DNA from: Macrococcus sp. 19Msa1099
GTDB taxonomy: Bacteria > Bacillota > Bacilli > Staphylococcales > Staphylococcaceae
Direction of reading: 5' to 3'
Assembly: GCA_019357535.2 (NCBI GenBank)
Contig: CP079955.1
Coordinates: forward strand, 682,001 to 746,000
DNA: 64,000 nucleotides
Translations under genes and position numbers: made by a program
The notes under the pieces: generated by a model
Told to the model about the DNA's origin: nothing
Database searches by the model: none
What the model saw: only the letters and a program-made list of their open reading frames with translations
Shown: positions 1 through 64,000 of the stretch, piece by piece
How positions within the stretch are numbered: the stretch's first letter is position 1
How the letters are laid out: every line of letters starts with the position of its first letter

Positions 1-1
1 T

Positions 2-853
2 AAAGAGCTCTATCATTTGTCGACTTCTAAATGGATTATAGTCGATACTTATTATTTAATACTAGCTGGAATGAAGAAGAAAAAGGGACAGAAACTGATT
101 CAGACATGGCATGCAGCAGGGGCCTTAAAAAAGTTTGGACTTCAGGATCATAGCTTAAAAAACGCATCTGATAAAGCAATAAAACAGTATAAGCTCGTAT
201 ATAATACATTTGATTACGTGCTAGTAGGATCTAATGTAATGGAAAATATATTCAAGAAGAGTTTTGGTCTATCTGATTCAAAATTTTTGAGGATAGGCCT
301 CCCTAGAATGGATAAATATAAGACATTAAACCGGAAAAAAGAAAACGATACTATTAGAAAACTCCATGGTGTTCCAGTAGAAAAAATAGTTGTCTCTTAC
401 GTACCGACTTATAGAGACTACGAAATGGTAGTTCATGAATTACCAATTGATTTCTCAGCACTTGATGAAAGATATCAATGTTTCGTAAAGTTACATCCGG
501 CTGTAAATCTAAAGTCTCAGAATAAATGGGATACTAAAATGACGACGACTGAACTTCTGCTTATTTCGGATATTATTATTACTGACTACTCATCATTAGC
601 GATAGAAGCGAGCTTTTTAAATGTTCCAGTTCTATTTTATAATTATGATCTCGAAGAATATGATGAAAAAAGAGGGTTAGTAGATAACTATTTTGAATTT
701 ATTGATAGTGAGGTCATTCGGACGAATGAGGAATTAATGAAACGCATTAATGAAACATTAACACCAAATGAAAAATTGAATCAAAGATGGAATGAGTACA
801 ATAATGGAGATGCTACAAGTCGACTCATAAAGTTTATAGATGAAGAAAGTTAG
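2..853 (+). CDS. CDP-glycerol glycerophosphotransferase-like protein (partial, 5' end off window)
   Basis: The frame is open back to the window edge, so this is the C-terminal 283 codons of a longer protein; the first TTG at base 17 is not a believable start. Visible TagB/TagF-family motifs are TWHAAG near visible residue 34, GLPRMDKY, YVPTYRD and a late ITDYSS motif near residue 193. In this family the conserved His and the TDYSS loop serve CDP-polyol binding and catalysis. Such enzymes sit at the inner face of the membrane and add glycerol- or ribitol-phosphate units to lipid-linked wall teichoic acid. Substrate and chain position cannot be read from the sequence. A GT2 gene follows after 9 bases and a second family member after that, which supports a polyol-phosphate glycan locus. 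Confidence 0.85.
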   Translation, partial: KELYHLSTSKWIIVDTYYLILAGMKKKKGQKLIQTWHAAGALKKFGLQDHSLKNASDKAIKQYKLVYNTFDYVLVGSNVMENIFKKSFGLSDSKFLRIGLPRMDKYKTLNRKKENDTIRKLHGVPVEKIVVSYVPTYRDYEMVVHELPIDFSALDERYQCFVKLHPAVNLKSQNKWDTKMTTTELLLISDIIITDYSSLAIEASFLNVPVLFYNYDLEEYDEKRGLVDNYFEFIDSEVIRTNEELMKRINETLTPNEKLNQRWNEYNNGDATSRLIKFIDEES

Positions 854-862
854 GGATGCAAC

Positions 863-1969
863 ATGAAGATATCTATTATAATACCAATATATAATCAAGA
901 AGAATATATCATTGACACTATTACATCTGTTAAAAATCAAACATTTAAAAACTTTGAATGTATATTAATCAATGATGGTTCAACAGACGATTCACAAAAA
1001 ATTATAGAGCGTGAAATTATCAATGATAACAGATTTAAACTTTATAGCCGAGAAAATCAAGGTGTTAGTGCAACTAGAAATTATGGTATTGAAATATCAT
1101 CAGGGGATTATATCTATTTTATCGATGGTGATGATACAATCCCTATAGATGCTATGCAAAAACTTTATGCAGCTGCACTTGAAAAGGATGCTGATATCGT
1201 TATTGGGAAGATGGTTCACAAAATAAATGGTCAAGATAAAGAAATTTCTACCTACCTGTTAGATGGGGTTTATAGAGGTGGATATAAAACATTAGAAGAA
1301 AATCCTGAAATCCTGCATTCTATTGGACCGACTGCTAAGCTGTTTAAACGAGATTTAATACGTGATTTATTGTTTCCCATTAACTTTAAATTTGCTGAAG
1401 AACATGAATTTATTGTTGCTGCATATGTGAAAAGCAAGAAAATCTATACAATTGAAAATGTAGCTTATTACTATCATATTCGCGAGCAGAATAACTCTGC
1501 AACTCAGACGATTAATAATAATGTGAAGGAATACATGATGAATTTAATTGAATCACATATTAAAGTGCATTCAATTTTAGAACAGAATAAACTCCATAAA
1601 GCATTAAATTTCTATGGTTACAGAATCACAAATTATATAATGCTTCCATTATTATTACAGGCTGCTCAAAATAACCAACTAATTGAAATAACTAAAATAA
1701 TAGATGATTATTTAAATACTTCTGCTGTAAAAACGAGTGTTGATAAAAATAGAATTAAAGAAATATATTTTAATCAGGTAATTAATAATTTAGATTACAC
1801 ACGATTCATTAAACAAAAACCTTACTTTGAAATGGTTCATAAACATATTAATACACATAACATTAATAAAATGTTTCCTGATAGAGTTAATTTTTATTCG
1901 ACAAAGATGTGTATTAGAATTAAATTAATCACGAAAAAGGTATGTAGAAAAATAAAAATAAGTATATAA
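863..1969 (+). CDS. GT2-family glycosyltransferase
   Basis: A 368-residue protein with an N-terminal GT-A fold: KISIIIPIYN at the start, the NDGSTDD nucleotide-binding motif at 37-43, and the metal-binding DGDD at 88-91. An EEHEF segment about 90 residues later is where GT2 enzymes place their catalytic base. It would transfer a sugar from a nucleotide donor to a teichoic-acid or lipid-linked acceptor in the cytoplasm. The C-terminal 150 residues are helical, basic and match no domain I recognise. It lies 9 bases after the preceding transferase and 13 before the next, so all three are probably one transcript. Donor sugar is unknown. Confidence 0.85.
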   Translation: MKISIIIPIYNQEEYIIDTITSVKNQTFKNFECILINDGSTDDSQKIIEREIINDNRFKLYSRENQGVSATRNYGIEISSGDYIYFIDGDDTIPIDAMQKLYAAALEKDADIVIGKMVHKINGQDKEISTYLLDGVYRGGYKTLEENPEILHSIGPTAKLFKRDLIRDLLFPINFKFAEEHEFIVAAYVKSKKIYTIENVAYYYHIREQNNSATQTINNNVKEYMMNLIESHIKVHSILEQNKLHKALNFYGYRITNYIMLPLLLQAAQNNQLIEITKIIDDYLNTSAVKTSVDKNRIKEIYFNQVINNLDYTRFIKQKPYFEMVHKHINTHNINKMFPDRVNFYSTKMCIRIKLITKKVCRKIKISI

Positions 1970-1982
1970 ATTAAGGAGTAGT

Positions 1983-3416
1983 ATGATTAATATAGTGAGA
2001 ATAGAGAAAAATGATAAATGTCTATCCATCTTTGTTAATTATTCATTGCCATGCAATATAAGATGGCAAAGTAATAAAGGCCATATTGTGTATCCTGAAA
2101 ATAACATAAAAACTTTAGATTTATTAAAGATTAATTTTGATATTGCGAAATTCAAACATACCGAATATGAGTTAATTAGCGATAATCCATATATTATAAA
2201 TATTTCTGAAGAAAATCGTTCAAGAAATCAGAAATATTTTAATCTCGAGGAAAACGTCTTACTATATTTAAATCTGAGTCTACAAAAAAAAATTAAATTT
2301 CAACTTAATAAAATTTTTGATTTTAAAAATAAAAAGCTTAAAACTGGAGCTAAAATAAGAGTGTTGTATTGGTTGACCAAGCCATTTTTTATAAGAAAAA
2401 ATATTATATTGTTTGGAGAGCGCCCAGATACGATGTCTGATAATAGTTCTTATTTATTTTTTAATTATTTTAATAAAAAATATAACAACGGCTATTATTT
2501 ACACACTAATGACAAAACTGATAAAGTCATAAAAATTAATACGCTTAAACATATCTTGTACTTTTTAAATAGCAAAGTTTGTGTAAATGCTTATGATATT
2601 GAAAGATATATGTCTTTTGAAGGTTATGGTAAAAAAGGTTTACTAGAAACATTTGGCGATATTTTAAACTATAAAAAAGTCTTTTTACAGCACGGCGTGT
2701 TCTATAATGATATTAGCGATTATATTGACAAAAATAAAATACATTTTGATTTAGTCGTTGTGTCGACTGAACATGAAAAAGATTTTTTAGTTCAACATCA
2801 TTATACGGATGATGAAATCGTCACTTCAGGACTACCGAGGTTCAATAAATTGATTGATAAAAGTGAATCTTTGGACGCAATAGATCTATTAATCATGCCC
2901 ACATGGAGAAGTTATATTAAGGATGAAGCGCAATTTTTAGAATCTGACTATTTTATTATGTATCATAAATTATTAAAAAAACTCAATAAAGACTTTCCTG
3001 ACAAAAGAATAGTATTCTTCCAACATTATGAATTTAAGCGATACAACGACTTTTTTTCAAATATTAATATAGATATTCAAAAAGACAATGACAAGATACC
3101 AGAGCTATTGATGAAAGCCAAAGTACTTATTACCGATTATTCTTCTGTTCTCTTTGATTTTAATGTCATGCAAAAAGATGTAATACTCTATCAATTTGAT
3201 AAAGAAGCATTCTTTGAACAACATACTCAAGCACCATTAATTGATATTGAATCGTATGATCACTTTGTAAAAATTTCAAATCCAGAAGAACTATGTTTTA
3301 ATTCAGTGAATGGAGATAATATATCATCCTGCACTAATCGATTAGTAAAATACATACCGAATGATGAAATTCTATATAATCTTTGTAATCAAATTCATTG
3401 TTTATCTCAAAAATAA
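1983..3416 (+). CDS. CDP-glycerol/ribitol-phosphate transferase-like (TagB/TarL family)
   Basis: A 477-residue protein with an N-terminal 130-residue part I do not recognise and a C-terminal polyol-phosphate transferase domain. Family motifs are LQHGVFYND near residue 235, GLPRFNKL, MPTWRSY, and ITDYSSVLFDF near 384. The enzyme should add glycerol- or ribitol-phosphate from its CDP donor to a growing wall polymer on the cytoplasmic face. The start ATG has AAGGAG upstream (1973-1978). It is the second member of this family in the window and the last gene before a strong bidirectional terminator. A run of nine A residues at 2284-2292 lies inside the reading frame. The DNA is more AT-rich than the housekeeping half of the window. 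Confidence 0.82.
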   Translation: MINIVRIEKNDKCLSIFVNYSLPCNIRWQSNKGHIVYPENNIKTLDLLKINFDIAKFKHTEYELISDNPYIINISEENRSRNQKYFNLEENVLLYLNLSLQKKIKFQLNKIFDFKNKKLKTGAKIRVLYWLTKPFFIRKNIILFGERPDTMSDNSSYLFFNYFNKKYNNGYYLHTNDKTDKVIKINTLKHILYFLNSKVCVNAYDIERYMSFEGYGKKGLLETFGDILNYKKVFLQHGVFYNDISDYIDKNKIHFDLVVVSTEHEKDFLVQHHYTDDEIVTSGLPRFNKLIDKSESLDAIDLLIMPTWRSYIKDEAQFLESDYFIMYHKLLKKLNKDFPDKRIVFFQHYEFKRYNDFFSNINIDIQKDNDKIPELLMKAKVLITDYSSVLFDFNVMQKDVILYQFDKEAFFEQHTQAPLIDIESYDHFVKISNPEELCFNSVNGDNISSCTNRLVKYIPNDEILYNLCNQIHCLSQK

Positions 3417-3417
3417 A

Positions 3418-3457
3418 AAAATCTCTATCGACATTAATTAAAGTCGATAGAGATTTT
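3418..3457. terminator. bidirectional intrinsic terminator
   Basis: A perfect 15-bp stem (arms 3418-3432 and 3443-3457) with a 10-nt loop lies between the convergent ends of the polyol-phosphate transferase and epimerase genes. A-rich sequence before and T-rich sequence after the stem would give a U tract to transcripts from either side. Confidence 0.85.
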
Positions 3458-3458
3458 C

Positions 3459-4403
3459 TTATTTTTGATGGTTGCGATGATTAAATTCGGTATATGCTTT
3501 TATACCATCAATAATACTATATTTCGCACTGTAACCTAATTCCTTTAATGGTGTAATTTCGGCAACTGAGTATTTGATATCACCTTTACGTGAGTCCTTG
3601 AATTCAACAGGTATATCATAAGAAAAACTATTTTTGAATGCATTGTATACTTCTAATAAACTTGTCTCATTACCTGTGCCAAGATTATACACCTTACCAT
3701 TCGTCTGATCGTTATCTAAAGTTAACATTACTGCTGATACTAAATCATCGATATAAACGAAGTCACGTGTTTGATGACCATCACCGAGAAAAGTAAAGGT
3801 AGACTTACTTTCAAACTTTTTGTTTAAAATAGAGATGACACCGGAGTAGTCAGATTCTGGATTTTGCTTTGGACCGTAGACATTGAAAAATCTAAAAGAA
3901 GTCGTTGGAATATCATATAAGTCGTTATAAATTTTTGCATAAGATTCGCAAGAAAACTTTTGAATCGCATATGGAGATAATGGCTTTAAAGGATCTTCGA
4001 CCGATTTTGGAAGTCCAGGCAAATCTCCATATAATGCTGCAGAAGATGCAAAGATAAATTTCTTCAGGTCAGGATTGTAAGATTTAATAATCTCTAATAA
4101 ATTAATGGTAGCATCGATATTAATTTGGTTTGATTCGAGAGGCTTATCAATCGTTTCGACTACACTTACCATAGCTGCAAGATGGATAATATAATCAAAT
4201 TTATGTTTTATAAGTAAATTTCTTATAAAATCATGGTTCCTTATGTCTTCAATATGTATATATTCTTCTTTTATGAATGGCACGTTGCTAATTTTACCAG
4301 TTGTAAGATTATCTAAGATATGCACTTCATTGCCGTTATTAACCAGCTTTTCTGCGATATTAGAACCGATAAAACCTGCGCCTCCTGTGATTAAAAATTT
4401 CAT
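3459..4403 (-). CDS. NAD-dependent sugar-nucleotide epimerase (GalE-like, extended SDR)
   Basis: A 314-residue extended short-chain dehydrogenase. The Rossmann motif GGAGFIGS lies at 7-14, followed by a catalytic SSAALYG stretch and the YAIQK (YxxxK) active-site pair near residue 150. Length and motifs fit UDP-glucose/UDP-N-acetylglucosamine 4-epimerases that interconvert gluco- and galacto-configured donors for surface glycans. I chose the ATG at 4403 because a GGAGG-type ribosome site (4411-4416, complement) sits 7 nt upstream; the TTG one codon earlier would be too close. It is transcribed in the same direction as the LCP gene before it, with 87 bases between them. Whether it accepts acetamido sugars cannot be decided here. 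Confidence 0.85.
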   Translation of the reverse strand: MKFLITGGAGFIGSNIAEKLVNNGNEVHILDNLTTGKISNVPFIKEEYIHIEDIRNHDFIRNLLIKHKFDYIIHLAAMVSVVETIDKPLESNQINIDATINLLEIIKSYNPDLKKFIFASSAALYGDLPGLPKSVEDPLKPLSPYAIQKFSCESYAKIYNDLYDIPTTSFRFFNVYGPKQNPESDYSGVISILNKKFESKSTFTFLGDGHQTRDFVYIDDLVSAVMLTLDNDQTNGKVYNLGTGNETSLLEVYNAFKNSFSYDIPVEFKDSRKGDIKYSVAEITPLKELGYSAKYSIIDGIKAYTEFNHRNHQK

Positions 4404-4432
4404 CAATATTCCTCCTCTAATGTCACTCTTAT

Positions 4433-4461
4433 ATAATACATGAAAATCAAAATTTTATAAA
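4433..4461 (-). promoter_or_regulatory. candidate promoter for the epimerase gene
   Basis: Reading the minus strand, a TTTATA -35-like box (complement of 4456-4461) is followed after 17 bases by TATTAT (complement of 4433-4438), upstream of the epimerase ribosome site. The -35 match is weak, so the gene may also be read from the LCP promoter. Confidence 0.4.
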
Positions 4462-4490
4462 ATCAGTTCTATCTATACTTAGAAATAATA

Positions 4491-5627
4491 TTAAGGCACT
4501 TCCGTCGAATCATAATTAATCACATTGTTATTAGAATAATCATTATAAGGATTAACGTATTGTGATTCAATAGATGGAGGTTCATCCGTCGAATCATAAT
4601 TAATCACATTGTCATTAGAATAATCATTATAAGGATTAATGTATTGTGATTCAATAGATGGAGGTTCATAGCCATCTTCCTCGATGGATAATTGGGGTAA
4701 GCCCAAGTTCTCTAGATACGTATTCTGTATGTGATGCTTTTCCTCTAGATTAGGAATAAAGTACCATAGGTTGTCGTTAAGAAATTGACCGTATCCTGTT
4801 AATTGAAATCTTTCGACCGTATTTAATGATTCTGAATAATTGCTGATTAAAGTCTTCAGGTCATCAAATGTCACATCTGTTACGACGTTTCCTTCTATCG
4901 TTTTTAATAATGAATCAATTTTAGATACAGAACTCATACTAATCAGTTTATCTGCCAGCGCCTGAATCACTAATTGCTGGCGTTCTTGCCTTCCGAAATC
5001 TCCGCCTGCGCCTACTTGCTTCCTGCTTCTAATGAAAGATAGTGCTTCTTTCCCATTAAGATGCGTCAGTTCACCTTGTACGAAATCATGACCTTCATAG
5101 CTGAAGGTTGCATTACTTACGACGTCGATTCCTCCGACTGTATCGATCATTTCTTCTATGCCATCCATATTGATCGTGGCGTAGTAGTCAATTGGGACAT
5201 TCATTAATTTTTCCACAGATTCTACTGCCATTTTAGCACCACCATGATTATATGCGCGATTAATTTTTTCGTGTGTATTATGCCCGGCTATTTCACTGTA
5301 TGTATCTCGCGGTATCGATACCATTACGCTTGTATTTTTCGTTGGATTGATACTTATGATGATGATTGTATCTGAGCGTCCTGCATCTCCTGTAGCGAGT
5401 CTTGTTGTATTAGAGTCAACTCCGAACAGTGCGATTGAAATAGCATCATGATCTTTGATTGATACTTGTTCCTTGCGTAGGTCGGACTTTTCTCGGCTGA
5501 TATTTGTATGGATTACTTTAGCAGTTTTCTCTACCTTTGTGTTTAATGTTTGATAAGCAACTGCTGCAGTTGCAAGTAATCCTATTAAGATGATGATGAG
5601 TGTGATTATCCATATTCTTTTCTTCAT
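4491..5627 (-). CDS. LytR-CpsA-Psr (LCP) family glycopolymer-peptidoglycan ligase
   Basis: A 378-residue membrane-anchored protein: a short basic N-terminus, one transmembrane helix at about 5-27, then an extracellular LCP domain. LCP landmarks are ALFGVDS, the arginine-containing RSDTIII and SIPRDTY segments, HEKINRAYNHGG and ALSFIRSRK. LCP enzymes transfer lipid-linked teichoic acid or capsule to peptidoglycan outside the membrane, which fits a gene set between two glycan loci. The C-terminus is unusual: an 84-bp direct repeat encodes two nearly identical 28-residue acidic, Tyr/Asn-rich units beginning EPPSIESQY. The gene is divergent from the wecC-like gene, with a 295-bp gap between. Confidence 0.9.
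   Translation of the reverse strand: MKKRIWIITLIIILIGLLATAAVAYQTLNTKVEKTAKVIHTNISREKSDLRKEQVSIKDHDAISIALFGVDSNTTRLATGDAGRSDTIIIISINPTKNTSVMVSIPRDTYSEIAGHNTHEKINRAYNHGGAKMAVESVEKLMNVPIDYYATINMDGIEEMIDTVGGIDVVSNATFSYEGHDFVQGELTHLNGKEALSFIRSRKQVGAGGDFGRQERQQLVIQALADKLISMSSVSKIDSLLKTIEGNVVTDVTFDDLKTLISNYSESLNTVERFQLTGYGQFLNDNLWYFIPNLEEKHHIQNTYLENLGLPQLSIEEDGYEPPSIESQYINPYNDYSNDNVINYDSTDEPPSIESQYVNPYNDYSNNNVINYDSTEVP
4502..4669 (-). repeat. 84-bp tandem duplication inside the LCP gene
   Basis: Two adjacent 84-base copies (4502-4585 and 4586-4669) differ at two positions that I can count. They are in frame and each encodes 28 residues at the C-terminus of the LCP protein. Near identity suggests recent duplication, and copy number could vary by recombination. 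Confidence 0.95.
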
Positions 5628-5922
5628 AAGTCGCTCCTGTCATGTTGGTGATATCTTGTAATATATTAACATAAAATTAAATTCGTTGATATTAAATTTT
5701 TTTCTTTTACATTATGTTTACAATCAACATATTATATTAAAAAAGTATATAAATGAGCTGTTTATTAACTCAATATTAATAATTTATAACCAGCGTAAAA
5801 CTACTATGAAGATTTGTTTAATTCTCACTTTTCCGTATTTTCTTAAGTTATACTACCCATGAAGTAGATAAAAAATATTACTTAATTAAATATGAGTTTT
5901 CTTGAGAAAAGGATGGATTCAT
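5628..5922. promoter_or_regulatory. divergent promoter region between LCP gene and wecC-like gene
   Basis: This 295-bp AT-rich gap holds no open frame I trust. For the rightward gene, a TATACT -10-like box at 5849-5854 lies 18 bases after a weak TCACTT. For the leftward gene, the minus strand carries an extended -10-like TGTTAATAT near 5665. Both assignments are tentative; I see no riboswitch-like or palindromic operator element. Confidence 0.4.
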
Positions 5923-7179
5923 TTGAAACTTACAACAATCGGTCTAGGGTACATCGGATTACCAACATCAATTATGTTTGCGAAACATGGGGTTGATGTT
6001 GTTGGGGTTGATATTAAACAAGAAGCTGTAGATAAATTAAATAACGGCCAGATTCATATAGAAGAACCTGGGTTACAAGAATCATTGGAGGAAGTGCTGG
6101 CCTCGGGTAAGTTCAAAGCTTCGACGACACCAGAGCAGGCAGATGCATATATCATTGCGGTACCGACACCAAATAACAGCGATGAACATAGATCATGTGA
6201 TATCTCGATCGTGATGTCTGGTGTTGAAAGTATCGTCCCATTACTTAAGAAGGGGGATATAGTAATCGTTGAGTCGACGATTGCACCGCGTACCATGGAT
6301 GACCATGTGAAGCCTTATCTCGAGTCTGAAGGATTTATAATTGGTGAAGATATCTATCTTGTCCATTGTCCGGAACGTGTATTGCCGGGCAAGATCATGC
6401 ATGAATTAGTATATAACAATCGCATTATCGGCGGAATCACCCCTGCTTGTGTTGAAGCGGGTAAGCGTGTATATGGGACCTTCGTTAAAGGTGAAATGAT
6501 TGAGACGCAGGCGAAGACCGCTGAGATGTCCAAATTAATGGAGAACACATATCGTGATGTAAATATCGCGCTAGCGAATGAACTCGCTAAAATCTGTAAC
6601 GATTTAGAGATCAATGTTAATGATGTGATTGAGATGGCAAATAAACATCCTCGAGTTAATTTACATAAACCAGGTCCTGGTGTCGGTGGTCACTGTTTAG
6701 CGGTCGATCCATATTTTATTATCGCGGAGGCCCCTGAGCAAGCGCTGTTAATCAAACTTGCACGTGACATCAATGTGTCTATGCCTGAATATGTTGTGCG
6801 CCGTACGAAGGACATCTTATCTAGGCTCGGCGGCAACAAAGTCACTGTATTTGGTTTGACGTATAAAGGGGATGTGGATGATATTCGTGAATCCCCTGCA
6901 TTTGATATTTATGAAATGTTAACTGCATCTCAATATGAAGTTGTCGCATATGATCCTCATGTGAAGCAGGAGTTTGTTGAGAAAGATATGGGAACAGCGG
7001 TTAAAGACAGCGATTTAGTATTGATATTGAGTGATCATTCTGAATTTAAGCAGCTCACTGATGGTGATTTTGATGGAATGAGAAATAAATATATTCTTGA
7101 TACTAAGAACGTTGTTAAGACTAAGGATGAATTTAAAGAAGTTAAATACTATAACTTCGGGAATTTATACAATTTATAA
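5923..7179 (+). CDS. wecC: UDP-N-acetyl-D-mannosamine dehydrogenase (WecC-type)
   Basis: A 418-residue UDP-sugar 6-dehydrogenase. The NAD motif GLGYIGLP is at the N-terminus, and the catalytic cysteine lies in GGHCLAVDPY near residue 256. Segments CPERVLPG, RVNLHKPGPGVGG and IHIEEPGLQ follow the WecC pattern rather than the UDP-glucose dehydrogenase pattern. It would oxidise UDP-ManNAc to UDP-ManNAcA with two NAD+, feeding an acidic wall glycan. I prefer the TTG at 5923, with AAAAGGATGG just upstream, over the TTG at 5902. No WecB/MnaA 2-epimerase is visible in the window, so its substrate must be made elsewhere. A small hairpin terminator separates it from the following transferase operon. 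Confidence 0.85.
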   Translation: MKLTTIGLGYIGLPTSIMFAKHGVDVVGVDIKQEAVDKLNNGQIHIEEPGLQESLEEVLASGKFKASTTPEQADAYIIAVPTPNNSDEHRSCDISIVMSGVESIVPLLKKGDIVIVESTIAPRTMDDHVKPYLESEGFIIGEDIYLVHCPERVLPGKIMHELVYNNRIIGGITPACVEAGKRVYGTFVKGEMIETQAKTAEMSKLMENTYRDVNIALANELAKICNDLEINVNDVIEMANKHPRVNLHKPGPGVGGHCLAVDPYFIIAEAPEQALLIKLARDINVSMPEYVVRRTKDILSRLGGNKVTVFGLTYKGDVDDIRESPAFDIYEMLTASQYEVVAYDPHVKQEFVEKDMGTAVKDSDLVLILSDHSEFKQLTDGDFDGMRNKYILDTKNVVKTKDEFKEVKYYNFGNLYNL

Positions 7180-7187
7180 CTACAACA

Positions 7188-7218
7188 ACAGAATACGTTC
7201 GTATTCTGTTTGTTTTTT
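7188..7218 (+). terminator. intrinsic terminator after wecC-like gene
   Basis: A 9-bp stem (7188-7196 with 7201-7209) closes a GTTC loop and is followed by a T-rich tail. It sits 16 bases before the ribosome site of the next gene, so it may attenuate rather than stop transcription into the operon. Confidence 0.65.
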
Positions 7219-7232
7219 AATAAGGAGTTTCT

Positions 7233-8420
7233 ATGAAAAGCATATTGCTCATCTCACAAAATTTCTATCCTGAAATCGGATCTGCAGCAAACCGTATGAA
7301 AAATATATTCAATCATCTCGTGGATCATGGGTATGATGTCTATATCTTAACGACGCAGCCCTCTTACCCGAACGAGAAGATGTATAAAGATGAAAAATAC
7401 TGGAATGATGAACGGTTAAATAACGTAGCTGATAATAGGGTGATCCGACTAGCGATGCGTCATGAAAAACAAAAGAAAAGTATGTCATCAAGGCTTTATT
7501 ATTATATTGAATTTATGCTGAAAGTGCATTACTTCGTAAAGCATACGGAAAAATATTTCGATCTCATCTATGTTACAAGTCCTAATATATTTGCACCATG
7601 GGGGACATTATTTCTACAGCGTGACATCACTACAAACAAGACGATACTCGAAATTCGAGATTTATGGCCGGACAGTGTGTCTGCCCTCGATAAGATTAAT
7701 ATCGACGTATTTATGCCGATGTTAAGATTGATGGAAAAACGGATGTATAGAAATGCAAAGAAAATTGTAGTGAATAATATGTCGTTCATTCCACATATTC
7801 AGAAATATGTAAAAAATAAGGACTTTCTATTCCTGCCGAATGCGATTAACGATGAAGAACTTAACTTTCGACCGAAAAAAGCAACATTCAGCATCGTATA
7901 TACTGGAAATCTAGGCTTTGCACAGGATAACAAACAGCTGGAGGAGATCGCTGTAGCACTTAATAAGAATAAAATTCCATTTAATGCGATTGTCTATGGT
8001 ATACATGCCAATGACTTCAGACGATTTGTAGATGAACAGCAACTCGAATATGTTAACGTGTTTGAAACACTGCCAAAGTCTGAATGTCTTTCATTTACGA
8101 GTGAACACCATGTGGCACTCTCCATTCTTAAGCAATCTGAAGTATTTATGAACGTACTTCCCGGCAAGGTGATTGACGCGATATGCATGGAGGTGCCCGT
8201 TGTAACCAACTTAGGGGGCTTCACTCAAGCGCTGATACAGGATTATGAAGTGGGTATTAATATTGAATCCGCTTCAACTGAAAAACTGGTGGAAGCCATC
8301 TTAACATACAAAGATGATCCGTTCATGCTAAGGCGTCATACAGAGAACACAAAGAAAATTCGTTCTGAAGTTTTTAGATGGGAGACAAATATTCATAAAC
8401 TAATGGATTTTATCAGTTAA
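7233..8420 (+). CDS. GT4-family glycosyltransferase (WbuB-like)
   Basis: A 395-residue GT-B enzyme. The N-terminal SQNFYPEIGSAANR loop and the EIRDLWPDS motif are typical of GT4 transferases related to the N-acetylfucosamine transferase WbuB. The C-terminal half carries VYTGNLG and a VLPGKVIDAI donor-binding segment. It should add an amino- or deoxy-sugar to a lipid-linked intermediate in the cytoplasm. AAGGAG lies 7 bases before the ATG. It opens a tightly packed operon running to 18012 with the TagG/TagH-like transporter. Donor and acceptor are not predictable, and WbuB is only the closest family I recall. Confidence 0.85.
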   Translation: MKSILLISQNFYPEIGSAANRMKNIFNHLVDHGYDVYILTTQPSYPNEKMYKDEKYWNDERLNNVADNRVIRLAMRHEKQKKSMSSRLYYYIEFMLKVHYFVKHTEKYFDLIYVTSPNIFAPWGTLFLQRDITTNKTILEIRDLWPDSVSALDKINIDVFMPMLRLMEKRMYRNAKKIVVNNMSFIPHIQKYVKNKDFLFLPNAINDEELNFRPKKATFSIVYTGNLGFAQDNKQLEEIAVALNKNKIPFNAIVYGIHANDFRRFVDEQQLEYVNVFETLPKSECLSFTSEHHVALSILKQSEVFMNVLPGKVIDAICMEVPVVTNLGGFTQALIQDYEVGINIESASTEKLVEAILTYKDDPFMLRRHTENTKKIRSEVFRWETNIHKLMDFIS

Positions 8421-8442
8421 ATAAATTGAAGAGGCTGTAATT

Positions 8443-9249
8443 ATGAAAATTATTATCGAATTGTTAGAAGAGCAGATAAACAACTTAAATCTTATTTGGA
8501 AGTTATCACGCTATAATCTTAAAAGTGAATATTCGAATCATTACCTTGGGGCATTCTGGAATATATTACAACCTCTTATGCAGGTTGTTATTTATTACAT
8601 TGTCTTTGGGATGGGGTTAAGAGGGAATGCACATAACGGGGATATGAATTATTTGCTCCATCTGATTACAGGATTATTTCCATGGATCTTTATTTCCCAG
8701 GCAATTAACGCAGGTTCTAATACGATACATGCACAGTTAGGTCTAGTAACTAAGATGAAATTCCCTTCTTCTGTACTATTGTCTATTTCATATGTAATTA
8801 ACTTTATTAATTTGGTATTTACGACACTGATCATCTTTTTAATTTCATACTTTAATCACTTTGTATCGTTTGGTCATTACTTTGAATTTCTGTATTTCAT
8901 ATTTGCATCCTATATGCTGATCTTTGCATTTAATCTTATTATGAGTACATTGGTCATTCTTATCAGAGATACGAAGCAGATGCTACAGAACGTGCTGCGT
9001 ATGTGTTTCTTTGTCACACCAATATTCTGGGATGCAAATACGGTTTCACCTGTACTAAAGGTGATTACGATGCTCAATCCATTTGCTTATCTCATAGGAA
9101 TATATCGCAATGCATTCATTGAAGGAGAGGGGATGCTCTATGGGAATATCACAGATCATCTTTATTTCTGGACGTTTACACTATTATTGCTGTATATCGG
9201 CGGGCATATTCATTATCGATTCAAGAATCGTTTAGTAGATTATTTATAA
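8443..9249 (+). CDS. tagG: ABC-2 type polysaccharide/teichoic acid export permease (TagG/TarG-like)
   Basis: A 268-residue integral membrane protein with about six hydrophobic helices. Its N-terminal cytoplasmic segment reads LSRYNLKSEYSNHYLGAFWNIL, which matches the amphipathic interface helix of TagG-type ABC-2 permeases. Length matches the roughly 270 residues of staphylococcal TarG. With the TagH-like ATPase encoded at 13563 it would flip a completed lipid-linked glycan outward. Five genes separate permease and ATPase, which is unusual because they are commonly close together. The flanking genes are all glycan-related. The exported polymer could be a wall teichoic acid or a teichuronic-type acid. 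Confidence 0.85.
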   Translation: MKIIIELLEEQINNLNLIWKLSRYNLKSEYSNHYLGAFWNILQPLMQVVIYYIVFGMGLRGNAHNGDMNYLLHLITGLFPWIFISQAINAGSNTIHAQLGLVTKMKFPSSVLLSISYVINFINLVFTTLIIFLISYFNHFVSFGHYFEFLYFIFASYMLIFAFNLIMSTLVILIRDTKQMLQNVLRMCFFVTPIFWDANTVSPVLKVITMLNPFAYLIGIYRNAFIEGEGMLYGNITDHLYFWTFTLLLLYIGGHIHYRFKNRLVDYL

Positions 9250-9262
9250 ATTGAGGTGCAAA

Positions 9263-10396
9263 ATGAAATATTTGTTAATTACAAACGCTTACCCAAGTGA
9301 AGATAAGATTTATTCGAATGCATTCATCCATAGAAGAGTAAAAGCATACCAGCAGGCAGGTCTGGATATTGAAGTTGTCGTTATGACGACGAAAGTAAGA
9401 TTTGATGCTGTCTATGACGGGGTCACTGTAAAGTTTCTGGATGAATTCCAGCTCGCTGATTATGTCAATGGTCATCCGTTCCATAAGCTGCTGATTCATT
9501 TTATGAATCTGAAGATGTTCCAGGCATTAAAGATGATGCACACAGTACCTCCAGTAATTATATGGATGCATGGGTTTGAAGCCGAACCTTGGTTTTCAAG
9601 GTATTACAACTTCTTATCGAGCAAGCAGTCATTTTTAAATGTAATGGAAAGAAAAGATAGTTATTACGAAGAAGTTAAAGAGATGTTTCTTGCATTGATG
9701 GATAAGGATCTGTATGATGCGACGTTTATCTATGTCTCAAAAAGCTATAAAGAAAAATATGTCGATCCATATCTGGGTAAGGTACCTGATCAATATCATA
9801 TTATCCATAACCCGATTAATGAGTCCCTATTTCCGTATCGTCAGAAAAAACCGGAAGATAGATTTAACATTTGCAATATCAGACCTTATACAGCTAAGAA
9901 CTATGCGAACGATATTACAAGAGATGTCATTATCGGTTTAAGCAAGAAGAAATATTTTGATGAGCTGACTTTCGAACTGCATGGTGACGGACCTTTATTT
10001 GATGATATAACGAAACCGCTTCAAAAATTCAGTAATGTCAAATTAAATAAAGCATTTGTGCAACAACATGAGATTCATGAAATTCACGCAAGAAACGGCA
10101 TCTACCTTGGACCTACTAGACATGATTCGCAAGGTGTATCGCTGTGTGAAGCGATGAGTAGCGGCCTTGTGCCTATCTCCAATGATATCGGTGCGATTAA
10201 GGAATTTATATTAGACAAGGAAACAGGGCTTGTTGCAGATAGGGATGATGTTGCAGGAATGATCGAGCGTATCGATTTTCTGGTGAACCATCCTGATGTG
10301 TTTCTGCGTCTCAGCCACAATGCAGCGCAAGCGATAAGGCGACTGACTGGAGAAGAAATGATAACGAAAAAAGAACTTGAGGTGATTGAACGATGA
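9263..10396 (+). CDS. GT4-family glycosyltransferase
   Basis: A 377-residue GT-B fold enzyme opening with KYLLITNAYPSEDKIY, the usual GT4 beta-strand and loop. The C-terminal half contains LHGDGPLFDDI and GIYLGPTRHDSQGVSLCEAMSSG, where the S-L-C-E-A-M-S pattern is the GT4 donor-phosphate motif. It probably extends the lipid-linked glycan exported by the neighbouring transporter. The ATG at 9263 is preceded by GAGGTG and is better than the TTG at 9251. The stop codon overlaps the next start by four bases, showing translational coupling with a small unknown protein. Sugar specificity is unknown. Confidence 0.82.
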   Translation: MKYLLITNAYPSEDKIYSNAFIHRRVKAYQQAGLDIEVVVMTTKVRFDAVYDGVTVKFLDEFQLADYVNGHPFHKLLIHFMNLKMFQALKMMHTVPPVIIWMHGFEAEPWFSRYYNFLSSKQSFLNVMERKDSYYEEVKEMFLALMDKDLYDATFIYVSKSYKEKYVDPYLGKVPDQYHIIHNPINESLFPYRQKKPEDRFNICNIRPYTAKNYANDITRDVIIGLSKKKYFDELTFELHGDGPLFDDITKPLQKFSNVKLNKAFVQQHEIHEIHARNGIYLGPTRHDSQGVSLCEAMSSGLVPISNDIGAIKEFILDKETGLVADRDDVAGMIERIDFLVNHPDVFLRLSHNAAQAIRRLTGEEMITKKELEVIER

Positions 10397-10752
10397 CAAA
10401 TGAAGTGAACTGGGAAGCGGCATATAATGATTTAAAGTCTCAGATTGAATTTATGATGGAAGATACGAGACAGTTACTGGTAGATAATCCTGTCAAACTA
10501 AAGATCAATAAGATTGTCGTAGATAAAGATGAGACGTTCTCTTCATTAATTGTCGACGCTTCTGGTGATACGATGATGTATGCATGCTATCTCTATCATC
10601 AAAGGTCAAAGAAAGAGCTGGTCAAGACGAAGTATCAGTATAGCAACACGTTCGTATTTCAACTACCGAAAGGGAAGTACTTTGCACGTCTCTTCGTAAA
10701 AAATCGCATGACGGGTCAGAAAGAAATCGATACGATTTCATTTACTGTGTAA
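10393..10752 (+). CDS. uncharacterised 119-aa protein of the glycan operon
   Basis: I do not recognise this family. The 119 residues begin with a helical acidic segment (about 1-35), then alternating hydrophobic residues suggest a small beta-sandwich (about 38-119, for example SSLIVDASG and FVFQLPKGKYFARLFV). There is no signal peptide, membrane helix or cysteine motif. It overlaps the preceding GT4 gene by four bases and is followed after 10 bases by a coiled-coil protein gene. Position between transferases suggests a structural or substrate-guiding partner of the glycan machinery, but that is inference only. Confidence 0.7.
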   Translation: MTNEVNWEAAYNDLKSQIEFMMEDTRQLLVDNPVKLKINKIVVDKDETFSSLIVDASGDTMMYACYLYHQRSKKELVKTKYQYSNTFVFQLPKGKYFARLFVKNRMTGQKEIDTISFTV

Positions 10753-10762
10753 GGAGGATATT

Positions 10763-11401
10763 ATGACTTACGAACTGATTACGCGCTATCCTGAAGCAAC
10801 GACAACACTCAAATTAAGTGCAGGAATTGATACAAGTATATTGAATCATATCACTCAGCAAGTAGATGATATCGATATATTACTGTCTGAAAGTCTTCCT
10901 GTTGAAGAAGGTACAAGAGACCTCGGAGATTTAGTGCATGCAACTCATGCTAAGAGATTAACGTTGCGCATTCCTGTCTCCTTGTTTGATACATGTAAAG
11001 ACAGTATCAACATTGAATATGAATTAGCAGAGATAGGTAATAATGCTGATTATGTGTTCATTACATATAATTTAAAAAATAGAACGTTATCATCTATCAA
11101 TAGCAGCAACATGATCAAATGGTATCAAATTCAGCAGTATGAAAGCATGGAAGCGTATATAGAGGGAACGGTGAACCGCACGATATATAAAGAGATGAAA
11201 CAGTACCGAAGTCAACTTGGATGGGCAAATGCCAAGATTGAACGTTACGAATCGAAGGTTCAGGCGGGGATTCGTGAAGATGAAGCGGCGAAATATAATG
11301 AGTTAATGAATAAGTATAAAGAAACTTTAAAACGATTAAATAATCTGCGTAATTCAAGACTCGGTAAATTACAGATTAAATATTGGGATTTAAAAGGATA
11401 G
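10763..11401 (+). CDS. uncharacterised 212-aa coiled-coil protein of the glycan operon
   Basis: Family not recognised. Residues 1-110 look like a compact mixed alpha/beta domain without catalytic motifs I know. Residues about 140-200 are a charged heptad-like coiled coil, ending in NSRLGKLQIKYWDLK. Basic aromatic tails of this type occur at the ends of several wall-glycan transferases and may touch the membrane. AAGGAGG precedes the ATG (10752-10758). The next gene starts at the base after the stop codon. It could be a scaffold for the large partner proteins encoded downstream; function is open. Confidence 0.7.
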   Translation: MTYELITRYPEATTTLKLSAGIDTSILNHITQQVDDIDILLSESLPVEEGTRDLGDLVHATHAKRLTLRIPVSLFDTCKDSINIEYELAEIGNNADYVFITYNLKNRTLSSINSSNMIKWYQIQQYESMEAYIEGTVNRTIYKEMKQYRSQLGWANAKIERYESKVQAGIREDEAAKYNELMNKYKETLKRLNNLRNSRLGKLQIKYWDLKG

Positions 11402-13591
11402 GTGAAGAGATTGAACTATCAGCATGATGCAAAGCTAAGATATGATGATCTGATACGTGTACGAAAGAAAATCGGTACGATAATGGAAGGGCTGACGATC
11501 ATTACTGAAGCACTGGACTATGGTCACATACAATCACACTTATCCTATATTGTTATCCCTCAGGATAAGACGGTATATGATGAACTTATTCGCAATCATC
11601 AATACGACAATGTATTGGTATTATCACCTGCGAAACAACTTGATATTAAAGAAGTTCTGAAATATGTACGCACTTCACATCTAATGTTTGTGAAAGATAT
11701 TAAAGATCTTATATGTTCTGATGAACCTGTACATTTCAGGTCGAATCATATCTATATTGCGCAACGCGTTATGAATAGCGAGTTGAACCATGTACTGAAA
11801 GATGAAGAGACAAAAGAAGATGAAGAGATAGCGCTTGCACAGATCGATACGGAAAAGGAAACGTCTAAAGTAGTTCATCCTAATGTCGTAAAGATTCATG
11901 TCGATATTGAAGCTCTAAACGACTATGAACTACAGGACGGTGCTGTAGAATACCCTATGAATCATCTGCTTACTAAGCTCTATGAGTTTTACGGGATTAT
12001 CATACCTAAACAATTTCTAGAGACCCATCGTTTGAAAGCGTCAATTACCGATAACCGTTTCGAAGCTATCACGGAAATGATATGTCATCATGCGTTTGTG
12101 ATTACACCGTTTGCTGACATTCAGTATGTTCCTGAAGTGCGCAACCTTCTACACACTAAAGACTTAGAGACGATGCCTTCTTTAAATTATCTTAACGAAG
12201 TCGCACTGTATCGTAATACTACGAGTGTCAATTCATTTATTCAGCATGTGGCGGATATCTTGTTACTCAGAATTGGTAATAAGATTGATAAAGGTGAAAC
12301 AAAGCTTGAGACAGAACTGGATAAACTGAAAGCATTTAAAACGATCAACCTTGAAATTCTGAATAAAGGGCGTGCAGAGGAGTTGGTCATCGCTTACTGC
12401 TTCCCGCCATACAATGATACTTCTGGCAATGTCATGGCAAAGCGTATCTATATGGAAGGGAATAAAGTAGATATTATCTCAAATAATATGGATAGGATCC
12501 GTAAGAAGGATTATTCGTTGGAAGGCATTGCAAAAGGGCTGATCGATACAAAGTTTATCGTTGATGCCAAACAGGCATTCAGCAGCTATGAAAGTATCGA
12601 AACGTTTACTCATCTAGGCATGGAGATATTCAGCACATTCAAAGATAAATATAATAAACTATATAGCCGTGCAATGTTCCCGGCGTCCCATTTCCTGGCG
12701 TATGAGATTAAACTGAGTAAACCTGAGATATACTGGCGCGCAGAATTCTCTGATCCGTTATTAACAGATGTGAAATCTGAGAATAGGTTCTCCCCGATTA
12801 AGTCTAATGAATACATTGAACATTTAAGAGAGACGCTACCTGAAGCCTATCAGGCGTTAGTCGATGATAATGTATTTAATGTGTGCGAGATATTACCATT
12901 TGCCTATGCCGATGAGCTCATATTTACAAATAGGCTGCAGCTCGAATACATTATCAGACGCTTTGACAGTGAGCTTCAGGCATCGATTCGTAAACGTGCA
13001 GTCATTTCAGCACATCCGACGTTGCCGCAGCCATTCTATCATATGGCGCAGGCGCACTATGAATATGATGAGACACAGCTCAACTTTGCATACTTCGGTA
13101 ATTTCTATGATACCCGCGGATTCAGAGAGCTCGAGTTAATGTGTAAATACCTGATTTTAGATGGCATCACGAACTTCAAGGTTAATGTTTTCACAAATAT
13201 AAATGCGAAGACGAATGGATTCTATAATAACAGCGATTTTAAAGATTACATTAGATTGAATCCCTACTTAGATTACTTTGAGTTCTTAAATTTAACTGAG
13301 CAGATGGATATTCTGATGATTTATGATGCGCATACGAAAGGGATCAAGGATGTTAATCCGTACCTGCCATCTAAGCTCAGCGATTATCTCGGAAGTACAG
13401 CTTACACACTGGCATTCATCGAAGAAGGCAGTATATTATCTGAACAAGTGGATGAAAAGCTGTACAAAGTAGATATGAACCATTTTTCTGCATATGGAGC
13501 AACTGTTCGAGAAATAAACAAACACCTTGATAAAGCGTTGACACTGAAAGAGGAGGTGTCTTATGGAAACAGTGAAAGTAAAGGTCGATAA
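11402..13591 (+). CDS. large 729-aa protein with C-terminal GT-B-like module, paralogue of the 706-aa protein
   Basis: The C-terminal 390 residues resemble a GT4-type GT-B domain and clearly match the C-terminal half of the protein at 15892-18012. Shared motifs in order are YCF.PYNDTSG, ISNNM, PASH, AEFSDP, ADE..FTN, HPTL, FGNFY.TRG, YFEFLN, DAHTKGIK and NPYLPSKLSDY. The N-terminal 340 residues have no GT2 signature, unlike the paralogue, and include a low-complexity acidic stretch near 130-155. It starts GTG directly after the previous stop, and its end overlaps the TagH-like gene by 29 bases. Probably a glycan-assembly transferase acting with the ABC exporter; substrate unknown. Confidence 0.72.
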   Translation: MKRLNYQHDAKLRYDDLIRVRKKIGTIMEGLTIITEALDYGHIQSHLSYIVIPQDKTVYDELIRNHQYDNVLVLSPAKQLDIKEVLKYVRTSHLMFVKDIKDLICSDEPVHFRSNHIYIAQRVMNSELNHVLKDEETKEDEEIALAQIDTEKETSKVVHPNVVKIHVDIEALNDYELQDGAVEYPMNHLLTKLYEFYGIIIPKQFLETHRLKASITDNRFEAITEMICHHAFVITPFADIQYVPEVRNLLHTKDLETMPSLNYLNEVALYRNTTSVNSFIQHVADILLLRIGNKIDKGETKLETELDKLKAFKTINLEILNKGRAEELVIAYCFPPYNDTSGNVMAKRIYMEGNKVDIISNNMDRIRKKDYSLEGIAKGLIDTKFIVDAKQAFSSYESIETFTHLGMEIFSTFKDKYNKLYSRAMFPASHFLAYEIKLSKPEIYWRAEFSDPLLTDVKSENRFSPIKSNEYIEHLRETLPEAYQALVDDNVFNVCEILPFAYADELIFTNRLQLEYIIRRFDSELQASIRKRAVISAHPTLPQPFYHMAQAHYEYDETQLNFAYFGNFYDTRGFRELELMCKYLILDGITNFKVNVFTNINAKTNGFYNNSDFKDYIRLNPYLDYFEFLNLTEQMDILMIYDAHTKGIKDVNPYLPSKLSDYLGSTAYTLAFIEEGSILSEQVDEKLYKVDMNHFSAYGATVREINKHLDKALTLKEEVSYGNSESKGR

Positions 13592-14516
13592 CGTATCTAA
13601 AGTATATCCGGTCAATCAGAGTAAAAGTCAGAAAATACTGGATATCCTTAAGTTCTGGCAGCATAAGACACATGACGATGTGTATTATGCGCTGAAAGAT
13701 ATCAGCTTCGAAGTGAATGCTGGGGACAGTGTTGGACTTGTCGGATTAAATGGTGCCGGTAAATCAACGCTCTCAAACCTCTTGGGAGAAGTCATCTCAC
13801 CTACTGCAGGGACGATTGAAATAAACGGCCGAAGCTCACTGATCGCTATATCTGCAGGATTAAATAATGAATTATCAGGGGAAGAGAATATCCGTATGAA
13901 ATGTCTGATGCATGGTCTGACTGAAGCACAGATTAATGACCACTTTAATGATATCATCGACTTCTCTGAACTCGGAGACTTCATTAAGAAGCCGATTAAG
14001 ACGTATTCCAGCGGGATGAAATCACGCCTTGGTTTTGCGATTGCTGTCCATACAGATCCAGACGTACTCATTGTGGATGAGGCGCTGTCTGTAGGGGATG
14101 ACACATTCTCTAATAAATGTATCGAACGGATGAAAGAGTTTCAAGAAGAAGGGAAGACCATCTTCTTTGTCAGTCATTCTATCGGTCAGATACAGAAGAT
14201 GTGCAATAAAGCGATATGGATTCATTATGGCAAAATTGAAGCGCAAGGAGACTGTATTCCGACGGTCGGTTTATATGGCAGGTTTATTAGAAAATACAAT
14301 CAGTTTGATAAGGAACAGCAGCTTGCATATAAAGAAGGACAGCTTCAAAATCAGATAGGCTCGATTAACGACATAGAAGTAAATAAAGAAAATGTATCTA
14401 AAAATACATTATTCGGTCTGATCGGTGTTACAGCATTATTTATATTCAGTATGCTGTCTCAATTAAATGTCATACCACTATCACATTATCTAAATATGTT
14501 AAAAGGGATGTTTTAA
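13563..14516 (+). CDS. tagH: ABC transporter ATPase for glycan export (TagH/TarH-like) with C-terminal membrane helix
   Basis: Residues 1-230 form a standard ABC ATPase: Walker A GLNGAGKST near 60, signature YSSGMKSRLGF near 147, Walker B VLIVDEAL near 168 and the switch VSHS near 202. This is the TagH/TarH subgroup that powers teichoic acid export with TagG. The protein is 317 residues, longer than staphylococcal TarH (about 264), because of a linker and a hydrophobic segment at about 282-304 that would cross the membrane. Bacillus TagH also has a C-terminal extension, but a much longer one. GAGGAGG precedes the ATG inside the upstream gene, so translation is coupled. Confidence 0.88.
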   Translation: METVKVKVDNVSKVYPVNQSKSQKILDILKFWQHKTHDDVYYALKDISFEVNAGDSVGLVGLNGAGKSTLSNLLGEVISPTAGTIEINGRSSLIAISAGLNNELSGEENIRMKCLMHGLTEAQINDHFNDIIDFSELGDFIKKPIKTYSSGMKSRLGFAIAVHTDPDVLIVDEALSVGDDTFSNKCIERMKEFQEEGKTIFFVSHSIGQIQKMCNKAIWIHYGKIEAQGDCIPTVGLYGRFIRKYNQFDKEQQLAYKEGQLQNQIGSINDIEVNKENVSKNTLFGLIGVTALFIFSMLSQLNVIPLSHYLNMLKGMF

Positions 14517-14518
14517 CC

Positions 14519-15688
14519 GTGAAAAAGGTGACCATGTTTGTCTGGAACAACTTTACTAATGACGCAAGGGTGACAAGAGAAGCGAAGACACTTCAGTCTG
14601 ATTATGATGTCACTGTCATCGCTAAACGTGAAAATAATGAACGTCATATCCCGCTTAAACAAAGTTATAAGGAAGGATATAATGCTGTACGCAAACATAA
14701 GACAGAACTACCGAAATTTATAGCGGATCACATTTATAATAACAAATTAAAGACCATACTTTTAAAGCACATGCCGAATGCTTTCTTGATGATGAAGATG
14801 ATCCAGGAAGGCTACAGGCAAGATGCAGATATTTATCACAGCCATGATCTGAATACGTTAATTCAAGGGATTGCCTGTGCAAAATTGAGAACAGATAAAC
14901 GTATACTAATATTTGATGCTCATGAAGTGAACACTAGCCGTACAAACTATAAGGTAGGTCTAGTCGGGACAATAGAAAAGTTTCTTATTCGATTTACGGA
15001 TCGTACAATAGTAGAGAATGAGACACGTGCAACCTATCATGAGTTACTCTATGGATATCGACCGATGTCGCTCTATAACTACTCGGAATACTATGATATA
15101 GAGGAAGTTGAAGCGGTAGACCTTCCTCTTAAGTATGATAAGACATTTATTTATCAAGGCGGGCTACAGGAAGGACGTGGTTTAGAACGACTGCTTCGTG
15201 CGTTCTGGCAGGCGGATATCCCTGCAAATCTACTGATGGTGGGGGACGGAAAGATTCGTCCTCAGCTTGAAGCATTAACGCGCACACTCAACTTACAGGA
15301 CAAGGTGACCTTTACCGGTCGTGTTCCTTATGAGTCGTTACGTTCGTATACAAAGATTGCATATGCAGGATTTCAGATTCTGGAAAATGTGAATTTCAAT
15401 CATTATTCTGCATCGAGCAATAAACTTTATGAGTATATGATGGCCCATATTCCTGTGATCGCCACAGATCTTCCTGAAATAAAAAGGGTGGTGGAAAAAG
15501 AAGGGATAGGGCTAATCATAAAGCATGATTCAGAAGAAGAACTTACAGCAGCTATTCGTAAGATGTTTGAAGATGAAGCGATGAGAAATGCGATGAAAGA
15601 ACGAATGAAAGTTAGTAAAGAACAGTATAACTGGGAGAAGGAAAAGCAGAAACTTCTAAATTTATATCATGACCTTGAGGTGAGCTGA
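14519..15688 (+). CDS. GT4-family glycosyltransferase
   Basis: A 389-residue GT-B protein. N-terminal strand KKVTMFVWNNFTNDARV and HSHDLNTLI are followed by IFDAHEVN. The C-terminal domain has FIYQGGLQEGRGLERLL, LLMVGDG and VTFTGRVPYESL, then a donor-binding SSNKLYEYMMAHIPVIATDLPE region. It is therefore a retaining transferase of the GT4 class, working on the same lipid-linked polymer as its operon partners. GTG at 14519 follows the TagH-like stop by two bases. The stop codon overlaps the start of a tiny coiled-coil gene by one base. Sugar identity unknown. Confidence 0.85.
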   Translation: MKKVTMFVWNNFTNDARVTREAKTLQSDYDVTVIAKRENNERHIPLKQSYKEGYNAVRKHKTELPKFIADHIYNNKLKTILLKHMPNAFLMMKMIQEGYRQDADIYHSHDLNTLIQGIACAKLRTDKRILIFDAHEVNTSRTNYKVGLVGTIEKFLIRFTDRTIVENETRATYHELLYGYRPMSLYNYSEYYDIEEVEAVDLPLKYDKTFIYQGGLQEGRGLERLLRAFWQADIPANLLMVGDGKIRPQLEALTRTLNLQDKVTFTGRVPYESLRSYTKIAYAGFQILENVNFNHYSASSNKLYEYMMAHIPVIATDLPEIKRVVEKEGIGLIIKHDSEEELTAAIRKMFEDEAMRNAMKERMKVSKEQYNWEKEKQKLLNLYHDLEVS

Positions 15689-15891
15689 TGACAGAGCAAG
15701 AGAAGAAGTTACTTGTGGAGAGTTTAAATAATGAAAGATATGCCTTAAACCAGCTTAAATATAAGGACATGGAAATCGCACTGTTAAAGAAGAAGCTCAG
15801 TCTATATGAACATAGATGGCATAAACTAATGAATCTCCTACCTGTGAAAGTATTACGCTATGCACTACGCTATGTAAAGGGGCTGAAGTAA
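15688..15891 (+). CDS. small 67-aa coiled-coil, basic-tailed protein
   Basis: Residues 1-40 are a charged coiled coil (EQEKKLLVESLNNERYALNQ and onward) and residues 42-67 a basic amphipathic segment with Trp and repeated Arg/Lys. The arrangement echoes the coiled-coil tail of the 212-aa protein upstream. The ATG overlaps the previous stop by one base, and the next gene begins at the base after its stop, so it is embedded in the operon and very likely translated. I know no family. It may tether glycan enzymes to each other or to the membrane. Confidence 0.65.
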   Translation: MTEQEKKLLVESLNNERYALNQLKYKDMEIALLKKKLSLYEHRWHKLMNLLPVKVLRYALRYVKGLK

Positions 15892-18012
15892 ATGCGTATA
15901 AGAAAGAGAATTCAGGAGATCGATCAATTACTATCAAAAATTGAACGTAACGAACCTTTATATATTGAAGATACAGTAGAAGAAAGCGTCCAGCCAATAA
16001 AGAATAAAGGAATATCTGTTATCGTCCCATTATATAAAAGCCGAAAGTATTTACATCAATTGATAGAAAATATTAACACCTTCAGAACAACGACGTTTGA
16101 AGTGATCTTTGTGTTGAATGGAGATAAAGACTCTGTCGAAGAAGACAGAGAGACCTTAAATTCACTTACAAAAGAATTCACGTATCACATCATTGAATCA
16201 GGTCATGGCGCATCGATTGCACGCAATAAAGGAATTGAAATTGCTCAATATTCTCATACGCTCTTCCTGGATGCAGATGATACACTTCATCCACACACAT
16301 TATTTGAGCTAAGTAAGCATCTCGATTTCGCTAATATTTCTGTATTTCATCTCTATAATGTTCATAATGAAGAGATTGAACAGGATAATATCATAGAAAA
16401 AGAAAAGAACCAGCTTAAAGGACAACTGACATCTGACTATATGAAACTGACTAAAATATTATCCATGAACGGCGCGAAGCTGATTCCGACACATTACTTA
16501 AAGACCATAAGGTTTGATGAAACACTGACATCAGGAGAAGATGTCGTACTGATGACGCACATCATAGCACGCTTCAGACCGCTCATCAACGTCATTGACA
16601 GTACAGCATGTGTCTATTATAGACATTTGACCGAGCACTCGGTAAGCAGGCAGTCGATGAGCTATGCATTTAACGTTACAGATAGAATCAGTGTTATACA
16701 GGCACTCGCACAGTTACTCGACACGGAAGACGATATATCAATAAGGCAGTTCATCATGAACCGCATGGATGCTCAGGCAGGATTTATCAATAGATATCTG
16801 CACCATGATGTGACAGCTTATCAGCAGGTGATCCAGGATTTACAGCGCATACATGCTGAATACCTCCCGTATCAAACGGTAAACAAAGGACTCGCACAGA
16901 CACTATACATCGGATATTGCTTTGCACCGTATAATGATACAAGCGGTGTTATCCTCGGAAAGCGCATCGCCGAACGTAAAGTACCAGCTGATGTAATCTC
17001 CAATAATATGAGCGATGTGAGAACAACGGATTACACATTAAACGAACTATCAGACCCATATATCGCGAAACATTATGGCATTAACAGTAAATCCTCATTC
17101 AGTAACTATCAGCTGATGAATGTATTCGTGCAGCAAGGCACTAAGAAGTTAAGAAACAATACATATAAAGAAATCTATTCCAGAGTACTATGGCCGGCCA
17201 GTCATCTATTAGCATGGAAACTAAAGACAAATAATACAAAATGGATCGCAGAGTTCTCTGACCCTGTGCTGTACGATATTAAGAACAAAGAGCGACACAG
17301 TAAAGTACCCTTTACCTATGTCAATAGAATAAAAAGACAGGCACCAGCAGAATATCATCCATACATCGATAATAACCTGTATAATCTCGTAGAACTGCTC
17401 CCCTTTATATTTGCAGATGAAATCGTATTTACAAACAATAAACAGAGAACGCAGATGATAAAAAGGTTTACGGAAGACATACAGCAGTCAATTATCAAGA
17501 AATCCGTCATCAGACCACATCCAACACTATGTGCACATTACTATGAGAAGCAACGTGCACTGATCACAGTCGATAAAGCAACGTTCAATATCGGTTATTT
17601 CGGTAATTTCTATGAAACGCGCGGCCTTAAAGAAATTCAGGAACTGATAGATCATCCAGAACTTATTGAAGCACTTAATCTATCTAACTTACCATTAGCA
17701 TTTCATATCTTTACAAGCAGTCCTGCGAGTGTCAGACAGATGGTCAGTCTCTATGAAATGACTCAAGTAAATGTACATGAAGCATTACCATACTTTGAAT
17801 TTCTAAATGCGACGAAGCAATTCGATGCGCTTATTGTTATGGATGCACACACGAAGGGGATTAAAGAAGAGAATCCATATTTGCCGAGTAAGTTAAGTGA
17901 TTATAAGGGAAGCGGTGTTCCTGTAATTGCTTACTGTGAAAAGGGAAGTCCGATGGATGAGATGGAATCGATTCAAGGGATTAAGATTAGAATTAAAGAA
18001 GATGATGTGTAA
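15892..18012 (+). CDS. bifunctional-looking 706-aa glycosyltransferase (GT2 domain plus GT-B-like module)
   Basis: Residues about 35-280 form a GT2 domain: GISVIVPLYKSRKYL, VLNGDKD, and the metal site LDADDT near 127. Residues about 335-706 match the C-terminal module of the 729-aa protein, with YCFAPYNDTSG, ISNNM, WPASH, AEFSDP, HPTL, FGNFYETRG, DAHTKGIK and NPYLPSKLSDY. It thus appears to carry two transferase folds, which could add two sugars in turn. It is the last gene of the operon; a terminator hairpin begins inside its final codons. Codon use matches its neighbours. Activity of the second module is inferred only from fold-like motifs. Confidence 0.78.
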   Translation: MRIRKRIQEIDQLLSKIERNEPLYIEDTVEESVQPIKNKGISVIVPLYKSRKYLHQLIENINTFRTTTFEVIFVLNGDKDSVEEDRETLNSLTKEFTYHIIESGHGASIARNKGIEIAQYSHTLFLDADDTLHPHTLFELSKHLDFANISVFHLYNVHNEEIEQDNIIEKEKNQLKGQLTSDYMKLTKILSMNGAKLIPTHYLKTIRFDETLTSGEDVVLMTHIIARFRPLINVIDSTACVYYRHLTEHSVSRQSMSYAFNVTDRISVIQALAQLLDTEDDISIRQFIMNRMDAQAGFINRYLHHDVTAYQQVIQDLQRIHAEYLPYQTVNKGLAQTLYIGYCFAPYNDTSGVILGKRIAERKVPADVISNNMSDVRTTDYTLNELSDPYIAKHYGINSKSSFSNYQLMNVFVQQGTKKLRNNTYKEIYSRVLWPASHLLAWKLKTNNTKWIAEFSDPVLYDIKNKERHSKVPFTYVNRIKRQAPAEYHPYIDNNLYNLVELLPFIFADEIVFTNNKQRTQMIKRFTEDIQQSIIKKSVIRPHPTLCAHYYEKQRALITVDKATFNIGYFGNFYETRGLKEIQELIDHPELIEALNLSNLPLAFHIFTSSPASVRQMVSLYEMTQVNVHEALPYFEFLNATKQFDALIVMDAHTKGIKEENPYLPSKLSDYKGSGVPVIAYCEKGSPMDEMESIQGIKIRIKEDDV

Positions 18013-18028
18013 TGCGTCATCTTTTTTT
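18000..18028 (+). terminator. intrinsic terminator ending the ABC-type glycan operon
   Basis: An 8-bp stem with one G-U pair (18000-18007 with 18015-18022) is followed by TTTTTT. The left arm overlaps the last codons of the 706-aa protein gene. Confidence 0.75.
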
Positions 18029-18097
18029 GTAAATAATAATAATTTTGTTTTAAATATTAACAAAGAATTGTAAATCATTGTATAAAAAATATTAAGA

Positions 18098-18135
18098 ATT
18101 TGAAATTTCAAATCTAAATTATTGAATATTATGAT
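18098..18135 (+). promoter_or_regulatory. candidate capsule-operon promoter with a 16-bp palindrome
   Basis: A perfect palindrome ATTTGAAATTTCAAAT (18098-18113) overlaps a TTCAAA -35-like box (18107-18112). After 17 bases comes TATGAT (18130-18135), 45 bases before the capA start. The overlap would let a dimeric regulator block RNA polymerase. AT-rich palindromes arise by chance, so this is a suggestion only. Confidence 0.45.
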
Positions 18136-18179
18136 ATTATTAAAAACATAGAAATTAAATAGGATTTTAGGAGGAAGAC

Positions 18180-18857
18180 ATGGAAGAAGTAATTGATATT
18201 TCGAAGGTTTTGAATTTATTGAAAAGGAATTGGAAGTTTATTGTGGGTCTGTCTTTGCTTGGTGCATTGTTAGCTGCTGCAATAAGTTTCTTTTTAATTA
18301 AGCCGACATATTCAGCATCGACACAAATTCTGGTGAATTCTAAAGATGATAAAACACAATTCGAGTTACAAGCTAACCAGACAGATTTACAGTTAATCAA
18401 TACATATAATGAAATTATTAAATCACCAGTCATCTTAGACAAAGTAGCGGATAATTTAAATATCTCCAACGATTTATCGTCAAAGATCAGTGTCTCAAAT
18501 TCAACACAATCTAAGGTGATCACAATCAGCGCAACTTCTAAGAATTATAAAGATGCAGCTAAGATTGTTAATGAAACTGCGAGGGTCTTCTCTAAAGAAG
18601 TCGGAAAGATCATGAAGACAGATAATGTCACTGTCCTTACGAAAGCAGATGAAGATTTAAAGCCTTCTCCAGTGAAACCAAAGCCATTAATCAACACATT
18701 GATTGGTTTAATCTTAGGTTTACTGTTGGCGTTAGCGATAACACTTTTGAATAGTATGTTAGATAAACGTATTAAAACGGAAGAAGAAGTTCAAGAAATT
18801 CTAGGCTTACCAGTGATTGGTACGATTCCACACTTCGATGAGAAAACTTTAAAATAG
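18180..18857 (+). CDS. capA: capsule chain-length regulator / tyrosine kinase activator (CapA/Wzz-type)
   Basis: A 225-residue polysaccharide co-polymerase: transmembrane helix at about 20-40, an extracellular Wzz domain, a proline-rich PSPVKPKPL stretch, and a second helix at about 168-190. In Gram-positives the short cytoplasmic tail of this protein binds and activates a separate BY-kinase, here encoded next. AGGAGG precedes the ATG. Together with Wzy it would set chain length of the capsule assembled by the operon that follows. The gene follows the palindromic promoter candidate at 18098-18135. Confidence 0.9.
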   Translation: MEEVIDISKVLNLLKRNWKFIVGLSLLGALLAAAISFFLIKPTYSASTQILVNSKDDKTQFELQANQTDLQLINTYNEIIKSPVILDKVADNLNISNDLSSKISVSNSTQSKVITISATSKNYKDAAKIVNETARVFSKEVGKIMKTDNVTVLTKADEDLKPSPVKPKPLINTLIGLILGLLLALAITLLNSMLDKRIKTEEEVQEILGLPVIGTIPHFDEKTLK

Positions 18858-18874
18858 AAAGATGGGTGAATATA

Positions 18875-19588
18875 TTGTTTAAGAGAAAAAGTAAATCAAC
18901 ACAACTTCCTGAAAAGAGAAAACTAATTACGCATTTATATCCAAAATCGCCAGTAAGTGAGCAGTACCGTATGATTCGTTCGAATATCATGTTCTCAGGG
19001 ATTGATAATGAAATCAAGAAACTCGTTGTCACTTCAGCCGGGCCTTTAGCGGGTAAATCAACAACTGCTGCTAATGTTGCCGTAGCTTATGCGCAAGCAG
19101 GAAAGAAAGTTTTGCTTATTGATGGTGATTTAAGAAAACCGACTGTTCATCATACATTTGAAACAAAGAATGTGTTCGGGTTATCCAATCTGATTACGAA
19201 TCAGATAAATGTTAACCAGGCCGTTCAAAATACCCAGATAGAGAACTTATCAATATTGACTTCTGGCCCCATTCCTCCAAATCCTAGCGAATTGTTATCT
19301 TCAAATCGCTTTAAAGAATTACTGTCTAACTTCGAAGGATACTTCGACATGCTCATTATTGATACACCACCTGTACTCGCAGTAACAGACGCTGTAATTG
19401 TGGCTACTGTAGCTGATGGAACGCTTATAGTCACGAACACGGAAACAAATAATAAGCATCATTTGGTTAAAGCGAAGGAAGTACTACAGAAATCAGATGC
19501 AAACATACTAGGAGTAGTTCTGAACAATGTTGAGCAATCATCCACAGAAGACTACTACTATTATAAATACTACGGCAAATCAAATTAA
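18875..19588 (+). CDS. capB: capsule tyrosine-protein kinase (BY-kinase, CapB/CpsD-type)
   Basis: A 237-residue P-loop kinase: Walker A GPLAGKST near 54, Walker A' LLIDGDLRKP near 81, Walker B LIIDTPP near 159. The C-terminus has a tyrosine cluster (DYYYYKYYG), the autophosphorylation site of this family. It works with CapA in the Wzx/Wzy pathway, cycling between phosphorylated and unphosphorylated states. The TTG at 18875, with GGGTG 6-7 nt upstream, seems better than the GTG at 18866. The phosphatase gene capC that often follows in staphylococci is absent here; a dehydratase gene comes next. Kinase role is well supported, symbol by family analogy. Confidence 0.9.
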   Translation: MFKRKSKSTQLPEKRKLITHLYPKSPVSEQYRMIRSNIMFSGIDNEIKKLVVTSAGPLAGKSTTAANVAVAYAQAGKKVLLIDGDLRKPTVHHTFETKNVFGLSNLITNQINVNQAVQNTQIENLSILTSGPIPPNPSELLSSNRFKELLSNFEGYFDMLIIDTPPVLAVTDAVIVATVADGTLIVTNTETNNKHHLVKAKEVLQKSDANILGVVLNNVEQSSTEDYYYYKYYGKSN

Positions 19589-19605
19589 CCGAAAGGATTT
19601 ACATC

Positions 19606-21417
19606 ATGACTGCTAAAAAAAGGTTAATGTTCTTAATATTTTTAGATTCAATCATCGTTTCACTTTCTGTCTTTTTCTGCTATTCAATTATCTTTCCGTT
19701 CTTTGAAGGTGATCAACTCAATGATTTAATAGTATATTCAGTAATCCTTCTTCTAAGTCATCATTTATTTGCATACATATTCAATCTGTATCATCGTGCG
19801 TGGGAATATGCGAGTATTAATGAACTGATGGCAATCGTAAAAGGGGTTACGGCAAGTATCTTATTAACTTCAGTTCTAGCATTTATCATCAATGGCCAAG
19901 TCTTCATCCGATTAATATTTATTACCTGGATGATGCACCTCATATTAATTGGTGGATCAAGAATAAGCTGGCGCGTATTAAGACGATACATCCTTGATAA
20001 AGATATCGAATTAATTCCAACCCTGGTTGTAGGTGCAGGCCGCGGAGGAAACCTATTGATTCATCAGATGTTAACAACGCCTACAATGGGAATGAAACCT
20101 GTAGTAGCTGTCGATGATGATGTGAACAAGAAGAATATTGAATTAACAGATGGAATCAAAGTGAGAGGCACAACCTCAGATATACATAGTTTAGTAACTA
20201 AATACGATATCAAACGTATCGTAATTGCTATTCCTAGTCTGGATAAGCAAAAGTTAAATGATATACATAAAGCTGCAACTGAAACGGGGTCAGAAGTTTT
20301 AATTATGCCGAATATCGATGATGTTATGGCAGGTAAACTTGAAGTTTCACAGCTTAAGAAAGTAGAAGTAGAAGATTTGTTGGGTCGTGATCCTATTGAA
20401 CTTGATGATCAAGGGATTTCCGAACAAATAGAAGGTAAGACGATACTTGTTACAGGTGCTGGAGGATCCATCGGTTCAGAGTTGTGTCGTCAAATTGTAA
20501 GATACAAGCCGAGACGTCTTGTATTACTAGGGCATGGAGAGAATTCAATATACTTAATTAATGAAGAGTTAAACAATAAGCTGCTGGGTAGTGTTGAAAT
20601 TATTCCTCTTATAGCAGATGTTCAAGACCGTGAGCGTATGTTTGAACAGATGTTGAAATATAAACCAGATATTGTGTATCACGCGGCTGCTCATAAACAT
20701 GTACCATTAATGGAATATAATCCAACAGAAGCTGTGAAGAATAATATCATTGGAACTAAAAATACTGCTGAAGCTGCTTTAAATGCAGAAGTGAGTAGAT
20801 TTGTGCTTGTATCTACAGATAAAGCTGTAAATCCTCCGAATGTGATGGGGGCAACAAAACGCGTCGCTGAGATGGTTATTCAAGCATTGGATAAAGAGAG
20901 TACTACAACAAGGTTTGTTGCTGTGCGTTTCGGTAATGTATTAGGATCTAGAGGATCTGTGATACCTAAATTTAAGCAGCAAATTGAAGCAGGTGGACCT
21001 GTAACGGTAACTCATCCAGATATGACACGTTACTTCATGACGATACCAGAAGCATCTAGATTAGTCATTCAAGCAGGAGCACTTGCAAAAGGTGGCGAAA
21101 TATTTGTCCTTGATATGGGTGAGCCCGTTAAAATTGTAGATCTAGCTAAAAATATGATTCGTCTTTGTGGCTTTGAAGAGGATGAGATTCCGATAGAATT
21201 TACTGGAATCAGACCTGGAGAGAAGATGTATGAAGAATTATTAAATGAGAATGAAATACATCCTGAACAAATATATGAAAAAATATATATAGGAAAAGTA
21301 GAAGATTCTCCCTTAGATAAATTAAATTTATTGATAAATAATCTACAAAATAGTTCAGAAATAAAAAAAGATTTATTGGGATTCATAAATAATAATAGAG
21401 GTGGAAAAAATGAATAA
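19606..21417 (+). CDS. capD: membrane UDP-GlcNAc 4,6-dehydratase (CapD/PglF-type)
   Basis: A 603-residue protein with four N-terminal membrane helices (about 1-110), a first nucleotide-binding-like domain, and a catalytic SDR domain with TGAGGSIGSE near 282. YHAAAHKHVP and STDKAVNPPNVMGATKR follow; the MGATK sequence replaces the usual YxxxK, as in PglF, FlaA1 and WbpM. It should convert UDP-GlcNAc to UDP-4-keto-6-deoxy-GlcNAc at the membrane. Size matches CapD/PglF (about 590-610). The last 50 codons become markedly more AT-rich than the body of the gene, like the cassette that follows. The next gene overlaps by 8 bases. Confidence 0.9.
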   Translation: MTAKKRLMFLIFLDSIIVSLSVFFCYSIIFPFFEGDQLNDLIVYSVILLLSHHLFAYIFNLYHRAWEYASINELMAIVKGVTASILLTSVLAFIINGQVFIRLIFITWMMHLILIGGSRISWRVLRRYILDKDIELIPTLVVGAGRGGNLLIHQMLTTPTMGMKPVVAVDDDVNKKNIELTDGIKVRGTTSDIHSLVTKYDIKRIVIAIPSLDKQKLNDIHKAATETGSEVLIMPNIDDVMAGKLEVSQLKKVEVEDLLGRDPIELDDQGISEQIEGKTILVTGAGGSIGSELCRQIVRYKPRRLVLLGHGENSIYLINEELNNKLLGSVEIIPLIADVQDRERMFEQMLKYKPDIVYHAAAHKHVPLMEYNPTEAVKNNIIGTKNTAEAALNAEVSRFVLVSTDKAVNPPNVMGATKRVAEMVIQALDKESTTTRFVAVRFGNVLGSRGSVIPKFKQQIEAGGPVTVTHPDMTRYFMTIPEASRLVIQAGALAKGGEIFVLDMGEPVKIVDLAKNMIRLCGFEEDEIPIEFTGIRPGEKMYEELLNENEIHPEQIYEKIYIGKVEDSPLDKLNLLINNLQNSSEIKKDLLGFINNNRGGKNE

Positions 21418-22687
21418 TATTAAAATAGGTGTTATAGGTTTAGGATACGTTGGTATGCCATTAGCAGTAGCATTTGCAGAGAAGTACGAAGTAATAGGTT
21501 TTGATATAGATGAAAATAAAATTAATCAATATAATAACAATATCGATCCTACTGGAGAAATAGGTTCTGAAGGCTTAGAAAATACCAGTATGAAATTTAC
21601 TTCAGATGAAGACGATTTAAAGTCAGTAAATTTTTTCATTGTAACTGTTCCTACACCGATTAAACAAGATAATACCCCGAATTTAAATCCAATTGAAGGT
21701 GCTACTAAATTAGTAGGAAAGTATTTGAAAAAGGGGGATATCGTTGTCTATGAATCAACAGTATATCCAGGAGTTACGGAAGATATCTGTGCTCCATTAT
21801 TAAGTAAAATTTCAGGACTAGAGTCAATCAAAGATTTTAAAGTCGGATATTCACCTGAAAGAATAAATCCGGGAGATAAGGTAAATACTGTTAAAAATAT
21901 TATCAAAATTGTATCCGGAATAGATGAAGAATCATTAGAATTGATTGCTAATGTATATGATTCTATTATTGAAGCGGGTATTCATAAGGCTCCAAACATT
22001 AAAGTGGCTGAGAGTGCAAAAGTAGTAGAAAACAGTCAGAGAGATATTAATATCGCTTTTATGAATGAACTATCGCAAGTGTTTAATTTGATGGATATTA
22101 ATACTAATGATGTTATCGAAGCTATGAACACTAAATGGAATGCATTAGGTTTTTATCCTGGATTAGTAGGCGGGCATTGTATTGGAGTAGATCCATATTA
22201 TTTTATATATAAAGCTGAAAATTTAGGATATCATTCACAAATAATTTCATCAGGTAGGAAAATTAATAACTATATGTCGAAATTCATAGCTACCAATTTA
22301 ATTAAATACTTAGTTAAAATAAATAAAGTACGAAACCCTAGAATCTTAATTGCGGGGTTAACATTTAAAGAAAATACACCTGATTTTAGAAATTCTAAAG
22401 TTTTAGATGTAATTAAGGAATTAAATGACTATAATATTACTCCATATGTGATTGATCCTTTTATAGAGAACTTTGATCAAAAAGGAATACAAGCAAATTT
22501 TATTAAAGATTTTGATGAAATAGAAAATACATTTGATGGTTTAATATATGCGATTGATCATAAACAATTTCATGAAAACGATGATAAAATTTTTATAGAA
22601 TTATTAAACAAAGAAAGTATAATCATTGACTTAAAAAATAGATTTAAAAATTACGAGAGTGAAAACATTAATTATTGGGCGCTTTAG
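21410..22687 (+). CDS. UDP-N-acetylhexosamine 6-dehydrogenase (CapL/TviB/WbpO-type)
   Basis: A 425-residue UDP-sugar dehydrogenase distinct from the WecC-type one upstream. It has GLGYVGMP at 9-16, YSPERINPGDK, and the catalytic cysteine in GGHCIGVDPYY near 255. The SPERINPGD signature is typical of TviB, WbpO and CapL, which oxidise UDP-GlcNAc or UDP-GalNAc to the uronic acid. The ATG at 21410 has an AGAGGTGG ribosome site inside capD; the GTG at 21401 is less likely. It begins the AT-rich cassette. It should supply an acidic amino sugar for the capsule; gluco or galacto configuration is undecided. Confidence 0.87.
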   Translation: MNNIKIGVIGLGYVGMPLAVAFAEKYEVIGFDIDENKINQYNNNIDPTGEIGSEGLENTSMKFTSDEDDLKSVNFFIVTVPTPIKQDNTPNLNPIEGATKLVGKYLKKGDIVVYESTVYPGVTEDICAPLLSKISGLESIKDFKVGYSPERINPGDKVNTVKNIIKIVSGIDEESLELIANVYDSIIEAGIHKAPNIKVAESAKVVENSQRDINIAFMNELSQVFNLMDINTNDVIEAMNTKWNALGFYPGLVGGHCIGVDPYYFIYKAENLGYHSQIISSGRKINNYMSKFIATNLIKYLVKINKVRNPRILIAGLTFKENTPDFRNSKVLDVIKELNDYNITPYVIDPFIENFDQKGIQANFIKDFDEIENTFDGLIYAIDHKQFHENDDKIFIELLNKESIIIDLKNRFKNYESENINYWAL

Positions 22688-22708
22688 CTAATAAGGAGGA
22701 CGATAAAT

Positions 22709-23929
22709 ATGGAAAATAGAGTAATAAATTTTTCTCCAGTCTATATTGGGGATGATGAAATTAATAATGTTATTGATGTTCTGAAGTCAGGTTGGATAAC
22801 TACTGGTCCAAAGACCAAAGAATTTGAGCGAAAAGTTTCATCATATTTAGGAACTTCAAAAACAGCTGCCCTCAATTCTTGCACTGCAGCTTTAGAGATG
22901 ACATTAAGATTATTAAATATAAAAGAAGGGGATGAAGTTATTATCCCTGCTTATACATATAGTGCAACTGCTGCAGCAGTTGCACATACTGGAGCAAAAA
23001 TTGTAATGGTTGATAGTAATCAGAATAATTTTCAAATGGATTATTCAAAATTGGAAGGTTACATAAATTCAAAGACCAAGGCAATTATTCCTGTAGATAT
23101 AGCAGGTATACCATGTAATTATTCAAAGATTTTTAAAATCGTTGAGAAAAACAAGGAGAAATTTAATGCAAATGGAAAGATGCAAGAGGCAATTGGCAGA
23201 ATAGCAGTTATTACTGATGCTGCACATTCATTTGGAGCTTCCTATGATGGCAAGTTAATAGGTAGCATTTCAGACTTTACTTGTTTCTCATTTCATGCTG
23301 TCAAAAATTTAACAACAGGTGAAGGTGGAGCAGTTACATGGAAGAGTATAAGTGGAATAAGTGATGATTATATCTATTCTAAATATATGCACCTAAGTTT
23401 ACATGGGCAAACCAAAGATGCATTTTCAAAAAATAAAAGTGGACAATGGGAATACGATATTATCGCTCCTTTGTATAAATGCAACATGACAGATATCTCT
23501 GCTGCTATAGGATTAGGACAGTTAGATAAATATCAAAGATTTTTAAATAAAAGAGAAGACCTTATTAACAAATATGATGAATTATTAAACGATGATATAT
23601 TTATTAAACCACAACATTTTACAAATGAATATAAATCATCCGGACATCTATATTTATTAAGGATAGGTGGTATCAAATCAGAACAGAGAGACCAAATAAT
23701 AAATGAAATGGCAAAAGTTAATATAGCATGTAATGTTCATTACAAGCCATTACCTTTATTAACAGCGTACAAAAATTTAGGATTTGATATTAAAGATTAT
23801 CAAAATGCATATGAATTATTTAAAAACGAAATTTCTCTACCTTTACATTATCAGTTAACAGAGGATGATATTGAATATATCTGTTTTAATTTGAAAAAAA
23901 TTTTAAAAAAGGTATGTAATTATGTATAA
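22709..23929 (+). CDS. DegT/DnrJ/EryC1/StrS-family sugar aminotransferase
   Basis: A 406-residue PLP enzyme. The substrate loop SGWITTGPKTKEFE is near the N-terminus, TDAAHSFGA carries the cofactor aspartate, and the Schiff-base lysine lies in FHAVKNLTTGEGG near residue 200. It would aminate the 4-keto sugar made by the CapD/PglF dehydratase to give a UDP-4-amino-4,6-dideoxy-N-acetylhexosamine. AAGGAGGA precedes the ATG. The end overlaps the initiating transferase gene by 8 bases. The same order of aminotransferase and PglC-like enzyme occurs in diacetamido-trideoxyhexose pathways. Confidence 0.88.
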   Translation: MENRVINFSPVYIGDDEINNVIDVLKSGWITTGPKTKEFERKVSSYLGTSKTAALNSCTAALEMTLRLLNIKEGDEVIIPAYTYSATAAAVAHTGAKIVMVDSNQNNFQMDYSKLEGYINSKTKAIIPVDIAGIPCNYSKIFKIVEKNKEKFNANGKMQEAIGRIAVITDAAHSFGASYDGKLIGSISDFTCFSFHAVKNLTTGEGGAVTWKSISGISDDYIYSKYMHLSLHGQTKDAFSKNKSGQWEYDIIAPLYKCNMTDISAAIGLGQLDKYQRFLNKREDLINKYDELLNDDIFIKPQHFTNEYKSSGHLYLLRIGGIKSEQRDQIINEMAKVNIACNVHYKPLPLLTAYKNLGFDIKDYQNAYELFKNEISLPLHYQLTEDDIEYICFNLKKILKKVCNYV

Positions 23930-24509
23930 AAAGTATTTTAAAAGATTAATAGATTTGTACATATGCTATATAATTTTTCCGCCATTTTTAATCATTTCAA
24001 TAGTGATAAGCATATTAATAAAATTGGAAGATGGAGGAGATATTTTTTATAAAAGTAACAGATTAGGGATTAATAAAAATCAGTTTAAAATTTATAAGTT
24101 TAGGTCTATGAAAGAAAATGCACCAGATTATAGAAATACTGATGGATCAACTTTTAATTCTGACGATGATCCAAGAATCACAAATATAGGTCGATTATTA
24201 AGAAAGTCTAGTCTAGATGAATTACCTCAAATATTTAATGTAATCAAAGGAGATATGAGTTTTATAGGCCCAAGACCGGATACAGTTGAAGCATTAGATA
24301 TTTATTCAAAAGAAGAAGAAAGAAAATTAACTGTTAAACCAGGAATTACTGGATATAATCAAGCATTTTATAGAAACAGTATTAGTCAACAAGAAAAATT
24401 TAAAAATGACGTATACTATGTAGAAAATCAAAGTGTATTTCTTGATATTAAGATCATAATTAGAACTTTATATTCAGTATTATTTAGTAAAAATATTAAT
24501 AACAAGTAG
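23922..24509 (+). CDS. initiating phosphoglycosyltransferase (PglC-like, monotopic)
   Basis: A 195-residue bacterial sugar transferase of the short type, without the N-terminal helices of WbaP. A reentrant hydrophobic helix lies at about 14-34. The conserved core follows: YKFRSM, the catalytic Asp-Glu of SLDELPQ near 98-100, and MSFIGPRP. It transfers a phosphosugar from UDP to undecaprenyl phosphate, starting the repeat unit. With the aminotransferase before and acetyltransferase after it, the likely first sugar is a diacetamido-trideoxyhexose, as with PglC. That substrate is inferred from context. It overlaps the preceding gene by 8 bases. Confidence 0.9.
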   Translation: MYKKYFKRLIDLYICYIIFPPFLIISIVISILIKLEDGGDIFYKSNRLGINKNQFKIYKFRSMKENAPDYRNTDGSTFNSDDDPRITNIGRLLRKSSLDELPQIFNVIKGDMSFIGPRPDTVEALDIYSKEEERKLTVKPGITGYNQAFYRNSISQQEKFKNDVYYVENQSVFLDIKIIIRTLYSVLFSKNINNK

Positions 24510-24522
24510 GTGTGAATGAATT

Positions 24523-25035
24523 GTGATAGAAGATAATATTTCAATTAGAGGATTAAGAATTTCTGATGAAAAAATAATTTTACATTGGAAAGAAAATAAG
24601 TTCTTAAGAGATCAGATTGGCACCTTATTTCCAATAAGCGAATTAGAACACAAAAAGTGGTTTGAAAATAAAATGTTTGATAGCAATACAAAGTCATTTA
24701 TGATTGATTTTAATGATAAGCCTATAGGAATGATCGGATTTAATAGGTTAGACTTAATAAATAGTAATGCAGAAATATTTATGTTTATCGGAAATCAAGA
24801 AAATCGAGGAAAAGGATTAGGGAAAACAAGCTTATCGCTATTCACAAATTTCTGTAAAAAAACTTTAAATTTAAAAATTATTTATTTATTTGTATTTGAG
24901 TATAACAATCATGCAATTAATCTGTATAAAAGATTAAACTTTAATGTAACTGGTAAGATACCTTGCTCAAAGTATCATGATGGAGAATATTTTGACACTA
25001 TTATTATGACAAAATTTTTAGATAAAGAGGAATAG
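24523..25035 (+). CDS. GNAT-family N-acetyltransferase (sugar-nucleotide type)
   Basis: A 170-residue RimJ/GNAT fold protein beginning with IRGLRISDEKIILHWKENK. The acetyl-CoA pyrophosphate loop is NRGKGLGKT near 95, and a late NNHAINLYKRLNF motif is typical of the family. In the capsule context it would acetylate the 4-amino group produced by the DegT enzyme, a role filled by GNAT enzymes such as PseH in pseudaminic acid synthesis or by a different fold (PglD) in Campylobacter. GTG start with TAGGTG upstream. It ends one base before the ATP-grasp gene. Confidence 0.82.
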   Translation: MIEDNISIRGLRISDEKIILHWKENKFLRDQIGTLFPISELEHKKWFENKMFDSNTKSFMIDFNDKPIGMIGFNRLDLINSNAEIFMFIGNQENRGKGLGKTSLSLFTNFCKKTLNLKIIYLFVFEYNNHAINLYKRLNFNVTGKIPCSKYHDGEYFDTIIMTKFLDKEE

Positions 25036-25036
25036 T

Positions 25037-26212
25037 ATGAAAATTATTATCTTAGGTGGAAGTTTACTACAAGTACCTCTAATAAAAAAGGCGAAACAAC
25101 TAGGTCTAGAAGTTGTATTAATCGACTTTAATTCAAATGCCATTGGAATAGAGTATGCTGATAAATTTTATGAAGTTAGCACTAATAATACTGATAGAAT
25201 TGAAACTATTTTTTTAGAAGAGAATGCAAAATGTATTATTACTGCAGCTACAGATTCGCCTATGAAATCAATCGCTAAAATTAATGACAAATACAATCTT
25301 ATTGGTATCGATTTTGAAACTGCATTAAATGCTACGAACAAAGCATTAATGAGAACGAAACTGCAAGAGCAACAAGTACCGATACCTAATTTTATTAAAG
25401 TTAACAATTACCAAGATTTTATTGAAGCATTGCAACTGTTTAAAGGAAAAAAAATTATAAAGCCTGTTGATTCATCAGGTAGTAGAGGTATTTTTTTATT
25501 AGAAGATGATACATATAGTAGGGATGCCTTTGATCATGCTAAAAAATATTCTACAAATGGGGATATTCTAATTGAGGAATATTTAATAGGTGATGAAATA
25601 AGTGTTGAAAGTATAGTTATTGAAGGTGAAACTCATATTATTGCAGTAACAGATAAAATTACAACTGGTAAGCCTCACTTTATTGAACTAGGGCATTCAA
25701 TTCCTTCTAAATTTGAGGGAGAAGTCTTAAGTAATATTTATGAGGTTACGAAACAAGCAAATCAAGCTCTAGGTATATCAATTGGTCCATCACACACTGA
25801 AATAATTATTACTGACTCTGGACCGAAAATTGTGGAGGTAGGAGCACGATTAGGTGGAGATTTTATAACTAGCCACTTAGTTCCAGAATCTACAAATGTT
25901 GACCTTTTAAAACTTCATATTTTGCAGAGTATTGGAGAAAAGATAAGTATTGGAAATATTGAAAGTTATGGATCTACTATTAGATATTTTCAAAGTTTAG
26001 AGGGCATAGTAAAGAAACTGAGTTTAGAAAATGTTGATGATAATGATAACATAGTAGATTTATGTTTTTATGTGAGAGTTAATGACAAAGTGAATAAACT
26101 AACAAGTAGCGGCTCTAGAATCGGACATATTATTTACAAAAGTGAATCTGTAGAAAAGGCTATTAAAGAAGTTGAAGAAGTCATGAAACAAATTGAAATA
26201 GAGGTTGAATAA
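25037..26212 (+). CDS. ATP-grasp ligase of the capsule locus
   Basis: A 391-residue ATP-grasp enzyme. The N-terminal pre-ATP domain reads IIILGGSLLQVPLI. The ATP-grasp domain contains KIIKPVDSSGSRGIF, ILIEEYLIGDEISVE and IVEVGARLGGDF, the last holding the Mg-binding acidic residues. It belongs to the carbamoyl-phosphate-synthase-like or amino-acid ligase group, forming an acyl-phosphate and then an amide or thioester bond. Inside a capsule cassette it could attach an amino acid to the uronic acid or to an amino sugar, but nothing visible fixes the substrate. It is not purK or purD, which are encoded elsewhere in this window. Confidence 0.8.
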   Translation: MKIIILGGSLLQVPLIKKAKQLGLEVVLIDFNSNAIGIEYADKFYEVSTNNTDRIETIFLEENAKCIITAATDSPMKSIAKINDKYNLIGIDFETALNATNKALMRTKLQEQQVPIPNFIKVNNYQDFIEALQLFKGKKIIKPVDSSGSRGIFLLEDDTYSRDAFDHAKKYSTNGDILIEEYLIGDEISVESIVIEGETHIIAVTDKITTGKPHFIELGHSIPSKFEGEVLSNIYEVTKQANQALGISIGPSHTEIIITDSGPKIVEVGARLGGDFITSHLVPESTNVDLLKLHILQSIGEKISIGNIESYGSTIRYFQSLEGIVKKLSLENVDDNDNIVDLCFYVRVNDKVNKLTSSGSRIGHIIYKSESVEKAIKEVEEVMKQIEIEVE

Positions 26213-26213
26213 A

Positions 26214-27428
26214 ATGAAAACGATATGGATAGTATCTGATGGAGAGCCTTTACCAACAGATGATGCGAACGTTAGGCTAAGAAGAATGGGAAATTTAGCT
26301 GAAATATTATCAGAGGACTGTAAAGTTATTTGGTTTTCTTCAAATTTTCAACACTATACAAAGTCATTTAGATCCAGCAATGACACTTTGGTTGAAATTA
26401 ATAAAAATTATCACATTCAATTATTATCTACAAAAGGATATCAAAAAAATGTTTCAATTAATAGATTGATTCATTATAAAGTGTTATCAAAAAAATTTAT
26501 CGATGTTTCATATATGATGGATACTCCTGATATCATTTTATGTACGTTAGCTCCAATAGATTTAGCAAAAGCCGTTATGAAATACTCAAAAAAACATAAT
26601 GTAAAATATATTATAGACATTAGAGATTTATGGCCGGAAATATATTATGATGTCCTTCCTAATAAATTGAAATATCTAACTGATGTTTTAGTGAAAAAAA
26701 ATAAATTAGAATTAAAATCAATATTAAAAAATTCATATTCTATAATTGGTGTAACTAGTAAATTCTTAGATTATGGTCTTGACATAGCAGGTATAAAATT
26801 AAGAAAACAGGATTGTGTAATCCATACAGCATATCCAATTCTTAATGTAGAAAATAACTTTTATGATTTATGGTCTAAATATAAACTAAAAACTGACGAT
26901 AAAATAATAACATTTGTTGGCAACTTCAGTGATCAATTTAATATTGAGCCTATTTTTGATTCATTAAATTATTTAAATAATCAAGACATAAAAATAGTGT
27001 TATGTGGAGTTGGTAAAAACTTAGAGAAGTATAAAGAAGTTTATGGAAAAGATGAAAGAATAATCTTTCCTGGTTGGATAAATCAAGATGAAATATCATC
27101 TTTACTAAATAATTCCATATTAGGTATTGCGCCATACATAGACAGTATTAACTATAGAAATAACCTACCTAATAAGTTTGGTGAATATTTGTCATTTGGT
27201 GTTCCAATATTAGTTGGAGTTGAAGGAATGATGAAAGAGCTATTACTTTTAAATAAATGTGGTAATTTTTACAAAAATTCAAAAGACTTGGCTAAGCTAA
27301 TTGATAGGTATACAATGGATGACGATTTTCAAAGTGAACAATCAAATGCTGCGAAAAAGTTATATGATAAGAATTTTAATGCAGATATAGTCTATAGGGA
27401 ATTTGCAAAATATATAAAAGAAATTTAA
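26214..27428 (+). CDS. GT4-family glycosyltransferase (WbuB-like)
   Basis: A 404-residue GT-B protein with an N-terminal SDGEPLPTDDANVRLRRMG loop and IIDIRDLWPEIYYD, the same IRDLWP motif seen in the transferase at 7233. The C-terminal domain has ITFVGNFS, VLCGVGKN, IIFPGW and LPNKFGEYLSFGVP, the donor site. It should add a 6-deoxy-amino sugar or similar unit to the lipid-linked capsule repeat. The ATG at 26214 with GAGGT upstream is preferred over the TTG at 26205. It follows the ATP-grasp stop by one base. Very AT-rich codon use (many AAA, ATA, TTA). Confidence 0.83.
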   Translation: MKTIWIVSDGEPLPTDDANVRLRRMGNLAEILSEDCKVIWFSSNFQHYTKSFRSSNDTLVEINKNYHIQLLSTKGYQKNVSINRLIHYKVLSKKFIDVSYMMDTPDIILCTLAPIDLAKAVMKYSKKHNVKYIIDIRDLWPEIYYDVLPNKLKYLTDVLVKKNKLELKSILKNSYSIIGVTSKFLDYGLDIAGIKLRKQDCVIHTAYPILNVENNFYDLWSKYKLKTDDKIITFVGNFSDQFNIEPIFDSLNYLNNQDIKIVLCGVGKNLEKYKEVYGKDERIIFPGWINQDEISSLLNNSILGIAPYIDSINYRNNLPNKFGEYLSFGVPILVGVEGMMKELLLLNKCGNFYKNSKDLAKLIDRYTMDDDFQSEQSNAAKKLYDKNFNADIVYREFAKYIKEI

Positions 27429-27510
27429 AAAGACAATTAGCACTTATTATCTTATCTGATTTTACTTTTTGATAATGTTAGATGAAAGCAACGAAAGGAC
27501 CCAATCAATA

Positions 27511-28617
27511 ATGGAGATATTACATTTAAATTCTAATTATATTTTTACTGAAATATATAAAAATGCTATTAATAATATGGATTCAGACTTTGTACATTAC
27601 ATATTTAATCCGTTATATAATGAAGTAGACTTTGACAATAACATAGAAAATATCGAGATTTACGCACCTGTTATACTTACAAAATATGACAGAATTTTTA
27701 ATCGTAACAGAGCAATTAAAACCATAAAGTACTTAGAAAATAATATTCCATTAAATTTTATTAAACTAATACATGCTCATACTTTAACTAATGATGGTGT
27801 TCTGGCCTTGAAGTTGAATGAAAAATACGGAATACCATATATATTAACTGTACGGAATACAGATATCAACTATTCGCTAAAATATAAAAAGTATAATATG
27901 CATTTATATAAAAATACACTTAAAAATGCATCCTTAATAATTTTTCCCAATAATTCATATAAAAAAAAACTCTTAGATTTGTTTAAAACTGATGCTATCT
28001 TATGCGAAAAGATTATTAATTCTAAGGTAATCCCAAATGGAATAGATTCGTATTGGCATGATAATGTTTATACAGATGTCCGTACACTAAAAGACAAATT
28101 AAATTTAATATATGTTGGTAGAATCTATAAAAATAAAAACCTACACAATATTTTAAAAGCGGTTAGTAGATTGGAAAGTGAATATAAAATTGACATAAAA
28201 GTAGCCGGAAAAATTATTGACCAGAATTACTTTAATCAACTAGAATTAATACATCCTTTCACTTATCTTGGGGAGTTGGAAAAGGGGCAATTAAAAAATA
28301 TTTATAGAGAAAGTGATATTTTCGTTATGCCATCATTCAACGAAACTTTTGGTTTAGTATATATAGAAGCATTATCTCAGAATTTACCGATTGTATACAC
28401 TAAGTATGAAGGTATATATGGATACTTTAATGATTATGAATATGGAGTGCCCGTTCAAGCTAATAATTACAATGAAATCTGTAGTGGTATAAAATATATT
28501 GTTAGAAATTATTCAGATATTCAATGTAATTTAGAAAATAAAGATTTTTTAGAAGGTTTTAATTGGGAAACCATAGGTAAGATATATAATAAAATCTATG
28601 TAGAGTTGAAGCGATGA
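27511..28617 (+). CDS. GT4-family glycosyltransferase
   Basis: A 368-residue GT-B protein. I start it at the ATG at 27511 because MEILHLNSNYIF is the typical GT4 opening; upstream in-frame codons add an unlikely hydrophilic tail, although AAAGGA lies 11 bases away. Motifs are IHAHTLTNDG, ILTVRNTDIN, VIPNGID, LIYVGRIYKNKN, and FVMPSFNETFGLVYIEAL with the catalytic E-x7-E pattern. It presumably adds the last sugar of the capsule repeat before flipping. A run of nine A residues at 27961-27969 lies in frame. The end overlaps the flippase gene by four bases. Confidence 0.82.
   Translation: MEILHLNSNYIFTEIYKNAINNMDSDFVHYIFNPLYNEVDFDNNIENIEIYAPVILTKYDRIFNRNRAIKTIKYLENNIPLNFIKLIHAHTLTNDGVLALKLNEKYGIPYILTVRNTDINYSLKYKKYNMHLYKNTLKNASLIIFPNNSYKKKLLDLFKTDAILCEKIINSKVIPNGIDSYWHDNVYTDVRTLKDKLNLIYVGRIYKNKNLHNILKAVSRLESEYKIDIKVAGKIIDQNYFNQLELIHPFTYLGELEKGQLKNIYRESDIFVMPSFNETFGLVYIEALSQNLPIVYTKYEGIYGYFNDYEYGVPVQANNYNEICSGIKYIVRNYSDIQCNLENKDFLEGFNWETIGKIYNKIYVELKR
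27961..27969 (+). repeat. A9 homopolymer within a capsule GT4 gene
   Basis: Nine consecutive A residues encode part of a Lys-Lys-Lys run. Slippage in replication or transcription here would shift the frame and remove the C-terminal two thirds of the enzyme. Such runs are not rare in AT-rich DNA, so a regulatory role is unproven. Confidence 0.9.
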
Positions 28618-29807
28618 AAAGCTTTTTTAAAGACTCCCTCATTAATATAATATCAAATATGCTAATAGTACTAGCTATACAGCTTTTAGTATTTCCTACT
28701 TTAAATAAAATTGAAGATAAAATAAATTTTTCAAATGTAATCGTGATGTATGGTTATATAATGATCCTCTCTACAGCATTATCCAATACATTAACTAATA
28801 CAAGGCTTATTACAAGTAATTCTTTAGATATAATAAAAAAACACAATGTATTTTCATCATTATTTTTTCTTATATCTATAATAAATGTAATCATAACGAT
28901 TACACTGCTCTTAGTATATAAAATTGATATATTTACTTCATGTGGATTCTTATTCTTTTCAATCTTTATATTTACTAGATTTTATTTGCTGGTGTACATG
29001 CGTGAAGAATTAAATTATATGAGAATATTAAAAGTAAATATACTTATATTTTTGAGCTATCTTTTAGGAATATATATATATATATGTTTAGATATTAACT
29101 ATTCATTTATATTCGTAATAGGTGAATTGGCAGGCTTGGTAACATTAATTAGATATATCTACTTTATTGATAGAAAGCCATTAAATTTTAGAATAACTTT
29201 TGATAAAGAAATATATTTTAGTTATATAAACTTAATGGTTATTAATTCTATAATAAATTTACTTAACTATTTTGATAGAATAATATTATTACCAATAATA
29301 GGCCCTATGGCAGTGAACGTATATTTTATTGCTTCTACGGCAGGAAAAATGGTTTCGTTAGTTACCACACCTATTAATAACGTCATCCTTTCATATATTG
29401 CTAAAAAAGAGATAAAAAAAGAAATGATACTAAAAATATTAATATTTTTAGTAGTGATACTAATACCACTTTTTTACGTTATAAAATATAGCTCTATTTT
29501 GTATATAAATATTTTTTATAATAATTATTTAGAGCAAGCTAGCAATATAGTTAGTTATGTAAGTGTAATTTGCTGTTTGTCTCTAGTTATTAGTATTGTT
29601 CACCCATTTACGATTAAGTTCATAGAATCTTTATTACTATTAAAGCTACAGATTTTTTATTGTATTTTGTATGTAGTACTATCTCTTATATTGACACCGA
29701 CTTATGGTTTGATTGGGTATTGTATAGCAACATCTATATATTTATTTGTTAAGTTAGCTTTAACGTTTCTAATCTTACTCAATAAAAATAAGTCTATTAT
29801 AAGATAA
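28614..29807 (+). CDS. wzx: polysaccharide flippase (Wzx-like, MOP superfamily)
   Basis: A 397-residue, highly hydrophobic protein with about 11-12 predicted helices and few charged residues. Its opening (FKDSLINIISNMLIVLAIQLLVFP) and mid-protein LNYFDRIILLPIIGPMAVNVYFIAST are recognisable Wzx/MATE-like features: the Y-F-D-R motif of O-antigen flippases. It would move the undecaprenyl-linked repeat to the outer face. It lies between the last glycosyltransferase (4-base overlap) and the polymerase gene. An (AT)8 dinucleotide run at 29070-29085 is in the coding frame. The gene is strikingly AT-rich and otherwise intact. Confidence 0.83.
   Translation: MKSFFKDSLINIISNMLIVLAIQLLVFPTLNKIEDKINFSNVIVMYGYIMILSTALSNTLTNTRLITSNSLDIIKKHNVFSSLFFLISIINVIITITLLLVYKIDIFTSCGFLFFSIFIFTRFYLLVYMREELNYMRILKVNILIFLSYLLGIYIYICLDINYSFIFVIGELAGLVTLIRYIYFIDRKPLNFRITFDKEIYFSYINLMVINSIINLLNYFDRIILLPIIGPMAVNVYFIASTAGKMVSLVTTPINNVILSYIAKKEIKKEMILKILIFLVVILIPLFYVIKYSSILYINIFYNNYLEQASNIVSYVSVICCLSLVISIVHPFTIKFIESLLLLKLQIFYCILYVVLSLILTPTYGLIGYCIATSIYLFVKLALTFLILLNKNKSIIR
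29070..29085 (+). repeat. (AT)8 dinucleotide repeat within the flippase gene
   Basis: Sixteen bases of alternating AT encode an Ile-Tyr-Ile-Tyr segment of a membrane helix. Gain or loss of one unit would shift the reading frame and switch the flippase off. Confidence 0.9.
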
Positions 29808-29827
29808 AAAATAAGATGGAGATAACG

Positions 29828-30988
29828 ATGTTGAAAATTAATAAAATATATATTGAAAATATCCTTTTTGCTTTAACCTTTATTTTGCTACTGTTTGGAA
29901 CGTTAAATTCAATCCCTGGGAACATTGTTGGGAATTTATCTATTATTTTTAGCCTTTTGTTAATGTTTTTAAATCTACTTTATAAATTAATTTTAAAAAA
30001 AACTTACAATAAATCATTAACATCATTCTTTATAATCTCACTATTATATATATTAAGTTCTTTATTTTCGTCTGTATTAAACTATAATTCAACTTTGAAT
30101 AACACTTTACAATTCGCAGCAATAATGCTATTTTTTATAAGTTTTTCTACGATAAAGTGGAATAGTTTTAAAATCAATTTTTCTTATATTATGTCATTTA
30201 TTTATGTTTCTCTAAACTTAATTTATGCTGCGACTTTGGGAAAATTCTCTCAATTTATGAGTGTATATCCAAATTCTAACTTAGTAGGGGCTTATGGTTT
30301 TATAGCATTATTTTTTATAATTTTGAAGTTTAATTATTCAAATAATAAAGTACTACCCATCATCGGTATATTGTTATCAACGTTACTAATCATTATTAGT
30401 GATACTAGATCAATTATTATGTCGATAATAATAGTTGTTTCTGTATTTATAAGCTGGGGTAAAATAACTAAGAGTATGTTTAGAGCAAATCTTTTCTTTG
30501 TGACATATATAGGTATACTTGTCTTTATAATCGTTATTTATGCGAAGCTTCCAAGTTATAATTTTTATCCAAAATTAGAGAGTTGGATGATTGAAAATAC
30601 TGGGAAAAGTATTATGTCTGGTAGATTAGAAATATGGTCTGAAGTAATGAACTTAATAAATGAAAAGCCTTGGTTTGGATATGGTCCGGATGTCAAGGCC
30701 TCAATAATAATTTCTCTGAATGCGTCTCCTCATAACATTTATATTAATACAATGTTACAAGTAGGTATAATTGGTTTAATTCTTTTTGTGGGCATATTGT
30801 ATACGATATTTTATAGCTATGTATTAAAAAAGAATGAAATAATGGTAAGGATTTCTGCAGCCTTTTATTTTGGTATAATATTTCATCAGTTATTCGAAAT
30901 CACTTTAACCCAAAATCAGTTATCTATTGGATTATTTCAATGGCTTATTTTCTCTGTTGGTTTTAATAATATTAAAGAAACCTCATAA
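29828..30988 (+). CDS. wzy: capsule repeat-unit polymerase (Wzy-like, O-antigen ligase/polymerase superfamily)
   Basis: A 386-residue polytopic protein with about ten helices and one large extracellular loop (about 240-290) containing PWFGYGPD and SPHNIYINTMLQVG. The P-H-N-x-Y/F-L-like sequence before a helix is characteristic of Wzy and WaaL proteins. It polymerises flipped repeat units at the outer membrane face under control of CapA/CapB. The ATG at 29828 with GGAG six bases upstream is preferred over the ATG at 29816. It is the last gene of the operon, followed by a terminator at 31020-31050. Confidence 0.82.
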   Translation: MLKINKIYIENILFALTFILLLFGTLNSIPGNIVGNLSIIFSLLLMFLNLLYKLILKKTYNKSLTSFFIISLLYILSSLFSSVLNYNSTLNNTLQFAAIMLFFISFSTIKWNSFKINFSYIMSFIYVSLNLIYAATLGKFSQFMSVYPNSNLVGAYGFIALFFIILKFNYSNNKVLPIIGILLSTLLIIISDTRSIIMSIIIVVSVFISWGKITKSMFRANLFFVTYIGILVFIIVIYAKLPSYNFYPKLESWMIENTGKSIMSGRLEIWSEVMNLINEKPWFGYGPDVKASIIISLNASPHNIYINTMLQVGIIGLILFVGILYTIFYSYVLKKNEIMVRISAAFYFGIIFHQLFEITLTQNQLSIGLFQWLIFSVGFNNIKETS

Positions 30989-31019
30989 GTAATAAATTAA
31001 AAGGTACTCAATATTCTTA

Positions 31020-31050
31020 ACCCCTCGATATATATCAGGGGTGATTTTTT
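31020..31050 (+). terminator. intrinsic terminator of the capsule operon
   Basis: ACCCCT at 31020-31025 pairs with AGGGGT at 31037-31042, extended by a short inner AT stem, and the hairpin is followed by a T6 run. It is the only strong stop between capA and here. Confidence 0.7.
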
Positions 31051-31114
31051 GCGTTTTCTGATGAAGCTGATGATTTCAATCTTCGTCATGCTGCTACTAT
31101 TCTTTGTATTATAA
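31049..31114 (+). CDS. possible 21-aa hydrophobic microprotein
   Basis: A TTG-initiated frame encodes 21 residues, nearly all hydrophobic after an RFLMK start, ending LLLFFVL. An AGGGGTGA ribosome-like site at 31037-31044 precedes it, but this sequence is also the right arm of the capsule terminator, so the site may be accidental. The size and pattern resemble a single-pass membrane peptide. A symmetric terminator begins in its last codon. I know no homologue; treat as a candidate. Confidence 0.35.
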   Translation: MRFLMKLMISIFVMLLLFFVL

Positions 31115-31145
31115 AAGGACTTTGGATTATCCAAAGTCCTTTTAT
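31111..31145. terminator. bidirectional terminator, 15-bp perfect stem
   Basis: Arms 31111-31125 and 31131-31145 form a perfect 15-bp stem with loop ATTAT and flanking A4/T4 runs. It ends nsrR transcription on the minus strand, overlapping its stop codon, and any read-through from the capsule side. Confidence 0.9.
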
Positions 31146-31552
31146 AACGCGATTTTTCTAAACAATATATCCTGCAGCGTATACTTATCTAGCACTGATA
31201 GATATGCATTCAATGCTTCACCGAGTACACCTTGCAGCCCACATATCCCTGCAATCGGGCATGTGTTCGTCTCACGATCAAAACATTCGACTAAGTTGAA
31301 ATGTTCCTCGGTCTTTCTTATTAAAGCACCGATATTAATTTCTTCAGGTGCCATCTTGATGCGTATGCCGCCACCGCGTCCGCGCGTCGTTTCAATATAA
31401 CCGAGCGTCGCGAGGTTATTCACAACCTTCGTCAGGTGATTCTTCGAAATCCCGTAAAAATTTGCAATTTCATCTATTTGAACACGGTGCTCTTGACGTG
31501 CGATATACATCAAGACACGTAATGAGTAATCTGAGTAAAGTGTTAGTTTCAT
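31142..31552 (-). CDS. nsrR: nitric-oxide-sensing Rrf2 repressor NsrR
   Basis: A 136-residue Rrf2-family regulator. The winged helix-turn-helix (SDYSLRVLMYIA, then ISKNHLTKVVNNLATLGYI) is followed by RGRGGGIRI. Three cysteines spaced C-x7-C-x5-C (ECFDRETNTCPIAGICG) are the iron-sulfur ligands of NsrR. Nitric oxide destroys the cluster and releases DNA. I chose the ATG at 31552, seven bases after AAGGAGA, rather than the ATG two codons upstream. It is divergent from hmp, its classic target, and a matching operator lies in front of hmp. Length matches NsrR of other Firmicutes. Confidence 0.92.
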   Translation of the reverse strand: MKLTLYSDYSLRVLMYIARQEHRVQIDEIANFYGISKNHLTKVVNNLATLGYIETTRGRGGGIRIKMAPEEINIGALIRKTEEHFNLVECFDRETNTCPIAGICGLQGVLGEALNAYLSVLDKYTLQDILFRKIAL

Positions 31553-31623
31553 GGTCATCTCTCCTTATCATCCATATTATAGCATTAGAACGTGAATTTT
31601 TTGTTTTTATATTATATAAATGA

Positions 31624-31679
31624 TTGTAATTTGTGTAGATGAGGTGTATATTAAAGATGTATTTATAATGTATCTTTAA
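31624..31679 (+). promoter_or_regulatory. hmp promoter with NsrR operator
   Basis: TTGTAA (31624-31629) and TATATT (31647-31652) are spaced by 17 bases. An inverted repeat follows (31651-31679): TTAAAGAT and ATCTTTAA arms, with AAGATGTAT in the left half, which matches the NsrR half-site of Bacillus. The operator overlaps the -10 box, so bound NsrR would block hmp. Confidence 0.82.
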
Positions 31680-31694
31680 AGAGGGGGAGTTAAT

Positions 31695-32837
31695 GTGTTA
31701 ACAGAAGAAACTAAGAATATCATCAAAGCGACGATTCCAGTACTGGAGGAGCATGGTACGGAGATTACTTCAGCATTCTATCAGCATATGTTTGAAGCGC
31801 ATCCTGAGTTACTCAATGTCTTCAATAAGACGAACCAGAAGTTAGGGCGTCAGCAGACAGCATTAGCACAGACAGTTATCGCTGCGGCGAAGCATATTGA
31901 TCGTCTGGAGGCGATTGTTCCGAATGTCAACCAAATCGCGCATAAGCATAGAGCGCTAGAGATTAAACCGGAGCATTATCCGATTGTGGGTGAGAATTTG
32001 ATCTGGGCGATTCAGCATGTACTAGGTGATGCGGCAACGCCTGAGATTGTGGCGGCCTGGACAGAGACATATGGAGTGATTGCTGATGTATTTATTCAGA
32101 TGGAGGCAGCACTGTATGATGAAGCGGACTGGCAAGGATTTGTACCGTTCAAGGTTGTAGCGGTTAAGGAGGAGTCTCCTGAAATTAAGTCATTCACGGT
32201 TCAGAGTGATGCGGTTCAATTGAAACCTGTGAAAGCGGGTCAGTATATTACAGTGAAGGTGCATCCTGAAGATGAAACAAATGATGCATTACGTCATTAT
32301 TCAATCTGTTCTGTTGATACATCTCGTGGACTTAAGTTTGCGGTTAAGCGTGACGTTGCAGGTGAAGAGAGAGGGATGGTCTCTAACTATTTACATGATC
32401 ATGTGCAAGCAGGAGATGAGATTCTGTTATCTGCGCCGGCGGGTGAGTTCCTAGTTGAGACTGATAATAAGGACCTCGTGTTTATAAGTGGGGGCGTAGG
32501 TATGACGCCACTCATGAGTATGTTAGAGGATGAGGTGGATAAACGCAGCATTAAATTTATTCATTCAGCTTATAACCGTGATGCTGTTCCATTTAAAGAT
32601 GAGATTACGAAGCTTCATAATAACAGCAATGTTGCGTTCTACTTTAACTATTCAGAAAGTGCGGGGCGCTTAACGAAAGAGAAGCTATCACGAATTATGA
32701 ACGGTAACGAAGAAATCTATATGTGTGGTTCCGTTGGATTTATGGAAGGCATGCTTGAGATCTTCAGTGATATGGGCATCGATAGAAGCCGCGTACACTT
32801 CGAGCCATTTGGTCCGAAGATGAGTATTACAGTATAG
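31695..32837 (+). CDS. hmp: flavohemoglobin / nitric oxide dioxygenase
   Basis: A 380-residue three-domain protein. The globin domain (1-140) has the proximal heme histidine region HKHRALEIKPEHYPIVGENL near 80-100. The FAD domain has RHYSICSVD near residue 200. The NAD domain has ISGGVGMTPLMSML near 264, and the C-terminus ends HFEPFGPKM. It oxidises NO to nitrate with O2 and NADH. GTG start at 31695 with GAGGGGGAG upstream; the ATG two bases earlier runs straight into a stop. Controlled by the NsrR operator in its promoter. Length is slightly below the roughly 400 of Hmp in Bacillus but all domains are present. Confidence 0.95.
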   Translation: MLTEETKNIIKATIPVLEEHGTEITSAFYQHMFEAHPELLNVFNKTNQKLGRQQTALAQTVIAAAKHIDRLEAIVPNVNQIAHKHRALEIKPEHYPIVGENLIWAIQHVLGDAATPEIVAAWTETYGVIADVFIQMEAALYDEADWQGFVPFKVVAVKEESPEIKSFTVQSDAVQLKPVKAGQYITVKVHPEDETNDALRHYSICSVDTSRGLKFAVKRDVAGEERGMVSNYLHDHVQAGDEILLSAPAGEFLVETDNKDLVFISGGVGMTPLMSMLEDEVDKRSIKFIHSAYNRDAVPFKDEITKLHNNSNVAFYFNYSESAGRLTKEKLSRIMNGNEEIYMCGSVGFMEGMLEIFSDMGIDRSRVHFEPFGPKMSITV

Positions 32838-32858
32838 TATCTGGTTAATAGAGTTATT

Positions 32859-32929
32859 AAAGCACAGCGCTAGCTGTGCTTTTTTTAATATGATATTTTA
32901 ATTTCTGCATGAATTTCATGCAGTTTTTT
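32859..32929 (+). terminator. two tandem intrinsic terminators after hmp
   Basis: The first is a 10-bp stem AAAGCACAGC/GCTGTGCTTT (32859-32882) followed by T4; the second a CTGCATG/CATGCAG stem (32905-32923) followed by T6. Together they should isolate hmp from the NERD gene. Confidence 0.88.
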
Positions 32930-33005
32930 AATATTTTAATGTGCTTTTTTTATTTTTTGCCTTACTTATGGTTATTTTGATGTGCATTTTTTGAAAAATA
33001 GGTTT

Positions 33006-33034
33006 TTGACAGATTTGGTGGTTACGGTTATGTT
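33006..33034 (+). promoter_or_regulatory. promoter of the NERD-domain gene
   Basis: A perfect TTGACA (33006-33011) is followed after 17 bases by TATGTT (33029-33034). The GAGGTGA ribosome site starts only about seven bases later, so the 5' leader must be very short. Confidence 0.7.
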
Positions 33035-33050
33035 TTTTGTGAGGTGACAT

Positions 33051-33941
33051 ATGATAGCGAAATTTCATGAAACGAATGATAAATTATTGCTGCTTCACGA
33101 GTTATATGGTCGATTGGATTTATCTAAATCAGACTATGATTTATTGAGGCGTTATTTGTCTGGATTTGAAGGTGAACGCAAATTTCTGGATGTTATGGGT
33201 GAAATTGATGGTGTTGTGGTCCTCTGGGATATTTATCTGGAGGATTATAGTGCGCAGTTTGATTTTTTAGTGTTAGCTGGACAGTATGTGTTTCATTTTG
33301 ACGTTAAGCATTATAGTGGGGTTTATGCGTATAGGGATGGGTTGTTTAAAAGTGCGAATGGTCGTGTGAATAAGCGTTTGATGATGCAGCTTACTGCTAG
33401 TGAAGTAGGGCTAAAGCAGTTTTTACTGAAGCACGGCTTTCATTACAAAGTGACAAGTCGTGTTGTATTTATGAACGAATCGTTTCAATTAATCGGGGAT
33501 ACTGATAAATATATTTTGTTTTATTATGATCTTGGACGTGTCGTGGACTATTTAAAGGGGAACGCTGGCATCTGTGAAGATATGATGAGGCTGAGTGAGG
33601 CGCTGATCGCCCATCACGGGGATGACTCCAAGTTTTATAATACTGATGATTATGATATGGATGATATAAAGCCAGGTATACGATGTCCGAAGTGTCGTCG
33701 TGTTGGTATGATTCGAGATGTTAAGGGTCATAAGTATCAATGTCGATGCGGGCATAGGGTGAGTAATCGTGAAGCGGTCGATATCGTGTACCGTATGTTA
33801 GAACTGTTTCGCGTGGATAAGATTCGTAAATGTGATCTGAATCGTCATCTAGAAATGCCGAACCGTACATTACAGAGAATTTTGAGCAAACATTATATAA
33901 AAAAAGGGATTAATCGAGGTATTTACTATGAAAAGAAGTAA
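33051..33941 (+). CDS. NERD-domain protein with zinc ribbon and C-terminal winged-helix-like region
   Basis: A 296-residue protein. Residues about 35-150 carry NERD signatures: FEGERKFL, then QFDFLVLAGQYVFHFDVKHYSG, the acidic-x-Lys core shared with restriction-like nucleases. A four-cysteine zinc ribbon follows (CPKC near 212, then CRCGH). The last 45 residues are a basic helix-turn-helix-like segment (NRHLEMPNRTLQRILSKHYI). The set suggests a nucleic-acid-binding nuclease or sensor, but catalytic ability is unproven. The gene stands alone with its own promoter, between hmp and folD, and is followed by a striking set of inverted repeats. Not a conserved neighbour of these housekeeping genes as far as I recall, so possibly acquired. 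Confidence 0.78.
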   Translation: MIAKFHETNDKLLLLHELYGRLDLSKSDYDLLRRYLSGFEGERKFLDVMGEIDGVVVLWDIYLEDYSAQFDFLVLAGQYVFHFDVKHYSGVYAYRDGLFKSANGRVNKRLMMQLTASEVGLKQFLLKHGFHYKVTSRVVFMNESFQLIGDTDKYILFYYDLGRVVDYLKGNAGICEDMMRLSEALIAHHGDDSKFYNTDDYDMDDIKPGIRCPKCRRVGMIRDVKGHKYQCRCGHRVSNREAVDIVYRMLELFRVDKIRKCDLNRHLEMPNRTLQRILSKHYIKKGINRGIYYEKK

Positions 33942-33944
33942 AAA

Positions 33945-34028
33945 TGGCACTGAAAATGGCGCTGAAAAATGATTTGAGTGCCATTTTCAGCGCCAAATCA
34001 GGTTATTTAAGAAATATTGGCACTCAAA
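33945..34028. repeat. interlocking inverted repeats downstream of the NERD gene
   Basis: Arms 33945-33963 and 33977-33995 can pair over 19 positions with one G-U and one A-C mismatch. The same right arm begins with TTTGAGTGCCA (33973-33983), which is also perfectly complementary to TGGCACTCAAA at 34018-34028. The two pairings exclude each other. There is no T run after either hairpin. The remaining bases to 34083 show an ATGTACC motif twice and nothing else I can name. Confidence 0.8.
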
Positions 34029-34083
34029 AATGTACCAAAATAATAGCATATTAAATATTGGCCCGATAATGTACCTGCACCCA

Positions 34084-34115
34084 CAAAAAAGACACCCAAC
34101 TTCAGTTGAGTGTCT
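34084..34115 (-). terminator. folD terminator
   Basis: On the minus strand an 11-bp stem with one G-U pair (34090-34100 with 34105-34115) and a TGAA loop is followed by a T7 run. It lies six bases after the folD stop codon. Confidence 0.88.
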
Positions 34116-34121
34116 CACCTA

Positions 34122-34970
34122 TTATTTCTGCGCACGTTTCGCTGCAAGTAATGTATTATTTAATACCATTGTAATCGTTAAAGGTCCTACGCCTCCTGGT
34201 ACGGGTGTGATTGCGCCAGCAACTTCAGAAACTTCATCATATACAACGTCTCCTGTTAACTTTCCGTCAACGACTGTATTTCCTACATCTACGATCACTG
34301 CGCCTTCTTTCACGACATCCTTCGTCACTAATCCTGGTTTACCTACAGCAGATACGATAACATCAGAGCGTTTTAATACTGCATCCATATCTTTACTGCG
34401 AGAGTGCAGTAATGTTACCGTTGCATTCGCATCTGTTAATAGTTTCGCAACGGGTTGTCCTACGATATGGCTTCTCCCGATGACCGCAACATCCTTTCCT
34501 TCCAGGTCTATATCTGCATGCTTTAAGATTTCCATAATGCCCAGTGGTGTACAAGGGATATATGTTTCAACCCCTGCATAGAGTCGGCCGATGTTGATCG
34601 GATTGAAGCCGTCAACGTCTTTTTCTGGTGCAATCTTCTCTAGCACTTTCGTTTCATCGATTTGTTTCGGTAGTGGGACTTGTACAAGGATTCCATGTAC
34701 ATTGTCATCCTTGTTCAACTTGTCGATTTCTTCTAATAATGCCGCTTCAGTCGTACTTTCATCAAGATGGATGATACTTGAGCTCATACCGATCTTCTCA
34801 GCAGATTTCTTCTTGTTGTTCACATAGCTCTGGCTTGCACCGTCATTTCCTACAAGGATCACAGTTAGATTTGGCGTAACCCCTTGTGCCTTTAACTGTT
34901 CGACTTCCTGTGCAAGGTTCGCACGATAATCCGCTGCAATTTTCTTTCCGTCTAATACTTTTGCTGACAT
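34122..34970 (-). CDS. folD: methylenetetrahydrofolate dehydrogenase / cyclohydrolase
   Basis: A 282-residue bifunctional enzyme that interconverts methylene-, methenyl- and formyl-tetrahydrofolate, supplying formyl groups for purine synthesis. Signature segments are [22 protein letters not shown] with the catalytic lysine, [29 protein letters not shown] and [14 protein letters not shown]-like [10 protein letters not shown] near the C-terminus. The ATG at 34970 lies seven bases after GGAGGG; the ATG five codons upstream is less likely. It diverges from the pur operon, and CGAACA PurR-box-like motifs lie between them, so both may respond to PurR. Confidence 0.95.
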
Positions 34971-34990
34971 TCCAGTTCCCTCCATTTATT

Positions 34991-35119
34991 CGAACATTTA
35001 ATATCATTATAGCAGTAAACAATCTAAAAATACGAACAAAAAAATAATAATTAATAAAAAAAACAATAATTGTTCGTTTTTTACGTTGAAATCTGTATCT
35101 GTCATTGTTATGCTATATA
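34991..35119. promoter_or_regulatory. divergent folD/pur control region with PurR-box-like motifs
   Basis: CGAACA occurs at 34991-34996 and 35033-35038, and its inverse TGTTCG at 35071-35076, each set in A/T-rich flanks as in Firmicute PurR boxes. On the minus strand TATAAT (35006-35011) is the likely folD -10. For purE, an extended -10 TGCTATATA (35111-35119) is clear, and TTGAAA (35086-35091) may be the -35 of an alternative TATGCT -10. PurR binding is inferred. Confidence 0.72.
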
Positions 35120-35174
35120 AGTAATATACACATAAATGAAGACGGTTTTCAAATAATTATAAAGGGTGATAGTT

Positions 35175-35657
35175 GTGACAGTAGCAGTAATAATGGGGTC
35201 TTCTTCTGACTGGGAGACGATGAAAGAAGCGGTTACAATGCTTGAAGCTTTCGGCATCGACTACGAGGCGAGTATTGTATCTGCGCATCGTACACCGCTC
35301 GCGATGGTTGATTTTGCGAAGTCTGCTCGTAGTAAGGGCATTGAGATTATTATCGCGGGTGCTGGTGGTGCGGCGCACTTACCGGGAATGGTCGCTTCGA
35401 TGACGACACTTCCGGTGATCGGTGTACCGATTGAATCGAAGGCTTTGAAGGGAATGGATTCCTTATTATCAATTGTACAGATGCCTGGTGGAATTCCGGT
35501 AGCCACGACTGCTATCGGTAAGGCGGGTGCTAAGAATGCCGGTATACTTGCTGCACGTATGCTCAGTCTGAAAGATACTGCTTTAGTAGCACAGCTGGAT
35601 GATTATGAAGCATCTTTAGTCAAGAAGGTGGAGGCGATGCAGCATGACCTTAAATAA
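35175..35657 (+). CDS. purE: 5-(carboxyamino)imidazole ribonucleotide mutase
   Basis: A 160-residue class I PurE, moving the carboxylate of N5-CAIR to C4. The N-terminal [14 protein letters not shown] and the following SAHRTP are the active-site loops holding the conserved Ser, Asp and His. The GTG at 35175 with AAAGGGTGA seven bases upstream fits better than the GTG at 35166. First gene of the purine operon; purK begins within its last codons, so the two steps are made together. Length is typical (about 160). Confidence 0.95.
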
Positions 35658-36762
35658 ATTTGCGCTCGGTGACACGATTGGTATCATCGGCGGGGGTCAG
35701 CTAGGTAAGATGATGGCACAGTCTGCACAGCGTATGGGATTTAAAGTTGCTGTGCTTGATCCTGATGAGCGCTGTCCTGCACGCTTCGTGGCACATCATT
35801 TCGTGCATGCACCGTACAATGATATTGCAGGATTGAAAACGTTAAGCCGCTATAGCGACGTCATCACATATGAATTTGAGAATATTAATGCAGAGGCACT
35901 AGAAGTCATTGCGAAAGAAAATCATGTACCTCAAGGTTTTGAGACGGTAAACATACTGCAGAATCGTCTCAGTGAGAAGGAAGCCATCGCAAGAAGTGGC
36001 GCTACGGTTGTTCCATATAAGCGTATCGAAGGTCCAGCGGATGTCGATGATGCTGTGCGTGAAATCGGTCTGCCACTCGTACTGAAGACTGTGTTCGGCG
36101 GTTATGATGGGAAAGGACAGCTTGTTGTAGCGGAGAAAGCACAGCTAGAAGAAGCATATAACATGGCTGATGGTACTATTCTCGTTGCAGAGAAGCGTAT
36201 TGCGCTGGACCGTGAGATATCGATTACAGCGTCACGTAATCTTCAGGGAGAGGTCGTCTACTTCCCTGTACAGGAGAATGTCCATCGTAACCAGATACTG
36301 TTCAGTACGACGGTGAAGCATGCGCATGAGTATACAGAAGCTGCGATTGCTGAAGTGGAGAAGATCATTCATAAGATTCATTTCGTGGGTACGTTTACTG
36401 TGGAATTCTTTATTGATAAAGAGGGTAAGCTCTATGTCAACGAGATTGCACCGCGTCCTCATAACTCCGGACATTACTCTATTGAAGCGTGTGATTATTC
36501 GCAATTTGATACGCATATTCTGTCGGTGCTTGGCTACAGATTACCGAAGCAAATCAAGCTCCACAGTTCTGCTGTGATGTATAATCTGCTCGGCCAGGAT
36601 CTGGACTTGATGGAACACCTCTTCCCAGAACATCCAGAATGGCATGTCCATGTATATGGTAAAGAGGCTAGGAAAGAAAATAGGAAGATGGGACATATTA
36701 CCCTTTTGTTGGGCGATGATACGGATACTTATTATCCTATATATAAGGAGCTGATGAAATGA
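35644..36762 (+). CDS. purK: 5-(carboxyamino)imidazole ribonucleotide synthase
   Basis: A 372-residue ATP-grasp enzyme that carboxylates AIR with ATP and bicarbonate. It shows [16 protein letters not shown] at the start, [13 protein letters not shown] as the ATP-binding loop, and [18 protein letters not shown] at the Mg site. It overlaps purE by 14 bases and purC by 4. Size and motifs are those of canonical PurK. Confidence 0.95.
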
Positions 36763-37460
36763 CTTTAGTTTATGAAGGAAAAGCAAAGCGTGTATACAGT
36801 ACGGATGAGGACCATGTGTTCCGCATCGAATATAAAGATGAAGTAACAGCGGGGAACGGTGCAAAGAAAGATAGTATGGCTGGTAAAGGTCGGCTGAACA
36901 ACTTGATTACAAGCTATTTCTTCGAGCGCCTTGCACAAGAAGGGCTGGAGTCACACTTTATCAAGAGGTTAAGCGACACTGAACAGCTGGTTAAAGCAGT
37001 TACGATTATCCCGCTTGAAGTTGTTGTCAGAAACTATGCTGCAGGTTCAATTGTCAAGCGTCTCGGCTTTGATAAAGGCACGCAGTTCAAATCACCGCTT
37101 GTAGAGTTCTATTATAAGGAAGATGCACTGAACGATCCGATTATTACAGATGACCATGTGAAGTTACTGGGTATCGCAGATGATCAAGACATCGCTGAAC
37201 TGAAACGCCAGGCGTTAATCATCAATGACATGCTCATTAAGATGATGGATGAGATGAACTTACAGCTCATTGATTTCAAGATTGAGTTTGGTAAGGATCA
37301 GGACGGTAACATCCTGCTTGCAGACGAAATTTCACCGGATACTTGCCGCATCTGGGATAAGGACACGAAAGAAAACTTTGATAAAGACGTATACAGAGAA
37401 GACACAGGTTCACTGATTGATACTTATACTAAATTCTATAATAAACTGGAGGCGTTATAA
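36759..37460 (+). CDS. purC: SAICAR synthetase
   Basis: A 233-residue enzyme that joins aspartate to CAIR using ATP. It begins [11 protein letters not shown], the glycine-rich ATP loop. [17 protein letters not shown] and the late IDFKIEFG and [11 protein letters not shown] segments are signature sequences. It overlaps purK by four bases, and purS starts one base after its stop. Length fits the short Firmicute form. Confidence 0.95.
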
Positions 37461-37461
37461 A

Positions 37462-37722
37462 ATGACTAAAATCGAACTATACATCACATTACAACCACAG
37501 GTATTAGACACACAAGGACAAACGTTAACACGTGCGGTACATGACCTGGGCTACACTCAAGTCAACGATATTCGCGTAGGTAAAGTATTATATATGACGG
37601 TTGACGAAGCGAGCGAACAGGCCGTTGCGAACATAGTCAATACATTAAGTGAGAAGTTATTTGCGAATACTGTAATCGAAGAATACAGCTACAAAATTGT
37701 TGAAGATGAGGAGACGAAATAA
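37462..37722 (+). CDS. purS: FGAM synthase subunit PurS
   Basis: An 86-residue protein beginning [17 protein letters not shown], the PurS signature. It bridges PurQ and PurL in the three-part formylglycinamidine synthase found in Firmicutes. I start it at the ATG at 37462, one base after the purC stop, with GGAGG at 37448-37452; the frame is open further upstream but only within purC. purQ overlaps its stop by one base. Confidence 0.93.
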
Positions 37723-38384
37723 TGAAATTTGCTGTGATTGAATTTCCAGGTTCAAACTGTGATCGCGATATGTTCAATGCAGCTTTGAATACTGGCTTTG
37801 AAGCGGAATATGTAGATTATCGTAAGACGTCACTTGAAGGTTTTGATGGTGTGTTAATTCCAGGAGGATTCTCATTTGGTGACTACCTGCGCTGTGGTGC
37901 GATGGCACGTGTTGCGCCCATCGTTCCTGAAGTAAAGCGTTTAGCTGCTGAAGGTAAGCCGGTGCTTGGTGTATGTAATGGATTCCAGATCCTGACGGAG
38001 ATCGGGTTATTACCAGGTGCGCTAATGCATAATACGAAGCATCAGTTTATCTGTCAGAATGCGCCACTTAAAATCGTCAATAACGACACGAAGTTTACAC
38101 ATAAGTATGATAAAGATGAAACAGTGATCTATCCGATTGCGCACGGCGAAGGAAATTACTACTGCTCAGATGAAACGTTAGCTGAACTGAAAGCAAACAA
38201 TCAGATTATCTTAACGTATCATGACAATCCGAACGGCTCGATCGAAGATATCGCAGGAATCGTGAATCAAGCAGGCAACGTATGTGGTATGATGCCTCAC
38301 CCGGAACGTGCGATGGAAGCATTGCTTGGTACGGATGACGGTGTGAAATTATTCGAATCCATTTTAGAAAGCTGGGGGAAATAA
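37722..38384 (+). CDS. purQ: FGAM synthase glutaminase subunit PurQ
   Basis: A 220-residue class I glutamine amidotransferase that releases ammonia for Pur[15 protein letters not shown] opens the protein. The nucleophilic cysteine lies in [11 protein letters not shown], and the His-Glu pair in [12 protein letters not shown]. The overlap of stop and start with purS (TAATG) indicates coupled translation and matched amounts of the subunits. Confidence 0.95.
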
Positions 38385-38386
38385 TC

Positions 38387-40573
38387 ATGGTCAAGTTTCT
38401 AGAACCAACTGCAAATGAAATTAAAGAGAATAAATTATACCAGGATATGGGGCTTTCAGATAAAGAGTATGACAAAGTTGTCGATATTCTAGGACGTATG
38501 CCAAACTATACTGAAATCGGAATCTTCTCAGTAATGTGGAGTGAACACTGTTCATACAAACATTCTAAACCTTTCTTAAAGCAGTTCCCGACGACAGGTG
38601 AACGCGTATTGATGGGACCGGGTGAAGGCGCAGGTGTCGTGGATATCGGTGATAACCAGGCCGTTGTATTCAAGGTTGAATCCCATAATCATCCTTCTGC
38701 CATTGAACCGTACCAAGGTGCGGCGACAGGTGTCGGCGGTATCGTCCGTGATATCGTATCCATCGGTGCACGTCCAATCCAGTTACTTAACAGCTTACGC
38801 TTCGGTGAACTAACAGAGAAGCAGAACCAGCGTCTATTCAAAGGGGTCGTTGCAGGTATCGGCGGCTACGGTAACTGTATCGGTATTCCGACAGTTGCAG
38901 GTGAAATCGAGTTTGACCGTCAGTACGAAGGCAACCCCCTCGTCAATGCGATGTGCGTCGGTATTATCGACCATGACAAGATTCAAAAGGGAACAGCGAA
39001 AGGCGAAGGCAATCCTGTTATCTACGTGGGACTTAAGACGGGTCGTGATGGGATTCACGGTGCAACATTCGCTTCTGAAGAATTAAGTGAAGAGAGCGAA
39101 TCTAAACGCCCATCAGTGCAGATCGGCGATCCATTTGTCGGTAAGAAGTTGATGGAAGCGACACTTAAAGCCATCACCTTCCCTGAATTAGTCGGCATCC
39201 AGGATATGGGTGCGGCAGGTCTGACATCATCAAGTTCTGAAATGGCGGCGAAAGGTGGCAGCGGTATCCATCTTGAACTCGAGAAAGTACCAACGCGTGA
39301 AGCGGGTATCTCACCATATGAGATGATGTTATCTGAAACACAGGAACGTATGCTACTTGTTGTTGAAAGAGGGACGGAACAGAAATTCTTAGAGTTATTC
39401 GACCATTACGAATTGGATAATGCAGTGATTGGTGAAGTAACAAATACAGACCGCTTCGTATTGACATATGAAGGTGAAGTATTTGCAGATATTCCGGTTC
39501 AGCCATTATCTGACGAAGCGCCGGTGTACGTACTAGAAGGTCGTGCAGCGCAGTTTGATGATGTGCATCACGACTACTCAAATATCGATGCACAGGATAC
39601 ATTGATGAAGTTATTATCTCACCCGACGATGGCTTCTAAGAACTGGGCATATTCACAGTACGATCAGCAGGTCGGTGCAAACACGATCATCAAGCCAGGA
39701 CTATCAGCAGGTGTAACACGTGTTGAAGGTACGAAAAAAGCCATCGCTGCAACCTTAGATGGTGAAGCACGTTACGTATTCAACAACCCATATGAAGGCG
39801 GTAAGATGGTCGTTGCAGAAGCATACCGTAACCTAGTAGCTGTCGGCAGCTTACCTCTTGCAATGACGGACTGCTTAAACTACGGTAATCCTGAAAAGCC
39901 TGAAATCTATCAGCAGCTAGCAGATTCTACACGTGGTATGGCGGAAGCGTGTGGCGCGCTGAACACACCTGTTGTTTCAGGTAACGTCAGCCTATATAAC
40001 GAAACAAAAGGTGATGCAATCTTCCCGACACCAGTAGTGGGTATGGTCGGATTGATTGAAGATGTTGATTATTTAGTAGATTTTAAACCGTCTAAAGGCG
40101 ATACAATCTATTTCGTTGGAGAGGTTAAACCGGACTTCGGTGGCAGCCAGATCGAGAAGGTATTATTCAATGAAGTCGCACATACTGATGTAACGATCGA
40201 CCTCGAGCAGGAAGTAGCGCGCGGTGAAGCGATTCGTCAGCATATTATTGACGGTAAGCTTGGTCATGTTCAAGCGGTCGGTAAAGGTGGGGTCGGTGTG
40301 AAACTTGCACAGATTGCAGCATACTTCAATACAGGTCTTGAAGCGCAGCTTGATGTGAATGATGCAGAACTGTTTGCTGAAACACAGGGGAACTACATTG
40401 TTATTGCGAAACAAGGTATGGAAATTAATATCGAAGGTGCACAAGCAGTCGGTACATTCGGTACAGAATCATTTAAATTATCTACGAACCAAGGGGAAGT
40501 TACATTAGACGTGAATCGTATGACGGAGGCTTGGAAAGGGGCAGTTCACGCATGTATGACATCAGAGGTCTAA
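38387..40573 (+). CDS. purL: FGAM synthase large subunit PurL (small type)
   Basis: A 728-residue AIR-synthase-like enzyme without the fused glutaminase domain, so it needs PurS and PurQ. Visible are [12 protein letters not shown], the catalytic histidine region, then [13 protein letters not shown] with the ATP site, and duplicated PurM-like halves. It catalyses conversion of FGAR to FGAM. It ends 22 bases inside purF. Length matches Firmicute PurL (about 730-740). Confidence 0.96.
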
Positions 40574-41970
40574 ACGAAGAGTGTGGTGTATTCGGTATCT
40601 GGGGTCACCCAAATGCCGCGGAACTCACTTATATGGCACTGCATTCATTACAGCATCGTGGTCAGGAAGGTGCAGGTATCGTATGTTCCGACGAGAAGAA
40701 TATTTATGGCGCGCGCGGCATGGGATTATTACCTGAAGCGATCAGTGAGGTGAAACTCGAGTCATTAAGCCACTTTCATCACGCAATCGGTCATGTACGC
40801 TATGCAACGACGGGTGCATCTGAAATGTCTAACGTTCAGCCATTTATCTTCAAGCATTCTAAGGGCGACATTGGTCTTGCACATAACGGAAATTTGACGA
40901 ACGCTGAGCAGATTAGGCTTGCACTGGAATCTGAAGGTGCAATCTTCCAGACGTCCAGCGACTCAGAAGTGTTAGGACATCTGCTGTTAAAGGCGAAATC
41001 AGATAATAAGCTGAATAACTTGAAAGCATCATTAAATCAGATTAAAGGTGCATTCTCATTTCTCGTGTTACATCCTGAAAAGCTCTTCGTAGCACGTGAT
41101 GCACACGGTGTACGTCCGCTGATGCTCGGTAAGGTTGATGGTGCATACTGTGTGGCAAGTGAAACGTGTGCGTTTACAGCGGTCGGTGCAGAATATATTC
41201 GTGATATCGAACCTGGTGAAGTGCTTACCCTATCTCATGAGGGTCTGGCAGAAGATGCCTATACGATGAATACACAGTCCAATATGTGTTCTATGGAATA
41301 TGTCTACTTCGCACGTCCGGATTCAGAATTCCGTAAGCATTCATTATATGAAATACGTAAAGCTTTAGGGCGTAAACTCTACGAGGAGATGAATATCGAA
41401 GCGGACGTTGTAATCGGTGTACCGGACTCTTCATTACAGGCAGCGAAAGGTTTCTCTCTTGCAAGTGGGATTCCGAACGAACAAGGTCTGCTCAAGAACC
41501 GCTACATCGGCAGAACCTTTATCTCGCCGGATCAGAAGATGCGCGAACGTGCGGTCCGTATGAAACATTCACCGATTCGTGACGTCATTGAAGGTAAACG
41601 TGTCGTCGTTATCGATGATTCGATCGTACGTGGTACGACGAGCAAGTTTATCGTGAAGACATTGAAGCAGGCAGGTGCGAAAGAAGTGCATATGGCAATC
41701 TCTAGTCCACCGCTCATTCATCCGTGTTATTACGGTATCGACGTATCAACGCACGCAGAACTCATCGCGGCAAATAAGAGCATTACTGAAATCGAAGCAG
41801 AGCTGGAAGTAGATTCACTTACATATTTATCGGTGGATGGTATGCACGAAGTATTCCGTTCATTTGACTCTAAAGGTGAATGTAATGCCTGCTTTACAGG
41901 GAACTACCCGATTGAAATCGTGGATCATGTATTACCGGAAGAAAAAGAGAAGAAGAAGAAGGGAGTATAA
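40552..41970 (+). CDS. purF: amidophosphoribosyltransferase
   Basis: A 472-residue enzyme for the first committed purine step, PRPP plus glutamine to phosphoribosylamine. The start [10 protein letters not shown] is a propeptide cut off before Cys11 of CGVFGIWGH, the catalytic nucleophile, as in Bacillus PurF. The PRPP loop [13 protein letters not shown] is near residue 350. C-terminal cysteine positions ([12 protein letters not shown] and an internal [13 protein letters not shown]) match the iron-sulfur type. The ATG at 40552 is chosen because earlier in-frame codons would lengthen the propeptide unusually. Confidence 0.95.
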
Positions 41971-41972
41971 TT

Positions 41973-43004
41973 ATGGCTGAAAGTTATAAACAATCAGGCG
42001 TTGATATCCATGCAGGATATGAAGCGGTTGAACGCATGAAAAAGCATGTGAATAAGACGATGCGTAAAGAAGTGCTTGGAGGGCTCGGCAGTTTCGGTGC
42101 GGCATTCGACTTATCACAGCTGAACATGAAAGCACCTGTTCTCGTTTCAGGTACTGATGGGGTAGGTACGAAATTACGTCTTGCAATCGATAGTGATCGT
42201 CATGACACAATTGGAATCGATGCAGTGGCAATGTGTGTGAACGATATTTTAACGACAGGTGCGATGCCGTTATACTTCCTTGATTACTTAGCATTAAATA
42301 AAGTAGACCCTGTAATCGTCGAACAGATCGTTAAAGGTGTTGCTGAGGGCTGTGCTGAAAGTGAATGTGCACTGATCGGCGGAGAAACTGCAGAGATGGG
42401 CGATATGTATCATACAGGTGATTATGATATCGCTGGATTTGCTGTCGGTGCTGTTGAGAAGGATGCATATATTACAGGTGAACGTATTGCTGAAGGTGAC
42501 GTGATATTAGGACTTGCTTCAAGCGGTATTCACTCAAACGGTTACAGCTTAGTCCGTAAGATCATTAAAGATAATAATCTCGATCTAGATGCTGAATTTG
42601 ATAATGGTAAGACGTTACTGGATGTTGTGTTAGAACCAACACGTCTATACGTTAAGAGTGCAAAGGCAATCTTGAATGCAGCGGACGTACACGGTATGTG
42701 TCACGTGACCGGGGGCGGCTTTATTGAGAATGTTCCGCGTGTCTTTGTGACTGACGGGTTATATCCGGAAATCGATGTTACAAACATTCCGCGTCAGAAG
42801 ATCTTTGACTTATTACAGGAAAAAGGCAGCATCGACAAATTGGAAATGTACAATATCTTCAATATGGGTATCGGATTTATCTTTATCGTACCGGCTGATG
42901 CAGTTGAAAAAGTGCGTGCAGCCGTTAACGAAGAAGTATTTGAAATCGGTCATGTCGTACGTGGGGATAAAGCAATCGACATCAAAGGTGTGGAATATGA
43001 TTAA
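41973..43004 (+). CDS. purM: AIR synthetase
   Basis: A 343-residue enzyme that cyclises FGAM to AIR with ATP. It begins with [15 protein letters not shown] and has [11 protein letters not shown], the ATP loop, and [11 protein letters not shown]. It starts two bases after the purF stop and overlaps purN by eight bases. The length and motifs are canonical. Confidence 0.95.
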
Positions 43005-43563
43005 GGTCGCGATCTTTGCTTCAGGTAATGGTTCGAATTACGAGAAGATTATGGAGCATATTCAGGCAGGATTCCTGGATTATATTGAAGTGACAGGCCT
43101 CTATACAGATAAACGTAGCGCGTTCGCAATTGAGCGCGCCCGTCGTTTTGATACGCCTGTACACATCTATGAACTGAGAGCATTCGACGATAAAACAGCA
43201 TATGAGACAGCGATACTGGAACAGCTAAAGCGTGATGGTGTGGAATGGGTCATTCTTGCCGGTTATATGAAGCTTGTTGGCAAGACGTTACTTGATGCAT
43301 ATGAAGGAAAGATGATCAACATCCATCCATCGATATTACCGAGCTTTCCTGGTGTTAACGCTGTCGGACAGGCGCTGGATTATGGCTGCCGTGTCAGTGG
43401 CGCTACTGTCCATTACGTTGATAGCGGTATGGATACAGGTAAGATCATCGACCAGATGAGCTGTCCGATCTACGAAGAAGATACAGAGGAGACGTTGCAA
43501 TTACGTATTCAGAATCTAGAGTACGAACTCTATCCACGCGTCATCAAGAAAATTATTCGATAA
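42997..43563 (+). CDS. purN: GAR formyltransferase
   Basis: A 188-residue enzyme transferring a formyl group from 10-formyl-THF to GAR. The N-terminus reads [14 protein letters not shown], and the catalytic Asn-His-Asp set is in [14 protein letters not shown] and the later [12 protein letters not shown] place the start at the ATG at 42997, overlapping the purM end, because the frame upstream is only the purM shadow. It depends on the product of folD nearby. Confidence 0.95.
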
Positions 43564-43574
43564 GGAGTCTACTT

Positions 43575-45053
43575 ATGAGAAAAGCATTACTAAGTGTGTC
43601 AGATAAAACGGGGATCATTCCATTTGCACAGCAGTTAACAGAACTTAACTTTGAACTTTATTCAACTGGTGGTACGAAAAAGGCATTAGAAGACAATAAT
43701 ATTGCGGTAAAGTCAGTCAGTGAACTAACAAACTTTCCTGAAATTATGGACGGACGTGTGAAGACATTACACCCGAACATTCACGGTGGGATATTAGCGG
43801 ACCGCAGCAACCCTGAGCACATAAAAGCAATGGAGACTCACGGTATTCAGCCGTTAGATTTAGTGGTCGTGAATCTCTATCCATTTGAAGCGACAGTTGC
43901 AAATCCAGACGTTACTGAAATGGATGCCATCGAGAATATCGATATCGGTGGGCCGACAATGTTACGTTCATCAGCAAAGAACTTCAAGCATGTCATCACT
44001 GTTGTAGACCCGGCAGATTACGAGGAAGTCATCGAAAAATTAAAAGCCGATACTTTAGACGAGACATTCCGTAAACAGCTGATGATCAAGGTGTTCACAC
44101 ACACAAATAAATACGATGCAGCAATTGTTAACTTCTTCAGCGATAATACATCAACGCTGCGTTACGGTGAAAACCCGCATCAGAAGGCGCGTTTCATCAG
44201 GACAGATACAAAACCGAACACTTTAGCTGGTGCACGCATTCTGCACGGCAAGCCGCTGAGCTTTAACAATATTAAAGATGCAGATGCAACACTGTTCTTA
44301 GTGAAGCAGTTTGATATGCCTGCTGCAGTTGCTGTGAAGCATATGAATCCTTGTGGTGTCGGAACAGGCGAAGTCGTCAGCGAAGCATTCCAGAATGCAT
44401 ATGATGCTGACAGCCAGAGTATCTTCGGAGGAATCGTCGCATTAAACCGTGAAGTGGATAAAGCAACTGCTGAAAAGATGCACGCCATCTTCCTGGAAGT
44501 AATCATCGCGCCGAAGTTCAGCGACGAGGCACTTGAAATATTGACGGCGAAGAAAAACATTCGACTGCTTGAAATTGATATGGATACAGATAAAGATGAA
44601 GAAGAGTTCGTATCTGTTTCTGGGGGCTATCTCGTTCAGGATAAAGATCTGCTGAACGTAACGCGTAATGATATGCGTGTCGTAACAGAGACAGAACCGA
44701 CAGAAGCACAATGGAAAGCAATTGAACTTGGCTGGAAAGTCGTTAAAAGCGTGAAGAGTAACGCCATCGTCCTTGCAAACGATAAGCAGACAGTCGGAAT
44801 CGGTGCGGGGCAGATGAATCGTGTCGGTGCAGCGAAGATTGCCATCGAACGTGCCATTGAAATGAACGATGATGTCATCCTTGCAAGTGATGGCTTCTTC
44901 CCGATGTCTGATACGGTGGAAACTGCGTATGCTGCAGGTATTAAATGTATCGTTCAGCCAGGGGGCTCTATTAAGGATCAGGATTCAATCGACAAAGCGA
45001 ATGAATGCGGCATCGCAATGGTGATGACAGATGTCAGACACTTTAAACATTAG
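43575..45053 (+). CDS. purH: AICAR formyltransferase / IMP cyclohydrolase
   Basis: A 492-residue bifunctional enzyme for the last two steps to IMP. The N-terminal cyclohydrolase has [15 protein letters not shown] and STGGT; the transformylase has the catalytic KHMNPCGVG segment and [16 protein letters not shown] near the end. AAGGAG lies ten bases before the ATG. Size is typical (about 490-510). Confidence 0.96.
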
Positions 45054-45062
45054 GAGGCAGCT

Positions 45063-46298
45063 ATGAATATATTAGTAATCGGTAGTGGGGGTCGTGAGCA
45101 TGCACTGGCGAGAAAGCTCGCACAGTCACCACGTGTCACGGAAGTGTTCGTTATTAAAGGCAATGATGCGATAGCCCGCGTGGCAACGCTTGTGGATATC
45201 GCTGAAGATGATCATGATGCTATCGTACAGTTTGCGCAAGATAACACGGTTGAACTTGTCGTTGTCGGCCCAGAGCAACCATTGATCGATGGCTTAAGCG
45301 ATCGATTAAGTGAAGCAGGCATTAAAGTGTTTGGTCCGAACAAGAAGGCTGCCCAGGTGGAAGGCTCTAAAGACTTTGCGAAAGCATTGATGAAAAAATA
45401 CGACATCCCGACAGCAAGCTATGAAACGATTGATAATAAAGCAGATGCACTAAAATACTTAGATGACAAAGGGACACCGATCGTCATTAAATACGACGGG
45501 CTTGCTGCTGGTAAAGGTGTCGTCGTTGCAATGAACCGTGATATGGCGGTTGATGCCATCAATGATTTCTATGCTGAAGCAGGGGCGAAAGTGGTCTTTG
45601 AAGAGTATCTTGAAGGGGAAGAATATTCACTTATGGTAATCGTTAATGATGATTTCTGTATCCCGTTTGATACGATCGCACAAGACCATAAACGTGCTTT
45701 TGTCAATGATGAAGGTCCGAACACTGGTGGTATGGGTGCATATTGTCCAGTAAATCATATCTCTCAAGATGTCCTTAAGACAACATATGATACAATCGTC
45801 TATCCGACAGTGCGTGCAATGCATGAAGAAGGGCTGAACTACTTCGGCGTACTCTATGTCGGTGCAATCCTTACAGCTGAGGGACCGAAAGTTATTGAAT
45901 TTAACGCACGTTTCGGGGATCCAGAAGCGCAAGTGCTATTAAGACGTTTAGAAACAGATCTCGTAGCGTTGATTGAAGCTGCTCATAATAAGACTGAACT
46001 GGACTTAGTATGGCGTAACAAGGCGATATGTGGTGTCGTGCTGGCATCGAATGGTTATCCGGGCAGTTACGATAAAGGTGCAGTCGTAGAAGGCTATGAT
46101 TATCAGGATGACTATATTGTGAGTGCGTTGAAACGCGTTGATGACACGTGGGTAACGAGTGGAGGACGTGTGATGCTTGCATTGGGTGAAGGTGATAATC
46201 TTCAACAGGCACAGCAAGCAGCATATGAAAATGTTAAGAAAATTAAGAGTGACGGTCTGTTCTACAGAACAGATATTGGAAATAAAGGTCTGAAATAA
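45063..46298 (+). CDS. purD: GAR synthetase
   Basis: A 411-residue ATP-grasp enzyme joining glycine to phosphoribosylamine. It starts [18 protein letters not shown], with [18 protein letters not shown] as the ATP site and [12 protein letters not shown] as the metal site. It is the last gene of the pur operon, with AGGAGG before the ATG and a long hairpin right after the stop codon. Confidence 0.96.
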
Positions 46299-46304
46299 AA
46301 TGCA

Positions 46305-46377
46305 CAATAGAGGCTGGGACAATTGTCCCAGCCTCTATTGTATTAAACGGCGGAACACTTTTGTCCCAGCCTCTATT
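46305..46377. repeat. hairpin repeat after purD with a second copy of one arm
   Basis: A perfect 16-bp stem (46305-46320 with 46325-46340, loop AATT) lies seven bases after purD and should end its transcript, though the T tail is weak. A 17-base copy of the right arm, TTGTCCCAGCCTCTATT, occurs at 46323-46339 and again at 46361-46377, reaching the stop codon of the small gene on the other strand. GAGGCTGGGACA-type hairpins recur in staphylococcal genomes. Confidence 0.85.
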
Positions 46378-46505
46378 TATTCAAATGTTTTTTGTACGTC
46401 TTCTTTAGTCTGTTCCTGACCTTCTGAATTGCTATCTTGTTTTTTCTCTTCTTGTTCTTTAGCTTCTTCTGCATTATTCTTTAACTCTTCGTATTTTTCT
46501 GTCAT
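46377..46505 (-). CDS. 42-aa highly charged small protein behind a sigma-B promoter
   Basis: The minus strand encodes 42 residues starting MTEKYEELKNN and ending in KTFE, rich in Glu, Lys, Gln and Asn, with no hydrophobic segment. It would be helical or disordered. An AGGAGG ribosome site (complement of 46513-46518) sits about eight bases before the ATG, and a sigma-B-type promoter lies 34 bases upstream. These two signals make it a real gene despite the size. I do not recognise a family; small charged proteins are common members of general stress regulons. It converges on purD across the hairpin repeat. Confidence 0.78.
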   Translation of the reverse strand: MTEKYEELKNNAEEAKEQEEKKQDSNSEGQEQTKEDVQKTFE

Positions 46506-46538
46506 GATAATTCCTCCTAAAAGTTGTTATAGTTTAGT

Positions 46539-46563
46539 TTACCCCTCTTCTCGATCATTAAAC
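46539..46563 (-). promoter_or_regulatory. sigma-B-type promoter
   Basis: On the minus strand GTTTAA (complement of 46558-46563) is followed after 13 bases by GGGTAA (complement of 46539-46544). This fits the sigma-B pattern of GTTTWW, 12-15 bases, GGGWAW. It points at the 42-aa gene with a leader of about 25 bases. Confidence 0.82.
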
Positions 46564-46597
46564 ATCTCAGTCTTAAGCATGATTTTATTGAAATGCT

Positions 46598-46626
46598 AGG
46601 ACATTTCTCATAAAACACATTATAAT
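46598..46626 (+). promoter_or_regulatory. promoter of the ten-helix membrane protein gene
   Basis: AGGACA (46598-46603), a 17-base spacer and a perfect TATAAT (46621-46626) precede the gene at 46645. The ribosome site GAGGTGG begins about seven bases after the -10 box, leaving a very short leader. Confidence 0.65.
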
Positions 46627-46644
46627 ATGGAATGAGGTGGAATT

Positions 46645-47907
46645 ATGAACTGGATTAAAAAACATTTCGAGATTCTGATTGGATATCTATTAGGTACCAT
46701 GAATATGATTCTTGGAATATTTGTCATTGTGAATCACAAACAGATTTCACATTTTAAAGATGTCGATATCAATAAGATGCATATGTATAGTTTCTTTGAT
46801 TTTATCAATATTTATTCGTTTGAGCTGATCAAGCTGCTGAGTCATTATATTAATCAGTTTACACTCTTATCTGGTGTGCTATTTATTGTCATTGGAGGTG
46901 CATTCTTCTATGTATCACGTAAGCTCAGACAGACGACACTTTATGATAAGGTGATTGCTCAAGTCTACCTTTTGTTCGGTGGATTACTGTATATCATCAC
47001 ATCGATTCTTATTTTTGAGATGTATGGCTTCTACGCACTGTTATATCTGCTTTTCTTCATCAGCGTCGTCTACTATACTTTGAACAGAAAGCGTCTGAAT
47101 ACGCATTTTAGAAAGCTGCATATCAATATTCTTATATTCATCTATGCGCTTGCATATTTTATGACACAGCTTGCGGTCTATGATAATTTGAATGAAGAGA
47201 AGGTGACACCGCTCGATGTGATGACCCTCAACTTCTTCTTTATCCTGCTTGTGCTTTTAGCAACATTATGTCTTGTTAACTATGTATTCTTGAAGCGTAC
47301 GCTCGTTAAAGCATCCGATCACATGAAACGTACTGAGAAGAAGCGGGATTCTAAGATCAGCCGAATGATCCGTGAGAATACGAACATGACGATCAATAGG
47401 TTATCTGAAGAGTCGCTGAAATTAGATGAAAAGGTCGTCCTTATGATGCAGAGATGCTCTCTAAGAAAGCTCATCAACCTACAGGATGAGGATATCCCGT
47501 CGTGGTTTAAGTATCCGCGCTGGATCAAAGCATTTCATATCGAACTGCTACTGAGCAGTCTGCTGTTTATCATTACAGTAATCGAACTGAATAACCGCAA
47601 CATGCTGTTTGAAGCGACGAAGTTCAATGTTGTGAAGATGCAGTATTTCTACGAATGGATTAATTTATTCGGAATGCTTTTAATCATAATTATGTACATC
47701 TATTTTACATTGATGATTCATTTTAGATCTCGCGGTTACTTCGGGCAGTTATTTACAATCTCATTTTTAATGATTAAAGTGATTGTTAGTTTCTACTTGA
47801 TGCTATTTAAAGGAATCAACTTATCCCTATTCATCCCTCCGATACTTATATTACTGCTGTTAATACAGTTACCGCTGTATATAATCCATTTGCAGAAAAG
47901 GTACTGA
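46645..47907 (+). CDS. uncharacterised integral membrane protein (about 10 helices)
   Basis: A 420-residue protein I cannot assign. About six hydrophobic helices lie in residues 9-212. A hydrophilic, basic cytoplasmic section of about 80 residues follows (KRTEKKRDSKISRMIRENTN onward), then about four more helices to the C-terminus. No catalytic or transporter motif is evident, and there are few charged residues inside helices. It has its own promoter and stands between the sigma-B small gene and the candidate small RNA, so neighbours do not suggest a role. It may be a Macrococcus- or family-specific membrane protein. Confidence 0.75.
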   Translation: MNWIKKHFEILIGYLLGTMNMILGIFVIVNHKQISHFKDVDINKMHMYSFFDFINIYSFELIKLLSHYINQFTLLSGVLFIVIGGAFFYVSRKLRQTTLYDKVIAQVYLLFGGLLYIITSILIFEMYGFYALLYLLFFISVVYYTLNRKRLNTHFRKLHINILIFIYALAYFMTQLAVYDNLNEEKVTPLDVMTLNFFFILLVLLATLCLVNYVFLKRTLVKASDHMKRTEKKRDSKISRMIRENTNMTINRLSEESLKLDEKVVLMMQRCSLRKLINLQDEDIPSWFKYPRWIKAFHIELLLSSLLFIITVIELNNRNMLFEATKFNVVKMQYFYEWINLFGMLLIIIMYIYFTLMIHFRSRGYFGQLFTISFLMIKVIVSFYLMLFKGINLSLFIPPILILLLLIQLPLYIIHLQKRY

Positions 47908-47939
47908 TAATTTCAACTGAATGTTTTTCTGAAATTCTA

Positions 47940-47968
47940 TTGTGGAAAACTGGGATTCACGATATAAT
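47940..47968 (+). promoter_or_regulatory. strong promoter of the candidate small RNA
   Basis: TTGTGG (47940-47945) and a perfect TATAAT (47963-47968) are separated by 17 bases. A start near 47975 is predicted, within the cre site. The next coding start is 124 bases further, beyond a terminator. Confidence 0.8.
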
Positions 47969-47972
47969 CGTT

Positions 47973-47987
47973 ATGGAAACGTTACCA
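47973..47987 (+). promoter_or_regulatory. CcpA catabolite-responsive element (cre)
   Basis: ATGGAAACGTTACCA agrees with the cre consensus WTGNAARCGNWWNCA at all 15 positions. It lies just downstream of the -10 box at the predicted transcription start, the usual place for CcpA repression. Confidence 0.8.
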
Positions 47988-48060
47988 TGGGGATGGGAGA
48001 AATTTCCGTGAATCAAATAATGAACGTGGAATAGACATCTGATAGAGATGTCTATTTTTT
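47975..48060 (+). ncRNA. candidate CcpA-controlled small RNA, RsaE/RoxS sponge-like
   Basis: The promoter at 47940-47968 and a terminator (11-bp stem, 48030-48040 with 48046-48056, loop GATAG, then T4) enclose about 85 nt. The transcript holds GGGGATGGGAGAAATTT (47989-48005). Its complement, AAATTTCTCCCATCCCC, is as I remember it the conserved C-rich segment of staphylococcal RsaE and Bacillus RoxS. A perfect cre site covers the start. In B. subtilis the CcpA-controlled RNA RosA sequesters RoxS, so a similar role fits. A 12-codon frame from 47973 has no leader and is probably not translated. The RNA's existence is well supported; its target is inference from memory. Confidence 0.65.
48030..48060 (+). 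terminator. terminator of the candidate small RNA
   Basis: AATAGACATCT pairs with AGATGTCTATT around a GATAG loop and is followed by T4. It stands upstream of the rlmI-like gene, which therefore needs read-through or its own promoter. Confidence 0.88.
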
Positions 48061-48061
48061 A

Positions 48062-48070
48062 TGGTATAGT
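48062..48070 (+). promoter_or_regulatory. candidate extended -10 promoter of the rlmI-like gene
   Basis: TGGTATAGT, an extended -10 form, lies just after the small-RNA terminator and 28 bases before the coding start. No good -35 box is present. Confidence 0.4.
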
Positions 48071-48098
48071 TAATGTATTAAATTTTAAGGAGAAATGT

Positions 48099-49265
48099 AT
48101 GAAAAATGTAACGATTAAACGTAGTAAGCAGCAGAAATTTACCCATGGTTATGTCCTGCTGGAGACAGATGATGTGTATCAGACAGACCAGATTGAAGAA
48201 GGGGAGCTGTTCACCGTTAAGACCGAGCAAGGTGAACTTATTGGTACATTCTATTCAGGGTTACAGCATAAAGGTCTTGGATGGAAGGTAAGTGATGCAT
48301 ATTTACAGTTTATCGATGCTTCATATTTTATTAACCTCTTTGAAACCGCGAATGCAGAACGTGCCTCTCTATATAATAGTACAGATACGAACGCCTTCAG
48401 ATTGTATAATGGTGAAGGCGACGGACTTGGGGGCTTTACGATTGATTCATACGATGGACACCTGTTGATCACGTGGTATTCAAAGGGTATCTATCATTTT
48501 AAGCAGGACATAATTGAAGCGGTGAAAGCTGTATTTCAGTATAAGACAATCTATGAGAAGCTACGCTATGATAAGAATGTGCCGACCAATCAGGTAAGCG
48601 ATGAAGGTACGGAATTTCCAATCATAATTAAAGAGAACAATCTGCATTATATGATCGATCTGACGGACGGTGCGATGACCGGTCTGTTCTTAGATCAGCG
48701 CGATGTAAGAAAGAAGCTGCTCCATATGGATACGAAGCATCGTGATATGCTCAATCTGTTTGCGTACTCAGGTGGTTTCTCTGTAGCAGTGGGCAGTAAT
48801 GGCTACAAGACAACCAATGTAGATATTGCGAAACGTTCGATTGAACTGATGCAGCAGAACTTTGCATTAAACGAGATGAATCTGGATGACCAGACATTTA
48901 TCACGATGGACGCATTTGATGCGCTCGCTTATTTTACTCGTCACCTAAAGACATTTGATATCATCGTAATCGACCCGCCGAGCTTCTCACGTCATAAGAA
49001 GAAGGTATTTACAGTTAAGGATAACTATCATGAACTGATTACACAGGCGCTGCCGCTCGTCAATTACGGCGGATATCTGGTACTGTCGACAAATGCGTCG
49101 AATGTATCACTCAAACAGTTCAGAGCAATGATAGAAGAGACGCTGACAGACCGTGCCGATTATGAGATTGAGCAGATCATGGGTCTACCAAAAGACTTCA
49201 AGACGACAGACAAGTATAAGGCATCTAAATATTTGAAGGTCGTGTTTGTAAAGATTAAAGGATGA
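48099..49265 (+). CDS. rlmI: 23S rRNA (cytosine-C5) methyltransferase, RlmI-like
   Basis: A 388-residue class I SAM methyltransferase of the RlmI group. An N-terminal PUA-like domain (about 1-70) binds RNA. A Rossmann SAM site follows with LFAYSGGFSVAVG near 222, and the DPPSFSRHKKK catalytic motif near 291. It lacks the second cysteine pattern of the RsmB/F group. AAGGAGA precedes the ATG at 48099 by four bases; an in-frame ATG at 48048 lies inside the terminator and is unlikely. Function by analogy with E. coli RlmI (C1962) and Bacillus YwbD. Confidence 0.82.
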   Translation: MKNVTIKRSKQQKFTHGYVLLETDDVYQTDQIEEGELFTVKTEQGELIGTFYSGLQHKGLGWKVSDAYLQFIDASYFINLFETANAERASLYNSTDTNAFRLYNGEGDGLGGFTIDSYDGHLLITWYSKGIYHFKQDIIEAVKAVFQYKTIYEKLRYDKNVPTNQVSDEGTEFPIIIKENNLHYMIDLTDGAMTGLFLDQRDVRKKLLHMDTKHRDMLNLFAYSGGFSVAVGSNGYKTTNVDIAKRSIELMQQNFALNEMNLDDQTFITMDAFDALAYFTRHLKTFDIIVIDPPSFSRHKKKVFTVKDNYHELITQALPLVNYGGYLVLSTNASNVSLKQFRAMIEETLTDRADYEIEQIMGLPKDFKTTDKYKASKYLKVVFVKIKG

Positions 49266-49324
49266 TTAAACAATAGCTATTCTGGGAATAAAGCTTTAGA
49301 TATTTATTTTAGGAGGAATCTATT

Positions 49325-49852
49325 ATGGGATTATTAGATACTGCCATTAATATGGCGGCAAAACAATTTAAGAATAAAGAAGTGAAGACCCTCAGCTTAC
49401 CGCAAAGTGAAGCGGATATTATAGAACGCCGTAAACGCGCAGAAAGTATGCTACACAATAAATCACTTATGTCGTCTGCTGCAGCCGTCGTGCCAATACC
49501 AGGGCTTGATGTGACAGCAGATTTAAAGCTGATGACTGATATTATCGAGAACATCAATAAAGAGTATGGCTTAAGTCATAAGCAGGTTAGCGGTTATGCA
49601 GATGATATTAAACAGAAGATCGTCTTTTCAGCTGCGAAGTCTGGAAGTGACTTCATCGGCAAGAAAGTTACAAAAGGCTTTGTTGCTGTGGTATTCAAGA
49701 TGATGCTACGTCGTGAAGCACTGAAACAGTCAAAATGGGTGCCAGTTATCGGCCAGGCGGTCAGCGGTACAATCAGCTATTATATGATGAAGAAGCTCGG
49801 TGAGCAGCATATCGACAAATGCGAACGTGTCGCACGTGACCTTATCGTTTAA
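49325..49852 (+). CDS. uncharacterised 175-aa protein resembling DUF697-type proteins
   Basis: A 175-residue mostly helical protein. The central stretch SSAAAVVPIPGLDVTADLKL with its glycine/proline-rich turn resembles the DUF697 group associated with small GTPases, and the C-terminal WVPVIGQAVSGTISYYMMKK looks membrane-peripheral. No GTP-binding motif is present, so any GTPase partner is elsewhere. TAGGAGGA precedes the ATG. It lies between the rlmI-like gene and ptsH, each with separate signals. Family name is tentative. Confidence 0.6.
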   Translation: MGLLDTAINMAAKQFKNKEVKTLSLPQSEADIIERRKRAESMLHNKSLMSSAAAVVPIPGLDVTADLKLMTDIIENINKEYGLSHKQVSGYADDIKQKIVFSAAKSGSDFIGKKVTKGFVAVVFKMMLRREALKQSKWVPVIGQAVSGTISYYMMKKLGEQHIDKCERVARDLIV

Positions 49853-49911
49853 ATGCTTTGTGAACATTTTAACAGAAATATTTGACAGCTTGTTGCTCTG
49901 TATCCAAATGA

Positions 49912-49953
49912 TTGAGTTTCGCCAAAAAATTTGGTATATTGAAAGCGTATAGA
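49912..49953 (+). promoter_or_regulatory. ptsHI promoter with a near-consensus cre site
   Basis: TTGAGT (49912-49917), 17 bases, and TATATT with an extended TG (49932-49940) form the promoter. TTGAAAGCGTATAGA (49939-49953) matches the cre consensus at 14 of 15 positions and begins within the -10 box. Confidence 0.65.
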
Positions 49954-50008
49954 CAAGTAGTTTATATATTAAATTAATGCATAATGCAGCCAAAAGGAGA
50001 TTATTATT

Positions 50009-50275
50009 ATGGAACAAAAATCTTATGTAATTATTGACGAAACAGGAATCCATGCACGTCCAGCAACAATGTTAGTTCAAACTGCAAGTAAATTTGAATC
50101 TGATATTCAATTAGAATATAATGCGAAGAAAGTAAACTTAAAATCAATCATGGGTGTTATGAGTCTAGGTGTGGGTAAAGACGCAGAAATTACAATCTAT
50201 GCTGAAGGTAGCGATGAGAAAGAAGCAATCGATGCAATCAGTGAAGTATTAGTTAAAGAAGGTTTAAGCAAATAA
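50009..50275 (+). CDS. ptsH: phosphocarrier protein HPr
   Basis: An 88-residue HPr. [11 protein letters not shown] contains the phosphorylated His15, and [12 protein letters not shown] contains regulatory Ser46, the site used by HPr kinase to make the CcpA corepressor. It passes phosphate from enzyme I to sugar permeases. AAAGGAGA lies eleven bases before the ATG. Its stop overlaps the ptsI start by one base. Confidence 0.97.
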
Positions 50276-51984
50276 TGACAACTTTAAAAGGTATCGGTGC
50301 ATCAGATGGCATTGCAATTGCCAAAGCATACCTTCTGGTTGAACCTGATCTGTCTTTTAACAATGAAAAAGTAACAGATGTAGATGCAGAAGTTGAGAAA
50401 TTCAAAGCTGCCATCAATCAATCAAAGGTAGAGTTGACACAGATTCGTAACAATGCAGAAGTAGCGCTTGGGCCAGATAAGGCAGCAATCTTTGATGCAC
50501 ATCTGCTTGTACTTGAAGACCCTGAACTTATTAATCCGATTGAAGATAACATTCGAAATAATCAGATGAATGCAGCAACAAGCCTCTCTGAAGTTTCAAC
50601 GAACTTTATCACAATATTTGAATCGATGGATAATGAATATATGAAAGAACGTGCAGCAGATATTAAAGATGTATCTAAACGCGTATTGTCGCATATTCTT
50701 GGTGTGTCACTACCAAATCCAACGATGATTGATGAGCCTGTTGTCATCATTGCAGAAGACTTAACACCTTCTGATACGGCGCAGCTGAACAAGAAGTTTG
50801 TTCAAGGATTTGCGACAAATATCGGTGGGCGTACAAGCCATTCAGCGATTATGAGCCGTTCATTAGAAATTCCAGCGGTTGTTGGTACTAAAAATATTAC
50901 CGGTGCTGTGCAGCAAGGAGATTTTGTAATTGTTGACGGTATTTCAGGAGAAGTCATCATCAATCCAGATGAGCAGACGATTACGGGGTATAAAGCACGA
51001 CAATCTGCTTTCTTGCAAGAGAAAGAAGAATTAAAGCAGCTGGTTAACGATAAGACGGTCACTAAAGAAGGTAAGCACGTAGAGCTTGCTGCGAACATCG
51101 GTACACCGAATGATCTTGAAGGCGTTAAGAATAATGGTGCAGAAGGTATCGGACTCTATCGTACAGAGTTCCTTTATATGGGACGCGATACTATGCCTTC
51201 TGAAGACGAACAGTTTGAAGCATACAAGACGGTGCTATCTGAGATGGATGGTAAACGTGTTGTTGTGCGTACATTAGATATCGGTGGAGATAAAGAGCTT
51301 CCGTACTTAAACTTACCGAAAGAGATGAACCCGTTCCTTGGATACCGTGCGATTCGACTTTGTCTGGATCAGCAGGATATCTTTAGAACGCAGCTTCGTG
51401 CGTTACTGCGTGCATCCATCCACGGTAAACTGAGCATCATGTTCCCGATGATTGCGACAATTAACGAATTCCGTGAGGCGAAAGCAATCTTAGAAGAAGA
51501 GAAAGCGAGTTTAACTGCAGATAAAGTTAAAGTTGCTGACGATATCGAGCTTGGAATCATGGTAGAGATTCCTTCTACAGCAGCAATGGCCGATATCTTT
51601 GCGAAAGAGGTTGACTTCTTTAGTATCGGTACGAATGATCTTATTCAATATACGATGGCAGCAGACCGTATGAGCGAACGTGTCTCTTATCTTTACCAAC
51701 CTTACAATCCAGCAATCTTAAGACTGATCAAGCAAGTCATTGATGCCAGTCATAAAGAAGGTAAATGGACAGGGATGTGTGGAGAAATGGCAGGAGATAC
51801 GACAGCGATTCCGTTATTGCTAGGTCTAGGTCTTGATGAGTTCAGTATGAGTGCGACAAGTATCTTAGGTGCACGTCGCCAGATTAAGAACTTAAGTCAG
51901 CCAGAGATGGCGAAAGTAGCTGAGCAGGCTTTAAACTGTGCGACACAAGAAGAAGTTGTGCAGCTCGTAGATGCATATCTATAA
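50275..51984 (+). CDS. ptsI: phosphoenolpyruvate-protein phosphotransferase (enzyme I)
   Basis: A 569-residue enzyme I that takes phosphate from PEP and gives it to HPr. The active histidine is in [12 protein letters not shown] near 190; the PEP-binding barrel has [14 protein letters not shown] and the catalytic cysteine in [11 protein letters not shown] near 502. Length is typical (570-575). It is cotranscribed with ptsH and followed by a long terminator. Confidence 0.97.
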
Positions 51985-52013
51985 TCTGAATTAAATTTAA
52001 GTTGAATCAATAA

Positions 52014-52062
52014 AACCCGAATAATAGGGAAAATGTAATTCATTTTCTCTATTATTCGGGTT
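52014..52062. terminator. bidirectional terminator, 22-bp stem
   Basis: Arms 52014-52035 and 52041-52062 pair over 22 positions with one G-U, loop TAATT. It ends ptsHI and the convergent phosphoesterase gene. Confidence 0.92.
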
Positions 52063-52072
52063 ATTTGTATAG

Positions 52073-52900
52073 TTATTTATTAATCTCGATCAGGGTGATC
52101 TCCGGTCGCGCACCGATGCGTACTGGAAAATGGGTCGTTCCGAGCCCGGTTGAGGTATGGAGCTGCATCTTATGCTGCCTGTACTTTAATGTATAGAGTC
52201 CGCGGTAATACTTTCTACCAAGCATCGGTCTCACTGGTGCACCGAGTATTGGCAGGGCGATCTGTCCGCCATGTGAATGTCCGGAGAGCTGCAGATCGAC
52301 ATCGAACCGTTTCGTGAAACGTGCAAAGTCAGGTTCGTGGATGAGTGCAATGGTATAGGCATCATGTGTCTTGTTGTAAAGCATCTGATCGATGTTACCG
52401 CCGCTATTGATGATATCGTCAGTCCCGCACATATAGATCGATTCATTATCATATGTAATATACTTTCCGTAGTTGTTCAGGATCTCAATTTCTGCATGCT
52501 GCATCACGCGTTCCAGGTCATGTGTGCGATGTGCGCGCTGATCGTGATTGCCATATACGAAGAACTTGTGACGCGCCTGTATCGTCTTAAAGAGCGGTAT
52601 ATAGCGGTCAGAATTTTCTTTGAAACGGTCCAGATTATCAAATACATCTCCTGTGATACAGACGATATCAGGTTTCTGCTGATTCACCTGTTTGATTACA
52701 TGGATAAGATCTTCATAATCAAACTGAAAACCGATATGCATATCTGAAAGATGGACAATCCGTAAGGGTCTTTCATGCTTCTTATGGAGTCCCTTAAGTT
52801 TGATGTGGCTGAGCTTCAATTGATTGACGGGATTGGGCATCATCGGAATCAGTCGCTCACCGAAATGGTCGATAAAGGCATACATCAATTGTTTAAGCAT
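52073..52900 (-). CDS. metallophosphoesterase (YkuE-like)
   Basis: A 275-residue calcineurin-like phosphoesterase. Metal-site motifs appear in order: HLSDMHIG, ITGDVFDN, VYGNHDQR, LIHEP and SGHSHGGQ. The short N-terminus has one helix that may contact the membrane, as in Bacillus YkuE. I prefer the ATG at 52900, which overlaps the end of the glutaredoxin-like gene by eight bases; the longer frame has a poor N-terminus. Substrate is unknown; YkuE relatives act on lipid or wall-linked phosphates. Confidence 0.85.
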   Translation of the reverse strand: MLKQLMYAFIDHFGERLIPMMPNPVNQLKLSHIKLKGLHKKHERPLRIVHLSDMHIGFQFDYEDLIHVIKQVNQQKPDIVCITGDVFDNLDRFKENSDRYIPLFKTIQARHKFFVYGNHDQRAHRTHDLERVMQHAEIEILNNYGKYITYDNESIYMCGTDDIINSGGNIDQMLYNKTHDAYTIALIHEPDFARFTKRFDVDLQLSGHSHGGQIALPILGAPVRPMLGRKYYRGLYTLKYRQHKMQLHTSTGLGTTHFPVRIGARPEITLIEINK

Positions 52901-53117
52901 GAAGATACGCTTCAATCTTGTCGATATCCGGCTGATAGAAGAGCGCGTCGTCAATCTTGATAAGCGGCGTGCTCATCGCATCGTAGTCTATCATCTCGAT
53001 CTTATAGAGCATATGTGAAATATTTTTTTCGGTAAATGTATAACCTTTATTAGTGAAATATTGTTTTATAAATGTACATGGCGGACAATCGTCCTGTGTA
53101 TAGATTTCAATATTCAT
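52893..53117 (-). CDS. glutaredoxin-like thiol-disulfide protein
   Basis: A 74-residue thioredoxin-fold protein. The redox site CPPC is at residues 11-14 (DDCPPCTFIK), and MSTPLI carries the cis-proline. Size suits NrdH- or YruB-type glutaredoxins, which reduce protein disulfides. A minus-strand promoter with an extended TGTTATAAT -10 lies 30 bases upstream, and AAGGAG sits before the ATG. It is translationally coupled to the phosphoesterase. Confidence 0.85.
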   Translation of the reverse strand: MNIEIYTQDDCPPCTFIKQYFTNKGYTFTEKNISHMLYKIEMIDYDAMSTPLIKIDDALFYQPDIDKIEAYLHA

Positions 53118-53146
53118 AACAGTGCTCCTTTTTTTATAATGACATG

Positions 53147-53155
53147 ATTATAACA
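53147..53155 (-). promoter_or_regulatory. extended -10 promoter for the glutaredoxin-like gene
   Basis: The minus strand reads TGTTATAAT here, 30 bases before the ATG; the -35 region is weak, as is usual for extended -10 promoters. Confidence 0.6.
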
Positions 53156-53222
53156 CAGATTTGTCATAAATAAGTGGTTCAATTACTTTAAAAAAGGAAC
53201 AGAGTAATATACAATAAATGTT

Positions 53223-53240
53223 ATGTGAGTATTATCACAA
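53223..53240 (+). promoter_or_regulatory. Rex operator upstream of cydAB
   Basis: ATGTGAGTATTATCACAA matches the Rex consensus TTGTGA-N6-TCACAA at all but one position of the arms. It sits just before the cydA ribosome site. Rex senses the NADH/NAD+ ratio and would repress cydAB when NADH is low. Confidence 0.78.
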
Positions 53241-53256
53241 AAGGAGGATTTTATTA

Positions 53257-54609
53257 ATGGATGGACTCGTTATGAGTAGAATTTTAACTGCGATGACTTT
53301 AGGTTTTCATATTATCTTCGCAACGATTGGCGTGGGTATGCCACTGATGATCATGATTGCTGAAGGTATCGGTATTAAGACAGGGAATATGAAATATATT
53401 GCACTTGCACGTCGTATGGCGAAAGCATTTACAATTACTGTCGCAGTCGGCGTTGTAACCGGCACAATTATCGGATTACAATTATCGTTACTTTGGCCGT
53501 CATTTATGAAGCTTGGGGGCCAGGTGATTGCATTACCATTATTTATGGAAACTTTTGCGTTTTTCTTTGAAGCAATATTTTTAAGTATCTACCTTTATAC
53601 GTGGGACCGTTTCAAAAATAAATGGATACATTGGATATTAAATATTCCGATCATCATCGGTTCAACGCTAAGTGCACTATTTATCACAAGTGTGAACTCG
53701 TTTATGAATACACCACAAGGTTTCGATCTGAAAGACGGGGTGCTGGTGAATATCGATCCGATTGCAGCGATGCTCAATCCTTCATTCTTCGTACGTGCAT
53801 TCCATGTAGTGACAACAGGTGGGATGACGATTGCTTTCTGTGTGGCAAGTGTCGCGGCAGTGAAATTACTGAAGAATAAGTTTGCTGAAGATAGACAGTA
53901 TCATAAGTCAGCACTCAATATGGCGATGATTGTCGGTCTAATCTTCAGTTTATTGACCATTCTTGCAGGTGACCTTTCTGCGAAGTTCCTGCATAATGAA
54001 CAGCCTGAGAAGCTTGCAGCGATGGAATGGCATTTCGAATCTGAGAAGCAAGCAGATCTTGTACTCTTCGGTGTGCTAGATGAAAAGACACATGAAGTTA
54101 AAGGTGCGATCAAGATTCCTGGTGTCTTAAGTTTTCTGGCAGATAACAGCTTTAATACAGAAGTTAAAGGATTGAATGAGTTTAAAGCAGATGAACGTCC
54201 GCCGTTAATTATTCATTATTTCTTTGATCTGATGGTATTTTTCGGGATGTTCTCGTTTGCTGTGAGTGTCCTTTATGTCATCTTGAAGAAAGTACGTACA
54301 AAGGTGAGTACGAGCAACTTTATGCTTTATTTAATGGCACTTACAGGTCCGTTATGTATGCTTGCGATAGAGTTCGGCTGGTTCTTAGCTGAGATGGGCA
54401 GACAACCATGGTTACTCAGAGGATATATGAAAGTCGCTCAAGGCGTGACGCATGCAGAAGGTGTCAGCTTAGTGCTTGTAGGCTTTGGGTTACTTTATCT
54501 CATAATCGGATTCAGCTGTAGTTATGTACTCATCAGAATGTTCAAGGATAAGTCTGCAGCACAAGATATTGAAACATATGAATCAACGTATAATGGGGGT
54601 AGAGCATAA
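53257..54609 (+). CDS. cydA: cytochrome bd-type quinol oxidase subunit I
   Basis: A 450-residue membrane protein with about nine helices. The early histidine in LGFHIIFATIGVGMP (His18) is a heme ligand; MAFFFEA-like FAFFFEAIFLSIYLY holds the conserved Glu; AFHVVTTGGM has the second heme histidine, and AEMGRQPW is the signature near the end of the Q-loop side. The Q loop is short, the type found in Firmicutes. It reduces oxygen with high affinity. AAGGAGG lies nine bases before the ATG at 53257. Rex-controlled by the operator upstream. Confidence 0.95.
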   Translation: MDGLVMSRILTAMTLGFHIIFATIGVGMPLMIMIAEGIGIKTGNMKYIALARRMAKAFTITVAVGVVTGTIIGLQLSLLWPSFMKLGGQVIALPLFMETFAFFFEAIFLSIYLYTWDRFKNKWIHWILNIPIIIGSTLSALFITSVNSFMNTPQGFDLKDGVLVNIDPIAAMLNPSFFVRAFHVVTTGGMTIAFCVASVAAVKLLKNKFAEDRQYHKSALNMAMIVGLIFSLLTILAGDLSAKFLHNEQPEKLAAMEWHFESEKQADLVLFGVLDEKTHEVKGAIKIPGVLSFLADNSFNTEVKGLNEFKADERPPLIIHYFFDLMVFFGMFSFAVSVLYVILKKVRTKVSTSNFMLYLMALTGPLCMLAIEFGWFLAEMGRQPWLLRGYMKVAQGVTHAEGVSLVLVGFGLLYLIIGFSCSYVLIRMFKDKSAAQDIETYESTYNGGRA

Positions 54610-55628
54610 TGGACTATCAACATATTGGAATACTCGTACTGTGGACGTTCTTATTCGGTTATATTATTCTCGGTGCCATTGATTTTGGTGCAGGATTCTT
54701 TATACTGTATGCCAAGCTGACACATCAGGAGAACGATTTAAGAGACGTCATCAAACGTTACTTGAACCCGGTATGGGAAGTAACGAATGTCTTCTTAGTC
54801 TTCTTCTTTGTAGGAATTGTCGGATTCTTCCCGGACACTGCCTACTATTTTGGAACGACATTACTGATACCTGTAAGTATTGCACTCCTGTTGCTGACGA
54901 TACGAGGTTCGTTCTATGCGTTTGAGACATACGGTAAGGACTCTAAACTTGCATGGGTTGCATTATATGGTATCAGTGGATTGCTGATTCCGGCATCATT
55001 CTCGACAGTTCTGACGATTTCTGAAGGTGGATTTATTCATGAAACGAAGAAGGGGATCGCACTCGACTGGCTTGAACTCCTGATGAGCCCATTTTCATGG
55101 AGCGTAGTGTTTCTATGCATCATTTCCGTGCTGTTTATCTCTGCAGCATTCTTGACGGTCTATGCAAAGCGTGCAAATGATATGAAGGCGTATGGAATCT
55201 TAAGAAAATGGTATTTAATATGGGCATTGCCGATGCTTGTCATCTGTCAGTTCACATTCTTAAGTTTAAGACAGCAGAACGCACTGCACTTTAACACAGC
55301 AGTAGGTGATTACTGGTGGCTCTTCGGACTCAGTATCGTATGCTTCTTAATTGCACTGGTGCTGTATTACTTAGAGAAATCACTTGATATCGCATTTATC
55401 TTTGTCGTGCTGCAGTTTGCGACAGCATTCTATGGTTACGGTATCAGTAAATTACCATATATCCTATACCCATATGTGAATATGGATAAAGCAGTCGTGA
55501 ATGAGACGATGGCCTTTTATTTAGTCGTCGCATTTATTTTAGGTTTACTTTTACTGCTCCCTTCATTATATTTATTAATGAGATTGTTTATCTTTGATGC
55601 AGATTATGTCAAAGGGAAAAAGAAATAA
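54609..55628 (+). CDS. cydB: cytochrome bd-type quinol oxidase subunit II
   Basis: A 339-residue membrane protein with about eight to nine helices. It opens with ILVLWTFLFGYIILGAIDFGAGFF, the CydB signature (W-x-D/G motif region), and shows NPVWEVTNVFLVFF. It pairs with CydA. The start overlaps the cydA stop by one base (TAATG). No cydCD assembly genes follow; a potassium regulator does, as in staphylococci. Confidence 0.94.
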   Translation: MDYQHIGILVLWTFLFGYIILGAIDFGAGFFILYAKLTHQENDLRDVIKRYLNPVWEVTNVFLVFFFVGIVGFFPDTAYYFGTTLLIPVSIALLLLTIRGSFYAFETYGKDSKLAWVALYGISGLLIPASFSTVLTISEGGFIHETKKGIALDWLELLMSPFSWSVVFLCIISVLFISAAFLTVYAKRANDMKAYGILRKWYLIWALPMLVICQFTFLSLRQQNALHFNTAVGDYWWLFGLSIVCFLIALVLYYLEKSLDIAFIFVVLQFATAFYGYGISKLPYILYPYVNMDKAVVNETMAFYLVVAFILGLLLLLPSLYLLMRLFIFDADYVKGKKK

Positions 55629-55643
55629 TAAGGGGTAGTCATT

Positions 55644-56306
55644 ATGGAAAAAGAATTTGTTGTCATTGGGCTTGGCCGATTTGGTGGTAGTATCGTAAAA
55701 GAATTAAGTGCCCTTGATATGGACGTTATGGCGATTGACTCAGATGAAGCGCGTGTCAATGAGTATGCTGATATTGCGACGCACGCAGTGATTGCAGATA
55801 CGACGGATGAGAATGTACTGAAAAGCCTGGGTATCCGTAACTTCGATCATGTCATTGTCGCGATTGGGGATAATATACAGGCAAGCATCTTGACGACATT
55901 AATCTTAAAGGATCTTGGTGTTAAGAAGGTTACAGCGAAGGCGCAGAATGATTATCATGCGAAAGTACTGAACAAAATCGGTGCAGACACAGTGGTACAT
56001 CCAGAACGAGATATGGGCCGACGCATTGCGCACAATGTTGCGAGCTCCTCTGTACTGGATTATCTTGAACTTTCTGATCAGCACTCGATTGTTGAGATCC
56101 GTGCAGGTGAAACATTGCAGGGACATACTATTCTTGACCTGGATATCCGTGCAAATTATGGTATCAATATTATCGCGGTTAAGCGTGGCAGAGAGATTAT
56201 CGTGTCACCTGATCCGGCTGTCGCGATTGAGAATGGAGACATTCTTATAATGATCGGTCATGATAATGATCTGAACCGTTTTGAGAAGAAGATTATGAAA
56301 GAATAG
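55644..56306 (+). CDS. ktrA: Ktr potassium channel regulatory subunit (RCK, c-di-AMP-binding type)
   Basis: A 220-residue peripheral protein. RCK_N domain with VIGLGRFGGSIV and acidic MAIDSDEARV binds NAD(H)/ATP; an RCK_C domain (about 135-220) is the type that binds cyclic di-AMP in the staphylococcal KtrA. It forms a ring under a KtrB membrane subunit and gates K+ uptake. KtrB is not in the window. It lies 15 bases after cydB, as in Staphylococcus aureus, and ends at a terminator. The symbol may be ktrC in other nomenclatures. Confidence 0.88.
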   Translation: MEKEFVVIGLGRFGGSIVKELSALDMDVMAIDSDEARVNEYADIATHAVIADTTDENVLKSLGIRNFDHVIVAIGDNIQASILTTLILKDLGVKKVTAKAQNDYHAKVLNKIGADTVVHPERDMGRRIAHNVASSSVLDYLELSDQHSIVEIRAGETLQGHTILDLDIRANYGINIIAVKRGREIIVSPDPAVAIENGDILIMIGHDNDLNRFEKKIMKE

Positions 56307-56309
56307 AAG

Positions 56310-56345
56310 ATAACCCCGAATGATTCTAGAATCATTCGGGGTTAT
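56310..56345. terminator. bidirectional terminator, 16-bp perfect stem
   Basis: Arms 56310-56325 and 56330-56345 pair perfectly around CTAG. It ends the cydAB-ktrA transcript; the distance to the rnjA stop (56379) allows it to serve rnjA as well. Confidence 0.9.
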
Positions 56346-56378
56346 TGTTATTTAAATATACAGTGACGAGGGTGTATA

Positions 56379-58067
56379 TTATTCTTTCTTATCTTTATTA
56401 ACATCCATGATCATCGGCAGGATCATTGGTTTACGTTTCGTCTTTTCGTAAAGGTATGGTGCAAGCGTTTCGCTGATGACATTCTTAATATGATGCCATT
56501 CAAGTTCTTCGCCAGAATTTAATTTCTCGATAACGCGTTTTTTAAGTAGTCTGCTCGCTTCATAGATCATATGTCCAGATTCGCGCATATATACAAAGCC
56601 GCGAGAGATGATGTCAGGACCACTAAGCAGCTGATTCTTTTCGAAATCCACGCTGACAACTACGATGACTAAGCCTTCTTCTGACAGCATCTTACGGTCT
56701 TTGATAACAACGTTGCCGATATCGCCGATACCACTACCATCAACAAGTACATTACCAGCTTGTACACGACCTGCATGACGTGCTGAGTCATGTGTTAATG
56801 CCAGTACGTCACCATTTTCGTGAATAAATACATTATCTGGGTTCACACCACAGTCGACACCGAGCTGTCCGTGCAGGCTCTGCATACGATACTCCCCATG
56901 AATCGGCATAAAATACTTCGGTTTCATAAGGCGCAGCATCAATTTCTGTTCTTCTTGAGAACCGTGTCCAGATGTATGGATATTTGATAATTTACCGTGG
57001 ATAACATCAGCGCCTGCTTTGTAAAGGGCGTTGATCGTACGGTTTACGCTTAATGTATTCCCTGGAATAGGGGAAGAACTGAAGATTACTGTATCTTCAG
57101 GAATAATAGAAATCTGACGATGCGTGCCATTGGCGATACGTGACAGTGCTGCCATCGGTTCCCCTTGAGAGCCGGTACATAGAATCAGTAATTTATGTTT
57201 CGGTACTGTATTGATCTTATTCGCTTCGATAAATGTTTCAGGGGGTACTTTAATATAGCCTAGTTCTGTACCAATCTTAATATTGTTCTCCATAGAGCGT
57301 CCGAATATGACAATCTTGCGGTCGAACTTCACGGCTGCCTCAATTGCTTGCTGCACACGATAGATGTTTGAAGCGAATGTCGCAAAGATAATACGACCTG
57401 TACACTTACGGAAAATTTGTTCGACGTTCTGTCCCACTTCACGTTCACTGATCGTAAAGTTCGGAATTTCAGCGTTTGTTGAATCTGATAATAGGCACAG
57501 CACACCTTCTTCGCCAAGACGTGCCATCTTAGCGATGTTGGCAGGTTCGCCAACAGGTGTAAAGTCGAACTTAAAGTCGCCTGTATGCACAATCTTACCT
57601 TCAGGTGTATCTACAATGACACCGTATGCTTCAGGTATAGAGTGTGTCGTTAAATAGAAGGACACCTTCAAGTGTTTAAATTCAAAGATACTGTCTTCAG
57701 TTATTGGATTTAAACTTGCGGTCCTAAGCAAGCCATGCTCTTCTAATTTATTACGAATAAGGCCTAATGCTAATGGTCCGCCGTAAATTGGAACATTCAG
57801 CTGTTTCAGTAAGAAAGGCACGCCACCAATATGGTCTTCGTGTCCATGGGTTATAAATAAGCCTTTAATTCTCTCTTTGTTCTCAATGAGATACGTGTAG
57901 TCAGGAATGACATAATCGATACCAAGTAACTCGTCCTCTGGAAACTTAATACCTGCATCAATGACGACAATCTCATCCTGATACTCTATTGCGTAGGTGT
58001 TCTTACCGATTTCGCCCATACCTCCAAGCGCGAAGACACCTACTTCATTTTTGCTTAATTGTTTCAT
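56379..58067 (-). CDS. rnjA: ribonuclease J1
   Basis: A 562-residue metallo-beta-lactamase/beta-CASP nuclease. [10 protein letters not shown] opens the protein; the zinc motif [10 protein letters not shown] follows, then LLSDSTNAE, and the beta-CASP region with [10 protein letters not shown] and PIHGEYRM. It has 5'-exo and endonuclease activity and is central to mRNA turnover. It overlaps the small rpoY by one base, a pairing I know from Firmicutes. Length matches RNase J1 (about 555-565). Confidence 0.95.
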
Positions 58068-58279
58068 TAAATTTTCTCCACGCTGTAATTTTCAGCTTTT
58101 TGTTCATACTCAAGGTGTGCACCTTCAAGTTTCTGAACAAATTCGATGTTGTAAGGACGATCGATTAAATATCTTCTCACTTGTTCTTCGCTCACTGCGT
58201 CGAAAAATTTAACCTGTGTGTTTTCACGAATGATTACTTCTGCTTTGTCTTCTTGATATAATACTTTAAAAATTGCCAT
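58067..58279 (-). CDS. rpoY: RNA polymerase epsilon subunit
   Basis: A 70-residue acidic/basic mixed protein beginning [19 protein letters not shown], the YkzG/DUF1447 signature. It is a small subunit of RNA polymerase in Firmicutes. AGGAGG lies nine bases before the ATG. The RNA leader holds a hairpin (58312-58329), and the promoter is at 58374-58403. Confidence 0.93.
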
Positions 58280-58311
58280 GTTTATTGCCTCCTATAATTT
58301 ACATAAAGAAT

Positions 58312-58329
58312 GCCCTAGAAGTCTAGGGC
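58312..58329 (-). other. hairpin in the rpoY-rnjA leader
   Basis: GCCCTAG and CTAGGGC pair around a four-base loop in the transcribed leader, about 15 bases before the ribosome site. There is no T run directly after it, so it is more likely a stability or processing element than a terminator. Confidence 0.65.
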
Positions 58330-58373
58330 TTAATAACCGTACAAGACATTATTAAAAATGTATGAGTACTACT

Positions 58374-58403
58374 ATATTACATGATTTTTAATATAAGTGT
58401 AAA
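58374..58403 (-). promoter_or_regulatory. rpoY-rnjA promoter
   Basis: On the minus strand TTTACA (complement of 58398-58403) and TAATAT (complement of 58374-58379) are spaced by 18 bases, giving a leader of about 85 bases. Confidence 0.6.
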
Positions 58404-58486
58404 GCCTTATGAAGCGAATAATCATATTTATATGAAAATATACTGAAAACTGATAGTTTATAAATAAATATAGTAGGAGGACAATG

Positions 58487-59266
58487 ATGGAACATAAACT
58501 AATATTATTTGATATTGACGGTACGCTTTATGATTACGACAAAAACATTCCAAATTCAACGATGGCTGCGATAAAGGCGTTGCAGACACAAGGGCATACT
58601 GTCGCGATTGCGACAGGACGTGCGCCATTTTTGGTGCAGCCAGTTCTGGAAGAGACAGGTATTAAGAACTATGTGTCATTTAATGGTCAGTATGTCTATG
58701 CGAATGGTAATGTCATCTATGAAAACCCACTCGATACTGAAAGCCTTAAAGCACTTGAACATGTTGCACATGGACATGATCATCCCGTGGTCTTCTTAAC
58801 ACATGATGACCTTGTAGCGAATATTGATTTCCACGAGTATATCAAGACAAGTCTGGATACGATGCATATGGCGCATCCACGTAAAGCTGATACTTTCTAT
58901 ATGCAGCACAAAATCTATCAGGCGCTGATATTTCATCAGCAAAGTGAGGATGGAATCTATGATGGGCAATTTGAACATCTGAAGTTTATACGATGGCATG
59001 AACTGAGTCGTGATGTCGTGCCTGCTAACGGCTCCAAGATGAGGGGGATAACGCACCTTGCAGCCTCGCTTGGATTTAATATTGAAGATACGATTGCGTT
59101 TGGTGATGGATTAAATGATATCGAGATGATCCAAGGTGCTGGCATTGGCGTTGTGATGGGCAACGGTGTTGATGAATTGAAACAGTATGCAGATTTCATT
59201 ACAAAAGCAGTTGATGAAGATGGTATAATGTATGCAGTTAAAGCATTAAATTTAATTGAAGGATGA
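58487..59266 (+). CDS. HAD-family phosphatase (Cof-type)
   Basis: A 259-residue Cof/YidA-type hydrolase. The catalytic DIDGTLYD is at the N-terminus; the C2 cap sits mid-protein; FGDGLNDIEMI is motif III/IV, and GVVMGNGVDELK ends the core. These enzymes remove phosphate from sugar phosphates or cofactors. The second ATG at 58487 is chosen because AGGAGG is six bases before it and only three before the first. The next gene follows after five bases. Confidence 0.9.
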   Translation: MEHKLILFDIDGTLYDYDKNIPNSTMAAIKALQTQGHTVAIATGRAPFLVQPVLEETGIKNYVSFNGQYVYANGNVIYENPLDTESLKALEHVAHGHDHPVVFLTHDDLVANIDFHEYIKTSLDTMHMAHPRKADTFYMQHKIYQALIFHQQSEDGIYDGQFEHLKFIRWHELSRDVVPANGSKMRGITHLAASLGFNIEDTIAFGDGLNDIEMIQGAGIGVVMGNGVDELKQYADFITKAVDEDGIMYAVKALNLIEG

Positions 59267-59271
59267 TGACG

Positions 59272-59529
59272 ATGAATACACATGCACAAGAAATGTTAAG
59301 AGAGTCAGAAAATAAAGCGATTCATCTTAAAATGATAGAATTTAATGTCAGAGGAAATGATGTCGTAGCTACATTCTTGTACGAAGACCTGTTTGAAGCA
59401 GAAGATGTACATTTGGCACCGAGACCGAAAGATCCGATGTTTCTGCATGTTGATGAGCTTGATGAAGTCACACAGGTGCTGGGTGAAAAAGGGATTGCAT
59501 ACCAAGTTAGAAACGATGAATTTATTTAA
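59272..59529 (+). CDS. uncharacterised 85-aa conserved-looking protein
   Basis: An 85-residue soluble protein of predicted alpha/beta make-up, acidic, with no cysteine and no motif I can name (HLKMIEFNVRGNDVV, then DPMFLHVDELDEV). The ATG at 59272 has GAAGGA eight bases upstream and follows the HAD stop closely, so it is in that operon. A perfect terminator follows at once. Function unknown. Confidence 0.75.
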   Translation: MNTHAQEMLRESENKAIHLKMIEFNVRGNDVVATFLYEDLFEAEDVHLAPRPKDPMFLHVDELDEVTQVLGEKGIAYQVRNDEFI

Positions 59530-59557
59530 AAAAACCGAAGCTTAAGCTTCGGTTTTT
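59530..59557. terminator. bidirectional terminator, 12-bp perfect stem
   Basis: AAAAACCGAAGC pairs with GCTTCGGTTTTT around TTAA. It serves the HAD operon and, overlapping its stop codon by two bases, the convergent def gene. Confidence 0.93.
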
Positions 59558-60110
59558 ATTCAACTGCAATGGCATCCTTTTGTACTTTCATTGGATCTGC
59601 TTTATCGATATGATCATAGAACATGACACCGTTCAGATGATCGATTTCATGCTGAGCGACGATTGCACTGAAGTCCTTCAATCTAAGCTTCACTTCTTCG
59701 CCATCTGGGGTATACGCCTTGACGGTGATACGCGCATAGCGATGTACGATGCCCGGTACAGCTTCATCTACACTCAGGCAGCCTTCACCGGTCGGTAGAT
59801 AGGATTTCTCGACACTATGGCTGATAATCTTGGGATTGATGAGCTGATGCGTCACATAATCGCCCTTTTTTTCGTCGTAGAAATGGATGACGAGCATGCG
59901 TTTCTTATAGTTCAGCTGTGGAGCGGCGATGCCGACACCACTTCTTAGCTGATACTTCCTGCTTTGTTCTTCATCCTGGCTCATCTTAAGAAACTCAAGC
60001 ATATCATCGATCAGCTGTCTGTCTTCTGTTGATAGGGGGAGGGGAACTTCCTCAGCTTTCGCTCTTAATGTAGGATGTCCGTCCCGAATAATGTCTTTCA
60101 TTGTTAGCAT
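59556..60110 (-). CDS. def: peptide deformylase
   Basis: A 184-residue type II deformylase. It shows [17 protein letters not shown] and the metal-binding HEIDHLNG motif in order. It removes the formyl group from new proteins. The ATG at 60110 is eight bases after GGAG; the upstream GTG would overlap that site. Length equals the staphylococcal enzyme (about 183) and it sits next to the YkyA-like gene as in staphylococci. Confidence 0.95.
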
Positions 60111-60219
60111 TGTCTTCACTCCTCAGAGTAAAATATATCAGATTATTAAGATATGTGCTATCGTTTGAAAATGATTTTGAAAAGATATAACATAAAGCCA
60201 TAAATTAAGGAGGTTCAAT

Positions 60220-60852
60220 ATGAAGATAAGTAAATTAATATTTGCTTTGTTAATGGTTCTGTTATTAGCTGCCTGTCAAGGTAAGACAGAAGCGCTCGGC
60301 AATTTTGCCACACAGATCGACACTTCTGTAAAAGCGGAAGAACCTGTTAAGACAACAGGTGAAAAACTACAGAAACTAGAGAATGATAAAGTGAAAATCT
60401 TTAATCAGATCAATAAAGCGAAGCAAGGTGAAATTAAAGGCTACGCTGACCAGCTGCTTAAAAATGCTGACGACAGAAGAGACGCCATTCAAGAAGAAAT
60501 AAAGGCAATGGACAAATCAAAAGGAATTTATGAAGATGCAAAAGCGATGACGAAAGATATCAAAGATGAAACACAGAAAAAGCAGGTCGCATCATTTATA
60601 GAGGTGAATGATAAAAAGTACACGCAGCACCAGCAGCTTATGAATAGCTATAAAGACATCCTTAAAACAGAGAAAGATGTATTTACATATTTGAAACAGC
60701 CACAGCCAAAATCTAAGGTGGTCAATGCCAAGATTGAAAATGTTACTAAGAAGTATGAACAGTTCAACAAAGATACTACGGCCTATGCCAACATGTTAAG
60801 AGCAGTCGAACAAGAGAAGACGAAAATGACAGATATCTTGAACGGTAAATAA
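60220..60852 (+). CDS. YkyA-family lipoprotein
   Basis: A 210-residue secreted lipoprotein: signal peptide with hydrophobic core (residues 6-17) and lipobox LLAAC near 19, then a long helical, Lys/Glu-rich body with coiled-coil character. It resembles the YkyA family of putative cell-wall-binding lipoproteins that lies next to def and pdhA in related genera. AAGGAGG precedes the ATG. Exact role is unknown. Confidence 0.85.
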   Translation: MKISKLIFALLMVLLLAACQGKTEALGNFATQIDTSVKAEEPVKTTGEKLQKLENDKVKIFNQINKAKQGEIKGYADQLLKNADDRRDAIQEEIKAMDKSKGIYEDAKAMTKDIKDETQKKQVASFIEVNDKKYTQHQQLMNSYKDILKTEKDVFTYLKQPQPKSKVVNAKIENVTKKYEQFNKDTTAYANMLRAVEQEKTKMTDILNGK

Positions 60853-60904
60853 GTGCTGCTATTACATTTTTGATATATAACAGGTTCATCGTTTACTATA
60901 ACAC

Positions 60905-60931
60905 AGCGTGAAATAATCCTTATTTCATGCT
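60905..60931 (+). terminator. weak terminator after the lipoprotein gene
   Basis: An 11-bp stem with one G-U pair (60905-60915 with 60921-60931) and a five-base loop is followed by CTTTATATT, so the U tract is poor. Confidence 0.5.
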
Positions 60932-60956
60932 CTTTATATTGTCACAAACTTTTTCT

Positions 60957-60985
60957 TTAACAGTAATACAATTTTGTGATATTAT
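60957..60985 (+). promoter_or_regulatory. pdhABC promoter
   Basis: TTAACA (60957-60962) and TATTAT (60980-60985) are 17 bases apart, with TG one base upstream of the -10 box (extended form). Confidence 0.75.
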
Positions 60986-61027
60986 GAACTTGTAACGTAT
61001 AAAAACTAGAAAGGTTTGGTGAATTGA

Positions 61028-62143
<1,116 letters not shown>

Positions 62144-62146
62144 GTC

Positions 62147-63124
62147 ATGGCACAAATGACAATGATTCAAGCGATTACAAATGCGCTTCAAACAGAACTA
62201 AAAAATGACGAAAACGTATTAGTTTTCGGAGAAGACGTTGGTGTCAACGGTGGGGTATTCCGTGCGACTGAAGGACTTCAAAAAGAATTCGGTGAAGATC
62301 GTGTATTCGATACACCACTTGCTGAGTCTGGTATCGGTGGTTTAGCGGTAGGTTTATCATTAACTGGTTTCCGTCCAGTAATGGAAATTCAGTTCTTCGG
62401 ATTCGTATTCGAAGTATTCGATTCAATTGCAGCACAATTATCTCGTCAACACTTCCGTTCAGGTGGAACAAAAACTGCACCAGTTGTTATCCGTTCACCA
62501 TTTGGTGGTGGGGTACATACACCAGAACTTCATGCAGATAACTTAGAAGGTCTAATGGCGCAAACACCTGGTGTTAAAGTTGTTATCCCATCAAACCCAT
62601 ATGATGCTAAAGGATTATTAATTTCAGCGATTCGCGATAACGATCCTGTTGTTTACTTAGAGCATATGAAATTATACCGTTCATTCCGTGAAGAAGTACC
62701 TGAAGAAGAGTATACGGTTGAAATCGGTAAAGCAGCAGTGAAACAAGAGGGTACTGATTTATCAATCATTACTTATGGTGCAATGGTTCAAGAATCTATG
62801 AAAGCAGCAGAAACGTTAGCGAAAGATGGACATTCAGTAGAGGTCATCGACTTACGTACTGTTCAACCACTTGATATTGAAACAATCGTTGCTTCAGTTG
62901 AGAAGACTGGTCGCGTTGTTGTTGTTCAAGAAGCGCAAAGACAAGCGGGTGTTGGTGCGAATGTCGTATCTGAAATTTCAGAGCGTGCGATTTTAAGCCT
63001 GGAAGCACCTATTGGACGTGTATCAGCCCCTGATACTGCTTATCCATTTACTCAAGCAGAAAACGTTTGGTTACCAAACAAAGAAGATATTATCGCAGTA
63101 GCGAAAAAGACGTTAGAATTCTAA
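62147..63124 (+). CDS. pdhB: pyruvate dehydrogenase E1 beta subunit
   Basis: A 325-residue E1 beta subunit. [13 protein letters not shown] opens the TPP-binding domain; [14 protein letters not shown] and the C-terminal transketolase domain with [15 protein letters not shown] follow. It completes the E1 active site with PdhA and binds E2. A hairpin lies between it and pdhC. Confidence 0.96.
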
Positions 63125-63144
63125 TCTAGAAGATAAACGTGTAA

Positions 63145-63178
63145 AATGAAAAGTGGCATCACGATGTTACTTTTCATT
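63145..63178 (+). other. hairpin between pdhB and pdhC
   Basis: Arms 63145-63159 and 63164-63178 pair over 15 positions with two G-U pairs. No T run follows directly, so partial termination or RNA processing between E1 and E2 messages is more likely than full termination. Confidence 0.6.
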
Positions 63179-63217
63179 CATTTATTTTAATTCTTAATTC
63201 TTTAGGAGGAATTTATT

Positions 63218-64000
63218 GTGGCATTTGAATTTAAGTTACCTGCCCTTGGTGAAGGGATATTTGAAGGTGAAATCGTAAAGTGGTTCGTTAAGTCTGGTGA
63301 CGAAGTACAAGAAGACGATATTTTGTTAGAAGTACAAAGTGATAAATCTGTAGTAGAAATTCCATCTCCAGTAACAGGAAAGATCAATACGATCGTGGCT
63401 GAAGAAGGAACTGTAGCAAATCTAGGTGAGGTTATCGTAACAATCGATTCTGATGACGCACACGCACAAAATGATGCTGCAGAATCAAAAGAAGAACCAA
63501 AAGAGGAAGCACAAGCTGAAACTACAGAAGCGCCTAAAGCAGAAGCACAAGCACCTGCACAAGACGTTGAAGTTGATGAAAACCGCCGTGTTATCGCAAT
63601 GCCTTCAGTACGTAAATTAGCCCGTGATAAAGGGGTTAACATTAAAGCTGTTCAAGGTACTGGTAAAAACGGTCGTGTCTTAAAAGACGACGTTCTAGCG
63701 TATGCTGAAGGTGGACAAACAACTGCAAGTACACCTGAAGCACCAGCTCAAGAAGCACCAGCACAAGCAGCACCTCAACCAGTTGCAGCACCAGAAGGTG
63801 ACTTCCCAGAAACACGCGAGAAAATTCCGGCAATGCGTCGTGCAATTGCAAAAGCAATGGTGAACTCTAAACATACTGCACCACACGTAACATTAATGGA
63901 TGAAGTAGAAGTACAGGCATTATGGGATCACCGTAAGAAATTTAAAGAAGTTGCAGCTGAACAAGGTACGAAATTAACATTCTTACCATACGTTGTAAAA
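63218..64000 (+). CDS. pdhC: pyruvate dehydrogenase E2 (dihydrolipoyl acetyltransferase), partial at right edge
   Basis: The first 261 codons are present. GTG start at 63218 with TAGGAGG upstream. One lipoyl domain (1-80) has the lipoylated lysine in [14 protein letters not shown] near 44. An Ala/Pro/Glu-rich linker follows, then the E1/E3-binding domain ([14 protein letters not shown], residues about 128-165), a second linker, and the start of the catalytic domain ([19 protein letters not shown]). The rest lies outside the window. Confidence 0.95.

Follow-up and report, generated by a model that had tools for sequence, protein, structure and literature searches.

The window analysed here, a stretch of 64,000 nucleotides from Macrococcus sp. 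19Msa1099, encodes two related proteins on the forward strand, P0001 (729 aa, 11402..13591) and P0002 (706 aa, 15892..18012). Both open reading frames are present as an earlier note on this DNA had claimed, but at these sizes its description of the proteins as giant is not borne out. P0001 consists of a degenerate GT2 N-terminus (residues 1-313, 11402..12340) followed by a GT-B module (about residues 318-691, 12353..13474). P0002, a predicted bifunctional polymerase, combines an intact GT2 domain (residues 38-334, 16003..16893) with a second copy of the module (residues 334-706, 16891..18009).

Between the two genes, on the same strand, lie a TagH-like ABC ATPase (13563..14516; PRK13545 7e-101 and PRK13546 7.9e-83, both below cut-off) and a GT4 glycosyltransferase (14519..15688; PF00534 3.8e-21). 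The order P0001-TagH-GT4-P0002 is thus as previously described, while the single operon proposed for it is plausible but not shown, since a gap of 203 bases separates the GT4 gene from P0002. Upstream, also on the forward strand, are found a UDP-ManNAc dehydrogenase of the WecC type (5902..7179; NCBIfam PRK11064 1.1e-125, with 419.5 of 459 bits and hence below the equivalog cut-off), a WcaI-like glycosyltransferase (7233..8420), a TagG-like ABC permease (8443..9249; PF01061 2.8e-12) and another GT4 glycosyltransferase (9251..10396; PF13692 3.9e-11, PF00534 4.6e-11). These are followed by two uncharacterised proteins, one of 119 aa (10393..10752), which adjoins P0001-type genes in Staphylococcaceae loci, and one of 212 aa (10763..11401), which does so in Macrococcus, Salinicoccus and Jeotgalicoccus. 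On the reverse strand, an LCP-family (TagU-like) wall-polymer ligase (4491..5627; TIGR00350 6e-46, above cut-off) is a candidate attachment enzyme. A search of the genome to which the window belongs also found an MnaA-like epimerase.

The C-terminal regions of P0001 and P0002 are indeed shared, with an identity of 39% over 369 aligned residues (318-681 and 328-690, respectively; E=1e-88), and the motifs FGNFY, DAHTKGIK and NPYLPSKLSDY occur in this order in both proteins. Across 52 modules, the residues D451, R572, D636, D642, P653, S657, K658, D661 and Y662 (P0001 numbering) are invariant. The module had been described as GT4-like yet devoid of the E-x7-E site, and this is confirmed in all 52 relatives, where the alignment has Pro in place of the first Glu and Asp in place of the second without exception.

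No curated family library names the module, which in this sense is undescribed, as had been suggested. The two copies in the window have no match in Pfam or NCBIfam, and a profile built from the 52 modules matched none of the PDB sequences at E values up to 10, so that no sequence relation to GumK (CAZy GT70) was found either. The WecG/TagA Pfam family (GT26) was matched by 0/52 members at E up to 1, and Glycos_transf_1 (PF00534) was matched weakly by 16/52, with a best E of 1.1e-5. The sequence tests for GT4, GT70 and GT26 were negative. We found no activity reported in the literature for any enzyme of the module family.

We now turn to the predicted structures. In the AlphaFold model of P0002 (pLDDT 92), the GT-A half is closest to TarS, TarP, RmlT and K4CP (Z 20-24), and the GT-B half to SPS, MshA, HepE, BshA and GumK (Z 19-23). 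The model of the P0001 module has the same GT-B neighbours, with Z 20-24.6. The two facing Rossmann-like domains that characterize the GT-B fold are present in both models, with ~290-340 residues matched and Z 19-24.6. The GT-B-like nature claimed for the module is hence predicted for both proteins, and we take this module to be a glycosyltransferase of a divergent GT-B type.

The N-terminus of P0002 is a genuine GT2 domain (residues 42-152 match Pfam PF00535 at 4.8e-16), in which the catalytic motifs NG, DxDD and GED are all present. P0001 has no significant match in Pfam. The earlier note had regarded the two N-termini as different, which is correct in that one is a real GT2 and the other is not recognised by Pfam, but not as far as their origin is concerned. 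In an hhalign comparison, the N-terminus of P0001 aligns end to end with GT2 N-termini over 266 columns, with a probability of 94.9% and E=4.3e-8, to be compared with E=0.63 for an unrelated control. Matches of the same region to RelA/SpoT, YaaA and similar proteins were at chance level (E 0.01-0.1) and were rejected.

A table of the motifs documents what has happened to this domain. N76, G77, D127, D129, D130 and D217 are kept in 30/30 GT2-type rows, whereas P0001 has P/Q at N76/G77, K/I/K at D127/D129/D130 and N/R/F at G215/E216/D217, i.e. NG, DxDD and GED are all lost. The catalytic residues are missing in nearly all of the 18 P0001 orthologues, the exception being D127, which is kept in about half of them. 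In the tree, all P0001-type proteins group together (100/100), and their sister group (100/96) consists of intact GT2+module proteins from Jeotgalicoccus and Lacicoccus. As judged from the sequences, the P0001 lineage descends from within the intact GT2+module proteins, and its N-terminus is a decayed GT2 that has lost its catalytic motifs while the module residues are intact. By both motif and fold, P0002 thus carries two intact transferase domains in a single chain, which P0001 does not.

We find the module in Bacillota, Actinomycetota, Pseudomonadota and methanogenic archaea, either as a fusion with a GT2, live or dead, or stand-alone. With four phyla and three domain arrangements, it is, contrary to what had been suggested, not dedicated to a single polymer of this operon. 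Nor did the survey of neighbouring genes single out TagG/TagH as its companion; the constant companion is instead the UDP-ManNAcA pathway. Out of 30 module genes, 22 lie within 20 kb of a UDP-ManNAc dehydrogenase, compared to 11/150 ordinary GT4 genes (Fisher p=7e-14). WecB and WecC adjoin the module in Paracoccus (there directly next to stand-alone copies), Bacillaceae, Pasteurellaceae, Aeromonas, Halomonas and Methanosphaera, and high-scoring UDP-ManNAc dehydrogenases accompany it in three bacterial phyla and one archaeon. A local WecC is missing for the Gottfriedia copies, for one Paeniglutamicibacter copy and for Methanobrevibacter, the latter on short contigs. In Micromonosporaceae and some Ornithinimicrobiaceae, the dehydrogenase near the module has an identity of only 32-40% to that of the window, and it may make another uronic acid.

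Staphylococcus loci have the P0001-type protein without any P0002-type one, and among Micrococcaceae the module is found in 14/245 genomes. None of these could be linked to M. luteus; in one of them, of 2.4 Mb, a sampled contig end of 6 kb has 62% GC, in disagreement with the ~73% of M. luteus. In two Pasteurellaceae genomes, one of them A. minor (L060), a wecB-wecC-polymerase arrangement adjoins capsule export genes; for the Mannheimia and H. influenzae d/e capsules we found no polymerase assignment in the literature. The module is essentially absent from phages, with one viral contig found, and the phage matches of P0002 fall mostly in its GT2 half. Searches of 5,426 E. coli genomes with module and whole-gene DNA of Aeromonas and Pasteurellaceae gave no match; the reach of such searches ends at about 65-70% identity, so that a more divergent copy of the module in an E. 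coli K-type would have been missed.

From these observations we infer a donor, a linkage, an order of sugars, a polymer and a role for P0001. The WecC-type dehydrogenase of the window would make UDP-ManNAcA, the likely donor; formation of beta-ManNAcA from UDP-alpha-ManNAcA requires inversion. The GT2 half of P0002 would add one sugar, which might be GlcNAc or Glc, in alternation with the ManNAcA added by the module, so that an acidic polymer resembling teichuronic acid would grow on a lipid carrier. The chain would then be exported by TagG/TagH and attached to the wall by the LCP ligase. Since the GT2 half of P0001 is decayed and its module intact, this protein would add only the sugar of the module, as a priming step or as a second acidic residue, and its dead GT2 could be kept as a scaffold for acceptor or partner. 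That P0002 builds a cell-wall sugar chain is probable. For the reading as a whole, i.e. UDP-ManNAcA as module donor, P0002 as alternating polymerase, P0001 as single-activity paralogue and a teichuronic-acid-like product, our confidence is moderate.

It should be pointed out that the neighbouring genes do not reveal which of the two, the module or the partner GT2, uses ManNAcA, that glycosyltransferases not using uronic acids can also have the conserved Lys of PSKL, and that, counter to a ManNAcA donor, descent from a GT4-like ancestor would point to retention. The GT2 half could thus transfer ManNAcA and the module a neutral sugar (Glc, GlcNAc or similar), with retention as in GT4. The nearest GT-B folds are indeed retaining GT4/GT5 enzymes, the weak Glycos_transf_1 matches point the same way, and the alpha Glc and beta ManNAcA of M. 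luteus teichuronic acid would suit a retaining GT-B combined with an inverting GT2 (PMC3005890). We nevertheless consider this assignment unlikely, because module copies without a fused GT2 still adjoin wecB-wecC, P0001-type proteins lose the GT2 and retain the module, the GT2 of P0002 is nearest to TarS/TarP, which use UDP-GlcNAc, and the E-x7-E usual in retaining GT4 enzymes is absent.

Another option, to which we give a rather low probability, is that the donor varies by locus among uronic or amino sugars, ManNAcA being simply the commonest acidic sugar in such clusters. The divergent actinobacterial dehydrogenases and the copies without a local dehydrogenase are in line with this. On the other hand, high-scoring UDP-ManNAc dehydrogenases accompany the module in an archaeon as well as in three bacterial phyla, much more often than they do GT4 genes, and the putative active-site residues are invariant, both of which argue against it. 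Finally, P0001 might have no catalytic activity at all and serve P0002 as a regulator or scaffold. Although its GT2 half is dead and fast-evolving and P0001-type genes always sit in an operon with small uncharacterised proteins, every invariant module residue is retained and the Staphylococcus loci have no P0002-type protein to serve, which makes this quite improbable.

Returning to UDP-ManNAcA as the donor, one can extend the proposal, more tentatively: the module may represent a new family of CAZy rank, apart from GT26 and GT4, whose members are inverting ManNAcA transferases with a GT-B fold. The GT2+module fusions would then be the long-missing polymerases for ManNAcA polymers of the teichuronic-acid type, in the walls of Gram-positive bacteria, in the capsules of Gram-negative ones and on the surface of methanogens, and P0001 would be a duplicated polymerase minus one activity. 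If the ManNAcA donor is right, the module would serve as a single marker of ManNAcA-polymer synthesis in all four phyla, in genes currently annotated as 'glycosyltransferase' or 'hypothetical protein', and a wall polymer that has been known from the biochemistry of Micrococcus for decades would be given its genes. P0001 and P0002, with a common module and a live and a dead GT2 side by side, are a natural test of what a polymerase needs.

It is instructive to compare with known systems. The teichuronic acid of M. luteus, [ManNAcA-Glc]n, is made by a complex of a glucosyltransferase and a ManNAcA-transferase, isolated as a pair of proteins of 54 and 52.5 kDa whose genes were not named (PMC3005890). 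The product proposed here is of the same class, a wall polymer in which Glc and ManNAcA alternate; in M. luteus, both transferase activities are combined in one complex. S. aureus CapI is a ManNAcA transferase (PMC6441080) and shares the proposed UDP-ManNAcA donor, but it is a separate membrane-bound enzyme that acts on a lipid-linked capsule precursor. GumK, a beta-glucuronosyltransferase (PDB 2hy7, 3cv3), resembles the module in its GT-B fold (Z 19-21) and in using a uronic-acid donor such as that proposed for the module, despite an identity of about 8-10% and no sequence match. Its conserved Lys307 contacts the carboxylate (PMC12768416); the conserved lysines K658/K667 would be candidate counterparts in the module, as would D451/D457 for the catalytic Asp157 of GumK. 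With CAZy GT4 the module shares the fold and the weak family matches, and R572 in FGNFYxTRG may correspond to the phosphate-binding Lys of GT4; however, the first Arg of the GT4 Arg-Lys pair is not conserved, and P0001 and P0002 match neither PF00534 nor PF13692. The TagF-like enzymes and other two-domain capsule polymerases such as Cps3D/Cps7D, in which two GT-B domains (CgoT and CgaT) are paired (PMC11666461), also carry two transferase domains per chain and make an alternating polymer for ABC-transporter export, primed by separate transition transferases. In P0002, on the other hand, a GT-A GT2 is combined with the new GT-B module. What is new is the divergent GT-B family, while the kind of polymerase in which it sits is already known.

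The 729-residue protein P0001 (11402-13591, forward strand) and the 706-residue P0002 (15892-18012, forward strand) do share a C-terminal module, as the earlier note claimed, and the two copies align over about 370 residues with 39% identity. The window copies have no sequence match in Pfam, NCBIfam or solved structures, and a search of the PDB with a profile of 52 module sequences gave zero matches up to E=10. Pfam Glycos_transf_1 matches 16 of these 52 relatives weakly (best 1.1e-5), and a few relatives touch WcaI-type models. The AlphaFold models are confident across the module in both proteins, and the structure prediction suggested earlier yields a GT-B fold. With VIA-align, the module falls among the GT-B enzymes MshA, sucrose-phosphate synthase, HepE and BshA, and the beta-glucuronosyltransferase GumK is also found among its neighbours (Z 19-21). 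The Asp of AEFSDP, R572 and K658 (P0001 numbering) are present in 52/52 module sequences, while the NPYLPSKLSDY motif has an invariant P and D where GT4 has E-x7-E, which agrees with the earlier reading of GT4-like features without the classic site. On the basis of the models and this replacement, the module is a predicted GT-B domain, distantly GT4-like but outside GT4 by signature.

We now turn to the N-terminal halves. Residues 38-334 of P0002 constitute an intact GT2 domain, with the wall-teichoic-acid GlcNAc transferases TarS and TarP as closest structures. The P0001 N-terminus, queried alone, gave no matches, and had been regarded as a different, unrecognised region. This view has to be abandoned, since a profile of 19 N-termini from P0001 and its orthologues (P0001-type) can be aligned end-to-end, over 266 columns and at E=4.3e-8, to one built from 30 GT2 N-termini; the control, in which it was aligned to the module, gave E=0.63. 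The NG, DxDD and GED motifs, nearly or fully invariant in the GT2 set, are lost from P0001; its orthologues have varied residues at these positions, the first Asp of DxDD being retained in about half. Apart from the closest orthologues, this half shows 8-22% identity, as expected for a non-catalytic domain. The P0001 model is less confident here (pLDDT 40-85) than that of P0002, but the strand and helix order at the end of the two halves corresponds in outline.

In a tree of 92 module sequences, the P0001-type proteins form a single clade (support 100/100) nested inside the GT2-plus-module proteins, the sister group (100/96) being Jeotgalicoccus/Lacicoccus proteins of ~850 residues with intact GT2. 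The simplest reading is that a bifunctional ancestor was duplicated and that one copy then shed its GT2.

The source genome is a Macrococcoides of 2.36 Mb, its closest named record being M. caseolyticum DSM 20597 (98% across the module). Among and around the two genes are found TagH, TagG, three more glycosyltransferases, two small unknown proteins and the UDP-ManNAc dehydrogenase WecC (5902-7179), with an LCP ligase gene directly upstream of the cluster on the opposite strand; an MnaA-like epimerase is encoded elsewhere in the genome. In loci of Macrococcus, Salinicoccus and Jeotgalicoccus, the small proteins at 10393-11401 (119 and 212 residues, no family matches) are encoded next to the P0001-type gene, and Staphylococcus-type loci retain the 119-residue gene and have a 237-residue gene without detectable similarity in place of the other. 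Immediately after P0002, at 18180-30988, lies a capsule-type cluster. It has CapA/CapB/CapD-like genes and encodes a TviB-like UDP-GlcNAc dehydrogenase at 21401, along with an aminotransferase at 22709 and an ATP-grasp protein at 25037. A second TagG-like/TagH-like pair is located ~10 kb upstream, adjoining TarB-like and LCP genes, within a stretch (genome positions 672001-691000) that begins upstream of the window and overlaps it. It therefore looks as if two or more wall polymers are exported by TagGH systems in this genome, and the P0001/P0002 cluster likely makes a second one besides ordinary teichoic acid.

The survey of module neighbours for TagG/TagH, also suggested earlier, did find TagGH in Bacillaceae, but the constant companion of the module is WecC, frequently together with WecB. 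The order wecB-wecC-polymerase adjoins capsule export genes in Pasteurellaceae, occurs with TagGH and at times LCP in Bacillaceae, and is present also in Paracoccus. This association was counted in 24 genomes picked for carrying the module, mostly one per genus, with a WecC relative taken as at least 228 bits, a cut chosen after the list was seen. A WecC relative occurs no more than 20 kb away from 22/30 module genes and from 11/150 GT4 genes, the latter set being limited to the 150 that scored best (p=7e-14). For a distance of 10 kb, the numbers are 17/30 and 8/150 (p=2e-10).

A single pass over 84,980 species genomes gave 74 module loci, distributed over Bacillota, Actinomycetota, Pseudomonadota and methanogens. 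The module is uncommon, being present in 18/108 Staphylococcaceae, 14/245 Micrococcaceae, 4/140 Pasteurellaceae and 3/299 Bacillota sampled, the source genome included in the last count. Plasmid copies occur in Rossellomorea and Paracoccus, where stand-alone modules are annotated 'hypothetical protein'. One Cellulomonadaceae locus has three copies in ~10 kb around one wecC and close to one wecB. Methanobrevibacter and Methanosphaera have the module without fused GT2, in the latter directly 3' of homologues of wecB and wecC plus one GT2-like gene. In one Pasteurellaceae genome the polymerase gene is broken inside the module, close to a contig end, with the adjoining wecB/wecC homologues intact, and one putative viral contig in IMG/VR encodes the module (37% identity).

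As to the chemistry, we infer that MnaA and WecC would provide UDP-ManNAcA, the activated form of N-acetylmannosaminuronic acid (ManNAcA). The GT4 enzymes would initiate a lipid-linked chain, which P0002 would lengthen by alternating the GT2 sugar with ManNAcA from the module, while P0001, its GT2 being dead, would add only the sugar of the module, early or as an extra residue. TagG/TagH would then export the chain and LCP attach it. ManNAcA is assigned to the module because modules without fused GT2 lie beside wecB-wecC in Paracoccus, and because P0001-type proteins retain the module alone. A less likely alternative is that the GT2 half transfers ManNAcA and the module a neutral partner sugar in a retaining reaction. 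Room for this option is left by the Staphylococcus-type clusters, which encode a P0001-type protein and a DUF3880-like protein of ~850 residues (locus L021, 4446-7028; L026, 2252-4777; L058, 4421-6988), and no P0002-type protein; the DUF3880-like protein of L021 ends in a live GT2 and possibly stands in for the lost function.

With ManNAcA transfer by the module as the preferred assignment, the proposed working is like that of known systems, namely the two-transferase complex making [ManNAcA-Glc] teichuronic acid in Micrococcus luteus (PMC3005890), CapI, which adds ManNAcA in S. aureus capsule synthesis (PMC6441080), Gram-negative capsule polymerases, which have two transferase domains per chain and are primed by separate transition transferases (PMC11666461), and GumK, where the donor carboxylate is bound via Lys307 and the GT4 Arg-Lys pair is missing (PMC12768416). 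P0001 and P0002 differ from all of these in their GT-B module, named by no library searched. The module is thus what is new, and the system is a variant of a kind already known.
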